A stretch of DNA of 64,000 nt from Polytrichum commune (taxonomy: Eukaryota; Streptophyta; Polytrichopsida; Polytrichales; Polytrichaceae). Under the pieces are notes generated by a model. That model saw only the letters and a program-made list of their open reading frames with translations, was not told the origin of the DNA and made no database searches. The stretch is taken from positions 33,963,501-34,027,500 of the forward strand of contig OX485805.1 of assembly GCA_950295325.1 (NCBI GenBank), given 5' to 3'. Of this stretch, positions 1-64,000 are shown one piece after another (position 1 is the first letter of the stretch; every line of letters starts with the position of its first letter). The position numbers and the translations under genes were made by a program.

Positions 1-1018
1 CTTGGGGGTGCTTGATCCACTACAAAGGCTTGGAGGGTACAACCTTCAAACTCTGTCTCGTTGACTTCGAAAATACGAGGTCGGCGGATCAGATATTCGC
101 ACTCCTTGTTCTTGCAACGCAGGTGTCCAACGCAGGAGGAAGAACGGAAGGACAAACCAAAGTCGTTTGTGATGTTGGTGGTGATGGTCTTGGTCCACAC
201 ATGGTCGTCGTAACGCTTGTCCATTCCCTGCATAGACTTGGCCTGTGACCGTGCGGCCGTGTGACCAACGGGTGGCAACTCGAAGATGACAACACCATCG
301 AACAGAGCAGGAAGGTACTCTACCCTCTCGTGTTTAATCACCGAGTAGTCTATTTTTTTAAGAATGTTTTTTTTCCTGGCATTGCTGCAAGTTGTTTTAA
401 TAATGGTACTATGCTAACAGTATCTTGCGACAAAGGATATACTTTAGGAGTGTCCCCACCAACTATAACCTGAGGCGGGGGCTTGGTGGGACTGACCTCG
501 TCATCTGAAGAAAGTGTAATTACAGATTCTACTTTAGAGTTGTCTACAATAGGCGTCTCGAGACCGGGTTCGAGCTTGACCTTCACATCACGTGGCAGAG
601 GAGTTTGAATGGTGTAGGTAGAGGAAGAGCGAGGAGTGAGGATCTTAGTAGAAGCAGCCATCTGAGATTCAGTGAGGCCATAGACTCGGTAACTACCTGG
701 ATGAAGAGTCCAAAACATGTTATTGTTCTCATCACGATGCGAAATGCGACCTAGGGTATGTGTAAGCTCAGACATGACAACATCAAAAATATCCTCGTCA
801 ACAACAATAGTGTCCGCTCTGAAACCGAACCGAATACTTAGACGTTGGGACGTCACGTAAGCTAGTCCGCTGTCATCCATGCGAAAGGTAAGTGGGACTC
901 TCTCTTCATCGGCTCTGAGGATTGCCATACCGACTTCTCCGTTAGCAGGCACATGAACCATGATGAGGGGAATGAGGCCTTGCGCGGTGATGGAAATATG
1001 GAAGAGGTTTCTCAACAT
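1..1018 (-). pseudogene. Unrecognised accessory gene, frameshifted, 3' part runs off the window
   Basis: An open frame starts at ATG 1018 and stops at 350. It reads on without a stop in the next frame to base 1 if one base is added to a seven-A run at about 353-360. The second part (about 345-1) has a cysteine-rich patch, C-VGHLRCKNKEC, that may bind zinc. The first part has a sumoylation-like motif (VKLEP) and a SIM-like hydrophobic-acidic stretch (VITLSSDDE). A homopolymer indel is either a real break or a sequencing error. The frame is also open upstream of 1018 to about 1198, but without an ATG. I do not recognise the family. The recurrence of SIM-like motifs in other accessory genes here hints at nuclear proteins, which is inference. 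Confidence 0.5.
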
Positions 1019-2150
1019 TGTGGGAAACCTATTTATTGGAAATGAATGGCCAAAGACAACAATGATGGACAGATCCAAATGACGGATGAACAATGAAGGA
1101 AAGCATGAATAAATACTTCTAAAAATGACCCACCCTAAACCAAGGAGTCTGAAAGGGAGCAGAAAGGCTGTCAAGATATACCAAATTATATAGGTCAAGT
1201 CATGGTAGACATTCTACTTGACAAGATAGTATTTATTTTCAAATAGTAGAATCCAATAACATGCATATATACTAAACATGATAGTACCTCATGAATAGGA
1301 AATTCCAAACATTAGAATGCAACATTGTTATTAACGACAAATATGCTTATGGGGCCCTTTGCCATATTTGTCACCGTCATGTTTATGACAATGGTCAATC
1401 CCCAAACTATGAACTGCAGTGCATGCTGCGCAATCGAGTTTCTGACCTTTGGCATTCCTAAACAGGGATCTAGAGTAAGTGCCCGGTTTAATAACCCCTG
1501 CTCTAGAATAGGCATGAGTTTGTAAAGTAGACTTGTCCTCTTTCAACGTTGCAACATCTGCCTGCAAAGATGGAGTATGTGGTTGAGGAGTGTGAACGAC
1601 GACAGCCGGAGGAACTGAGCAATCATGTGGGTTGGCAATCTTAATGATGTTGACGTCTGAATAACCATCGATGGTCAACTTGGTGTGAATTCCAGAGGAA
1701 CTAGGAGCACCTGACGGAGGAAGGTTGGGGGGACTTGCGTTAGTACCCATTTGAGAAGAATATGAGTAGATTACATGAAGGAATGGGTACAAGTAATCGG
1801 GTATTATATACACTTAGGGTAGACACCAATGCACTTAGAATATTTGATAACCTGTTAGATCAATATAGAGTCAATATGTATTTCTGTAAATTGTGACAAA
1901 GCGTAGCATGAAGGATTAGAATGTATTACAATGGAAATATGAAAGAGGAATCTCAACATTGTGGGCTACCTATTTATTAGGAATGTGCTGCCAAAAGAGA
2001 ACTGCGATGCACAAGCTCCACATGACGGAGGTACTCTAAACGAGAGTAACACTAATATTTTTAAAATTTGTAACGCTGTCACGATATACAAAATAAGAGA
2101 GTACAAGTCATGGTAGACATACTACTTGACAGGCAATTACATATTATTAG
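985..2150 (+). repeat. Imperfect direct duplication (985-1230 and 1930-2150)
   Basis: Two segments share long stretches: 'tctcaacattgtggg' then 'cctatttatt' occurs near 1010-1035 and again near 1951-1980, and 'caagtcatggtagacat' at 1195-1212 recurs at about 2104-2120. The copies are diverged, so this is an old local duplication that includes the start of the gene at 1018. The stretch 1814-2485 has no other recognised feature. Confidence 0.5.
1331..1750 (-). CDS. Hypothetical Cys/His-rich protein, possibly an upstream exon of the 1-1018 gene
   Basis: This 139-codon frame runs from ATG 1750 to a stop at 1331. The N-terminal half is Pro/Ser rich. The C-terminal third is rich in Cys and His (CAAC, then HSLGIDHCHKH, then GPHKHIC), resembling an unassigned zinc-binding knuckle. 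It lies on the same strand just upstream of the frameshifted gene at 1-1018, so the two could be one gene, but I see no decisive splice pair. No family recognised. Confidence 0.4.
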   Translation of the reverse strand: MGTNASPPNLPPSGAPSSSGIHTKLTIDGYSDVNIIKIANPHDCSVPPAVVVHTPQPHTPSLQADVATLKEDKSTLQTHAYSRAGVIKPGTYSRSLFRNAKGQKLDCAACTAVHSLGIDHCHKHDGDKYGKGPHKHICR

Positions 2151-2485
2151 TTGGCGCCGATATAAAGCCTGAAATCATAATTGGGCATGACGTTTCAGGA
2201 CAGGAATAGGAAGTATAATGAAATCCCAATTAGGCATTAAATAAAGGAATGTCACACCTGGAAAGTCTTGTCTTAGATTTCGTGAAACTCATATCATTTC
2301 ACTTAGTGTCAAAAGGTATGATTTTCATGAGAGGCGTAAGACGTGTTTGATTGACGGGAGGGTTTGCGAGTGTTGGAGTAGACATGCACAGGAAGGGTGA
2401 CACGTGACATGCATGCCCTTATCAAGAGGAGAAAAAAAAAAGGAAGTTATATTTCAGTAGCACTAAGAAATTAAAGTCGAGCAGG

Positions 2486-2770
2486 ATGGGGAGGAAGAAG
2501 GTGGCGCCTGAAACATATGACACTAGTGGAATTAACAAAGTTTTAGATTTTGACGACACTGAGGAGAACGGAACATTATCGACGATAGACGAATCTCTGG
2601 GTCCCTCAAAATCCAAGAGCCCATGATCACAGTGTCCAGAAGCATCAAAGGATGTAGGGACAGAGTCCAATCCCGCATCCAATCCAGCATCGTAGGAGGA
2701 GAGTGGCGAGGAAGAGGTTGAAGAGACGAGCTTGATGGAACCAGAAGGTTGGTTCCTCAGACCCTAAACT
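2486..2770 (+). pseudogene. Decayed first exon, probably of the methyltransferase-like gene
   Basis: ATG 2486 opens a frame beginning MGRKKVAPETYD that is acidic and Ser-rich, as in nuclear regulatory proteins. It meets TGA at 2624 and TAG further on, but between and after these stops the translation keeps the same acidic Ser/Glu-rich character (SGEEEVEETS), which suggests nonsense mutations in one former exon. It sits on the same strand as the methyltransferase-like exons that begin at 5621 after a good acceptor. The repeat array would then lie in intron 1. That linkage is inference. Confidence 0.35.
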
Positions 2771-3149
2771 TGACAATTTTGAAAGAATTTAGACGCGGAA
2801 TAGAAGTTAGCCCAAAAAGTGGTGGGCTTAGAGTAGCCAAAGAATAGGACCCGTCAAGGGCACCCCTCCGGAAGTGATTGTATGGCTTAGTAGTGCAGTC
2901 AAATTTTGATATTGAGGGAATCTTTCTAGAGCCCTAGGGTGCACCCGAGTGGGTCCAAAGGTTTACGGGTTTAGGGTTTGAAGATAAAGCCAAGGAGTGA
3001 AATCAACTTTGAAAATTGAGGGAATCTTTTGGAGCTCTAGGGTGCCCCCGAGGGTGTGGAAGGGTTTTGTTGTTGAGGGTTTGATTGTAAGGTGAGGTAG
3101 GATTTGAAGGCCGAGGATGGAACCCGAAGTGTCCAGCGGAGACTCAGGT

Positions 3150-5640
3150 TCATGTATTCGGACCCCCTAAGTTCAATTTGGTCTTGGTTGAAGGATAGAA
3201 CATGATGCTTGATATGCTAGTGAAGTTCAGATTGTGAGGATAGAATGTGGTGCCCCCGAGAGGTGCCGCTAACGGCACCCCCCTCGGGGGCTTTATTTTT
3301 ATTTTTTTGGTGCTTGAAAATGGCCTGTCTACACATTGCAAGGTTGAGGATGAGTCAATATGGCCAGAAATTTCAGGTGCCTCATATATTCGGACCCCCT
3401 GAAGTTGATTTTGGTCTTGTTTGAAGGTCATATAAGGATGCATAATATACTCATAAATATCAGATTGTGAGGTTATAATGTGGTGCCCCCGAGAGGTGCG
3501 TTAACGGCACCCCCCTCGGGAGGTTTATTTTTTATTTTTTTAGTGCTTGAAAATGGCCTGTCCACATATTGTAAGGTTGAGGGTAAGTCAATATGGATAG
3601 AAATTGAAGGTGGGTCATATATTCGGACCCCCTTAAGTTGATTTTGGTCTTGGTTGAAGGTCATATAAGAATGCACAATATACTCATAAATATCAGATTT
3701 TGATGTTGTAATGTGGTGCCCCCGAGAGGTGCCGTTAACGGCACCCCTCTCGGGGGTTTTTTTTTTAATTATTTTGGTGCTTGATAATGGCCTGTCTATA
3801 CACTGCAAGGTTGAGGATGAGTCAATATGGCTAGAAATTGCAGGTGGGTCATATACTCGGACCCCCTAAGTTCATTTTGGTCTTCGTTGAAGGACATAAC
3901 AGGGTGCTTGATATGAGAGTGAAGTTCATATTGTGAGGATATAAAGTGGTGCCCCCGAGAGGTGCCGTTAACGGCACCCCCCTCGGGGGTTTTTATTTTA
4001 TTTTTTTAGTGCTTGAAAATGGCCTGTCTACACACTGTAAGGTTGAGGATGAGTCAATATGGCTAGAAATTTTAGGTGGGTCATATACTCGGACCCCCTT
4101 AAGTTGATTTTGGTCTTGGTTGAAGGTCATATAAGGATCTATAATATACTCATAAATATCAGATTGTGAGGTTATAACGTGGTGCCCCCGAGAGGTGCCG
4201 TTAACGGCACCCCCCCTCGGGGGTCTTTTTTTAATTTTTTTGGTGCTTGAAAATGCCTTGTCTACACACTGTAAGGTTGAGGATGAGTCAATATGGCTAC
4301 AAATTGCAGGTGGGTCATATACTCGGACCCCCTTAAGTTGATTTTGGTCTTGGTTGAAGGTCATATAAGGATCTATAATATACTCATAAATATCAGATTG
4401 TGAGGTTATAATGTGGTGCCCCCGAGAGGTGCCGTTAACGGCACCCCCCCTCGGGGGTCTTTTTTTAATTTTTTTGGTGCTTGAAAATGCCTTGTCTACA
4501 CACTGTAAGGTTGAGGATGAGTCAATATGGCTACAAATTGCAGGTGGGTCATATACTCGGACCCCCTAAGTTCATTTTGGTCTTAGTTGAAGGACATAAC
4601 AGGGTGCTTGATATGAGAATGAACTTCAGATTGTGAGGATATAAAGTGGTGCCCCCGAGAGGTGCCGTTAACGGCACCCCCCTCGGGGGTTTATTTTTTG
4701 ATCATTTTGGTACTTGATAATGGCCTGTCTACACACTGTAAGGTTGAGGATGAGTCAATATGGCTACAAATTGCAGGTGGGTCATATACTCGGACCCCCT
4801 AAGTTCATTTTGGTCTTAGTTGAAGGACATAACATGGTGCTTGATATGAGAGTGAACTTCAGATTGTGAGGATATGAAGTGGTGCCCTCGAAAGGTGCCG
4901 TTAACAGCACCCCCCTCGGGGGCTTTTTTTTTAATTTTTTTGGTGCTCGAAAATGGCCTGTTTATGCACTCTAAGGTTGAGGGTAAGTCAATATGGCTAG
5001 AAATTGCAGGTGGGTCATATACTCGGACCCCCTTAAGTTGATTTTGGTCTTGGTTGAAGGTCATATAAGGATGCATAATTTACTCATAAATATCAGATTT
5101 TGAGGTTATAATGTGGTGCCCCCGAGAGGTGCCGTTAACGGCACCCCCCTCGGGGGTTTTTTTTTTGATTTTTTTGGTGCTTGAATATGGCCTGTTTATG
5201 CACTCTAAGGTTGAGGGTAAGTCAATATGGCTAGAAATTTCAGGTTGGTCATATATTCGGACCCGTTACGGTCATTTAAAGTTTGGTTAATGGTCATATT
5301 AGGATGCATAATACACTTATAAATATAAGATTTTGAGGTTAATATGTGGTGCCCCCGAGAGTTGCCGTTTACGGCACCCCCCTTGGGGGACTTTTTTTTT
5401 GATTTTTTTGGTGCTCATATATGGTCTGGATATGCACTAATAGGTTTAGGATGACCGAATATGGTTAGAAATTTCAGGTTGGTCATATAGGTGGACCCGC
5501 TACGTTCATTTAATTCTTGGTTAATGGTCATATTAGGATGTTTGATATGGTAATGAAAATCAAATTTTTTGTTAACGGCACCCTCTCGAGATATGTCGTT
5601 CACGGGTTTTTTCTTTTTAGGTTGAAGCATCCAGGGAATT
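3150..5640 (+). repeat. 233-bp tandem array, ten hairpin-bearing units
   Basis: The motif GGTGCCCCCGAG starts at 3249, 3482, 3715, 3948, 4181, 4415, 4648, 4881, 5115 and 5348, a strict 233-234 bp period. Each unit has nested inverted repeats: an outer CCCCCGAG / CTCGGGGG and an inner GGTGCCGTTAACGGCACC, followed by a T run. A degenerate unit follows at about 5565-5610, and decayed relatives of the GC-rich motif lie near 2935 and 3043. Unit ends diverge more than the hairpin core. Short open frames on the minus strand repeat with the array; 233 is not a multiple of three, so they are not a conserved protein. Confidence 0.9.
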
Positions 5641-7347
5641 CTTCTTCTCCGGCAAGGTGTTGCATAAGGCTGCGGTGGACCTCGTCATTGCAGAGTATCC
5701 TGATGGTTTGCCTGTCCCCGGAGTTTCTGAATTCCGGGGGCAAGTTCCAAATTGGAATAAGCAAGTTCAGAACTTTATCAAGTTCACCATTGGTTTTTGT
5801 GAGGGCTATCTTCACGACGATGGCGCACTCCTCTTATTTTATCCTGACAGTGTGCAAATCAAGAAGGAGGTCTTGAGCTTTCTCTACAACAACAACTTGG
5901 AGGTCAAGGAGGAATGGACCATCGTTAATTCTCTACACCTCACTCACCCTATGCATAACTCTAAGCGGGTGAGTAATTGTAGTCATTTCCCACTCTTCAA
6001 GTTCGAAGTCATTCATACTTTCAATCACATTGCTAACAATTCGAGGCCTATGTTTGATGTCCAGACTTTGAAATTCAAAGCAATCGTGTTGGTTCGATCT
6101 TTCTCCACACCTTTGCTTAGGCCACCCAAGGAGTTTGTTATTTCTTCCAGTGACAAATTTGAAGATGTTGACCTTGCAAATGATGACGTTCTTTTCAACA
6201 TTGTCATCTCTGATACTGCACTCAAGCGCAACGACGGTGACACATTCTGGAGGGGCCCTAAAGAGAAGGCAATATCCCTGCTCCAGCTTCTAATAAGTGG
6301 CCTTAGCCCTCCAGGCGGGATTATATGTGACCTCACTGCTAGAACTGGTATGAGTAATTTGTGTAACATTCTCATGCCTCTAGACTTAGGCAATTCAATC
6401 ACCTTCTACTAATTCATTTGTTTTGCTCTTTGTAGGTGCCTCGGTTCTTGCAGCACAATCTACTAACAGGGCAATAGTGGCACTTGAGGGAGACAAAGAA
6501 TTGTACGAAGAAATTTTGCACCCAATACAGGTCGCAGCCTCGGAGTCTCTAGGGGTCGATCCAACTCACGTTGTAGACCTTGACGAGGACGACGACGATG
6601 CCCTCCCTCAACAGGGTGCAGTTAATCTATGTGAGTAAGTTTGTTGTCATCTTAAACTTAATGTTGACTATGTTGCATTTGATTAGAAGTATTCTAACAA
6701 TCGTAATTTCTCCTCTGTTGGTGCAGTCTGATGGATCAATACTTTGGCTCGCCGACTAGTCCTACCATGCGACCACGGGGAGGTCACTTCATTGTCAAGT
6801 TGACACCACGTGCGGACAAAGTTTGCTACCCCTATATTACATGCCACATGTAATTTTAAAATTTATGACATTTTTTTCTACATATACATAACCATTGATA
6901 GTATCTTTTGTATTTTTTTTTGAAATTTTTAGTCATCTTTATTTTTTTTAGTAATTGTTTGAGTTCAATTCTGTGTCATTCTAGTTAGAAATAGTATGTT
7001 TTATACAAAAAACAAATCATCAAATTTAGTTACCACTTTTGACTATGTCATAGGTACTGTGTATCTCTACTCATGAAAAACAATTGATAAAATTTTGACC
7101 CATTTTGGTGGTGCAACTTACCAAAAGAAGATTTTTTTTTGTTGCACGTGGTGTTCAACTTGACAATGGAGTGATCTATCCGTGCATGCGACTTCCTTCT
7201 TATGCCGAGGATATGGCAGTAGCTTATGCCAAATACTCCTCCCATAGCTCTAGTGCCTCTTCTAGTCCACGTGAGAGATACGATCCAAGAGTACTTAGAT
7301 ACATAGATCAAAGTGCTTCGGAGAGTGAGGATGAGTTTATTCCTTGA
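5621..7347 (+). pseudogene. Amino-methyltransferase-like gene (beta-class N6/N4 type fold), degraded
   Basis: The exon begins after acceptor TTCTTTTTAG at 5620. It encodes a segment like the N-terminal half of N6-adenine/N4-cytosine DNA methyltransferases (DLVIAEYPDG where a DPPY-like motif is expected; later GALLLFYPDS). Then comes the SAM motif region, DLTARTG interrupted by an intron 6348-6435 and continuing GASVLAAQ...ALEGDKELYEEIL. The motif order, catalytic before SAM-binding, fits the permuted beta class. The usual G of DLTAGTG is R, and DPPY is not intact, so activity is doubtful. The exon 6436-6630 ends with a SIM-like VVDLDEDDDD and donor GTGAGT. Later exons (about 6730-6852 and 7130-7347, ending SESEDEFIP) do not join cleanly. 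A 96-nt in-frame segment 5969-6064 may be an intron. It could instead be a regulatory pseudo-enzyme. Confidence 0.6.
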
Positions 7348-8940
7348 ACTCCATTTTGTATTGGATTGTATTATTTTTGGCTTTTAGATTTCCGGCGCAA
7401 GTCTCATACTTGCTCTTCTTTATTTCATTCCCATAATGTCAACCCGCATTGTATTTTTCAATTATTATTGTAAATATTTTTAGTTTGTGGATTAGCCCTT
7501 AAGTATAGTTCAAGTATCCCTAAACGGTATGCCTCTCACAATCTTAACCGCTAATGTAGCATCCACCCATTCAAATATAAAGTTGGTGCCTCACACACCT
7601 CCTCTTTGTTTCACTAAATCATAAATACTCAATAATACTTAAGTTGCACACCACACAACACTTTCTATAATGTTCACCCTCAAATGTTAACCCTCGGGAA
7701 ACAATCATAGTTAACATTTATTAAGGTGTTAACAATTACCAATTATAAAATCGTTTTATCGACCAATATACAAATCTTAATATTTATAAATATAAGCATT
7801 TTTTAAGAGTCTTTGTGAATACCATTCATAAAATTGCAAACCCAATCAAAACTTTATTCAATATGAAGTTTAGAAATCATGGGTGAAGTATGAATCATGG
7901 GCATGCACAACTTGCAAATATTTCTCAATTTGCACCAACAAACCCACATACTTGGACACCCACATGAACGTGTTTCCATGTACCTTCTAATGGAAGTTCT
8001 CATGTGCCTCCATTCTTACACTTCCGTCACTAGAACTAAACATAGCCAAACGTAGTCTTTCCAAAGAGTAGTTATGGTTGCATTTCATTTGTTAACATAT
8101 ATAGAGTCAAATTTAAAAGTGTGCAATATGTGGGGAGTAGAATAAAGTTAACAATTAGAAAGGGTTAACATTTATAGGTGTAACATTAATAGAGTGGACT
8201 ATATGTGGGGAATTCTTTTCACATACCTCTTTCGTGTTTCCTTCATATAGTAATTTTTATTTGATTTACAGTGATATGTACTATAGTACACAAGTTTGGT
8301 AATTGTATTTATGACGTAATAGTGATGTAAGCTCTAATTTTGTATTTTATTATAATATATATATGTTTCAAAAATATGTAAACGTTTCAAATGGGGAAAT
8401 GTTGTTCTATTTCCACAGTAATAGAGACCCTAACTCATAAAATTTTCTAAAAATAGCTCTACCCTAAACCCATAATCTCACGGTTATAGGTGCATTTCCC
8501 CTCTCAATTCATGTCTCAAATGGAGTTCTCCGCTCTCCGCTCGCATACTAACTTTCCCCGTTCTTGGTCTAAACACCCGCTTCAAAGTGTTCGCATCTTA
8601 CAACTTTCTCCAATATGTGTTCCATTTATCCTTGTTCTTATTTATGTCAATGTCTCAAAATGCCCAAAAAGTCTCAATTTAACGAATATAGTGTTAAACG
8701 AAACAAAACCCAAAGGAAGAGGGTTTGATAGAGCGCGTGAAAATCAAGATACATATGAAGCATATATTATACAAAATGGGCGGGCGCACACACACACACA
8801 TACAAACACACGTACTATCTCAAATGAGCTTGTTAAATTTCGCGTGAGATAACAACTCTCTGTACAAATGGTCTCGTGGATCCAAGTATCTCTTGCCTAT
8901 GGGATTATTCCTAACAAAATTGTTTACGGGTAGTCCGCTA
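7348..8940. other. AT-rich intergenic DNA
   Basis: I see no supported gene. The stretch holds AT-rich sequence and a CA microsatellite near 8788-8812. An open frame at 8490-8852 has no recognisable domain and ends in the CA repeat. Confidence 0.6.
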
Positions 8941-8942
8941 CC

Positions 8943-9620
8943 CTAGAGCGCCTGCAGGTATTTACTAAGGTCTAACAAAAATTGGTCCCGGACCTTCTCG
9001 ACCGTCCACGTAGGGCAAACTATGAAGTTGGCCGTCGGGTTCAACATGTTCTTTGCGGCGCTGTCGTCCATCATGAGCGTGTTCTTGCGGGTGGGGCGGA
9101 CGTCGTAGGGGACGCCTATCAAGGATGGACGCTGGTCCCAAAAAATAGGCTTCAAGACCTTGAGATATTGGGGCGACGCAGGGTTTGGTTTTTTGACGAC
9201 TTTGCCGTCCTGTGTGTACAATATTCTACATGCTTCCTGTGCTAGGACCATGCAGGGGGGGCTCGATGCCCTTGAAGATGAACTCCACAACGGCATTGGT
9301 GTTCTCGGCCTTCATGGAGCTCCACACGACCACCCACCATTTTGTTTGGGCGATCTACAGGAAGCGCCGGAGCCACGGCCAGAGGTGCACTAGCTTGCTC
9401 TTTATGAACGTGGGCGGCCCGTCGTAATTAGCGTCCTTGGGCTTGCAAAAGGGCACCGTGGGGGCCCTAGGGCAATGAACGCACTGCACGAGGACACCGT
9501 TCAGGTCTAACACCAGGAATCGTTTCTTTGGCAGCGGGGGCGGGGCGGGTAAAACCGGGGGGGGCGCCGTGCTGCCCTCTCCACTCCTTGGAGAAGAGCG
9601 TCGGGGAGCCGTTACGCTAT
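8943..9620 (-). pseudogene. FCP1/NIF-like HAD phosphatase, pseudogene copy
   Basis: The minus strand encodes a HAD domain of the FCP1/NLI-interacting-factor type. Motif I is LVLDLNGVLV at about 9490-9525, motif II is VVWSSMKAENT, and the acidic motif is TLMMDDSAAKNMLNP. The frame is broken by a TAG at 9355-9357 and by a one-base indel in the C run near 9255-9262. It ends at 8943. It is a paralogue of the intact + strand gene at 29846-30613, which has matching motifs in the same order. In both copies this gene lies just downstream of the ParB/DGQHR-like gene, so the pair was duplicated as a unit. The second Asp of the usual DxD is Asn, as in many plant members. Confidence 0.75.
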
Positions 9621-10109
9621 GCTCCGAGCCCTGCGGATACGATCGAGAGAAAACGGTGGGCGACTTATGTCATGCTATGTCCAAATGAAGCATTAAGGAA
9701 ACGAATGTTCTCGGTGCAAACACAAAATCATTTGATTCATTTTGGAGTGGGTGCAACAAGGGATACAAGAGAGGCAAGAGCATACAACATACATTCAAAC
9801 ACAAGATACAAGTATATAGGAGTCAAAAATGGTGATTGTATTATATACAATGCTCTATGTACATCTTGATTGGGGGGAGCCGCGTTGAACGATGCGTTCA
9901 AACTAGCCTAGATCTACATCTAACAAAATTTGAAGAGACGCGCCGCCGTGATGAAGACTTCGTCGCAGGCCGGGGGTAGGTGGACGAACAGATGGTCGGG
10001 GGGGGGGGGTGTGGCGAAGGGCACGAGTGCCGGGGGGGGGGGGTGACGGGTGCGTAAGTTCCTCCTAGCTAGGGGACACGACCAAGGCAAGAAGACAAAG
10101 ACCCAAGGA

Positions 10110-10131
10110 GTTTGAGTCGACCGACCCAAAC
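10110..10131. repeat. Type-2 palindrome, site 1
   Basis: GTTTGAGTCG nn CGACCCAAAC with spacer AC and one arm mismatch. It lies in the exon 3 frame of the - cluster, where it encodes LGRSTQTP. Confidence 0.85.
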
Positions 10132-10182
10132 TGAGTGGGGTCAGTGCATTACCTCGCCTTGGTCGTGCCTTGACGCCGTGGA

Positions 10183-11156
10183 TGTCGCAACCCTTGCTAG
10201 GTCCCTTAACAATCTTGCCAATTTTCGTTTCTAGCAAAGGTTACGAGCGCTAACCCTTCGCATTCCGCCATGCTAATGGATAGCTCCTCTTACCCCGGAC
10301 CTTATAGTTCATAGGAGGGAACCAACCCTCCTACTTTGCTTTCGGGACTCACTCCTTAATCGGTAACCCATTTCCCCAATGTGGACTTCCATCCATGGAA
10401 GTCCAATCCTATGTTGATCATCGCGTTGCCGGAGCAACACTACAACAACCCGAAGCATATTAGGCAACTATGGCCTCACAATAGGCCAAAGCCCATGGAG
10501 GCCTTGCCGTTCGGCCTCGGGTGGGTGAGGCCACACCACCTCACCCATATAAGCCTCTAGGACTTCACGCGGGGCCCCTACCCCACCGTCAACCAACCTC
10601 TTGTCTCTCTACCAAGAGTTGGGGCCAAGTGGACATTTTCCTTTAGCTGCTGGGCCTAGAACCCCCCCAGCAGCTTCAGACCATCATAACTTCCTTGTAT
10701 GATGTCTGATCATAACAACCAACCACTCTATCTTCATCTACGCTTCACGTAGATGCCGATGGACTCCTCACTTGCTCCATTTGAGCAAGTCTTGAGGAAG
10801 TTATGCCTGTTTGAACCTTGGCAGTCCCGGGAATCACTCCCAGGCACTGCTGTAGCAGGGCGCTGTCCCGGGACAGCGCCCCACTCAAATGGCCATAACT
10901 CCTAGCTCACACCTCTGATTGAGGTGTTCTTGAGCTTTCTAGAATCACCACGCCATGAGCTACGCATAACTCATGGCCTTACCCTTGTGCCTCCTAATCT
11001 TCGTGGGTGGGAGGCGTTCCCAACGCCCGGGGCCCTCACCCACACTAGGATCACTTGGGCCCTCTCACCAACGGCGCCACAAGTCCCGGGTGTCACTCCG
11101 GGGTCCCCCTTGTGCCCATGGTGTTTTGTGCACTCCTCATGGAGAGGTGCGCGACA
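10183..11156 (-). mobile_element. Solo LTR, copy A (974 bp), 5-bp TSD GTGGA
   Basis: On the minus strand it starts TGTCGCGCACC and ends GGTTGCGACA. Both sides carry GTGGA (10178-10182 and 11157-11161). There is no internal retrotransposon region, so it is a solo LTR left by recombination. It matches copies B and C, and lies in the exon 3 part of the ParB/DGQHR-like pseudogene. It contains the palindrome GGCGCTGTCCC-GGGACAGCGCC. Short open frames inside it recur in every copy and are not genes. Confidence 0.94.
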
Positions 11157-11361
11157 GTGGATGCCGTCACCGCCTGCTCCGGCGACGTCAGCGGCAACAT
11201 GCTCCTGCAAAGGTTGACTGTCAGGCCTTTGTCCCAACCCAACCTCCGCATGCGCATCATGCATTGGTTCATCGACTGGGTTAGGAGTAGAGGTATCACC
11301 AGGCCCTTGCGGGCCTTCAACATCTAGCATGGGCTTGTCCACTGGGGTCTGATCGGGGACG

Positions 11362-11387
11362 GGGTTTGGGTCGGCCGACCCAAACCC
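11362..11387. repeat. Type-2 palindrome, site 2 (26-bp perfect)
   Basis: Core TTTGGGTCG nn CGACCCAAA with spacer GC; the arms extend to a perfect 26-bp palindrome. In the - strand exon frame it encodes GFGSADPNP. Confidence 0.92.
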
Positions 11388-11432
11388 TGCTGCTTGGCGA
11401 GGGTCGCTCTAGGACGCTGCAACGTCGGCACT

Positions 11433-11454
11433 GTTTGGGTCGGACGACCCAAAC
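11433..11454. repeat. Type-2 palindrome, site 3
   Basis: Perfect 10-bp arms of the GTTTGGGTCG type with spacer GA. In the - strand exon frame it encodes FGSSDPNS, just before the nonsense codon at 11409-11411. Confidence 0.92.
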
Positions 11455-12618
11455 ATGTGGGGGTCGTCCCGCTGGTGGTGTGGGGGCAAGAGGATGGGAG
11501 GCCGAAGCGGCGGGGGTGCCAACGAGCTGGAAGCTCCGGGGACGCGCCAAAGGTTGGGGTCGTCCACCTGCTGGACGGGCGCGTAAGGGCGGGCGTGCGG
11601 CTGCAGCAAATGCCCGAAGCTGAAGGAATGCTGCGGCGCGGGCCGCGGGCCGATATCCTGTGGAGGGAAGCCTGTGGGCAAGTGAGGGAATGAACTCGGG
11701 GGAGCCATCACCAATCCTTGTGCTAGCATGCCCTGGATCACTTGCGTGATTAGCTCCGCTTGGGACGGAGGTTGGGCCATTGCCCTTTGCCGCTCCTGCT
11801 CCAACATGAGAGTCCTTAACTCCGCGACTTCGTTGCGGACCGAGGGATCCTCGGCGGCAGCCTTTTGCAATCAGACGCGCTGCTCCTCGTCCCGGAGCAT
11901 CTTCGCGTTGGCCTCCTCCACGGCGAGGATCTCGGATTTCACCCTCACATTCCTGGCGAACGCTCCGGGGGAAGCAGGATCCGACCTTAGCCTCTTCGCG
12001 AGCTCCATGTCGTCCTCGTCTTCGGAGCTTATGGCGATCGTCTCCTCCACCGCATAGTCCCCGTTCAGCATTCGCCGCTCCCTGAAGGTGGCCGTCGCGT
12101 CCCTCGAATACATGTCCTTCGCGTCGGCCACCGTGAGCACGGGCACTAGCTTGCTCTGAGGCGTCACAGCCCGCATGGCCTTCTTCCGCTGAGGGGCTTC
12201 GGATTCTTGAGTGAACCCTGTTGCCCCTTCCTCCACCTCCCCCTCCACTTTTTCTGCTTCCTCCTCCGCAACCTCGCCACCTGCTCCCATTGACGGATTG
12301 CCCAGATGCAACCCGATGAACGGTTCTGGCAATTGAACGGGGCCCCGCATGGCGAATTCACCCAGGTTGATTCGCCTGGCCATATCCAACGGGTTCTCGC
12401 CCCCCTCGACAATCTTTTCGAAGTAGGATCCGGGTATCCAGTCGAGGATGTCCATTCTCTTTGCCAGAGCCTTCTGGGTCCTGTAGAATTGAACATCGGC
12501 ATCCTCCACATAGGAGTAGATGTTCAACCTAGACATCTGCACAATCCAAATCAATAGTATTAGTATCACCAATGAAGAATAAGGAAAAATAACATCCAAA
12601 ACAAAACAAGAATAGTGA

Positions 12619-12640
12619 GTTTGGGTCGCTCGACCCAAAC
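12619..12640. repeat. Type-2 palindrome, site 4, in intron 2
   Basis: Perfect 10-bp arms with spacer CT. It lies in the intron 12537-12671 of the - cluster gene. The equivalent intron of the + copy (27652-27792) carries two type-1 palindromes instead. Confidence 0.92.
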
Positions 12641-12998
12641 CGTCCATATAGTTCCTTCAGGTTATTTGCTTACCATGGCTGCGAAAACCGGTTTGGAGCC
12701 CCCGAAGACGTTGAAGATGCAATCCCCTCTCTTCATGAGGGTCCTCATCATCCGCAGGTAGAACTCCATGCGCAGCTCATCCGCGGGGTAGTTGGCGTAC
12801 TTCGCCTCGTCGTACAAGCTTCGACTGGAGCCCAACCCTTCTTGGACTTGGAAGAGCTTTTCCATCCTGGCTATGGGATGGTTTGGCACCTTAAGCAACT
12901 CAGCTTTGTACACGAAGTACAAGCACAACACGTTGACGATCTTCGTCTTCTTGTCTTTCAGCGTGATGTACGCCTCCTCCGCCGGTGCAGCAACGTAG

Positions 12999-13970
12999 TG
13001 TCGCGCACCTCTCCATGTGGAGTGCCCGAAACACCATGGGCACAAGGGGGACCCCGGAGTGACACCCGGGACTTGTGGCGCCGTTGGTGAGAGGGCCCAA
13101 GTGATCCTAGTGTGGGTGAGGTCCCCGGGCGTTGGGAACGCCTCCCATCCACGAAGACTAGGAGGCACAAGGGTAAGGCCATGAGCTATGCGTAGCTCAT
13201 GGCGTGGTGATTCTAGAATGCTCAAGAACACCTCAATCGGAGGTGTGAGCTAGGAGTTATGGCCATTTGAGTGGGGCGCTGTCCCGGGACAGCGCCCTGC
13301 TACAGCAGTGCCTGGGAGTGATTCCCGGGACTGCCAAGGTTCAAACAGGCATAACTTCCTCACCACTTGCCCAAATGGGGCAAGTGAGGAGTCCATCGGC
13401 ATCTACGTGAAGCGTAGATGAAGATGGAGTGGTTGGTTGCTGGAATCAGACATCATACAAGGAAGTCATGATGGTCTGAAGCTGCTGGGGGGTTCTAGGC
13501 CCAGCGGCTAAGGGAAAATGTCCACTTGGCCCCAACTCTTGGTAGAGAGACAAGAGGTTGGTTGACGGTGGGGTAGGGGCCCCGCGTGAAGTCCTAGAGG
13601 CTTATATGGGTGAGGTGGTGTGGCCTCACCCACCCGAGGCCGAACGGCAAGGCCTCCATGGGCTTTGGCCTATTGTGAGGCCATAGTTGCCTAATATGCT
13701 TTGGGTTGTTGTAGTGTTGCTCCGGCAATGCGATGATCAACATAGGATTGGACTTCCATGGATGGAAGTCCACATTGGGGAAATGGGTTACCGATTAAGG
13801 GGTGAGTCCCGAAAGCAAAGTAGGAGGGTTGGTTCCCTCCTATGAACTATTGGTCCGGGGTAAAAGGAGCTATCCATTAGCATGGCGGAATGCGAAGGGT
13901 TAGCGCTCGTAACCTTTGCTAGAAACGAAAATTGGCAAGATTGTTAAGGGACCTTGCAAGGGTTGCGACA
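12999..13970 (+). mobile_element. Solo LTR, copy B (972 bp), 5-bp TSD CGTAG
   Basis: TGTCGCGCACC...GGTTGCGACA, flanked by CGTAG at 12994-12998 and 13971-13975. It lies in the exon 2 equivalent of the pseudogene. Deleting it with one CGTAG restores the reading from KPHYV into AAPAEEAY on the minus strand. It is oriented opposite to copy A, 1.84 kb away, so the pair is a near-1-kb inverted repeat. Confidence 0.95.
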
Positions 13971-14450
13971 CGTAGTGAGGTTTCGAGACGGCGTACTCTG
14001 GCTGTAATTTCCGCATGATCTCGTACACCTGCTCCGTCCTCCTGTCCTCGACAATCCATAGCCAGACGTTGACCTCCTTGAATTTGGGGCTGGTGTAGTC
14101 CATGAACTTGGTGAAGAACAGCTTGTAGAACGGGGTGCTCATTGTCCCCTCGAATGAGGCTCTAGGGACGTTCCTGAAGTCTATCATTCCGAAGGGGAAG
14201 CGGTCCCCGGCTTTTGTCCTGATAGCCTTCCTGGCATCAGAGCCCGGCCAGCCTTGGATCTTGAGAGGCTTGAGGGTGACCAAGTTGAAGTAGGCGTCGC
14301 CCTCGAAGCTGACGATCTTCTTCTCCTTTATAAAGTTGGAGAAGGCACGTGTGGAGTGTTCGGGAAGCGCCCGGTTCCTCCCCCCCTTCACAAGCTTGGA
14401 CTTCAGGTAGTCGTCTCCCGAATTGTGAATGGCCCTATACGTGATTCTTT

Positions 14451-16449
14451 ATCTACAATATACATTTCCATTGTTACAAAAAAAATCACACACTACTATA
14501 CAAACAATGTCACAGCAGGTTAATTAGAAAAATGAAAACTTACTGAATACAACAACCTTTTACACAGATTTTAGTTAATATAACGTTTTACTGTTTTATT
14601 GGTGAATGTAATTAACTTTTTAACTGTCTTAATATTTTTAAAGTTCTACTAATTTAATGCTATTGAGCGATCCACTAATTTAATTTAGTTCAACGTTCTA
14701 CTAGTTTAATTTAATTTAATATTTATACTATTTTGGGGGGTTTGGATGTTATACTGGTTTTTTTGAATTGTAACGTTATTTTGAATAGAAGGGCAACCGC
14801 CATATCATGCACAACCCCCAGAAAAAATTTCATTAAAATTTCATTAAAACGTCATTTCTCTACCCATGGGTCCTTGCCTTTTCCTACCAGACCACCTCCC
14901 TTGCCTCTCTTGCCTCTCTCACCACAAAACATGTTCAACCATACCGGTGCATTTATCAGACCTTAAAATATATATTTTGGGGATCTCGACCTTCATGGTC
15001 GCTGTGCCATTTTTTCCTTGGTATAAATCGAAGTGGTCTTGGGACAAGTTCATCACCCAATCAACGCTCTTACAACGGCGCCCTGGAACGACTTTCTGGT
15101 CCATAGTGTAAACCGGCCCTCACCTAGATATACCTGTGGCGGCATTGCCTCCATATCCATGTTTATGAGTTTTCGCTCACCCTTCTCCATGCAAAAGCCA
15201 ATTGGATTCATGACCCATGATCTTAATCAGAGTTTGTAGGAATACTATATTTATCTGTAATCTGGGCCTGTACTGAAGAAAACACATTGAGGAGGAGGAG
15301 TAGGCTTAATATTATAAAGTTCGAATCCATCAGTTGCAACACCTGCAATGCCATTATCCCTCTCGCTCGCTCCTTGGTCGATGATCCTTTGCTCAGACTT
15401 GGTAATTACCAGTGAGCCACTCTCTCTGTCCAAGTCGAGATCTAGATTGGGGTTACTATGAAGACTGTCATTCATCCTGGCCGAGAAGATTACATATATG
15501 ACTGCTTAACTATGACGATACTCTTCTACTGCAGGTAGTAGAATATCACAAATCTGCACAAGGTTATGGCCAATGCTCCTAGTTCAGCGAAATCACAGAA
15601 GCAATGCTGCAAAAAGAGAACAGTTGTCGCCGGAGTGAGAGAATGAGTATACCGGCAAGCGGAAGAAATCAAAAGTCGGGCTCTGGATTGGGATTAGTGT
15701 CAAGACTCACACACCTCTATATCCATCCTGGCCGGTGAGTTTATAAACAAGACTGCATAAGTATGAATCTACTCTTCTGCGGGAAATCTAGAGAAACTGA
15801 TGCTTGCGTTACTCAATTAGTTATGATCGTTCAGTAAATTGGTGGGGCTGGGCCCCTCCTCCAACCTCAAAACTAATGCTTCTCTACAAGTAGTATGTGC
15901 TGACGGAACATAGCATATGCTGATCAATCTGGAAGTGGTTATGAAGCCAAAACCAATTGATCCTAGAAAACCACGTCTATAACTTGCGTGCCCAACTCTG
16001 TCTAATGTATGAGGTGTGGCCGACATGGATCGACATAAGTAGATAACACTATATTCGTTAATCGGAGACTTTTGAAAGTCTCAAAATAAAATATGCCCAT
16101 AGTTTGGGATGCCAATATTGTGGGCATATGGAATGTTGGGAACATCAAGAACATGACAATTTAAAAATTCGCACGTAAAGAATATTCCTAATACTAAAAA
16201 TAGAAAATTGCAATTATAATGAAAACGTGAACTCCATGTGGAAAATAACAAGCGAATCTAAAAAACAAATGGTTTATGTCATTATAGAGTTTGGGGTGCG
16301 TATCCCATAAGTAAGGTTCTTATGGTTGTGGATGGCACATCCCAAACGTATACCACAATTGAATGTGACAAGTCTACTAAGTCTATTAAAAACCAAGACT
16401 ACTAAGCACTAATGTTTTTTCCCGCCGTTAACTTTCACCTATGTTATGT
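14451..16449. other. Mostly noncoding, AT-rich, with possible exon fragments
   Basis: No gene can be firmly supported. A minus-strand frame at 15251-15475 begins MNDSLHSNPNLDLDLD, and another at 14919-15104 contains VDWVMNLSQDHFDLYQGK; both could be exon relics but lack a convincing splice model. Sequence near 15440-15530 recurs at about 15665-15785 (both hold 'catcctggccg' and 'actcttct' blocks), a diverged local duplication. Confidence 0.4.
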
Positions 16450-19400
16450 TTACCCATCTCCATTTTCCGCTTCATATCCATTCTCGGCGTCATTTTCCGC
16501 AGCTGCAATACGTGCCAAGTTGTCTTTGGCAAAATCTATATGTTTTTGGGGGATGGTCATTGCTTCTGTGTTGGAACCTTTGCGCGGCTTCCAAGCACAA
16601 AGTATAGTATCCGTGTTTATCCAAACCGGTGTGTACGCTGAGTCCACTATCCACTTAAAATTCTTTTTGGTGTCCCAACCTAAATAAGTGCGGAGCACGT
16701 TGTGGTCTTTAGTGCTTGGACGACAATATTCCACCTCAATTTGACGAAAGTTGGGGCTAGTTCGAACAAAATTGGGTGAAGACAATGCTTTTACCAACCA
16801 AATTGGCTTGGGATGCTCCTCATCCCCTGCTCGTACGAGGACCAAATACCCTTCATGGCAATCAACACCTACACGAAACGACGGTGCCGGTCGATTACGG
16901 GCAGGGCCAACGTAATGCTCGTCCATTGTGAACTCTTCACGAACGTCTCCATTGCTGAAAAACATAGTATCGGACTCGACAACCGTCAAACGACTTTGTG
17001 GCCAAAATCCTTGTGTCAAAGTCGTACGGGTGTCGCCACCAAGTGTCATCAAGGCTGAGCGAATGCGATCCCAATACGCGATCAACGGTTCATGGGTATC
17101 TCTAACACGTCTTGTGATGTCCTCCTCGCACAATTCTTTCCAATATTCAATGAATCCGGATATGCCTTTGATGATTTCCGGCCCATTCCTCATGGGTTCG
17201 GGTTTGCAAGGCTTTGGTTCCCCATCCGGGACCAAACATTTCCCATCATTGTCTTGACGCCATACGAGTATACCATCATCCGGGCCCCAATTAGGAGATG
17301 TGCACAAAAGCTTGAATTGCATGGCCGGGAGACCATCGTCCCTCATATAAAATCGGAATTGCTGTGCTTTGGTATGCCCCACCAAACGGTCCCCTCCCTT
17401 CAACATGTATGGCTTGATGAAGGCCTTGAAATCTGGTACTTCCTCAATCAAGTGCGGAATTACTGGCATATGGTCCAAATCCATATACAATTTCATAAGA
17501 AGAGGTATGGTTGGAAAATCTTCTTCATGCAACTTCATGCTCCACCGTCCGAATGATGCATCAATGTCGTCATGTGTATGTCCCACCATCAAGAAAGACA
17601 CAAACACCTCCTTGAAGATTCCTTTCGCCACGAGCAATGACCAAAAACAAAATACGTATCGACATTTGTTGTCCTTCGTACAATTATCAAGTTGAACGTG
17701 GAGAGTTGGAGGCAATGGTTTTGCACAAATGGGCTCTCCGGGTGGTTTTGGCAATGACGACATACAAACCTCCTTCCCCGCAAGCACTGCCTCATAAAGG
17801 GATGTGGTTCCACAACCATCAAAAAGTGCACGGGAAGAATGTACCGGTGGCTTCTCAAGATCGCGCAACAGTTTTGCAAATGAACCCACCGTGTGGTTAG
17901 CATCCCCAGGGTAAAAATCCAAACCATAATGGGCATACTTTACGTCCCCATGGCCGTGGGCAATCATACCTGGAAAAAACAAACGATGCGTGACCAAAAT
18001 AATCAAATAACCACTAAACGGATGTTTGGAGTTGGACATTTGCCAAACACACCCAAGAAAATTGGATAGACTTTAAACACGTAGTTGTGATTTCATACAA
18101 ACCTGTGACAGCTACGGGCAACTTGAAGAGACCATCCGTGGCCTTTATTTTGCGTGCATAACAAGGGCATGCGGTTTTGGCGTGGTCCATTTTATCATGG
18201 ATAACTGTTAGAACCTCTGTGGGCCTCATTATGGATAGAGCACGATTCTTATAGTAATCTTGACGGTGTGCCTCTTGATTGTTGACATGTTCAATATATT
18301 ATTTCTGGTGTCTGGAATGAGATTCAGTGCCTATGGGGTGGGCGTCTCGAAGACCTTTGTATTTTTCACACGTCGTACATCTAGCGAACTTGTCCCCGGG
18401 TCTTTTCAGAATGTATTCCGCAAACTGTTGGTTTTTAATCACACTCAACTTGGACAAAGAAATGGGCCCACATCCCGCTATGCGACCCACTTCATTGATG
18501 TCCGTTAAGATGTTCTTCCATTTTGTGCCTGTGGGCAACACCATTTGAACAACCTTCTCCCCTGACGACAATGTCCTCGTCTTGTGGGGCATTGCATCGG
18601 CCAATGGCACTATGATGGTGGATAGTGTCGCGGACGCTTGCAGTGTAGCCTCCCTAGGTTTCTTTGTGCCCGAGTTGCCATGAAATCGAGAGCGGCGACC
18701 CAACGATGAATACTTTCGAAACCTATAAAAGTTAGCCTTGGAGACGGCATGGATGGTATACCACGCTGTACAACACACATCAACATTCTCAAGTGTCACC
18801 ACCTTATGCCCATGGGTATCAAGGTGCAAATTTATGTGGACCTCGAGTTTCTTAGCCGACCTCATACGAAAATCCGCAAGCCACATCTCTTGACGCAGAG
18901 ATCTAATTTTCTCCCGCGGGAAAAATTGGCAACATTTCCTCGCGCAACAATCCTTGCCGGACACTAGATGGATAGATTCGTCCCCCAAAAGCCGATCCCG
19001 TCGACGCTCCTTATCTCCGCAAGGCACACGGTTTGAATCATATCTACGGAGGCCTTTGCGAGGACGTGTTGTGGCCAACAAAGCTAATTGTGTTTGCTTA
19101 TACCGCCGCTCATGATCCCACAAACTCACTTCCTCATGTAGAACTTGACGAAGCGGCCATCGACGCAAGGAAAATCTCCATGTCACCGGGACCTCTACCG
19201 GAAGCAAAGAGTTCAAGATGCACACGCCAACATCATCGAGACCTAGGGCGTTGGCATCGACACAATCACGGGGATTGGAGTTTCTACATATACCATCTGC
19301 CACCGGGACACCAACCTCGTTGAGTAGAACGACATCAAGGCCAACCCATTGCTCCCTCCCGAAACCGGCACACAACGGAATGTCATCGTGGTCATCTCCG

Positions 19401-19579
19401 GAATGCAGAGATTGTTCGTGGACTTCCAAAGATTCATGGGAGGATGTATCCACAAACACCCCCCTCACGTTTGGCACACCATTACTATCTGCCGACGGGG
19501 AAGACAATTCACATTCAGCATCGGATGACGATGCATACGTCGACAACTCCAATGAACTATCACCCACATGCAACGCCAT
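16450..19579 (-). CDS. DUF7869-type, transposon-like protein, two exons, one in-frame stop
   Basis: Exon 1 runs from ATG 19579 (alternative ATG 19633) to 18103; exon 2 is 17969-16450. The intron 17970-18102 has donor GTTTGT and acceptor TTTTTCCAG in phase 1, joining VAVTG to MIAHGHGDVKYAHYG. Exon 1 is acidic at the N-terminus, then basic with Cys clusters (CCARKCCQFF, CTTCEKYKGL, CPCYARK). Exon 2 contains HVQLDNCTKDNKCRY and VGHTHDDIDASFGRW. These spaced acidic motifs are typical of the large DUF7869 family of plants and animals and look like an RNase H-like, DDE-type core; that reading is inference. An in-frame TAA at 18299-18301 lies in exon 1 between HSRHQK and YIEHVNNQEAHR, so this copy is probably inactive. 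Length is about 1,000 codons. Confidence 0.65.
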
Positions 19580-19800
19580 ACAGCCTAGACCAACCACCAG
19601 GAAATGATCAACCCAACCACCACCGCAATGCATACAAGAGAGGATAGAATATATGTGGAGATAAATGGTCCAAAATTGACAAACAAATTTTGGTGCACCA
19701 TTGGAGAACCTCACGCACAAAGACGAACGCGCGTCCCAAAAAAACGTTTTAAGCATACGTCTAGGTTGTTCACTAATGTAAACAATACATGGACAAAGAG

Positions 19801-20170
19801 GAGAACACTCGTTAGTCGTCCAGGAGGGCCCTGCTGTTCGGACCAGCGCCTGTCCCCATACAACCGACGACGAAATCAGAAATCCGAGAACGCCACATGC
19901 ATTTACGAACGCGCGTTCGTGACCTCAGTAACTTCTCCATGTACATCCGGCGGCCTTCGAGATCCCTCAAATGAGAGCACCCTGAGGAATATCGGTTTTG
20001 TAGGTCAAAGTACCATGTTGACTTAGGAACCTGCGCGATATACTATCACAAGAGATGACTTTTGCGTACCTACCCATTTACGAACGGACGTTCGTAAATG
20101 GGTGCGACCCCGTGTTCACATCCTTCACGGACGAGCGATGAGCATATTTTTCTTGCTATTCTGTGTTCGT
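19801..20170 (+). pseudogene. Relic of the 3' end of the ParB/DGQHR-like cluster gene
   Basis: The segment aligns by eye with 29180-29740. Shared elements in the same order are: 'aggagggNcctgctgNtcgg', a palindrome at 19901-19924 matching 29255-29278, 'tcggttttgtagg', 'gactatcac'-like text, then a palindrome at 20076-20099 and 'gagcatatttttcttgc' matching 29720-29740. It is too decayed to translate. It marks a third, nearly deleted copy of the cluster next to the palindrome array. Confidence 0.6.
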
Positions 20171-21050
20171 AAATTACTGCCATAGCGATGTGCATGAATG
20201 AAGATGTGTTGCTGGATGCGTAGACAATAATGACATGTATTTACGAACAAACGTTCGTAAATTCCCGACCATCAGGTACCAATAGATACGGGTCAAATAA
20301 GTATGTATGATCCTCGAAGGCATATTTACGAACGCACGTTCGTAAATGACTGTCATGGATTAAGTGCATGTCACTAACCATATGAGTACCTCAATCCAGA
20401 ACATGCTCTCATGTGGGATTTACGAACGCACGTTCGTAAATTACCGACCATCAGGTACCAATAGACAAGGGTCAAATATGTATGTATGAACCTCGAAGGC
20501 ATATTTACGAACGCACGTTCGTAAATAAATGCCATGGATGATGTGCATGTGACTATCCATGAGTAGCTTAATCCAAAACATGATCTCCATTGGGATTTAC
20601 GAACGCACGTTCGTAAAATTACCGACCATCAGGTACCAATAGCTACGGGTCAAATATGTATGTATGATCCTCGAAGGCATATTTACGAACGCACGTTCGT
20701 AAATAATTGCCATGGATTATGTGCATGTGACTATCCATGAGTAGCTCAATCCAAAGCATGCTCTCAGGTGGGATTTACGAACGCACGTTCGTAAATTACC
20801 GACCATTAGGTACAAAAAAGATAAGGGTCAAATATGTATGCATGGTCCTCGAAGGCATATTTACGAACGCACGTTCGTAAATAACTGAGATGGATTACGT
20901 GCATGTGACTATCCATATGAGTAGCTCAATCCAGAACATGCTCTCATGTGGAATTTACGAACGCGCGTTCGTAAATCCTTGCCATGTCCAAGTCCGAATC
21001 GTTTGTCTAAACCTGAAGCTCTTCATCTTTACGAACGTGCGTTCGTAAAG
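19901..21050. repeat. Type-1 palindrome array, with a 178-bp satellite
   Basis: Twelve copies of TTACGAACG nn CGTTCGTAA, with 24-bp sites starting at 19901, 20076, 20239, 20324, 20418, 20503, 20595, 20681, 20773, 20859, 20953 and 21027. From about 20239 to 20980 they sit in a tandem repeat of 178-179 bp with two palindromes per unit, spaced alternately about 86 and 93 bp. Unit text includes 'accgaccatcaggtaccaatag' and 'tccatgagtagctcaatcca'. Within the satellite the spacer is mostly CA; outside it varies (CG, GA, AA, TG). Confidence 0.95.
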
Positions 21051-21570
21051 TTCCGGTATTTACGGCGGTATATGCGGTAGGTACAGCCTGTACTGTACCT
21101 GGGTGGTGTAGGGTTGGCGCACACGAAATGGCTTGAGCGCGTTCGGTGAGGTCTGTAGAGCGCACACTTGCATGTGCCGCTGAAAAGAGCTTTGTTGTGG
21201 GGGGAAGAGCTTTAAGTACTTCACCCCGCTGGTTCAAAATCCCTTGGATGCTCTTTAAAAAGCGGATTCCCACCGCCTTCTTTGACCTAACAATCTCCCA
21301 TTCCATCCATGCGGAATTATATAAATAGCACTGTCATGTATGGAACATGCCTTGCATGCACGCCAACATATTGAAAATATATAAATCGGTTGCACACCTT
21401 AGTTGTGACCAAGGTCTCATCGAAATATATGTATATACATATATATATACACATAATGTCTAAATATGGAGATGGTTAACATTGAATATTTAATGATTTG
21501 CGACTAAGGTATGAAGTCCAAGTTAATTGACAATTGATGCCTAATAAAGTTATGAATGTCGAAGTCATAG

Positions 21571-21613
<43 letters not shown>

Positions 21614-23190
21614 CACAATGAGGTCAGAGTGGCTAAGAAACATGTTGCGGACGCCCCTAAAATTATAGGTATCATATGTTTCACATCAAAAAATGACCGT
21701 AATATGGTCACCAAGTGCATGAATACAACTAAAAAATCGGGTTAATCCATAATGGCTTGCACTATGGTAGATTGAGGACACTATGAACTAATTATACCTA
21801 ATAATATATGTAAGTTAGATCTTCTTTCAAATGGTATCTAGGTGTGAAAATAAGGAATTAAAATGGCATGAGTAGGAAGGATTAATCAATTTGTAATGCT
21901 GCATAGTATGATAGCGTAATGATCATTGAGACTTGAAACCATACTAGCTACCGTAACGTTGAATCATAGTTACAATTATTATGTGTTTGACGTCCTATTG
22001 GAAATTGAATTTTCGTCCACTTGTTGTAAGGGTACGGATACACATTGGTTAAATATTTATTAGATCATTGGTGATATTTATAGTTGAATGCATTGTTCGA
22101 TTGTTAGTTTAAGTTGACACATGATTAAATGAGTTGAGGTCCTATTGGAAATAGACTTTTAGGGTTTGGGGAAATGCACTATTAATTTGGAATGGTGCAT
22201 ACAATAGTATGTACTTACAATTAATATATGTTTTGCATCCTATGAGAAGGATGTGCATCATCATAGCTTAAAGTGTTGATATAAATTGAAGTCTTAAGAC
22301 ATGCATGTTATTATAATAAGATCGTGGATTGTGTGATGAAATTTCACTCATAACTATTAAGGTGAAAGTGGGAATATTTGAAATTTCACTTATCACCTAA
22401 ACCAAAGTTTTATCTCAAATCTATTAATTTGGAATGTGAAAATGACAATTGGCATCATTATCAATTATTATAGTTGTTATGAACGGAATTAAGCATTCTC
22501 CATCCAACCAACATTGGTAGACCAATTTGACCTGCCCTCAGAAAACAACATGGCCACATATAAGAAAGGTTGGTAAGATAAAAATATGCAGGGATGTAGG
22601 GTTTAGGGTTTGCGGTTAGGGGTTAGGGTTAGGGTTTCGGGGTAGGGTTTAGGGGTTTAGGGTTTGTGAAAGTTGTGTATGTGGTATTTGGGTTTAGGTT
22701 TTAGATTGTTACTAGGATACATTACACACACAAACAATATTGACTCCTGAAAAACCCTTGTAATTGCACTAACTTCATTCATCGCAAGCTCGTAGTTGAT
22801 GCTAGGAAAATAGTTGACCACTCCATAAATGCATTAGTTCAAGCTAACATCTAATATTGGAACTTGAATTGACATCCTATCGTATAGCAACTCTGCGCAA
22901 TCTCATATTATTATGAATTCTTTTTTGCATGTAATATTTATTTGAGGAACCATCGAATTAATTGAAAGATATCTAGCTCTTACATAAACTATATTTTAAA
23001 ACACCATATACATATCTTTGGGGGTGGATTCGACATTGACAACCTAGGAAATGACATGCATTGTTTATTACGAATTAACTGAGCATATTTTCCTAAAATA
23101 TGTTTACAAGGAATCCAAATGTAGAGGTACTAAGGAAATAAAACGAGTAAAATTCATGTATTTGAACTAAGCTTTTCAAGTTAATGCCCT
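21051..23190. other. Noncoding AT-rich stretch with microsatellites
   Basis: No gene seen. TA-rich and TA/CA microsatellites lie at about 21424-21452 and 21570-21620. A degenerate telomere-like TTTAGGG/TTAGGG tract lies at about 22598-22670. Confidence 0.6.
22598..22670 (+). repeat. Interstitial telomere-like repeat
   Basis: Degenerate GGGTTTAGGGTTT / GGGTTAGGGTT units. The plant-type TTTAGGG heptamer supports a plant nuclear origin. Confidence 0.75.
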
Positions 23191-23206
23191 AAACGCGTCC
23201 ATTACA

Positions 23207-23214
23207 TATAAATA
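23207..23214 (+). promoter_or_regulatory. Putative TATA box of the + strand cluster
   Basis: TATAAATA, followed about 30 bp on by a pyrimidine-rich leader, a G-box-like CCACGTGG at about 23345 and 'aaaccctagcggcg', typical of plant 5' leaders. The gene's 5' UTR exons and ATG follow downstream. Inferred from sequence only. Confidence 0.45.
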
Positions 23215-23499
23215 TGTCAAAGCATGAGAATAACAGGAAGGGTTCCAATATACAACCATCTCCCATCTCCCATCCCATCCCTTCCCATCACCTCCCATAC
23301 CATCCCATCCCATCTCCCTCCCAGCCCTAGCCAGTGGAGTTGTGCCACGTGGGAGGTGCTGGGAAACCCTAGCGGCGCACCTACCTCCCCGCGCCCCTTC
23401 CTCTTCTCCTCATTTGTCATTTCGAGGAGAGGAGGAGCGGAGCGCTTAGAGAGCGAAGCTCTTGCTTTTTTTAGTCTTGAAGTTTTAAATTAGTTTTGT

Positions 23500-23830
23500 T
23501 GCAAGTTTTGAGAGATTTCAGATTGAGAGCTTGTGTGAAAGCTTTTGAGTTTGTGAAAGCTTTCATTGTGAAAGCTTGTGAGTTTGTGAAAGCTTTCAGT
23601 GTGAGAGTTTGTGAGTTTCAAAAGCTTGAGAGCTTGAGTAGGAAAGCTTCAGAGTTTCGGATTGAGAGCTTGAGGGTGATCTTTAGAAGCTTCAGAGTTT
23701 AAGGAAGCTTCAGAGTTGAAGCTTGAGAGTTTAGGGAAGCTTCAGAAGTGAAGCTTGAGAGTTTAGGGAAGCTTGAGAGTTTAGGAAAGCTTGAGAGTTC
23801 AGAAGCTTGAGAGCTACAAGGTTGTGAGTT
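23500..23830 (+). repeat. AAGCTT-rich minisatellite in the leader region
   Basis: Degenerate units such as 'gaagcttgagagtttaggg' and 'gtgaaagcttgtgagttt' are repeated in tandem. Open frames across it are products of the repeat. Confidence 0.7.
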
Positions 23831-24183
23831 TTGTGTACATAGGAGTATACTAGGGTTTGTATATAAGCTGTGAAGGCTTGAGGTCTGCATTAGAGAGTTA
23901 TCTGAGTGTGCATTTGAAAGGCAATTGAGTGTGTAGTTGTGAGGATTTCTGGGATTTTCAGAAAGAGAAGAAGCAGGGTTTGAAGTGTGCAGCATTTCAA
24001 TGTAATTTGTTATCCTTTCCAACTCCTCTCACATTCTGAAAATGTTGCTTCTTGAATTCAATTTCTTTTGTTACATGCAATGTGAATTATCACTCTCTTC
24101 TTCATGTTTCATTCTGCATCTCATTATGCATCTCAATTGCTTTATGATTGAAGATTTGCATCATTCTGACCAAAATTTTGCAG

Positions 24184-24211
24184 GCACGGCTGCAAGCAGA
24201 GTAGCTAATAA
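24184..24211 (+). other. Putative 5' UTR exon of the ParB/DGQHR-like gene
   Basis: A short segment lies between acceptor TTTTGCAG (ends 24183) and donor GTGAGT (starts 24212). The following intron would run to acceptor TTCTGTTGCAG at 24909, directly before the ATG, and contains eight type-1 palindromes. Confidence 0.4.
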
Positions 24212-24297
24212 GTGAGTTATATACATATACGTATATATACGTATTCATATATATACGAATACATATATGTACGGACAGGGGATCCCAAAACCATCAC

Positions 24298-24882
24298 ATT
24301 TACGAACGCTCGTTCGTAAATGGACATACACTGCATACCGAACCTCCATTTACGAACGTGCGTTCGTAAATACGCACTCCACGTTCTTTGAAATGATCTA
24401 TATTTACGAACACACGTTCGTAAATATACTCAAAATATCACTCAGAAGGAACCTTAACTTTAATATGAACCTCTATGAATATCTAAAGAACAAATATAAT
24501 TTTGCGAACACCAATAAGACAAATCACATGTACTTACGAAAGATAAATCAACCAAATGTCCGAAAAGATAGACCAAATGGACATATTTACGAACGCACGT
24601 TCGTAAATGAATCCAAATCTATAAAACCAATATCTTTTACAAACGATCGTTCGTAAAAATAACCAAATATATTACAAACACAATCATGACGACTAGTCTC
24701 TTTGATCTTCATATCTTTTACGAACGCTCGTTCGTAAACTCAATACTAAAAAATTATATGTTCTTGCAACCCCTCATTTACGAACGAACGTTCGTAAATA
24801 TAATTACATCAATTGCAAAGACGCATTAATACTGCGTTGTCTGTGGGATATGCATGTCACTTACGAACGTTCGTTCGTAAAG
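24298..24882. repeat. Eight type-1 palindromes upstream of the ATG
   Basis: Sites start at 24298, 24348, 24402, 24585, 24635, 24716, 24776 and 24859, with spacers CT, TG, CA, CA, AT, CT, AA and TT. Sequence between sites is unrelated, so this is not a tandem repeat. The last site ends 28 bp before the ATG. Confidence 0.93.
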
Positions 24883-24909
24883 TCACTAATTGTTTATATT
24901 CTGTTGCAG

Positions 24910-27900
24910 ATGGCAAGATCAAGCAGAAGCGCCATTGAGATGTTCGCGGTGAAGGTCGATGGCCTCCCAGAGTCGGTGTTAGACGATAACGGCAACGACA
25001 ACTATGTCCCCAAGGAAGACTTCATGGGGGAGTGGACGGCACTGCCAGAGAAGATCGGGGACGGCCTCTTCTGCATGCGCTTCACATACGAGCTGGAGAC
25101 AAGACCGGACCAGCCCGAACAGTGGGTTCAAATGAAGACGTGGGAAATAGAGTCCATAGAGGCCCAGGGGGAGTATGTAATTCTGGACATGAAGAACAAG
25201 AAGGATCATATCAACCTCTTGTTGCATTTTCAAAAAAATACCTTCTCCTACCAATATGCCACCAATAACGTAGCGGAAGATGCCAAACACTTCGACCTGG
25301 ACGGCCTCTTCTCCAAATATGCGTTAAGCCCATACTGGACGGCAAGGAAATTGCCGCCCTTGCATTGAACATCTCCAAATACAACAGTGTGGTCACTGAG
25401 GCAAACAAGAAGAAGAAGAGCCCCAGGAAACCATCCACATCAGGGGCAGGAGGATCTAGAAGTGCACCCAGGCCTGTGCCTTCCGCTAGCAGGGCGACGG
25501 AGGGCCCCAGTAGACACTCCACGCCATCGAAGAGGACAAGGGAGGAGATGGAGAAATCGGGAGTAACGGAGACCGCAGAGGTGACCTCGCCTGTCGTAAT
25601 GCCCACCCCCTTGAAAAAGGGTGAGAACCCTGACGCTGTGAAGGCCACGAGGATCCTTCGAGACTTCAACAACTACTCGAAGGATTGCTGGCCCATGGGA
25701 CGCCACTTCACATTCAACGTGGACTGCTTCAAGTGCGAGATGTCCCCCAACAAATGGGTGGTTCGCTCTCGCGAAAGCGGTGGTGTGAAGTGGCAGATAA
25801 ATAATCTAATGAACAACGTCAAGTGGGACAGGCAGACCGTCTGCGTCATGCCGAAAGGGCTGACATCTCGTCCGACGGAGAAGGACTGGACACGGATCCA
25901 GAATGGAGAGTTCTGGATCATAGACGGCCAACACAGCTTGGAGGCGTCCCAGATAATTCTCAAGGACGACAACTTCCAGCATGAGCTGAAGGAAGACTTG
26001 TGCTACTGGAAGGCGTTCTTGGTGTGGTCGGACGATTGGGACAAGCTGCGGAAGATATCCACCTTCCTCAACTCCGGCAACAAGATCAAGGCCTTCGAGG
26101 CGTCGTGGGCAGCCAACATAGTGGCTGCAAGGGACGTCTGGGTCGCCCACGGGTGCCCTCCTAAAGAAAGGGAGAACGCGAAGACGCCGTCTCCACAATG
26201 GAAGGTGAGTTTACGAACGAACGTTCGTAAATATCTTTGACATTCAAAATTTCAAGTTCTTTGACATTCAAACTTACGAACGTGCGTTCGTATTTTGTGC
26301 GTTACTGATGTCTTTCTTGCTGCAGGCATTCTGCGACGCGATGGTGGACAAGTTCTCCTCCATCGACATGAAGTCTACAACAACCAAGTCTGTCCTGGAG
26401 CTCAAGGGTGAGCTCCGCCTCATCTGTTGCAACAGGGACACTTGGGAGTTGTGGACACAATTTTTTGATGCGCACAGCTCGGGCGATCTGGTCAACCCCG
26501 ACACCGAGGAGAAGTACAGCGCGGAGAAGACCGGGGAGGCCCCTCCACTACTGAGGGAGTTCTTCAGGTCCCTTCAAGGGTTAACAGAGTCCAAGTTGCA
26601 GAGGTGCGCGGTGCATCTTCTTGGGAACACAGTGGGAAGAACCATCCCATACCCGAAGATATTTTTGAAGAGGCCAAGACACAAGCCCGGCACGTATTCC
26701 ATCAAGGAATGGTGCGAACACCGCAAGCTGAAGACTGCTGCAATGAGGGAGTTGAGCGCCCTAATACCAGAGTACGCACTCATCCTAGCCGACGGGGACA
26801 TTAATTGGGCCAGCTGGAAGATGTTCAAGGTCGACTACAACATCTCCGGACCCTCAATGCGTTGTCTTGTCAAGGAGCACGCCTCCATTTTGAAGCAGAA
26901 GGGGAACAAGAGGACAAAGAAAACCGAGACGGATCCCCAGGAGGTGGAGCAATACAGAAGCTTTTTGGCGCGGAAGAGGTTGGCCACATTCGAAGGAGTG
27001 GCCAGATTTTGTCTAGTGACAACCAGAGTGGAGAGGGTGACATTCTCCAAGTGGGACCGGACCATGAGCAGGGCCGAGGTGAGGGAGGATCGACAGGGGT
27101 GCCTATTTGCCCTGATCGATTTCAGGGGGATCCCCGGTGCGTCGAGGCAGGGGGGGAAGGACATACCTTTCTACGACCCCTTCATGGCCAAATTCAAGGA
27201 GCACAGGTCTCCGGACATGAAGGAGCCTCACGTTTGGCTGTGGATAGTGGAGCAGGAAAAGCTCTCTGCTGTAGTCGACCTGTACGAGAAGATGATCAAA
27301 TTCGAGTACAGTATCTTCCACAGCACTTACGTGCCCGCCAAGACGGAAGGGATCGTGGCCATCAACGAGGCCAGGGGAAACAAACAGGTGGGGGCGGTCA
27401 GCCTCGTCTTCTTGACGTACAACGCGCTTCGGAATGGGCGAGCCCCTGTCAAGGCGAACACTACGTTCAAGAAGATCTACAGCATCCCCCATCCCCCTCC
27501 TAAGGATCTGCTGCAGGAGACCTTGTACACTGTTCTCCCGGCGATGGAACTCAGGTTGGAGTTCTACGTCTCCGTTTTGCAGAGCGTGGCAATAAGCGGA
27601 GAGACCGTGTACAACGTTTGTGGCGGCAACAAGTTCATGTACGTTGCGATGGTAAGCTCTCCAACTAATATTTACGAACGCTCGTTCGTAAAGTTCACCT
27701 CAACTTGTCTTGGGGTTTGATGACATTGTTTCTCGTCGTTGATGTTTACGAACGCACGTTCGTATATTCTAACATATTTGCTTGAATCTCAGATGCTGGG
27801 GCTGGTCGTCAACAGCTTCATTGAAGCCATCGACGAGGAGGACTTCCACGTGCACAGGGCGAAGGCCTCCACGATGGACCTGGAGGACATGTCCCTCCCG

Positions 27901-29395
27901 AGGACGGACATCAACATGCCCGTCGACGAAGGCATGCCCGCCATGGAGACGGACGACGACGAGCCCGCGCCCTCCTACAACGTCGAGGCGATCCTCCGAT
28001 CCTTGGACGTCACTCCTCTCCGCATTTTGGCGCCGTCGGGAAATCCATCCGACGTGCAAGGGACTCCGGGTGGATACACGGGGGCGTCGGCGGGGACAAC
28101 CCAAGATGTCCTCCCCGCGAGAACGTCTGGAGCGGAGGCATTCGGCACTCCCGGGGGATGCTCGACATCCGTGTCGCCTAGGCCAGTCGTGGTTCCCAAG
28201 ATGGAGAACCTCGACCTTCTGGACCAACGGTCCCGACCGACGTTGGACCAGTACCGCAACACGAGGCGGAGGATGAAGAAGACCCCCTACGTGGAGCTGC
28301 CTCCGGGGGCAATCATCGAGGTCTCCGATGAGGACGAGGGCGACATGGAGATCATGGTCGAGCTGGGGGTAGACTTTGACAAAAACAAGAGGGTCAAAGA
28401 GGAGGCGTTGTCCGTCGCCAAGCTTAACGCCAAGCTCGAGCAAAAGATGAAGGAGGACATGGCGAAGGCGGCAGAGGAGAATGCCAAGAAAATGTTCGCA
28501 ATTCAGGAGGAGCTGAGGCAGTCAAACGAGAAGACGGACGCCATCCTCGCCATGCTCCAGCGTATGCAGAGTTTCTCGGCGCCCCCCCCAGCCGGCCTAC
28601 CCCTTCCCTGGAGGATACCCCTCCCAATCCCCTCCACCGGGCATGTTCACCGGAGGGCCTTCCCGCCAGCAGGCGCCCCACCCGACGCCTGTTGGCACTC
28701 CTCCGCCACCAGAGGTTCCCTCGACCACCTCCCACGATGCTGTGGCGGCGGCCATCCAGGAGGACGAGGATTTACGAACGCGCGTTCGTGAATCTTCAGG
28801 TCCTCCAGTCCTCACCCCTCCCCCTTCAAGGGTAGGACTGCCCTCATACACCGATGCGTCGTCTTTCACCGTCGTCCCCAGGGTAGTAGACAGACATGGC
28901 GATGACTCTGCGCGACACACTGACATGGTCATTGTGGAGGACACGCAGGGGAGCCCCAATGACGCACCAGGGGTGCATGGGATGGACGTGGAAAAAACCC
29001 ATGCGGCGTGGATGGAGGATGTCAGGATGGACGCGCTCGACCTGGGCGCCGAGGAAGAAGACGCGCTGCGCATCCAGGCGACACAGGCGTCTCAACCGGA
29101 GCGTGAGGCAGAGGCCATGGAGACAGAGGCGGCTGCAGCTGTGGAGGTTACGAACGCGCGTTCATTAATCGTTGAGGAGGGACCTGCTGCTCGGTCCAGC
29201 GCCGCTGCCCCTCCCCCCGATGACGAGGTAACTCTCCTCTGAGAATACCATTTTTTTACGAACGCGCGTTCGTAACCTCTCTAACATCGCGATGTTTTTC
29301 TCTTCATCGACATCCAGTGGCCTTGCGAGAGCCCTCTTCAGCGGTCCCCCTTAGGGCCGAACAGTTTTGTAGGACACGGCATCATTTTGCCTTAG
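24910..29395 (+). CDS. ParB/DGQHR-like cluster gene, four coding exons, two frameshifts
   Basis: Coding exons are 24910-26204, 26326-27651, 27793-29227 and 29318-29395, all joined in phase 0 with clear GT-AG sites. Exon 1 carries VCVMPKGLTSRP and then GEFWIIDGQHSLEAS, which matches the VIDGQHRLEAA signature of the ParB/DGQHR fold, except that R of QHR is S. Exon 2 is conserved with the - strand copy (FALIDFRGIPGAS, PHVWLWIVEQEK). Exon 3 has an acidic SIM-like stretch (IIEVSDEDEGDME), a Lys/Glu-rich coiled coil and a Pro-rich tail. Two frame breaks, a one-base loss at about 25315-25330 and one extra C in a C run at about 28583-28591, mean either decay or sequence error. Eleven or more palindromes lie in its introns, coding exon 3 and leader intron. 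Function unknown; DNA binding is inferred from the fold. Confidence 0.72.
26209..26295. repeat. Palindrome pair bracketing intron 1
   Basis: Type-1 sites at 26209-26232 (spacer AA, 4 nt after the donor start) and 26272-26295 (spacer TG, 30 nt before the acceptor end). The intron is 26205-26325. Confidence 0.9.
27670..27767. repeat. Palindrome pair bracketing intron 2
   Basis: Type-1 sites at 27670-27693 (spacer CT) and 27744-27767 (spacer CA) in the intron 27652-27792, one near each splice site. Confidence 0.9.
28770..28793. repeat. Type-1 palindrome inside coding exon 3
   Basis: Spacer CG. The 24-bp site is read in frame as DLRTRVRES, eight codons long, within an otherwise Pro/Ser-rich coding stretch. 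Confidence 0.9.
29147..29170. repeat. Second type-1 palindrome in coding exon 3, partly decayed
   Basis: TTACGAACG cg CGTTCATTAA: the left arm is intact and the right arm has lost one CG. It is read in frame as VTNARSLI. Confidence 0.8.
29255..29278. repeat. Type-1 palindrome in intron 3
   Basis: Spacer CG; lies between donor 29228 and acceptor 29317. The homologous site in the relic copy is 19901-19924. Confidence 0.9.
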
Positions 29396-29556
29396 GAAAA
29401 TGTGATAGACTATCACGTGAGAAATGTAAATATTCAACGGATTAATATATGAGCCTATGTTATCTGCATCGCGTTGCTTCAAATTCTCTGCCCTCGACCC
29501 CTTCTCGTATGTTGTATATGTTGATGAGATTATGTTGATTCTTGCATACCCACCTC

Positions 29557-29714
29557 ATTCGCGAACGCTCGTTCGTGAAAGGCTGCGACCCACTGTCCAC
29601 CTCATTCGCGAACGACCGCTCGTAAATGTACGTGTAGCCGCGCTCACGAACGAGCGCTCGTAAATAATGCGCACCGCCCCCGCAGCCTTCATTCACGAAC
29701 GCTCGTTCGCAAGT
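29557..29714. repeat. Four diverged type-1 palindromes between cluster genes
   Basis: Sites start at 29557, 29604, 29641 and 29691. Arms vary (GCGAACG, CACGAACG), but the CG-nn-CG centre and inverted symmetry are largely kept. They separate the ParB/DGQHR-like gene from the FCP1-like gene. Confidence 0.82.
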
Positions 29715-29845
29715 GTGCCCTTGAGCACATTTTCCTTGCACTCTCCTCACTTCCTCGTCTTTCCCCATAATGCACCGTCTTCATTTTCTACGCAAAATTT
29801 CATTATTGGATCATAGAATTAAACTAGTCGAGTTGTTCATCACAG

Positions 29846-30613
29846 GACCCCCCGGAGATAGGTCACAACCCCTCGACCAGTGGACCTCCCACCCGGCACA
29901 AACCTTTCATCGTTTTTGACCTCAACGGGGTGTTGTGTCACACCCAACACATCCCAAGGGTCCCCACGCGTCCCTTCTGTCACCCGGATGAAAGGGACTA
30001 CGACGGCGAGCTCGACACCCTCATTAACCGCAAGGCTGTCCGCGCCCGTCCCGGCTTGCGTGACTTCCTTCGCGAGGTGGTCGAGTTCGCTCACGTCATT
30101 GTGTGGAGCTCCATGGTCATGGAGAACACCGAGCCCATCGTGCATTTCTTGTTCCGCGATCTCCCGAGCCCTTGCCTCGTCCTCGGCCAAGAGGACTGCG
30201 ACGAGCTGCTCGACGAGAAAGGTCAACCGGTGCCCAAGTTTGGCGGTCGGGGCGGAGGACAACAGTTCCTCAAGGTCCTCCGCTCGAGACTCTGGCGAGG
30301 TGTCCCCCGTCTGCAAGGGACGCCGCACGGGTGGTGGCCGACTCCAGAGAACACCGTCCTCATCGACGACAGCCCCACCAAGAGCATCTTGAACCCCCCG
30401 GGCAACGTCATCTTCCCGGACACTTGGACCGGCGATAGGCAAGACACATTTTTGGTCGATAGGCTAGCCCCCTACCTTAGAAGGCTCGTGCTCCACGCCG
30501 GTAGCATACCATTTTTTGTTAGGTCCAACCCCTTCGGCAATGCGGCGCTAAGCCCCCGCGATAATGTATTCAAGAGCATCATGAGGCTCGCCAAACTCAA
30601 TAAATTGATTTGA
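29846..30613 (+). CDS. FCP1/NIF-like HAD-family phosphatase domain protein
   Basis: The exon opens after acceptor CATCACAG at 29845 and ends TGA 30613, about 255 codons. Motifs of the FCP1-type HAD phosphatases, which dephosphorylate proteins such as the RNA polymerase II tail, are in order: FIVFDLNGVLCHT (motif I, DxN instead of DxD), VIVWSSMVMENTE (motif II) and NTVLIDDSPTKSILNP (acidic motif). The Asn form of motif I occurs in plant relatives and may limit catalysis. The first exon is not located; the frame has no ATG before motif I, and the first in-frame one lies well inside the domain. It lies 450 bp downstream of the ParB/DGQHR-like gene, the same order as the broken pair at 8.9-14.4 kb, so the two probably act or move together. 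No break seen in this copy. Confidence 0.78.
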   Translation, partial: DPPEIGHNPSTSGPPTRHKPFIVFDLNGVLCHTQHIPRVPTRPFCHPDERDYDGELDTLINRKAVRARPGLRDFLREVVEFAHVIVWSSMVMENTEPIVHFLFRDLPSPCLVLGQEDCDELLDEKGQPVPKFGGRGGGQQFLKVLRSRLWRGVPRLQGTPHGWWPTPENTVLIDDSPTKSILNPPGNVIFPDTWTGDRQDTFLVDRLAPYLRRLVLHAGSIPFFVRSNPFGNAALSPRDNVFKSIMRLAKLNKLI

Positions 30614-30724
30614 AATGCCTCCATGTCTTTGCTTGTATCATGTGGTTCACATTTACTAATGCTTGCTTCGTTTTTGGATGTCTTTTGTTGTTGTGATTGT
30701 TGTTGTTGTTGTTCTTGCCCATAG

Positions 30725-31710
30725 TCTGCCCCCATATGCGACGCCCCTGTGGTCGACGGCCCTTCCCGTCCCCTCTCGCCCCCTGCCTCCCCTTCCCGCG
30801 ACGTCACGGACTTCCAAATGCCATCCCTCTACCAGTTCTCGGCGATGGATGCGGCCTCGGCCGTGGATTACTCCCGCGACATCGGCATCGACGACGGCGT
30901 CGTCAACAGCCCGCCCCCCGCACTTGTCGCCCGCGCCTACGCCCCGTCGCCCTCCCCCCTCTCCAAGGAGAAACGGACGCTCGTTCGTTTGGGGCACCTC
31001 TCGCCCTCTAAGGACGACGCCGTCGCTCGTCGCGGGCCGAGCCGGCGTCTCCGCATGGAAGGCCCCCGTTGCCACACCTCCCCCGCCGACTCCGTTCCTC
31101 CCCCCGCAACGTCCTCCGCCATCGTGAGCCCCCCACACCTCGACTCCCCCCCGCCACTCACCAATACAATAGTTCCATCGGCTCCGGATGCTCCCGTCGA
31201 CGCCCCCCTCGTTCCCACCGTTCCCCGCATGGACGTCCCCAAAGCCAAGGTGCCCTCCTCAACCCTAAACCCCTTTCCCGCTTTTGCTTCCCTTGTCTTC
31301 CGTTTGCGTGCCGTTCTCTTTACGAGCGCCCATCCCAAACCGCCCTCATTATTTTCCCCACTCCATTCCTATTCTTATCTTCCTATGACGTTGTTTCGCA
31401 GGTGGTTACCCGCTCGCTTGGTGCCCGGCCCTCCTCCACGTCCTCCTTGGATAGGCACGCCCTCAAGGCCGCATCTTCCGAGTCCGATCGTTGTCTGGCC
31501 CTCCGGAGAAACGCAAGACGTTCCCTTTCGCAAACACCCTCGCATTCTACTTATAATACCACCTCTTACAATTCGGGAGCGCGTCCTGAAACATGCAAGA
31601 ACGACACATATTCCTGTCCAGGCAACACGCAAGGATACAGTCGTGGGCCTGAGATTTTTAGAGCCATGGAGGCCGCCAAAAAAAAGGGCTTAGCCGCCAA
31701 AAAAAAATAG
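30725..31710 (+). CDS. Pro/Ser-rich basic protein, third gene of the cluster
   Basis: A probable exon runs from acceptor CCATAG at 30724 to 31249, with first in-frame ATG at 30818. A second exon runs from 31402 (acceptor TTTCGCAG) to TAG 31710. The intron 31250-31401 joins in phase 0; its donor, AAG/GTGCCC, is weak. The product is low-complexity, rich in Pro, Ser and Arg, and ends in a lysine-rich tail, AAKKKGLAAKKK, that resembles a nuclear localisation signal. A decayed type-1 palindrome at 30973-30988 is read in frame as RTLVR. No family recognised. No equivalent was found beside the - strand copy. Confidence 0.5.
30973..30988. repeat. Probable decayed type-1 palindrome in coding sequence
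   Basis: ACGGACG ct CGTTCGT: one arm mismatch from the 16-bp core. It could be chance, but it lies in the same cluster and in a coding frame like the others. Confidence 0.5.
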
Positions 31711-32080
31711 TGGGTCGGACTAGTGTGACGTCTAGAAGCGTACTAGTGGGACGGACTCCCTAAATGGGCTTAGGTGTAGAACATATTTAAGTGCTTACTT
31801 TCTATGCTATTCCAAGTTACTCAAGACATTGATGGTATTTCCATTATAATTGTATTTCAATCCCAATTAATTCATTCAACTTCCATTCATTCTTCGCACC
31901 TTCCCTTCCATTCATAACGAGTTGTGATTTCATACGCAACTATTTTCATGTATGCCTCACATTTTTGTTCACTTCCATGCCTTTATATATAATAATAGTA
32001 GCATACCATTATACATATGGGATTTTTAGTCGTCATTACTGGTCCAATTTTGAAAGGTGCATCCTTATATAGTCTCATAA
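31711..32080. other. Intergenic, nothing recognised
   Basis: AT-rich spacer between the cluster and retrotransposon debris. Confidence 0.6.
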
Positions 32081-32775
32081 TCAACAAAAAGTCTCCAAAT
32101 ACCGAATATAGTGTTCCATGTGTTGAGCGGCTCTCCGCCTCTTCTCATCCAACTCCTCTAAATCGCCAAGCCTATTTCTCAAAGACTCATTGTCGTTAAG
32201 GCGTGTTCCTATTGCAACCCTCAATGACTCCACCTCAAATTCAATAGGAAGTGTAGCCTCAATACCGTAAACCAAAGAAAACGGAGTAGCTTGTGTGGTC
32301 ACTTTGTACGTCGTTTGATAAGCCCACAAGGCCGCGCTTAACTTGATGTCCCAATCTCTCTTTGAGTCGATAACCGTCTTGCGTAGAATGCCCACTAGAA
32401 TCCCGTTCACCCGCTCCATTTGACCATTAGTTTGAAGGTGATAAGGAGTCGTCTTCCTATGGTTGATTTTGAATCTCTGAGTCATCTCGGAAATGAGGTC
32501 ATTAAGAAAATATGTACCTCTATCACTAACTAGAATCTTCGGACACCCAAATCTAGTAATGATGTTTTCATACATGAAGGCGGCGGCATGTGTTGCCGTG
32601 TCAGTCTTGACCGCTTTGGCTTCCGCCCACTTAGTCAAGTACTCGGTAACTACAACAATGTATGCCATCCCTCTCGAAGAGTGGAGATGGACCTCCCTTA
32701 CATAATCAATTTCCCATTTTTCAAAGGGAACTAATGGTAAGAAAATATGCAATGGCATCTCCATCCTAAGATCAT
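32081..32775 (-). pseudogene. Ty3/gypsy integrase fragment
   Basis: The minus strand encodes the integrase core: DYVREVHLHSSRG, VSDRGTYFLNDL and the TTPYHLQTNGQMERVNG region with the catalytic D, D and E context. It then runs through ALWAYQTTYK to about RNRLGDLEELDEKRRR. It starts at the breakpoint near 32775, where it abuts LTR sequence in the opposite orientation, so it is a rearranged piece. It is a diverged sister of the pol fragment at 37030-39293. Confidence 0.9.
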
Positions 32776-34696
32776 TCCTACAAAGTAGGAAAGGATCAAA
32801 AGGTTTATCTTGAGCCTTGGGGGTGCTCACCTACTCCCTTTCACTTCACTATATAATCCTCACTCTCTCTTCTCCCTCTTTTTCTTTCCTTCGTGCTCCG
32901 TTGGCACCCCATGTGTTATAAGTGTGGGTGTGTGGGGAGTAAGATAGGTGCACGTGTGTGTGCAAGGCTTTAAGGTGAAGAGCCAAGACCAATTAGTTTT
33001 GAAGTTAGCTTTACATTGTTTAGATGTCGCATTTTGACTTAAGGCATTACAAGTGTTTAGTTCATAGTAGTTAGTTCATAGTAGTTAGTTTATAGTATTT
33101 AGAATTATAGTAGTAAGATTTATGGTGTTAGATTTATAGTATTTAGATTATAATGTTAGATTAGTTAAGTTTAGCATTTGGTAGGAAGTTGGGTGTATCC
33201 ATAGCTGTGATAGTAGAGAGCTGGGTGTATCCATAGCTGTGATATTAGGGAGCTAGGTGTATCCACAGCTGTGATATTAGGGAGCTGGGTGTACCCGCAG
33301 CTGTGACATTAGGTGCTCGGGCTAATAAAGTTAGGAACGACATTGACGGGTGAACTTGGGAGTGAATTGTCGCGCACCTCTCCATGAGGAGTGCCCGCAA
33401 CACCATGGGCACAAGGGGGACCCCGGAGTGACACCCGGGACTTGTGGCGCCATTGGTGAGAGGGCCCAAGTACTCTTAGTGTGGGTGAGGGCCCCGGGCG
33501 TTGAGAACGCCTCTCACCCACGAGGACTAAGAGTCATGAGGGTAAGGCCATAAGTTACGAGTAGCTTATGGCGGTGGAATTCTAGAATGCTAAAGAACAC
33601 CTCAATCGGAGGTGCTAGCTAGGAGATATGGCCATTTGAGTGGGGCGCTGTCCCGGGACAGCACCCTTGGACAGCAGTGACCTGGGAGTGGTGCCCGGGA
33701 CTGCCAAGGTTTGAGGAGCCATAACTTCCTCAATACTTGCCCGAATGGGGCAGGTGAGGAGTCCATCGGCATCTACGCAAAGAGTAGATGACGATAGAGT
33801 GGTCGCTTGAGAGCATCAGACATCATATGTAGAAGTTGTGGTGGTCTGAAGCTGCTGGGAGGTTCTAGCCCCAGCGGCTAAGGGAAAATGTCCACTTGGC
33901 CCCAACCCTTGTAGAGAGACAAAAGAATACTTGATGGTGGGGTAGGGGCCCCGCCCAAAGTCCTAGAGGCTTATATGGGTGAGGCGGCTTAGCCGACCGA
34001 CCCCCCCGGAGCATACTTGGCAATGTGCTTCGGGTAGTTGTAGTGTTGTTTTGGCAACACGATGATCAACTTAAGAGTGGACTTCCATGGATGGAAGTCC
34101 ACCTTAGCCATTGGCTACCTACGAAGGGGAGAGTCCCGAATGCATGTGTAGGAGGGTTTGGTGACCTAGCCATGAGCTTGAAGGTCCGCGGTTTTGGGAG
34201 CTAACCATGCATGTGCGTGGGATGTGCAGGTTAGCGCTCGTGGCACTTGCTAGGTTGGAAAGGCGGTCAAGCTAGGTGAAGGAAAACTAGCAAGGGTTGC
34301 GACATGAATGGTGAAGAATTGCGGAAGAGGATGTAACGCTAAGTGATGAGAGTGATGAGTGTTTTTTAACACTTGTGTATTCATCACATGAAGTCAACAA
34401 GTCACAGCTTCAGCGAGGTGACGAGTACTAGTGAAGAATCAACGGCCAGAACTAACGTTTCAAGAGGGAAGTCCTTAAGAGCATGTGTAGCTAAGGCTGT
34501 GAGATGGACCCTTGAGGCGGCCAATGCTATACCCACTCAAGAAAATTGCATTAATAAAACATCATGACTTAAGAGAAGTTGGGGGTTCATTGAGATGGGA
34601 TTTATATCTCATGTTGCTACTTTTGGTGCGACACATATGAGTCTCAAAACCATCACCCGGACTAGAACGCTTAAGGGTGGTGGGTTTGGCCTCACA
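32776..34696 (+). mobile_element. Partial gypsy LTR, interrupted by solo LTR copy C
   Basis: Sequence from 'ctacaaagtag' onward matches the LTR at 39353-42535 starting near 39650, skips much of the minisatellite part, and ends GGCCTCACA at 34696, the proposed LTR terminus. It contains a short version of the 30-bp minisatellite (33190-33310). The solo LTR at 33368-34304 is inserted in it. Confidence 0.75.
33368..34304 (+). mobile_element. Solo LTR, copy C (937 bp), 5-bp TSD TGAAT, with empty site
   Basis: TGTCGCGCACC...GGTTGCGACA, flanked by TGAAT at 33363-33367 and 34305-34309. The homologous DNA at 42126-42240 has an uninterrupted 'gggagTGAATggcgaag' with TGAAT at 42179-42183. This copy is more diverged from A and B than they are from each other. 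Confidence 0.96.
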
Positions 34697-37029
34697 GGGG
34701 GCGGACGGGTGGGAACGCGGGGGCGGTGTCGTGGAGAGAGGGGTCCCCTTTAGGAAAGCACGGGGCTTCTGGCTGCAACTGGTTTCGTTCGCCGGACCGT
34801 CGAATCTTCAATTGTCCTCAAAATTTCTTCAATCTTTCAAATCTTTACAAAGCAAATCTATCAATAAGTCTTACTCTTTCAAAGGATTGTTGCCAACAAA
34901 GACTTGTCCGTCTTTTTGTGGACGGTCGAAGTCTCAGCTCTTTCTATGCAAGAGCTAGCAAACTTCCCTCCATTCAAACTAGCACAACTTTGTTTCGCTC
35001 ACTCTCCTTCAAGCATGTAAACACTCAAGATAAAACAATCACATGAAAACTCAATTGCATATTTTATTTCAAGTTTTCTTCTCCAAAAAAAAAAACACAA
35101 CAAAACGTCGAGCTTTCAACAACAAAAAACTTGTCTCTCCCCACTCTCTTCTCCTCAACCACATATATGAGATAAGGCCTCAAATCCTCCTCTTATCCTC
35201 ATCACGTGATTTCTAATTATCCATTGGTCTAAAGATAAACTAAGGATAAAACTAGAAATAAGGCTAAAAGGGTAATAAGAGTAAACTAAGAGTTAAAAAG
35301 ATAGATAAGAATAAAAAAGATAAACTAAAAGTTACTAAGAATAACTATGAGTAACAAAAAGATAATCTAATTTTACTCCCTTTTATTTTCCTCCTTCATC
35401 TCCAATTGAAGGAATCACCATGAAACACAAAATATGTACACATGTAAATAATGTACGTATTTACACTACGACAGCGAACGGGTGGGAACGCGGGGGCGGA
35501 CGGGGGTTGGGAACGGGGGCTAGTCATTTTTTTCCCCACTTTACCTCTACTTTGCTGACATGTCATCACACGTGGACATCTTACATCCTACGTGTCCGAA
35601 ATGGGGTAATGTAATTACACACAAAATTCGGTAAAATTCAAGTCCGTCAGGATAAAGACAGCATCCGGCATAATGTCGTGACGGATACGTGTCGTGATGG
35701 CACGACATTATGCCGAGATTAGCCTCCGTCACGACACAATAGACAACCCTGGTTCTTACTGTGCCCTTGCCACTCTCTTCCTGATCTGCTTCTCTGGGGT
35801 GAAGTGTGGGTGGATCTGCGCTCTTAGATGTAGATCTTTGATGTAGATCTGGGCAGTGTTGTTTTGCTGGATCCCCTCCTTTTTTACCGCCACCTCGATC
35901 TTCTGCTACGACCCCTTCACTGCTCCGTACGTTGGTGATGTATGGTTCTCCTCCACATGTGGCTGAACCCTCCACCTGCAGATCTCCTTTGTGCCGAAAA
36001 TGTGGTTCTAGACCTAGTTGACATGCATCTATGCTATGTGTAAGAAGCAAGGACAATGTAATAACAATGTGTATGAAGGAAAAAAGGAGCCTTCGGCTCC
36101 TCCTATGCGATTCTCTGTCTATTCTGAAAAGTGTATTCCTGGCTCAGTGTGGCGATTTAGAGTATCAGTATGTTTGAGTCCTTGGTGCTTGTTTCCTCTC
36201 TCCAATGTGATGCGTACAGTTTCAGATCTAAGAAAATATCAGTAGCGAAATGCAGTTCTCCTAATCACAACCAAACAAAGCCCCAGCTCTTCAGAGTGCT
36301 CTCCCCTTAAGATTTAACTAACATTTCCACATACCTAAATCACCAGATCTAAAACTGAACTTACACGGTACCCCTCAACACTGCCAAACACCTCTCCAAA
36401 CACTCTGACCGTCTGGTTCCTAATGGGCGCGGGGTCACTGCAAGGCCAGCTCCTTAGCAGCACACACATAAGTCTCCAGCGGCTACCTCTCTCGTCGCTC
36501 ACCTCACCAGGAATTACGGAACTCTCAGCAGCTCTCTCTCATCCCTCCTCATCGACTCGTTTGAAGGTGTACTTTAAGGAAAGATCTAATACTGTATCAG
36601 TTGTTTTATAAGAGGTACAAATGAACTACAAAATGTTGTGTTTTAGTGCCAAATGGTGTTTCATGTCACTGTGGTAACTTTTCTAAATTCATTTCCATGA
36701 ACAAGTTTACAAGTATTGTCATCCCAACTTCATTCGAATGCCAATTATTGAAGCAAAGATTGATATATTTTGCATCCTGATATGTTTGCAATGAGACATT
36801 GTCATGGATGTTTGAAATTTGGATGAGAAATCACTTCTAGCAGGTGACAGTAAATGAAATATTGTAATTTTTTGATGCCAAATGTTTTTTACGAGGAATG
36901 ACAAATAATGTTGGTTTTACATTTAATGCTGATGGCACTAAATACAATATTTAGTGTACTTGGAAGTTATCAAAACATCATCCACTTGACATATGATATC
37001 CATCATTTTTTAGTGGTTGGTGAAGGCAA
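34697..37029. other. Intergenic DNA, no supported gene
   Basis: Two related GC-rich blocks, 'gggtgggaacgcgggggcgg', occur at about 34709 and 35479. A 14-bp inverted repeat, GGCATAATGTCGTG / CACGACATTATGCC, lies at 35667-35680 and 35701-35714. The minus-strand open frame 35547-36056 has no recognisable domain and spans this hairpin; I do not call it a gene. Confidence 0.55.
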
Positions 37030-39293
37030 GTGGGCCTAACTCAAATACATATCTTGATTGGACTTTTGTGTGGGTCGTACGTAATGCCATTTGGGCTATG
37101 TAATGCCCCCGCTACTTTCCAAAGATTGGTTATGTACATTTTCAACGACTTGTTGTTTAAATCCATGACCGTGTTTGTAGATGATTTTAGCACTCAAAGT
37201 AACGTGAGTGAGCACTTACATTGTGTTAGGGAGGCATTGGTGAGGTGTAGAAAGATGAGGTTAGCTTTGAATTCCGATAAGACATTCTTAGGAGTCAACA
37301 GGGGAGTCTTGCTAGGCTATGTGGTTAGCGAAAAAAGAAGGGAACTGGATCTGGAAAAGGTTGTGGCCATAAGCGAGTTGGAGACTCTAACCAATTCCAA
37401 AGGGATCTCTAAATTGTTAGGGCATGTGGGGTGGTACCGGGAACTCATTCCAAATTTCTCAAAGATAGCGGTCCCTATTACATAATTGCTCAAAAAAAAT
37501 GTCAAGTTCGAATGGACGGATGCATGCCAAAGGGTTTTCAAAGAATTGAGGGATAAATTGAGCACTTATCCCATTTTGAGGCCACCCGATTGGAGTAAAC
37601 CCTTCCATGTTTTTTGCGACGCTAGCAACGTGGCGGTGGGTAGCGCGCTTTGTCAATCCACGGGAGAGAAAGAAAATGATCAACCCATTGCTTACGCTAG
37701 CAAGCAATTGACACCGGCCGAACGAAATTACTCGACCACCGAGAGGGAGTACCTAGCAATGGTATTCTCGGTGAAAAAGTTTCGACACTACCTCTTGTGT
37801 AACCCGGTGGTCTTCTTTGTGGATCACATGGCCATTAAAAATTTGGTGAACAAGGCGGAGCTAAGTGGTAGATTGGCAAGGTGGGTTTTGCTATTAGAGG
37901 AATTCAATTACACGGTGGAATATAAACCGGGCCGCATGCACTTGCAAGCCGACCATTTGTCTAGATTGTCGGAAAAGATGGGAGAAAATCCGGTGGATGA
38001 TAGGCTAATGGATGATGATCTCTTTGTGGTTACCTCAAAACCGGATTGGTACGCGGGCATTGTGGAATTTTTGACGACCCAAACATTGCCCGAAGAGTGG
38101 TCTAAGGAAGAGAGAACGAAAGTGAGGGTTAATAGTAGACATTTCATGGTGTTGGAACATAGATTGTTTAGGAAGGGAACCAACGGCCTACTTAGGAGGT
38201 GTGTATCCGCAACGGAGGTGCCCTCCATTTTATTGGCATGCCACGATAGCGCATGCGGCGGGCATTTCTCAGGACAACTTACCGGCCAAAAAATACTTAG
38301 AGCCGGATACTTTTGGCCTACGTTGTTTAAAGACTCACACGATTATGTGAAAAAGTGTGATGCTTGCCAAAGGTACGCCAGAAATGATCTTAGGATGGAA
38401 ATGCCATTACATGTCTCTTTACCATTAGTTCCTTTTGAAAAATGGGGAATAGATTATGTGGGACCGGTTCATCCTCATTCCTCAAGGGGAATGGTTTACA
38501 TCGTAGTGGCCACGGAATATTTAACAAAGTGGGCAGAGGCCAAAGCAGTCAAAACGGATACGGCCGCTTACGCAGCTACTTTCATGTATGAGAACATTAT
38601 CACTAGGTTTGGATGTCCTAAAATCCTAGTTAGTGATAGAGGTACACATTTTCTGAATGATCTCATTAGCGAGATGACTAGTAGGTTTCAAATAGATCAT
38701 AGGAAAACTACACCTTACCATCCGCAGACCAATGGTCAAACGGAGCGTGTCAACGGGATTTTGGTGAGCATTCTACGCAAGACAGTTATAGACTCAAAGC
38801 GAGATTGGGACGTCAAGTTGACAGCGGCACTATGGGCATACCGGACAACCTACAAGGTGACTACCCATGCCACACATTTTTCATTGGTGTATGTTTTGGA
38901 AGCCACACTTCCGATCGAATATGAGGTAGAATCACTGAGGGTGGCCATAGGTTCAAGACTTACCGACAAACAATCCTTGAAGAATAGGCTCACCGACTTG
39001 GAGGAGCTTGAGGAGCGACGACGGAAGCTGCTCAACACATCGAGGCAATTCAACGTCGAAGAAAAATCATCTTCGACAAAAGGCATAAGAAAAGGGCACT
39101 TCAACCGGGAATGATGTTGATGATACAAGATGCGAGAAAACTTGAGTTCCCTGGAAAATTTGATGCGGTGTGGTTGGAGCCTTACCTTGTGCATACAGTT
39201 TTTCCTAACAACTCACTCTAATTGGAAACTTTGAACGGCGAACTCTTTCCCACCCGCACTTCAGGGAGTAGATGTAAGGAGTACAAAGCGTGA
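37030..39293 (+). pseudogene. Ty3/gypsy pol fragment: RT, RNase H, integrase
   Basis: A 5'-truncated pol begins inside reverse transcriptase (MPFGLCNAPATFQRL, then FVDDFS for the YxDD motif). After an in-frame TAA at 37483-37485 it continues through the connection and RNase H (PFHVFCDASNVAVG, ATEREYLA-like STTEREYLAMV, YKPGRMHLQADHLSR). Next are the integrase zinc site (CHDSACGGHF ... KKCDACQR) and core (GIDYVGPVHPH, VSDRGTHFLNDL, NGQTERVNG). A frameshift near 39075-39110 and a stop near 39219 separate the C-terminal part (FPGKFDAVW, FPTRTSGSRCKEY), which ends at TGA 39293. The gag, protease and 5' LTR are missing. The order RT-RH-IN identifies Ty3/gypsy. Confidence 0.95.
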
Positions 39294-40079
39294 ATCAACA
39301 CTTACCTTCGGCGCAAGAAATTTGGGATCTATCCCCCGATGGTCGCCAATAATGTGAGCCCAAAATGGTGCCCACATGTGTTCTTAACCCTTTGAAACCA
39401 TTAGAAGTTATGTTTTTATGTTTTATGATTATTCACAAAAATATAAAAATAGTGGGGCTTGGTATGAAGTTATGTTTAGGCCTTAGGCTTGTGTGGAGTG
39501 GTTGATTAGAAGTTTAGCGGTGTGAAGAAAATTCCTTAGTTAGGTGAGAATAGTGTATGGTGAACCAAGGGTAGCTCCTTAATTTAAATGTTTGAATTAG
39601 GACCTAAGTTGTTGGTTTAAGAATTGAAGGCTTAGAGCATAGGATGAGAGCCTACAAAGTAGCAAAGGATCAAAAGGCTTATCTTGAGCCTTGTGGTGCT
39701 CACCTACTCCATTTCACCTCACTATATAACCTTCATTCTCCCCTCTCTCTCTCTCTCTTTCCTTCGTGCTCCGTTGGCACCCCATGTGTTATAAGTGTGG
39801 ATGTGTGGGGAGTAAGATAGGTGCACGTGTGTGTGCAAGGCTTTAAGGTGAAGAGCCAAGACCAATTAGTTTTGAAGTTAGTTTTACATTGTTTAGATGT
39901 CGCATTTTGACTTAAGGTATTTAGAGACAAGTGTTTAGTTCATAGTAGTTAGTTTATAGTGTTTAGTTCATAGTGGTTAGTTTATAGTATTTAGAATTAT
40001 AGTAGTTAGATTTATAGTATTTAGATTTATAGTATTTAGATTATAGTGTTAGATTAATTAAGTTTAGCATTTGGTAGGA

Positions 40080-40850
40080 AGGTGGGTGTATCCACAGCTG
40101 TGATAGTAGAGAGTTGGGTGTAACCACAGTTGTGATATTAGGGAGTTGGGTGTACCCGCAGTTGTGACATTAGGTGGTCGGGCTAATCAAGTTAGATTTA
40201 TAGTATTTAGATTATAGTGTTAGATTAGTTAAGTTTAACATTTGGTAGGAAGCTGGGTGTATCCACAGCTGTGATAGTAGAGAGTTGGGTGTATCCACAG
40301 TTGTGATATTAGGGAGCTGGGTGTATCCACAGCGGTGATATTAGAGAGCTGGGTGTATCCACAGCTGTGATATTAGGGAGTTGGGTGTACCCGCAGCTGT
40401 GACATTAGGTGGTCGGGCTAATCAAGTTAGATTTATAGTATTTAGATTATAGTGTTAGATTAGTTAAGTTTAGCATTTGGTAGGAAGCTGGGTGTATCCA
40501 CAGCTGTGATAGTAATGAGTTGGGTGTATCCACAGCTGTGATATTAGGGAGCTGGGTGTATCTACAGCTGTGATATTAAAGAGCTGGGTGTAACCACAGC
40601 TGTGATATTAGGGAGCTGGGTGTACCCACAGCAGTTGGGTGTATCCACAGCTGTGACAGTAGAGAGCTGGGTGTATCACAGCTGTGATATTAGGGAGCTG
40701 GGTGTACGCATAGCAGCTGGGTGTATCCACAGCTGTGACAGTAGAGAGTTGGGTGTATCCACAGCTGTGACAGTAGAGAGCTGGGTGTATCACAACTGTG
40801 ATATTAGGGAGCTGGGTGTACCCGCAGCTGTGACATTAGGTGGTCGGGCT
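40080..40850 (+). repeat. Minisatellite of about 30 bp in the LTR
   Basis: Units read 'agctgggtgtatccacagctgtgatattaggg', each with an inner ACAGCTGT palindrome. They are arranged in blocks separated by 'tagatttatagtatttag' text. Further blocks lie at 33190-33310 and 41905-42125. Copy number differs between the two LTRs. Confidence 0.92.
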
Positions 40851-40908
40851 AATCAAGTTAGATTTATAGAGTTAGATTTATAGAGTTAGATTTATGGAGT
40901 TAGATTTA

Positions 40909-41834
40909 GGGGATCGCTATTTCCACACCTTTTTTGGCTAGATTCACACCTTTTTGCCGGTTCGGTTGCCGTGTCACTGAGGCGCTATATATGAGATTCT
41001 TCATGGTGCATCCGGACCGTTGATCCACCAAGGCCCATCCAAGGGCCTCAATGATCCTAGGTGGCAGTGGGGTGGGGGGCGGGGGTGGTGCTTGCCACCA
41101 AGGCGGGGTGGGGCCGTGGGCCTCATGTCTTTTTTGGGGAGGCCGGATTTAGGGTGGTGTCGGGCCTAGTGGCTAGGCGGGCCCAGTGGCTAGGCCTACT
41201 TATTATATAATTAGTTGGTTACCCTTACTCTACTTACTAAATGACTAGTTGGTTACCCTTACTCTACTTACTAAATAACTACACTAAATATGATATTTAG
41301 TGTTAGATACACTAAATACGAACACTACACTAAATCTCACTAACCCTATGAAAGTAAGTAACATTAAATGTAAATTCAAATTGGAGTTAAGCTTTGATGC
41401 GTTAAAGTATTGGAGAGGCTAACCAACTAGTTATTTAGTAAGTAGAGTAAGGCTAACCAACTAGTCATTTAGTAAGTAGAGTAAGGCTAACCAACTAGTC
41501 ATTTAGTAAGTAGAGTAAGGCTAACCAACTAGTTATATAATAAGTAGGCCTAGCCACTGGGCCCGCCTAGCCACTAGGCCCGACACCACCCTAAATCCGG
41601 CCTCCCCAAAAAAGACATGAGGCCCACGGCCCCACCCCGCCTTGGTGGCAAGCACCACCCCCGCCCCCCACCCCACCGCCACCTAGGATCATTGAGGCCC
41701 TTGGATGGGCCTTGGTGGATCAACGGTCCGGATGCACCATGAAGAATCTCATGTATAGCGCCTCAGTGACACGGCAACCGAACCGGCAAAAAGGTGTGAA
41801 TCTAGCCAAAAAAGATGTGGAAATAGCGATCCCC
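40909..41834. mobile_element. Foldback TIR element nested in the LTR
   Basis: Starts GGGGATCGCTATTTCCACA and ends with its reverse complement. The inverted arms of roughly 340 bp are nearly identical and leave a short unique centre near 41270-41420. Flanks carry TAGATTTA on both sides (40901-40908 and 41835-41842), a likely 8-bp duplication, although the surrounding DNA is itself rich in that word. No coding capacity. Confidence 0.85.
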
Positions 41835-42535
41835 TAGATTTATGGTGTTAGATTTATAGTATTTAGATTATAATGTTAGATTAGTTAAGTTTAGCATTTG
41901 GTAGGAAGCTGGGTGTATCCACAGCTGTGATATTAAGGAGCTGGGTGTATCTACAGCTATGATATTAGGGAGCTGGGTGTATTCACAGCTGCGATAGTAG
42001 AGAGTTGGGTGTATCCATAGCTGTGATATTAGGGAGCTCGGTGTATCCACAGGTGTGATATTAGGGAGCTGGGTGTATCCACAGCTATGATATTAGGGAG
42101 CTGGGTATACCCGCAGCTGTGACATTAGGTGCTCGGGCTAATAAAGTTAGGAACGACATTGACGGGTGAACTTGGGAGTGAATGGCGAAGAATTGCGGAA
42201 GAGGATGTAACGCTAAGTGATGAGAGTGATGAGTGTTTTTTAACACTTGTGTATTCATCACATGAAGTCAACAAGTCACAGCTTCAGCGAGGTGACGAGT
42301 ACTAGTGAAGTCCTTAAGAGCATGTGTAGCTAAGGCTGTGGGATGGACCCTTGAGGCGGCGAATGCTATACCCACTCAAGAAAATTGCATTAATAAAACA
42401 TCATGACTTAAGAGAAGTTGGGGGTTCATTGACATGGGGCTTATATCTCATGTTGCTACTTTTGGTGTGACACATGTGAGTCTCAAAACCATCACCCGGA
42501 CTAGGACGCTTAAGGGTGGTGGGTTTGGCCTCCCA

Positions 42536-43863
42536 AAATGCAAGCATAGCCTCAACTCATATTGCATCGCATGTACAATAATTACGTCACATCATTACCC
42601 TAAAGGAAAATAATGATGGTATAGCTACCCTCCATCATGAAGTGGACATGTGTTGGGATGTGACTAATACTACAAATTGTACTCAGGTAAATTGAGAGAA
42701 TCAGTGTCTAGCAAGATTGTTGGGCATAATCAGTTGAGATTGTAGTGTTGTTTTCAAGTCCAACTGGTTACATGTTGCGGTCTTTCGATTTTCCTTTTAT
42801 TAATTTGAGGTATGTTTTGTAGATTTCCTCTAAAACGATGGGTAATTTTCCTGAATCTCTTGAACTTCAACCAGTTATTTTTCAAACTCTCCCAGTTTTG
42901 TCTGTAACTAGCGATCAGTTCTCCTTGTTCATCGACCTAGTGTTGTGAGGGCACACTTCCTGGCATGCTTTAGGGGTGATATCTTGTTTTTTGGGGCCAT
43001 AAGTTATATCTTCATTTTTTAAAGAAAGTAAGAAGGGTGGAGACGTATTTTCCTCTTTCCAAGAACTTGTGAAACTCACAATACTAGGCCATCCAACAAA
43101 CTTTGAAGTGGTTTTAGTATATCTTGGGATTTCAGTCATTTTTTGAAGAAATATATATTTCTAAAATAATTTGGGGAAGTATGATGTTTTCTTCGCAGTA
43201 TATGACTATTCCATTACAACATTTTCTTTGTAGGTCAACTCCAAAATGCAACTACTTTGATTTAGTCTATGCCTCAACAATCCTCATCATTATCAACTTC
43301 ATTCTAAAAGTGCATTTCTTAAAAATCTATCTTGTTTGTGATCAAAGTTACAAATACCTCCAATTTTTTTGTCAATTGCTTTGACAACGCATTTGTTTTG
43401 AAAGTCCATTCCAATCAGAGTAGGTTGACATGTTAAGATGCTCACCGCAAAAGAAGATGGTCGCAAGATTATTTGGAGGGATTGGTGGTCAAAATATAAA
43501 TGAGACTAAAAGTATCATTTAGATTCAATTACTGAATTGAGAGAGGGCTCAACAATGTCTCGATGTATCAACAACAACATGTATGAGTTGCACATATGAC
43601 TTTTGTTTAGCTATATGACATCTACAACAACAATTCTCTAAAAGATGTTCAACAAAATCTTGAAGTTGACCAAATCAAAAGACTTACTTTCACAATCATG
43701 TTAGGTACTTACAAACATATTTAAGTCATATGATTGCTTCATGATTGTAATAACACCAAATCACGAGGCAACAAACATACTAGATGAAGAAATATAATTG
43801 GTACAACACACCAATCGATTCTCAATGCTTAGAAAAAAAACAAGGTATAGACTGCAACTTCTG
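42536..43863. other. Intergenic, 3' flank of the receptor-like gene
   Basis: No supported gene; AT-rich. It probably holds the polyadenylation region of the minus-strand gene. Confidence 0.55.
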
Positions 43864-45647
43864 TCAATGAGGGTGTTTAAAGGCTCCATATCGCCGGTTG
43901 AGAGGCCTTTTGTGCCTTGCCTTGCTTAAATATAGACCTTGACCATGTTGCCAATACAATAAGGAAAATGCCACCGAAAAGAATCCCACTCCAACACCAA
44001 TTAGAAAGCCCGGCAAGGAGATGATATCTTCATAAGAAACTGCCTCCTTCAAGACATGTGGCTCCGGAGCTTGTGATGTCGAGTTGCACAATCGATGGAT
44101 CACCTCTCCACAAAGCCCATCGTTTCCCGGAAGGTAGGAAGTGTTTGGAAACCCCGAGAATTGGTGACCTGTAGGTATAGGTCCGCTTAGATTGTTGAAA
44201 GACACATTGAAGATTTCAAGAAACGTTAGACTTCTCAAATTGGAAGGAATCTCCCCAGTGAGATTGTTGCAAGAGAAATCCAATCTTTCGAGTTGTGACA
44301 TGTTTCCTAAGCTTGTAGGAATATTGCCGGTGAGTTTGTTGTTGGACAAATATAAGTACAACAATCCGCTCAATTCCATGATGCTTGGAGGAATGTCGCC
44401 AGTGAGAGCATTGGAGGATAAATCCATGTATGTGGTAGTTAAAAGAATATAGGTATATTTTAGTGTTGTAAGGTTGAGAGTTTGAACCAAGGTGAAGTCA
44501 TTCAAGCCACCTAGATTTGAGGATCTAAGTTTATAACCCAACAAAGAATGAAGGTCTGAAGGGATTGAACCTGTGAGGGAATTGAATGACAAGTCTAGCA
44601 CTTGAAGGCTTTTGAGCCTCATAATCCATAAAGGAATTGGGCCTATCAACTTGTTATGTGCAAGGGTCAAAACACGTAGAGCACTAAGAGTGTTAGTTGC
44701 AACTTGCGGCTTTAATCCTAAACAAATGTCCCCAGTAAGTTGGTTATGACTAAGATCAATTAGGACAATATTAGAATTTTTGGTTCCAAAATCTAGGGGA
44801 ATAGGTCCTGTGATTTGGTTGCCTGTTGCTGAAAAATACTCTAAAGACTTAAATAGGCTAAAGTCTAGTTGAAGTGGCCCATAAAAAAGGTTCCCCCCTA
44901 TCCGAAGTGTTTGTAATCCCTGGCCCCAATGTGTGTTATAAAGATTGGATAGAAACAATGAGACACTATTATTGAGGTAGTTATCTGATATATCCAAGGA
45001 AGACACAGAGTATGAGTTGTTGTTTCTAGGTGATGCCAAGGGAAATTCGCCTGTGAACATGTTCCTTGATAGGTCTAGATGGTCTAATATTTTCCATTGA
45101 AAAATGGAATCTGGTATTGAGCCCGATAGACGATTGCCACCTAGATCCAAGTAAGACACAGAGTATGAGTATGAGTACGGTGATGCCTTGGGAAATTCGC
45201 CTGTGAACATGTTATTTGATAGGTCTAGATGAGATAACTGTTGCCATAGAAAAATGAAATCTGGTATCGTTCCCGATAGACGATTTCCACTTAGATCCAA
45301 GGAGATCATATAGCTGAGATTGCCAAATTCGTTGGGAATAGGGCCTGTAAGGCGATTGTTTGATAGGATTATTGTCTGATCAAGATAATAATCTGGTGGA
45401 GGATTTGATAAAGGAGGAATGGGACCGGTTAAGTTGTTGAATGAAAGATCTAAGTAACTAAACGAAAGCTTTCCAAGGCATGTAGGGATGCTCCCACTCA
45501 AGTAAGTTGCAGTCAATATTAATGTGGTAAAATTAGTGATGTTGCAAAATGATGAAGGGATTGTATTCTTATCAATATCGAAGTCATTGTTGCTCAAGTC
45601 CATATATGTTAGTTTGTTGAGCGATCCAAGTGTTTTTGGAATAACAC
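43864..45647 (-). CDS. Terminal exon: LRRs, C-cap, membrane span, short tail
   Basis: Acceptor TTTTTTCTACAG at 45648 and onward opens GVIPKTLGSLNKLTY in phase 1. About 20 LRRs follow, with an irregular stretch of near-repeated units (SYSVSYLDLGGNRLSGSIPD and kin). Then come the Cys-bounded C-cap near residue 510 and a transmembrane helix, and a tail of about 30 residues ends RRYGAFKHPH. The stop is at 43864. The frame is intact over about 590 codons, in contrast to most genes in the window. Confidence 0.88.
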
Positions 45648-47678
45648 CTGTAGAAAAAATACATAATTAATTATCAAACTCGAGTATCAAATTAACTTGA
45701 AGAAAGTATATGAAAGACATGTCCTGAGATGCTTCCCCCAATGAACCAACATAGAATGTATTTGGATTAGACCTCGACACCAACATGCACTAGAGAGTTA
45801 CGGAACATGCAAATCAACCAACTCTTGACTAAAACTATGGTTTCAATGAAGAATAACTCTATTGGCTTAAATGAGGGGTATCCATGTGTTTTTTTTTTTC
45901 ATAAGCCAAATGTATTTCTATTGAGAAGCCTAGAAGAAATGGTGATATTGTCAAGAAGCTATTGCTTATTTTTGCCTAGTAAATAGAACTTGTGGATAAA
46001 CTTTCCACCTTTTCCATAAATTAAAATATCAATGTCACAAAGCTTACAAAGTCAAGGTTTAATTATGACCCTCCTAATATACACTAGGTCTAATATATCC
46101 ACAAAAGTCTATGGATTTCATAGCAATAGATATGATTTTAATGACATAATGTCGTACAATGAGAATCAAACAAATTTCCATGGCCCATTGTATTTTATGT
46201 GTGGATTGAAAATTAGGATGGCTTCTTAATGAATAAAATTATTATTCAAATCTAAAATGATAAAACTTTCTACAAATATTAGTATTTTGGATCATATTGA
46301 TATTCTATTCCAATCGACAATAATTCATGTTCATGTAGAATATTTTCTCTTCATATTTCATAGATTTGATTAGACAATATTATGGACTCAAAAATGATAT
46401 GTGTTAGGATAAGAGGCATTGACCATAATTATCATGGTATGTCAATATTGTTGTGGTCCATAGTGATACGTGTGAAAGGTGCATCTATAGGCTTCAATAC
46501 ATCAAGCTTCACAATTCATTTTCCTCATTGGATTTCAAATTAAATATTGAATAAGTTTGAGTTGATTATGAACTCTCCTTTCAACTTTGTTTAAACATTT
46601 AAGGGAAGTTCGTGCCCGGTTCAATTCGTTATCCTAATCAAATACCTAGATTTGAGGCGTGTGTAGATAGGTGTAGATCGGACACCAAAAAGACACGTGT
46701 TTAAATCAAACAAAGACTGGATGACATGCTTGAAATTTGCATACCATTCTAGGCTCAACAAACAACAAAATTGGGGGGACCCAAGTTATTTTATGTCTTC
46801 GACACTTTTTGACTTTGAAAAATCATCACAACACGAACACTCAAAAAATTCAATATAATGATGCTAAATCTCATATCACATTCATGAATCCAAGAAAAAT
46901 CCAAATCGAGAATCGTGGAAAATCTCAAAACTCAACCATTTAAGACACTTTTACCTGTAAGGTTGTTGGTGTGTAAAAACAGATATTGAAGTTGCGTCAA
47001 GTTACCCAATGTTGTGGGTATGGGACCCATCAAGTTGTTGTTACCAAGTTCCAAATCGGTCAAGTTTTGGAGGTTGCCTAAGCTTGAAGGAATATTCCCT
47101 GTCAATATGTATGCAAACAAGTAAATAATAGAATCAAACTAGCAAAACATACCGAAGATGCATTCTCCAAAGAAAACATTATAAGATAATGCCAATTATG
47201 TTATGATAATACAATAGACAAATGAAGCACATTTTGTGTTGGGATTGTCCCATATACAACTCCATGTAAATATCATATGTACCACATCAATTTTTTTATG
47301 AAAAAACTTCATGATTTATTCTTTTTCAATTTCTCTTATAGAAACAATTTTTTTCATTACATTCAATTTTTTCATTGTTCACGAATGTAGACAATGACTA
47401 CAATATAATGTTAATTTGGTGTAGAATTATATATATTAAACATTTTCATTTTGATTCATCATTGTTTTTATAAACATCAAACGTTCAATTTTATACTAAT
47501 TTCTATCATAAACAAATGTTTTAGTCAAGATAATAGTATAGTAAGTTCTATGACCAAATCAAATTCTACACATCGTATAGTCAATTTTTACTTAGAACTA
47601 AATTGTTTCATTTAAGCCAACTTGAAATTCGGATTTTCAAGTTGTTAAGTAAGCAATATAGTTTTTAATGTATGCATG

Positions 47679-47724
<46 letters not shown>

Positions 47725-50700
47725 TTTCAATAAGCAAGTAAGGGAGAAGTAGATTCACTTGAATTGGAAAGAAAATCACATAGTGAGAAGGAAAATTATT
47801 TTAGGTAGGTGAAATAATCTATCAGCATTCATTATGAAAACTTTTCATCAAAAGCATTGTCTTCGTTGCATTGGATGCTAACTTATCAAATCTTAAAATG
47901 AAGATGAATTTGTTAAGTCATGAAGTCCTTGACCCCTAATTAAAGTTCTTCTTTTTACTATTATGAATGTAAAATTAGATAAGAATTTATATGATTATCT
48001 ATAACCTTACCCATATTGGAGAGATAGAGATGCAATATTTTAAATTTTGGATAAGTATCCCAATGCTAGAGGAATGATGGCTATTTGAAAATCCAACACC
48101 TGTTAAGTAGGTTATTTATAAGTATTGTACATGAAGACTCATTTATATGTTACGTACATCAACCCAAATTCTTTGAGTATTCTAGAATTAGTGATGACAA
48201 CGCATCAAACATGTAAATTTAGGTAATATATACAATCTACATAATTATATGTAGATTTCTTTTGAAATGTTTGATGTTGCTCTTAAATATATATTTTTTA
48301 ATCTAATTCATCCTTTAGCAATCTTATGCAAACTTCTATACTACTTATGAGGAAAGTAATCTTTGCAAGCTCACTCTCTCTTTGAATGTTCGCCAGGAGA
48401 CAATTAAGCATTTGGGTAATCAAAGGGCAAATGAAACCTAGCCACTTTCACCAAGTGGGGTTGAAACTTTGTGGCCCATTTATACTTAAAGTAAACTTAT
48501 GTCATAGCATCAATGAAGAATGATTCACAACCTTCGCATCTAAAACATACAGTAAGACTGTAGCAAATTTTGAAGTTGTCAAACTATATACCTGGTTTGA
48601 AATACATACAATTGATATATTCGACAAATAAGTTTTTGTTGTTGATATATATACATGCCAAGAACTTAAAATGTCAATATTTACTTGAAATGTCATTAGA
48701 CATAATATAAAGACATTATAGTTGAGAACAATTTCCGATGCTTGGAAGAATTGTACCAAGATCACCCCTCAATATTGGTTAGAGTGCTCAAGTGTAATGA
48801 TTCCTCCAAAAAAATGTTGAATGATACCGATGTACTTTCTAACTATCATTATGGTTCTTGACTCCTAAAATTACAACTTTGTCGCAAGCTCATGAAATGA
48901 TTTTTACACCTTTACTAAGATTCCACTAAGAAATTTTTGTTTCAAGACATTGAATTATTCATTGTTTATCAATATAGACAATAAATATAATATGGTGTTA
49001 ATTTGATGTAGAGTTATAGATATTAAACCTTTTCATTTTGATTCATGATTTTTGTTTATAAATATCAAATGTTCATTTTAATCTTATTTTTTAGCATAAA
49101 GATAATAGTATACCAAGTTCTATGAGCAATTCATATTCTACACATTGTATAGTCGATTTGTATTTAGATTTAAATTGTTTGATTTTAGCTAACTTCGAAT
49201 TCCAATTTTCAAGTTGTGAAGTTCAACTTAGTTTTTTATATATGCACGTGTCTTAATTGGTATACTCTGAGATAATAATCACTATGTGCACATCAATGTG
49301 AAAAAAATTCAAATATGTTTGAGTATTACATGGCGTACCTGTAAGTTGGTTTCCCTCTAACTTAAGGGTTTGGAGTTGCTTCAAATCACCAAAACTTGAA
49401 GGAATACTATCAATTAGATTGTTGTAACTAACATCCAAGTATGTGAGATTTTGGCACCACCCAATATTGGGAGGAATATTCCCTGTGATCGAATTCAATG
49501 AGCTTCAAATTAGATTTTTCCCCATTAGTACAAGTATCAAGTGGTTATAATAGCTTCCATGAAAAATACACAATGCAGATCTATCTCTCTCCCTCTCTTC
49601 CTCTCTGTCCACATGTGAGTTTCAATAAGCAAGTTAGTAAAAGAGAAGTAGAATCACCTAAATTACAAAGAAATGCACATGATGAGAAGGGAAAATATTG
49701 TAGGTAGGCGAAATAATGTATCACCATGCATCATGAAATTTTTTCATCAAAAGCATTGTCTTGGTTGCATTAGATCCTAACTTGTAAAATCTTAAAATAA
49801 AGATGAATTTGTTAAGTCATGAAGCCCTTGACCCCTAATTAAACATTTTCTTTGTATTATTAGGAATGTTAAATTAGGTAAGAATTTATATGCGTATTTA
49901 GAAGCTGACCCATATTGGAGAGATAGAGATGCAATATTTTAGATTTGGATAATTATCCTAATGCTAGAGGTATGATAGCTATTGAAAAATCCAACACCTT
50001 TTCAATAACCAAGGCTATAAGTAGTGTACATGAAGACAAATTCTTTGAGTATTCTAGAATTAGTGATAACAATGCACCAAATATGTAAAATTAGGTAATA
50101 TAAATTAACTACATAATTACATGTACATTGGTTTTGAAATGTTTGATGCGGCTCTTAAATATATATATATATTCTTAATCTATTCATCCTATAACAATCT
50201 TATACAGATTTCTATATTACTCATGAGGGGAGTAAACTTTGCAACCTCACATTCTCTTTGAATGTTCGCCAAGTGACAATTAAAAATTTGGGTAGTAAAG
50301 AGGCAAATGATATCTAGTCACTTTCACCAAGTGGGGTTGAAACTTCTTCGCTCATTTATACTTCAAAACATCCATGGAGAATGATTCACAACCTTAACAT
50401 GTAAAACAAATAGTACGATTGTAGCAATTTTTGAATTTGCCCAACTTTTATCAGTGGTTTGAAATACATATAATTAATATATTCAACAAATAAGTTTTTT
50501 TGTTAGTATATATACAGGTCAAGATCTTAAAATGTCAATATTTACCTGAAATGTTGTTTTTTGCAATAGAAAGATATTGCAATTGAGAACAATTTCCAAT
50601 GGTCCGAGGAATTGTACCTAGACCACCCCTCAATATTGGTTAAAGTGGTCAAGTATAATGATTCTTCCAAAAATATGTTGAATTGTACCGATGTACTTTC

Positions 50701-53700
50701 TAACTATCATTATGGTTATTGAGTCCTAAAATTATGACTTTATCACAAGCTCATGAAATGATTGTTCCAAACTTACTAAGATTCCGGTAAATTTTGGTTT
50801 CATGACATTCAATTATTTATTATTTATCAAAGTAGACAATGAATACAATATGATGTTAATTTGATGTAGAGTTATAGATATTAAACCTTCTCACTTTTAT
50901 TCATGATTTTTTATAAATAGGAAATGTTCAATTTAATATTATTTTTAGCATAAATAAAATTGTTAGTCAAGATAATAGTATAATAAGTTCTATGAGCTAT
51001 TCAAAATCTACACATCGTATAGTTGATTTTTACTTAGATTTAAATTGTTTCATTTAAGCTAACTTCGAATTCCAATTTTCAAGTTGTGAAGTTCAACTTA
51101 GTTTTTTATATATGCATGTGTCTTAATTGGTATACTCTTAGATAAAATTCATCTAGTGCACATTAATGTGAAAAAAATTCAAATGTATGAGTACTACATG
51201 GCTTACCTGTGAGTTGGTTTTTTTGAAAATTAAGGGTTTGGAGTTGCTTCAAATCACCAATGCTTGAAGGAATACTCCCAGTTAGATTGTTCCAACTAAC
51301 ATCCAAGTATGTGAGATTTTTGCACCGTCCAATATTGGGAGGAATATTCCCTATGATCAAATTCAAGGAGCTTCAAGTTAGATTTTGCCTCATTCGTACG
51401 AGTATCAAGTGGTTATAATTGCTTAAATCAAAAATACACAATGCGGGTCTATCTCTCCCTCTCTTTCTCTCTGTCCACATGTTAGTTTCAAGACGCAAGT
51501 AAGTAAACGAGAAGTAGAATCACTTAAGTTGCAAAGGAAAGCACATGATGAGAAGGAAAAATATCATAGGTAGCCGAAATAGTCTATCATCATGCATTAT
51601 GAAAACTTTTCATCGAAGCATTGTCTTGGTTGCATATCCCAATGCTAGAGGAATGATAGCTATTTAAAAATCCAACTCCTTTTCAATAGCCAAGGTTATA
51701 AGTATTGTACATGAAGACAAATTCTTTGAGTATCTAGAATTAGTGATGACACTGCACCAAATATGTAAAATTAGGTAATATAAATTAACTACATAATTAC
51801 ATGTACATTTCTTTTGAAATTTTTGATTCATGACATTCAATTATTCATTATTTATCAAAGTAGATAATGAATAGAATATGATGTTAATTTGATGTAGAAT
51901 TATAGATATTAAACCTTTTCATTTTGATTCATGATTTTGTTTTATAACTATCAAATGTTCAATTTAATCCTATTTTTAGTATAAACAAAAATTTTAGTCA
52001 AGATAATAGTATAATAAGTTCTATGAGCAATTCAAAATCTACACATCGTATAGTCGATTTGTATTTAGATTTAAATTGGTTCATTTAAGTCAGTTTCGAA
52101 TTCCAATTTTCAAGTTGTGAAGTTCAACTTAGTTTCTTATATATGCACGTGTCTCCATTGGTATACTCTTACTAGATAATAATCATTATGTGCACATTAA
52201 TGTGGAAAAAAATTAAAATATGTTTGAGTATTACATGGCTTACCTGTGAGTTGGTTGTCCTGTAAATTAAGGGTTTGGAGTTGCTTCAAATCACCAATAC
52301 TTGAAGGAATACTACCATTTAGATTGTTAAGACCAACATCCAAGTATGTGAGATTTTGGCACCACCCAATAGTGGGAGGAATATTCCCTGTGATGAAATT
52401 CAATGAGCTTCAAGTTAGATTTTGCGTCATTAGTACGAGTATCAATTGCTTATAATAACTTTGATGAAAAATAGACAATGCGGATCTATCTCTCTCCCTC
52501 TCTTTCTCTCTGTCCACATGTAAGTTTCAATTAACAAGTAAGTAAAAGAGAAGTAGAATCACTTAAATTGCAAAGAAAAGCACATGATGAGAAGGAAAAA
52601 TATTATAGGTAGGCGAAATAATCTATCATCATGCATTATGAAAACTTTTCATCAAAAGCATTGTCTTGGTTGCATTGAATGCTAACTTATAAAATCTTAA
52701 AATAAAGATGAATTTGTTAAGTCATGAAGTCTTTGACCCCTCATTAGAGTTTTCTTTTGTACTATTATGAATGTAAAATTAGGTATGAATTTATATGCTT
52801 ATCTATAAGCTGACCCATATTGGAGAGATAGGGATGCAATATTTTACATTTGGATAATTATTCCAATGCTAAAGGAACGATAGTTATTTAAAAATCCAAC
52901 AGCTTTTCAATAGCCAACGTTATAAGTATTGTACATGAAGACAAATTCTTTGAGTATTCTAGAATTAGTGATGACATTGCACCAAATATGTAAAATTAGG
53001 TAATATAAATTAACTACATAATCACATGTACATTTCTTTTGAAATCTTTGATGCGGATCTCAAATATACATTCTTAATCTATTCATCCTATAACAATCTT
53101 ATACAAATTTCTATACTATTCATCAGGGCAGTAAACTTTGCAACCTCACTTTCTCTTTGAATGTTCGCCAAGTGACAATTGAGCATTTGGGTAGTCAAGG
53201 GGCAAATGATATCGAGCCACTTTTAGCAAGTGGGGTTGAAATTGTGTCGCCCATTTATACTCTAAGTAAACTTATTTCATAACATCAATGAAGAATGATT
53301 CACAACCTTAGCGGCAAAAACAAATGCCAAGATTGTAGCCATTTTTGAATTTGCCAAACTTTTATGAGTGGTTGCAAATATATGCAATTAATATATTTGA
53401 CAACAAAGTTTTTTTCTTAGTGTGTATATATTTCAAGATCTTAGAATATCTATATTTACCTGAGATAGTCTTAAGCGTAATAGAAAGATATTGCAATTGA
53501 GAACCATTTCCAATGGTTGGAGGAATTATACCTGGATCACCTCTCAATATTGGTTAAAGTGCTCAAGTGTAATGATTCTTCCAAAAAAATGTTGAATCAT
53601 ACCGATGTACTTTCTAACTATCATTATGGTTATTGACTCTTTAAATTACGACTTTGTCACAAGCTCATGAAATGATTTTTACAAACTTACTAAGATTCCA

Positions 53701-56700
53701 ATATTAAATTTGTCTCATGGCATTCAATCATTCATTGTTTATCTAAGTAGATAATGAATACAATATGATGTTAATTTGATATAGAGTTATAGATATTAAA
53801 CCTTTTCATTTTGATTCATGATTTTGTTTTATAAATATCAAATGTTCAATTTAATCCTATATTTAGCATAATTGTTTTAAGTCAAGATAATAGTATAATA
53901 AGTTCTATGAGCAAATCAAATTCTACACATCGTAAAGTCAATGTTTACTTAGATTTGAATTATTTCATTTAAGCTAACTTTGAAATTCATTTTTCAAGTT
54001 CTCTAGTTCAAGTTACTTTTTTAATGTAAGTTACATGTGTTTTAATTGATATACTCTCTATGTTAGTTTCAATAAGCAAGTAAGTAAACAATCAGGAAGA
54101 AAATCAGATGATTCGAAGGGTAAATAATCACATGAAGTTGGTATCCAACCTGATGTGCAAAGAATCAACAATGTTAGAGTCTTCCAATAGGTGATCTAAG
54201 GTATCACTCTTGGAGTTTCATATAGTTTTGTAATATTTTCGCTGCTTCATGTTTCAAATTTTTACTACTTTACATGACTCAAATAGATAGGGAATCAATT
54301 CTATAAAAGAAATCCTATACAGTATTGGTAGAGTTCTTATTCTTTTGTAAGAACCTATAGCAGTCAGGTGTACTACTTCCAAATTGTGATGCATATAAAT
54401 TGAAATCAACAGTGTAAATAAAAGATTTTTTAGATTCCATGAATCCATTTTAATATTGAATTGAAATCGATAACCTTGAAAGACCACAATCTTTCATTTT
54501 ATTAGTGCACTAATGTGTTTTGACTGTGTTAATGTCAACTTATTGAGCACAATAATGTCACAAATATGACATTTTCTCAATGGAAACTTAGAATATCACA
54601 AAGTTGACAAAACTTGTGACATTAAATCTACTGGATTCTAATACACCATTTATGCTACTTAGTGCCCTTGCATACTAAAATGCAAGACTATCCATCCAAA
54701 GTATCCCAATGTGCTATTATTAACGTCATAAATGTAGATGGTTTTAATGTAAAGAAGTTATTTATGTTGACAAATGGAATCGTATTGGCAATAAGCAGGC
54801 ATGCCATTTTGAGATCTCTGAGCATCTAGTTTAGGCCCTTCGCAAATAATGTACATGACACTAAATACCATAAACGGTGCACTAGAAGTTGCTTGTATTC
54901 TAAGTTGATCATCTACACATGGGTCTTTGACGAATTGGGTTAGATAAACTACTCACCTGAAAGATAATTATAGTGGAGGTCGAGTGAGTGGAGAGATGTA
55001 CAATTTCCTAGTGAAGCTGGAATTGAACCTAATGAAATACATGGAGCATCTTGTGTTAGTATCTTACTTTGCAAACTTATGATCAAAATATAACTTATGG
55101 GAAGGTGAAATTTAATAGAATACTATATTAATGTACTCACCTTATGATAGGAATAATTGTTTGTGTATTAGATCAATGCCCTAGTATACATATGCGTGTG
55201 GGCTTTGAAAATAACTTTGCCTCTTGGCCATGATTACTTTTAACTATAATTATGGGTATTCCTTGTGTTGATTAGTAGTAGCATGTGTTTTACATTCATT
55301 TGATATTTCTTCGGTTTTAACATACTTCTACTTTTTCTTAGACCATACTCAAAAATTTGAAAGTTTCTACAAATGTTCATTGAACACAAATATTACTTTG
55401 GTTTATTAAGCCATATGTTGCTATCCTTCAATGATGTGGGCAGTAGCACTCGTCTAGAGTTTTTGTTTCAAATACATTTGTAGGATATATTGAAGGTTGG
55501 TGCATTATTGAAATTAAAAAATGAATATGGAATGATGTATGTAGAGGTGTGTAACCTTGCCCACCTACCATTTCAAAGTGTAACGAACAATTAACACATC
55601 GTACATGACTTGTGAGGCATGTGTGGGTCTTATATGGTCACTCTTCTTAATATGTCACCTATGTTATGAGTGGTATATATGGCAAGGATGGACACCAACA
55701 AGACATGTGTTACATGACCCTTAAAGGAAATGAGGACTTTCCGATTTGGACGCTTACAACATTTGCATCTCTAACTTCGATGCAAACACTTGACACGACA
55801 ACCTACTCGAGGATATGCTAGCACTAATTGGATGAAACAATTCATGTTCTTTTAATTAACAGTCAACATTGGCGTTGGAGTTGGAAATGCTCGCAATGAA
55901 AGGAAAGTGATTCCAGAAATTCAGGAAGCCATAAAGCTTACGAGACCAAGAATACATGAACATGGTGTCAAACATGCTAATATCCTAGCTAGAGCAACGG
56001 AGTGCATTATTAATTAGGCTCCGCAAAATAGAGGCAACTGGATGGTCATCAAGATCATCAACTGGATGGTCCAGTTGAAAGAGAGACAGAGCTGGGCATA
56101 GAAGAGACCGACACACACACAGGGACGCAACATTCATCAGCACTCAGAAAGCTCCGACATTCTTACCATTCAGACTAACGTTGTTGGAATTCCAGGCGTT
56201 GCTGAAAGGCCAAACTTACTAAGATTCCAGTAATTTTTTTGTTTCATGACATTCAATCATTTATTATTTATCAAAGTAGACAATGGATACAATATGATGT
56301 TAATTTGATGTAGAGTATTAAACCTTAGATATTAAACCTTTTCATTTTGATTCATCATTTTTGTTTATAAATATCAAATGTTCAATTTAATCCTATTTTT
56401 AGTATAAACAAACTTTTTAGTCAAGATAATAGTATAATAAGTTTTATGAGCAATTCAAAATCTACACATGGTATAGTTGATTTGTATTTAGATTTAAATT
56501 GTTTCATTTACGTCAATTTCAAATTCCAATTTTCAAGTTGCGAACTTCAACTTAGTTTCTTATATATGCACGTGTCTCCATTGGTATACTCTTAAATAAT
56601 AATCATTATGTGCACATCAACGTGAAAAAAAAACTCAAATATGTTTGAGTATTATATGGCTTACCTGTAAGTTGGTTTTCCTGTAAATAAAGGGTTTGGA

Positions 56701-59700
56701 GTTTCTTCAAATCACCAATACTTGAAGGAATACTACCATTCAGATTGTTAAGACGAACACCCAAGTATGTAAGATTTTGGCACCACCCAATATTGGGAGG
56801 AATATTCCCTGTGATCAAATTCAATGAGCTTCAAGTTAGATTTCGCCTCATTAGTGGGAGTATCAAGTGCTTATAATTGCTTCAGTGGAAAATACACAAT
56901 GTGGATCTATCTCTCTCCCTCTCTTTCTCTCTGTCCACATGTTACTTTCAATTAACAAGTAAGTAAAAGAGAAGTAGAATCACTTAAATTGGAAAGAAAA
57001 GCACATGATGAGAAGGAAAAATATTATAGGTAGGCGAAATAATATATCACCATGCATTATGAATTTCTTTCATCAAAAGCATTGTCTTGGTTGCATTGGA
57101 TGCTAACTTATACAATCCTAAAATAAGGATGAATTTGTTAAGTCAGAAAGTCCTTGACCTCTCATCAAAGTATTTTGTTGTACTATTATGAATGTAAAAT
57201 TAGGTATGAATTTATATGCTTATCTATAAGCTGACCCATGTTGGAGAGATAGGGTTGCAATATTTTACATTTGGATAATCATCCCAATGCTTAAGGAATG
57301 ATAGCTATTTAAAAATCCAACACCTTTTCAGTAGCCAAGGTTATAAGTATTGTACATGAAGACAAATTCTTTCAGTATTCTAGAATTAGTGATGACACTG
57401 CACCAAATATGTAAAATTAGGTAATATAAATTAACTACATAATCACATGTACATTTCTTTTGAAATCTTTGATGCGGATCTAAAATATGCATTCTTAATC
57501 TATTCATCCTATAACAATCTTATACAAATTTCTATACTATTCATCAGGGCAGTAAACTTTGCAACCTCACTTTCTCTTTGAATGTTCGCCAAGTGACAAT
57601 TGAGCATTTGGGTAGTCAAGGGGCAAATGAGACCTAGCCACTTTCACAAAGAGGGGGGTGACACTTTGTCGTCCATTCATACTTTAAGTAAACTTATTTC
57701 ATAACATCAATGAAGAATGATTGAAAACCTTAGCGGCAAAAAAAAATAGTAGTGTTGTAGCCATTTTTGAATTTGCCAAAGTTTTATAAGTGGTTGCAAA
57801 TATATGCAATTAATGTATTCGACAACAAAGTTTTTTTCTTAGTGTGTATATATTTCAAGATCTAAAAATATTTCTATTAACCTGAGATGGTCTTAAGCGT
57901 AATAGAAAGATATTGCAATTGAGAACCATTTCCAATGGTTGGAGGAATTATACCTGGATCACCTCTCAATATTGGTAAAAGTGCTCAAGTGTAATGATTC
58001 TTCCAAAAAAATGTTAAATCATACCAATGTACTTTCTAACTATCATTATGGTTATTGACTCCTTAAATTACGACTTTGTCACAAGCTCATGAAATGATTT
58101 TCCCAAACTTACTAAGATTCCAATATTAAATTTGTCTCATGACATTTAGTTATTCATTATTTATCAAAGTAGATAATGAATAGAATATGATGTTAATTTG
58201 ATGTAGAATTATAGATATTAAACCTTTTCATTTGGATTCATCATTATTTTTAAAAATATCAAATGTTGAATTTCATCTTATCTTTAGCATAAACAAAATT
58301 TTTAGTCAAGATAATAGTATAATAAGTTCTATGAGAAATTCAAAATCTACACAACGTAGAATCGATTTTTACTTAGATTTAAATTGTTTTATTTAACTCA
58401 ACTTCGAATTCCAATTTTCAAGTTGTTAAGGTCTATTTAGTTTTTTATATATCCACGCGTCTTAATTGGTATAATCTCAGATAATAATCATTATGTGCAC
58501 ATCAATGTCAAAAAAAATTCAAATATATTTGAGTATTACATGGCTTACCTGTAAGTTGGTTTTCCTGTAAATAAAGGGTTTGGAGTTGCTTCAAATCACC
58601 AATACTTGAAGGAATACTACCATTTAGATTGTTAAGACCAACATCCAAGTATGTGAGATTTTGGCACCATCCAATAGTGGGAGGAATATTCCCTGTGATC
58701 AAATTCAATGAGCTTCAAGTTAGATTTTGCGTCATTAGTATGAGTATCAATTGCTTATAATAACTTTGATGAAAAATAGACAATGCGGATCTATCTCTCT
58801 CCCTCTCTTTCTCTCAGTCCACATGTTACTTTCAATTAACAAGTAAGTAAAAGAGAAGTAGAATCACTTAAATTGCAAAGAAAAGCACATGATAAGAAGG
58901 AAAAATATTATAGGCAGGCGAAATAATATATCACCATGCATTATGAATTTCTTTCATCAAAAGCATTGTCTTGGTTGCATTGGATGCTAACTTATAAAAT
59001 CTTAAAATAAGGATGAATTTGTTAAGTCATGAAGTCCTTGACCCCTAATTAAAGTATTTATTTGTACTATTATGAATGTAAAATTAGGTAAGAATTTATA
59101 TGCTTATTTAGAAGCTGGCCCATATTGGAGAGATAGAGATGCAATATTTTACATTTGGATAATTATCCCAATCCTAGAGGAATGTTAGCTATTGAAAAAT
59201 CCGACACCTTTTCAATAGCCAAGGTTATGAGTATTGTATATGATAACAAATTCTTTGAGTATTCTAGAATTAGTGATGACCATGCACCAAATATGTAAAA
59301 TTAGGTAATATAAATTAACTACATAATCACATGTACATTTCTTTTGAAATCTTTGATGCGGATCTCAAATATACATTCTTAATCTATTCATCCTATAACA
59401 ATCTTATACAAATTTCTATACTACTCATGAGGGGAGTAAACTTTGCAACCTCACATTCTCTTTGAATGTTCGCCAAGTGACAATTGAGCATTTGGGTAGT
59501 CAAGGGGCAAATGATATCGAGCCACTTTTAGCAAGTGGGGTTGAAATTTTGTCGCCCATTTATACTTTAAGTAAACTTATTTCATAACATCAATGAAGAA
59601 TGATTGAAAACCTTAGCGGCAAAAACGAATGCCAAGATTGTAGCCGTTTTTGAATTTGCCAAACTTTTATAAGTGGTTTGAAATATATGCAATTAATATA

Positions 59701-61849
59701 TTCAACAACAAAGCTTTTTTTCTTAGTGTGTATATATTTCAAGATCTAAAAATATTTATATTTACCTGAGATGGTCTTAAGCGTAATAGAAAGATATTGC
59801 AATTGAGAACCATTTCCAATGATTGGAGGAATTATACCTGGATCACCTCTCAATATTGGTAAAAGTACTCAAGTGTAATGATTCTTCCAAAAAATGTTGA
59901 ATCATACCGATGTACTTTCTAACTATCATTATGGTTATTGACTCTTTAAATTACGACTTTGTCACAAGCTCATGAAATGATTTTTACAAACTTACTAAGA
60001 TTCCAATATTAAATTTGTCTCATGGCATTCAATCATTCATTGTTTATCTAAGTAGATAATGAATACAATATGATGTTAATTTGATATAGAGTTATAGATA
60101 TTAAACCTTTTCATTTTGATTCATGATTTTGTTTTATTAATATCAAATGTTCAATTTAATCCTATATTTAGCATAATTTTTTAAAGTCAAGATAATAGTA
60201 TAATAAGTTCTATGAGCAAATCAAATTCTACACATCGTAAAGTTAATGTTTACTTAGATTTGAATTATTTCATTTAAGCTAACTTTGAAACTCATTTTTC
60301 AAGTTCTCTAGTTCAAGTTACTTTTTTAATGTAAGTTACATGTGTTTTAATTGATATACTCTCTATGTTAGTTTCAATAAGCAAGTATGTAAACAATCAG
60401 GAAGAAAATCAGATGATTCGAAAGGTAAATAATCACATGAAGTTGGTATCCAACCTGATGTGCAAAGAATCAACAATGTTAGAGTCTTCCAATAGGTGAT
60501 CTAAGGTGTCACTCTTGGAGTTTCATATAGTTTTGTAATATTTTCGATGCTCCATGTTTCAAATTTTTACTACTTTACATGACTCAAATAGATAGGGAAT
60601 CAATTCTATAAAAGAAATCCTATACAGTAATGGTAGAGTTCTTATTCTTTTGTAAGAAGCTATAGCAGTCAGGTGTAGTACTTCCAAATTGTGATGTATA
60701 TAAATTGAAATCGACAGCGTAAGTAAAAGATTTTTTTAGATTCCATGAATCCCTTTTAATATTGAATTGAAATCGATAAGCTTGAAAGACCACAATCTTT
60801 CATTTTATTATGCCCCCTCCCCACTTGACATTAGCTAAGCCTAAAACTGGGTTCTTAAAAATGAGTGTTCACACCATCGACGTTATCTACTGCCGAGCCT
60901 AGTTGGCAAGTGCTGTGGCATGGCTTAAAAGTGGAGGTTTTATAAGCTAAAACTACCGACCCTCCCATCGGTACCTAGACATGAGGCAAGAATGTAGGAC
61001 CTCTAAAAGTGTTGGCTCCCGCTCTTGTGATTGGTTGCTTGTTAGTCTTAGCTATGAGGGCAGAGGAGCTCCATTAACAAAAACCGATGGTAAGTATTAA
61101 GGCATTTGGGGATGGGACAAAAACTATCCAACATTCATTGGTTGGTAGATAAAACAATGAACATGTGTGAAAGCTACTTAACTAAAACCTACTTGGAAAT
61201 CTCCGGAGCAAGTTCTTGTAGGTGCATTGGGATAGCCGGACGTGTCCACTATAACCGAGGGAGCTTTACCCGGGTTTTAGGGAAGTCTTTGGTTATTTGC
61301 TAATGTCAAGTGGGGAGGGGGCATTAGTGCACTAATGCGTTTTGACTGTGTTAATGTCAACTTATTGAGCACAATAATGTCACAAATATGACATTTTCTC
61401 AATGGAAACTTAGAATATCACAAAGTTGACAAAACTTGTGACATTAAATCTACTGGATTCTAATACACCATTTATGCTACTTAGTGCCCTTGCATACTAA
61501 AACGCAAGACTATCCATCCAAAGTATCCCAATGTGCTATTATAAACGTCATAATGTAGATGCTTTTAATGTAAAGAAGTTATTTATGTTGACAAATGGAA
61601 TCGTATTGGCAATAAGCAGGCATGCCATTTTGAGATCTCTGAGCATCTAGTTTAGGCCCTTTGCAAATAGTGTACGTGATACTAAATACCATAAATGGTG
61701 GAGTGGAAGTTGCTTGTATTCTAAGTTGATCATCTACACATGGGTCTTTGACGAATTGGGTTAGATAAACTACTCACCTGACAACCAATTACCACCGAGG
61801 GCGAGTGAATGAAGAGATGTACAATTTCCTAGTGAAGCTGGAATTGAAC
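43864..61849 (-). CDS. LRR receptor-like protein (no kinase), 3' part; 5' end beyond the window
   Basis: On the minus strand, exons are 61778-61849, 59766-59837, 58549-58692, 57882-57953, 56665-56808, 54957-55028, 53460-53531, 52244-52387, 51207-51350, 50546-50617, 49339-49482, 46955-47098 and terminal 43864-45647. Each small exon is exactly 72 or 144 nt (one or two 24-residue repeats), begins and ends in phase 1, and encodes the plant extracellular type GxIPxxLGxLxxLxxLxLxxNxLx. The terminal exon adds many repeats, a C-cap (LPGNDGLCGEVIHRLC), one membrane span (FLIGVGVGFFSVAFSLLYW) and a short basic tail, with no kinase. It would be a cell-surface protein in defence or development. Signal peptide and first exons are not seen. 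Exon splicing is predicted, not shown. Confidence 0.8.
46955..47098 (-). CDS. LRR exon (144 nt)
   Basis: Two repeats, from NIPSSLGNLQNLTDL to LFLHTNNLT; donor GTAAAA, acceptor ATTGACAG. It is distinct in sequence from the duplicated A-type exons. Confidence 0.75.
47683..47720 (+). repeat. CT microsatellite
   Basis: Uninterrupted (CT)n of about 35 bp in an intron. Shorter 'ctctctccctctcttcctctctg' relatives recur in the duplicated introns near 49580, 51450, 52490, 56910 and 58795. Confidence 0.85.
48690..48760 (-). pseudogene. Dead B-type LRR exon
   Basis: Homologous to the 72-nt B exons at 50546, 53460, 57882 and 59766. The acceptor AG is lost (CTTG/GTACAATT) and the leucine pattern is eroded (YNVFILCLMTFQ). 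Confidence 0.65.
49339..49482 (-). CDS. LRR exon, A type (144 nt)
   Basis: GNIPPNIGWCQNLTYLDVSY then SIPSSFGDLKQLQTLKLEG; donor GTACGC, acceptor GATCACAG. Confidence 0.75.
50546..50617 (-). CDS. LRR exon, B type (72 nt)
   Basis: TIPRTIGNCSQLQYLSIAKN; donor GTAAAT, acceptor GGTCTAG. The best preserved B exon. Confidence 0.75.
51207..51350 (-). CDS. LRR exon, A type (144 nt)
   Basis: NIPPNIGRCKNLTYLDVSWN then SIPSSIGDLKQLQTLNFQ; donor GTAAGC, acceptor GATCATAG. Confidence 0.75.
52244..52387 (-). CDS. LRR exon, A type (144 nt)
   Basis: NIPPTIGWCQNLTYLDVGLN then SIPSSIGDLKQLQTLNLQ; donor GTAAGC, acceptor CATCACAG. Confidence 0.75.
53460..53531 (-). CDS. LRR exon, B type (72 nt)
   Basis: IIPPTIGNGSQLQYLSITLK; donor GTAAAT, acceptor GATCCAG. 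Confidence 0.7.
54957..55028 (-). CDS. LRR exon, C type (72 nt)
   Basis: SIPASLGNCTSLHSLDLHYN; donor GTGAGT, acceptor TTTCATTAG. Duplicate of 61778-61849. Confidence 0.75.
55029..56200. other. Intron DNA, duplicated at 61850-64000, with a coding-like relic
   Basis: The plus strand at 55860-56013 reads open as VNIGVGVGNARNERKVIPEI and onward to a TAG. The corresponding stretch is mostly deleted in the right-hand copy near 63885. I do not recognise it. Confidence 0.4.
56665..56808 (-). CDS. LRR exon, A type (144 nt)
   Basis: NIPPNIGWCQNLTYLGVRLN then SIPSSIGDLKKLQTLYLQ; donor GTAAGC, acceptor GATCACAG. Confidence 0.75.
57882..57953 (-). CDS. LRR exon, B type (72 nt)
   Basis: IIPPTIGNGSQLQYLSITLK; donor GTTAAT is weaker than in sister exons, so this exon may be skipped. 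Confidence 0.6.
58549..58692 (-). CDS. LRR exon, A type (144 nt)
   Basis: NIPPTIGWCQNLTYLDVGLN then SIPSSIGDLKQLQTLYLQ; donor GTAAGC, acceptor GATCACAG. Confidence 0.75.
59766..59837 (-). CDS. LRR exon, B type (72 nt)
   Basis: IIPPIIGNGSQLQYLSITLK; donor GTAAAT, acceptor GATCCAG. Confidence 0.7.
60811..61323. mobile_element. TIR element, 513 bp, TSD TTA (PIF/Harbinger-like MITE)
   Basis: Perfect 25-bp inverted ends beginning TGCCCCCTCCCCACTTGACA. TTA lies on both sides (60808-60810 and 61324-61326). The sister copy has the empty site 'cattttaTTAgtgcac' at 54502-54504. The TTA duplication suggests PIF/Harbinger; the TIR itself is not one I recognise. Its minor open frame is not a transposase. 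Confidence 0.92.
61778..61849 (-). CDS. LRR exon, C type (72 nt), first exon visible
   Basis: SIPASLGNCTSLHSLALGGN; donor GTGAGT, acceptor TTTCATTAG. No further LRR exon is visible up to 64000. Confidence 0.75.
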
Positions 61850-61904
61850 CTAATGAAATACATGGAGCATCTTGTGTTAGTATCTTACTTTGCAAGGTTA
61901 TGAT

Positions 61905-62402
61905 CACGGGTAGATCACTTAGTGCATTTTAAAAACGACGTGCGGCATAATATAGAGAGGATTAAAATCATTTGAAATAAAAATTATAAAGGAATTCCAA
62001 ATAATGAAGGGCCCATTAAATGTAGACAATCCCATTATAAGTAAGTTAGATGGACATAAAACATGGGCCATTATTCTTTTGTAAAATTAATATAGGGGCT
62101 GGAGATAAGGATCCTAGAAGGTATGTTTAATATGGTATGTAAATGGGTTTAGGACTCACGGGGATGGATGATAATTGGGATTTCTGTATGTCCAAAAATG
62201 GCTTAAAAGGAATATAGAGTACAAAAAAATGCAGTGACTTGGACAATATAAGTAATGGAAGGGTGCAAACAAATGGGCCATTTTTGAAATTTAAGTAATT
62301 ATAGGGAGGCTTTAATTCAACCCTTGAAGGTAAATAGCCCCAAAACAAAAAAACCCCAGCCGCACGTGGTGCACAAAAATGCCTTAGAGTGATATACCCG
62401 TG
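61905..62402. mobile_element. TIR element, 498 bp, 8-bp TSD GTTATGAT (hAT-like MITE)
   Basis: Ends CACGGGTA / TACCCGTG, with longer imperfect similarity inside (CACGGGTAgATCACT against CACGGGTAtATCACT). GTTATGAT lies on both sides (61897-61904 and 62403-62410) and fits the hAT pattern nTnnnnAn. The sister copy at 55076-55083 is empty. Confidence 0.88.
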
Positions 62403-62452
62403 GTTATGATCAAAATATAACTTATGGGAAGGTGAAATGTAATAGGATATTA

Positions 62453-63205
62453 GGGGCCATTCACGGTTAGGGTACTACTTTTGGCCGTCTAACGGAAAAT
62501 GGATTTTTTTGGATAACTTCACATGCTTGGTATGCTTAGATTTGTATTGTGAAGTATATTTTGGATCATACCTACATTTCATACTCCATATCGAGTACAC
62601 TGACAAAGTTAATTTAGAAGGAATAGGGTCATCTAAGATATCCTTTTGATTCCTTAAAGGACATTCAGGAGTGTTGTCTTAATTGTTCACCTTAGGATTA
62701 AGGAATGAAAAGGACAACAAGAATCAATCGAAACAATCCCAAAAAATTTCCTCACACTCATCGTTCAAGTGTGTACCAATGGAACCAAATATGTATTGAA
62801 TAGCAATTGCCCAACTTTACATGTGGCACCAAACATGTCCAAATATACATATACTCACGGCCACACGTAAAAGGAACGTCTAGTATTAGAATTGGACAAA
62901 AAAATTTATATGAATGGACACATGACACTTTTACCAAGGTACCAAGATGCATAACAGGAAATAATTGACCACCAATGCACACCTAAATAGCAAAAAAATG
63001 CCACTGATGTGGCCTAGGGTTTAGGGTTTAGGGTGATTATTAAATAATAATAAAAATCTTTCTTGATAAAGCTTATGAACTATCTACTTGTTTATGTAAA
63101 ATTTATTGATCAAATAATAGTAAATGATGATAAAAACCAAGATTAATGCGACAAAGTCCTTAAGTCCTTTGTCCCGAAAGTAGTACCCTGATCGTGAATG
63201 GCCCC
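62453..63205. mobile_element. TIR element, about 753 bp, superfamily unclear
   Basis: Imperfect inverted ends of about 30 bp, starting GGGGCCATTCACG. It is absent from the sister copy near 55115-55127. The target duplication is degenerate (ATATTA against ATTCTG), so I cannot assign a superfamily. It carries a short TTTAGGG tract near 63013-63031. Confidence 0.75.
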
Positions 63206-64000
63206 ATTCTGTTAATGTACTCACCTTATGATAGTAATAATTGTTTGTGTATTAGACTATTGGCCTAGTATACATATGCTTTTGGGCTTTGAAAATAACT
63301 TTGCCTTTTGGCCATGATTACTTTTAACTATAATTATGGGTATTCCTTGTGTTGATTAGTAGTAGCATGTGTTTTTTATTCATTTGATATTTCTTCGGTT
63401 TTTGCATACTTCTACTTTGTCTTAGAACATACTCAAAAATTTGAAAGTTTCTACAAATGTTCATTGAACACAAATATTATTTTGGTTTATTAGGCCATAT
63501 ATCGCTATCCTTCAAATGATGTGGGCAGTAGCACTCCTCTAGAGTTTTTGTTTCAAATACATTTGTAGGATATATTGAAGGTTGGTGCATTATGGAAATT
63601 AAAAGGTGAATATGGAATGATGTATGTAGAGGTGTGTAACCTTGCCCACCTACCATTTCAAAGTGTGAAGAACAATTAACACATTGTACATGACTTGTGA
63701 GGCATGTGTCCAGGGTCTTATATGGTCACTCTTCTTAATATGTCACCTATGTTATGAGTGGTATATATGGCAAGGATGGACACCAACAAGACATGTGTTA
63801 CATGACCCTTAAAGGAAATGAAGAATTTTGGGATTCGGACGCTTACAACTTTTGCATCTCTAACTTCGATGCAAACACTTGACAGCAACGAAGTGCATTA
63901 TTAGGCTCCGCGAAATAGAGGCTACTCAAGATCATCAACTGGATGGTACAGTTGAAAGAGAGACAGAGCTGGGCATAGAAGAGACCGACACACAAACAGG

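Follow-up and report, generated by a model that had tools for sequence, protein, structure and literature searches.

Palindromic sites that co-vary with a ParB-like accessory gene in DNA transposons of the moss Polytrichum commune

Bacterial ParB recognises palindromic parS sites. Among plant transposons, TnpA of Spm/En is an accessory DNA-binding protein with a repeated short subterminal motif and CG content, and the VANDAL elements are Mutator-like, their VANC proteins carrying domains other than those described below (VANC-type domain DUF1985). According to the available portions of two reports on Arabidopsis, VANC binds noncoding VANDAL motifs and removes methylation (PMC5735166, PMC10398659), and these motifs, arranged as tandem repeats, occupy introns, intergenic DNA and terminal noncoding DNA and are not the same in related families (PMC5735166). 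The accessible part of a third report describes algal transposons with ParB-like and methyltransferase accessory proteins, namely a Sola-1 element of 21.5 kb in Ectocarpus, along with elements of green and red algae that are not specified further (PMC12477816). Here we analysed a 64,000-nucleotide stretch of moss DNA (the window), in which two families of palindromes accompany transposons with a ParB-like accessory gene, referred to as gene B.

Palindromes and transposons in the window

We found four TTTGGGTCG-nn-CGACCCAAA palindromes in a broken minus-strand gene cluster of the window, whose cores AC, GC, GA and CT had all been named in an earlier, sequence-only reading; one of them (10111) has an arm mismatch. 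When up to three mismatches were allowed, a second family, TTACGAACG-nn-CGTTCGTAA, had 31 sites in the window, all within 19903-29712. No such site occurred in the broken minus-strand cluster at this threshold, as that reading had also stated. Shuffled windows were expected to hold 0.04 TTTGGGTCG-type sites each (up to three mismatches), and none of 100 shuffles reached four. On the basis of the shuffle result and the clustering of the TTACGAACG sites at 19903-29712, an origin of the palindromes by chance or from simple repeats was rejected. In both families the flanking base pair was also preferred (TTTACGAACG-nn-CGTTCGTAAA, 79 and 84% of 85 distinct sites; GTTTGGGTCG-nn-CGACCCAAAC, 87 and 90% of 135 distinct sites). 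The exact TTTGGGTCG palindrome was present in 9731 copies in the 408-Mb genome (64 contigs, seven of which, of 42-78 Mb, make up nearly all of the assembly), and the pattern read backwards was present in none.

Other exact palindromes of the 9-2-9 type that occurred at least twice in the window were GACTTCCAT (three) and GCGCTGTCC (two), both located in the copies of a single nested repeat, as well as AT runs. Leucine-rich-repeat genes, retrotransposon genes and TAGGGTT repeats are also present, which fits a land plant. A third palindrome, ACCCTGTGCGTTAACGCACAGGGT, was noticed as well.

The TTACGAACG sites lie in a transposon that we call the A-family element, with the following features.

16045-32115, plus strand: A-family element, bounded by inverted repeats that start with AACACTATATTCG, about 16.1 kb
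16450-19924, minus strand: gene A, DUF7869 transposase-like, two open reading frames (PF25273, E = 1.7e-40, match in the C-terminal frame)
19903-21048, no strand: array of 12 TTACGAACG palindromes adjoining the gene A 5' end, partly a 178-bp tandem repeat
24300-24880, no strand: array of eight TTACGAACG palindromes lying upstream of gene B
24910-26207, plus strand: gene B exon 1, read in two overlapping frames in the window copy; contains WIIDGQHSLEAS, ParB-like
26208-26328, plus strand: gene B intron 1 (GT...AG) with two TTACGAACG palindromes (26211, 26274)
26329-27654, plus strand: gene B exon 2, weakly similar at its end to methyltransferase motif I; lacks DPPY
27655-27786, plus strand: gene B intron 2 (GT...AG) with two TTACGAACG palindromes (27672, 27746)
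27787-28788, plus strand: gene B exon 3, which evolves fast (25.5% identical to that of the B family)
28772-29712, no strand: seven more TTACGAACG sites where gene B ends and further downstream, six with 1-3 mismatches
29828-30610, plus strand: gene C, NLI-interacting-factor-like (CTD phosphatase-like) HAD domain (PF03031, E = 3e-16)

Gene B is transcribed divergently from gene A, and its exon 1 is a single frame in the homologues P0002 and P0003. A clear target duplication was not found flanking the element. The ratio of observed to expected CpG was 0.88-1.19 in seven of its eight 2-kb bins and 0.40 in the other; outside the element it was 0.32-0.72 in 23 of 24 window bins and 0.95 in the bin 8001-10000, which lies on the remnant described next. 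The high CpG of the A element may fit anti-silencing in part, and youth or base composition alone could explain it.

The four TTTGGGTCG-type sites belong to the remnant of a DNA transposon of about 16 kb, of a B family.

8823-9525, minus strand: gene C remnant (NIF/FCP1-like phosphatase) of the same B-family copy, 41-47% to 29828-30610
10111-10130, no strand: TTTGGGTCG-type palindrome with an AC core and a single mismatch in the arms (TTTGAGTCG); matches L103:1818 in a fuller copy
11365-11384, no strand: TTTGGGTCG palindrome with a GC core, within or close to the third exon of broken gene B
11409-14448, minus strand: broken gene B, whose pieces 14442-13939, 12823-12671 and 12170-11847 match gene B (tblastn, blastn)
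11434-11453, no strand: TTTGGGTCG palindrome with a GA core, within the open frame 11409-11870 in the third exon of broken gene B
12620-12639, no strand: TTTGGGTCG palindrome, core CT, intron 2 equivalent of the broken gene B

One arm of a pair of inverted repeats (about 970 bp) interrupts the broken gene, and a terminal piece of the remnant at 8560-8696 is turned around. The earlier reading placed the four sites in intron 2 and exon 3; on our map 12620 lies in intron 2, 11434 and 11365 within or close to exon 3, and 10111 further downstream. Its exon numbering agrees with this map provided that the ParB-like part makes up a single exon, which is the case in the homologues.

A fuller B-type copy of about 15.9 kb was seen as three separate pieces (L102, L041 and L103) at C3:58300802-58316744. 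It has its own genes A, B and C and terminal repeats similar to those of the A element, and its flanks suggested a 4-bp target duplication, ATCA. The remnant shows 72-74% DNA identity to L103, and sites in L103 match those of the remnant: 1427 and 1496 in exon 3, 1818 (the site at 10111), and 186 and 222 in the intron. When the fuller copy was compared with the A element, gene A was 64% identical over 505 aa and 63% over 357 aa and gene C 43% over 236 aa; the figures for gene B were 25% over 91 aa, 41.5% over 306, 35.5% over 389, 45% over 51 and 25.5% over 294. Ten B-type sites lie before gene A of the fuller copy, and more lie before gene B, in its introns and within or close to exon 3. Site placement is common to the A and B elements, with about 25-31 sites in each of these two.

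Palindrome arms and gene-B clades

Gene-B loci were collected from the same genome with the ParB-like part of gene B (127 of 1079 candidates scored), a B-type homologue (91 of 1113) and a C-type homologue (97 of 1076). We tested the best 30 A loci, the best 30 B loci, many of them near-identical, and 25 short C pieces chosen from 24 of the 97 copies; 24 of these pieces lie downstream of exon 1 and one (L082) upstream, in the same copy as L078. Eight loci fetched by the palindrome itself (L001-L008) were kept outside the test. At up to one mismatch, all 30 clade-A loci contained TTACGAACG sites only (333 sites) and all 30 clade-B loci TTTGGGTCG sites only (295 sites), while TTACGGACG was found in 21 of the 25 clade-C pieces (22 with a tie), that is in 20 of 24 copies, with 33 sites. 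Not one B site was seen in any A or C locus, nor any A, C or D site (the D arm is described below) in any B locus. Among the clade-C pieces, L084 had a site that is half A and half C, a tie that was counted as A; L082 had a single A-like site; L092 had a symmetric variant, TTATGGACG-CG-CGTCCATAA; and no palindrome site was found in L095 and L100. A tree built from 83 exon-2 peptides, of which 43 were distinct and 81 carried a label, needed three changes of arm label, the minimum being two, and none of 200 shuffles was as low; the L084 tie probably accounts for the additional change.

These results bear out the expectation that each subfamily has one arm that tracks the protein tree, in three subfamilies of one genome (A 30/30, B 30/30, C 21/25), in which the A and B loci are best-match near-copies, neither a random sample nor independent events, and the independent arm shifts amount to a handful. 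Neither clusters without a palindrome family nor one palindrome across distant subfamilies appeared among the sequences compared. The idea of cluster-specific sites was supported in that the arms diverge with the gene, but the unit is the transposon family and not the local cluster. The transposase also differs between families and hence co-varies with the arms too.

Further gene-B homologues were predicted mostly from metagenomes, and their translated ends spell the palindrome because the predicted proteins often run on into introns. The peptide patterns are short, so that single cases may be chance. Among P0001-P0045 (45 proteins, the query included), 21 spelled an unambiguous arm (13 A, 5 C, 2 D and 1 B), one was ambiguous between A and C and 23 had none; P0046-P0101 (56 proteins) gave 20 unambiguous arms (12 A, 5 C, 2 D and 1 B), 7 ambiguous and 29 none. 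No protein among P0001-P0101 spelled two unambiguous families. The D arm, TTACGGCCG, was added by the metagenome homologues and seen through protein read-through only. On a tree of 24 exon-1 proteins (19 labelled), in which 13 of 21 inner branches are poorly supported, the arms required three changes, which is the minimum, and 0 of 200 label shuffles were as low. A tree of 38 exon-2 proteins (17 labelled) required four changes against a minimum of three, 2 of 200 label shuffles being as low, and on it the C and D arms, one mirrored base apart, interdigitate.

The arms form a series from A to C to D in single steps (TTACGAACG, TTACGGACG, TTACGGCCG), with the B arm far off. The changes along this series, and that in L092, are mirrored in both halves of the palindrome, as expected for a symmetric dimer. 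The CG-nn-CG centre, noted earlier in two arm families, was kept in all four (A, B, C and D).

We also compared the sites between copies. In the 30 oriented B loci, 949 of 64008 compared arm bases differed (1.5%), against 1857 of 7112 in the core (26.1%) and 20736 of 92456 in the flanks (22.4%). The comparison used 10 aligned columns, each with a site in 20 to 30 loci, and excluded columns with fewer than 10 loci; because the columns hold sites in so many of the loci, selection for matching sites explains little, though not none, of the arm contrast. A hypervariable or flipping core was considered from a difference of 29% in the core versus 10% in the flanks before the loci were oriented, and was rejected when orientation gave 26% versus 22%. 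In 51 pairs of clade-A copies no arm constraint was seen (arms 119/9126, 1.3%; flanks 110/10140, 1.1%; core 2/1014), a comparison with little power because these copies are young, so that arm constraint is seen in the B family only.

The gene-B protein and possible readers of the sites

To describe the gene-B protein, we aligned 16 of its members and found a (near-)invariant motif, G-E/D-F-W/Y-I-V/I-D-G-Q-H-S, which we take to resemble the DGQHR/ParB motif. A phage ParB-like partition profile, phrog_1033, matched 10 of 26 gene-B proteins weakly (best E = 0.0013), the clade-A protein P0002 not being among them. In a separate search P0020, P0028 and P0033 matched this profile and P0038 did not. 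DUF6551, presumably a ParB relative, gave a weak match in 8 of 26 (best E = 0.012). The proteins had no Pfam match at curated thresholds and no credible match among solved structures. The likening of the system to ParB-parS has weak sequence support from these two profiles. Pfam scans of gene B pieces, homologues and gene A found DUF7869 and no VANC or Mutator domain. A PADLOC search with four proteins and a phage tblastn search with P0020 gave no match, and NCBIfam with six pieces gave nothing relevant.

A self-marking DNA methyltransferase, which would bind the palindromes and modify its own transposon, was suggested by the end of exon 2. This end is GETVYNVFGGSKFMYAAL-like, and the profile aligner placed it weakly on motif I of N4/N6 methyltransferases, where the best match of exon 2 to a profile of eight methyltransferases falls. 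However, the observed score was reached by 4 and 6 of 100 column shuffles, counts that include the one outlier above 130 seen in each of three runs, and E. coli YhdJ alone aligned elsewhere than motif I (E = 0.043). The catalytic DPPY/W/F pattern was absent from all 33 homologues, a Pfam scan of 33 members gave no methyltransferase match, and these results make such an enzyme improbable. The restriction-type specificity offered in the sequence-only reading found no support: gene B lacks the catalytic methyltransferase motif, and no restriction enzyme was found among the window pieces scanned, a subset of the window's open reading frames.

Ac and Spm elements carry subterminal repeats bound by transposase, and the palindromes might likewise be binding sites of the gene A transposase, with gene B as a passenger. 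The large array adjoining the gene A 5' end in both families is consistent with this, as is the divergence of gene A itself between families (63-64%). On the other hand, the sites run through the introns and last exon of gene B, up to 9.8 kb from the gene A 5' end, instead of clustering at the element ends; the terminal repeats, where transposase sites would be expected, are similar while the palindromes differ; and gene A evolves more slowly than gene B in the one pair compared. We therefore regard a transposase reader as unlikely, if still worth weighing. Dimeric regulators typically have symmetric sites whose two-base core is free, so a host transcription factor could also read the palindromes, the elements having captured promoters of different host gene families. 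The close match to gene-B clades, the mirrored single-base shifts of the arms and the sites in introns and a coding exon would be unexpected for a host factor, and we hold this to be very unlikely. Palindromic arms around a free two-base core would also suit crossover sites for recombination, as for serine recombinases. Cores differ among the sites of one element, however, and no recombinase domain was found by Pfam in 16 window pieces scanned (the window has 46 open reading frames of at least 130 aa), which leaves recombination sites hardly credible.

The reading that we consider probable is that the palindromes are family-specific sites for the accessory gene-B protein of these transposons of about 16 kb, which would most likely serve anti-silencing or activation. 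The joint divergence of arms and protein suggests that the action of each protein is confined to its own family. Gene B as the reader is further supported by its identity of 25-45% between families, compared with 63-64% for the transposase, in one element pair with similar terminal repeats. The gene-B protein would bind the palindromes of its own family, probably as a homodimer, recognising a family-variable outer arm together with the constant inner CG-nn-CG. The sites lie where transcription of the element is presumably controlled, in arrays that precede genes A and B, in the gene-B introns and in the last exon, and by binding there the protein may keep the promoters and introns of the element active against host silencing, as a VANC-like anti-silencer or an activator. 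By analogy with Arabidopsis VANC, its job is probably anti-silencing or activation. A more specific version, a eukaryotic ParB-parS-like system, is in our view unlikely: a gene-B clamp would load at its own palindromes, spread over the element and exclude the silencing machinery, and mirrored arm changes around the fixed CG-nn-CG would rewrite specificity and keep sister families independent.

Comparison with known systems

One genome contains no fewer than three protein clades, each accompanied by matching sites, and one palindrome has 9731 exact copies; this makes specificity switching, escape from silencing and a possible eukaryotic ParB-type spreading directly testable.

Like bacterial ParB-parS, the moss elements pair palindromic sites with a ParB-like protein, by which they are presumably recognised; they differ in having about 25-31 arrayed sites per element, arms that change between families and a eukaryotic transposon as carrier. 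With TnpA of Spm/En they share a putative accessory DNA-binding protein, repeated short motifs and CG content, but the moss sites are internal and intronic, palindromic and family-specific.

The likeness to VANC and VANDAL, as far as it can be drawn from the available portions of those reports, lies in an accessory gene of a DNA transposon, in short motifs in introns, intergenic DNA and tandem repeats that differ between related families, and in a protein with highly variable regions. The moss elements differ in their DUF7869 transposase and ParB-like accessory protein, and the main texts of PMC5735166 and PMC10398659 contain no instance of the word stem 'palindrom'. The algal elements, in the part of PMC12477816 that was accessible, resemble the moss elements as large DNA transposons with a ParB-like domain in a gene opposite to the transposase; a methyltransferase domain is called there, whereas here the transposase is of the DUF7869 type and a methyltransferase is doubtful, DPPY being absent. 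Co-varying palindromes are documented here, and 'palindrom' occurs 0 times in the main text of PMC12477816. Searches of the open-licence literature showed no report of cognate co-varying palindromes for ParB-methyltransferase transposon proteins and no paper on DUF7869. The ParB-methyltransferase accessory genes of algal transposons were thus already known, to judge from the same part of that report, and the cognate co-varying palindromes appear to be the new part. Collectively, this looks like a second, independent invention by transposons of family-private recognition, reached through an unrelated protein and with a code that, in its mirrored arm changes, is cleaner than the Arabidopsis one.

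The companion gene and a CpG-poor stretch of the A element
In both families, A and B, we found that the ParB-like gene B was accompanied by a CTD-phosphatase-like gene, which was 43% identical between the families and may share the regulatory function of gene B. In the A element, the ~16.1-kb DNA transposon, this gene is placed as follows.
29828-30610: CTD-phosphatase-like gene
Elsewhere in the A element, positions 22001-24000 were CpG-poor (observed/expected 0.40) and contained TAGGGTT repeats; this stretch is probably an insertion.

Repeats and terminal pieces at the B remnant and a B-type element
Two mapped features involve the B remnant, the broken B-family copy.
10183-11156, 12999-13970, 33368-33994: three-copy repeat
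8560-8696, reversed with respect to the remaining remnant sequence: terminal piece of a B-type element, from its match to L103
The repeat unit is ~1 kb, with a shorter third copy, and two copies are mutually inverted; one lies within the broken gene B and another past the end of that gene. The reversed terminal piece matched the right end of the B-type element carried by L103 with 97.8% identity over 137 bp. An extra terminal-repeat copy was also observed at L102:6084, between gene A and gene B of a B-type element, and is perhaps a nested non-autonomous element.

A third palindrome and a methyltransferase-like frame
At some loci the TTTGGGTCG arrays were adjoined by a third palindrome, ACCCTGTGCGTTAACGCACAGGGT, which was mapped at two of them.
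L003:328-1261; L008:1825-1844: third palindrome
Its core was TA in all exact copies listed (6/6), and it is possibly the site of a different element protein.

One further reading frame was mapped.
5621-6409, + strand: ORF with methyltransferase-like matches
A phage DNA methyltransferase profile matched it weakly (E 0.1), and comparison with a methyltransferase alignment gave a likewise weak match to motif I (E 0.006; 1 of 100 shuffles scored as high). Read by eye, EYPDG apparently occupies the DPPY position. The ORF is perhaps a degenerate methyltransferase from a different transposon.
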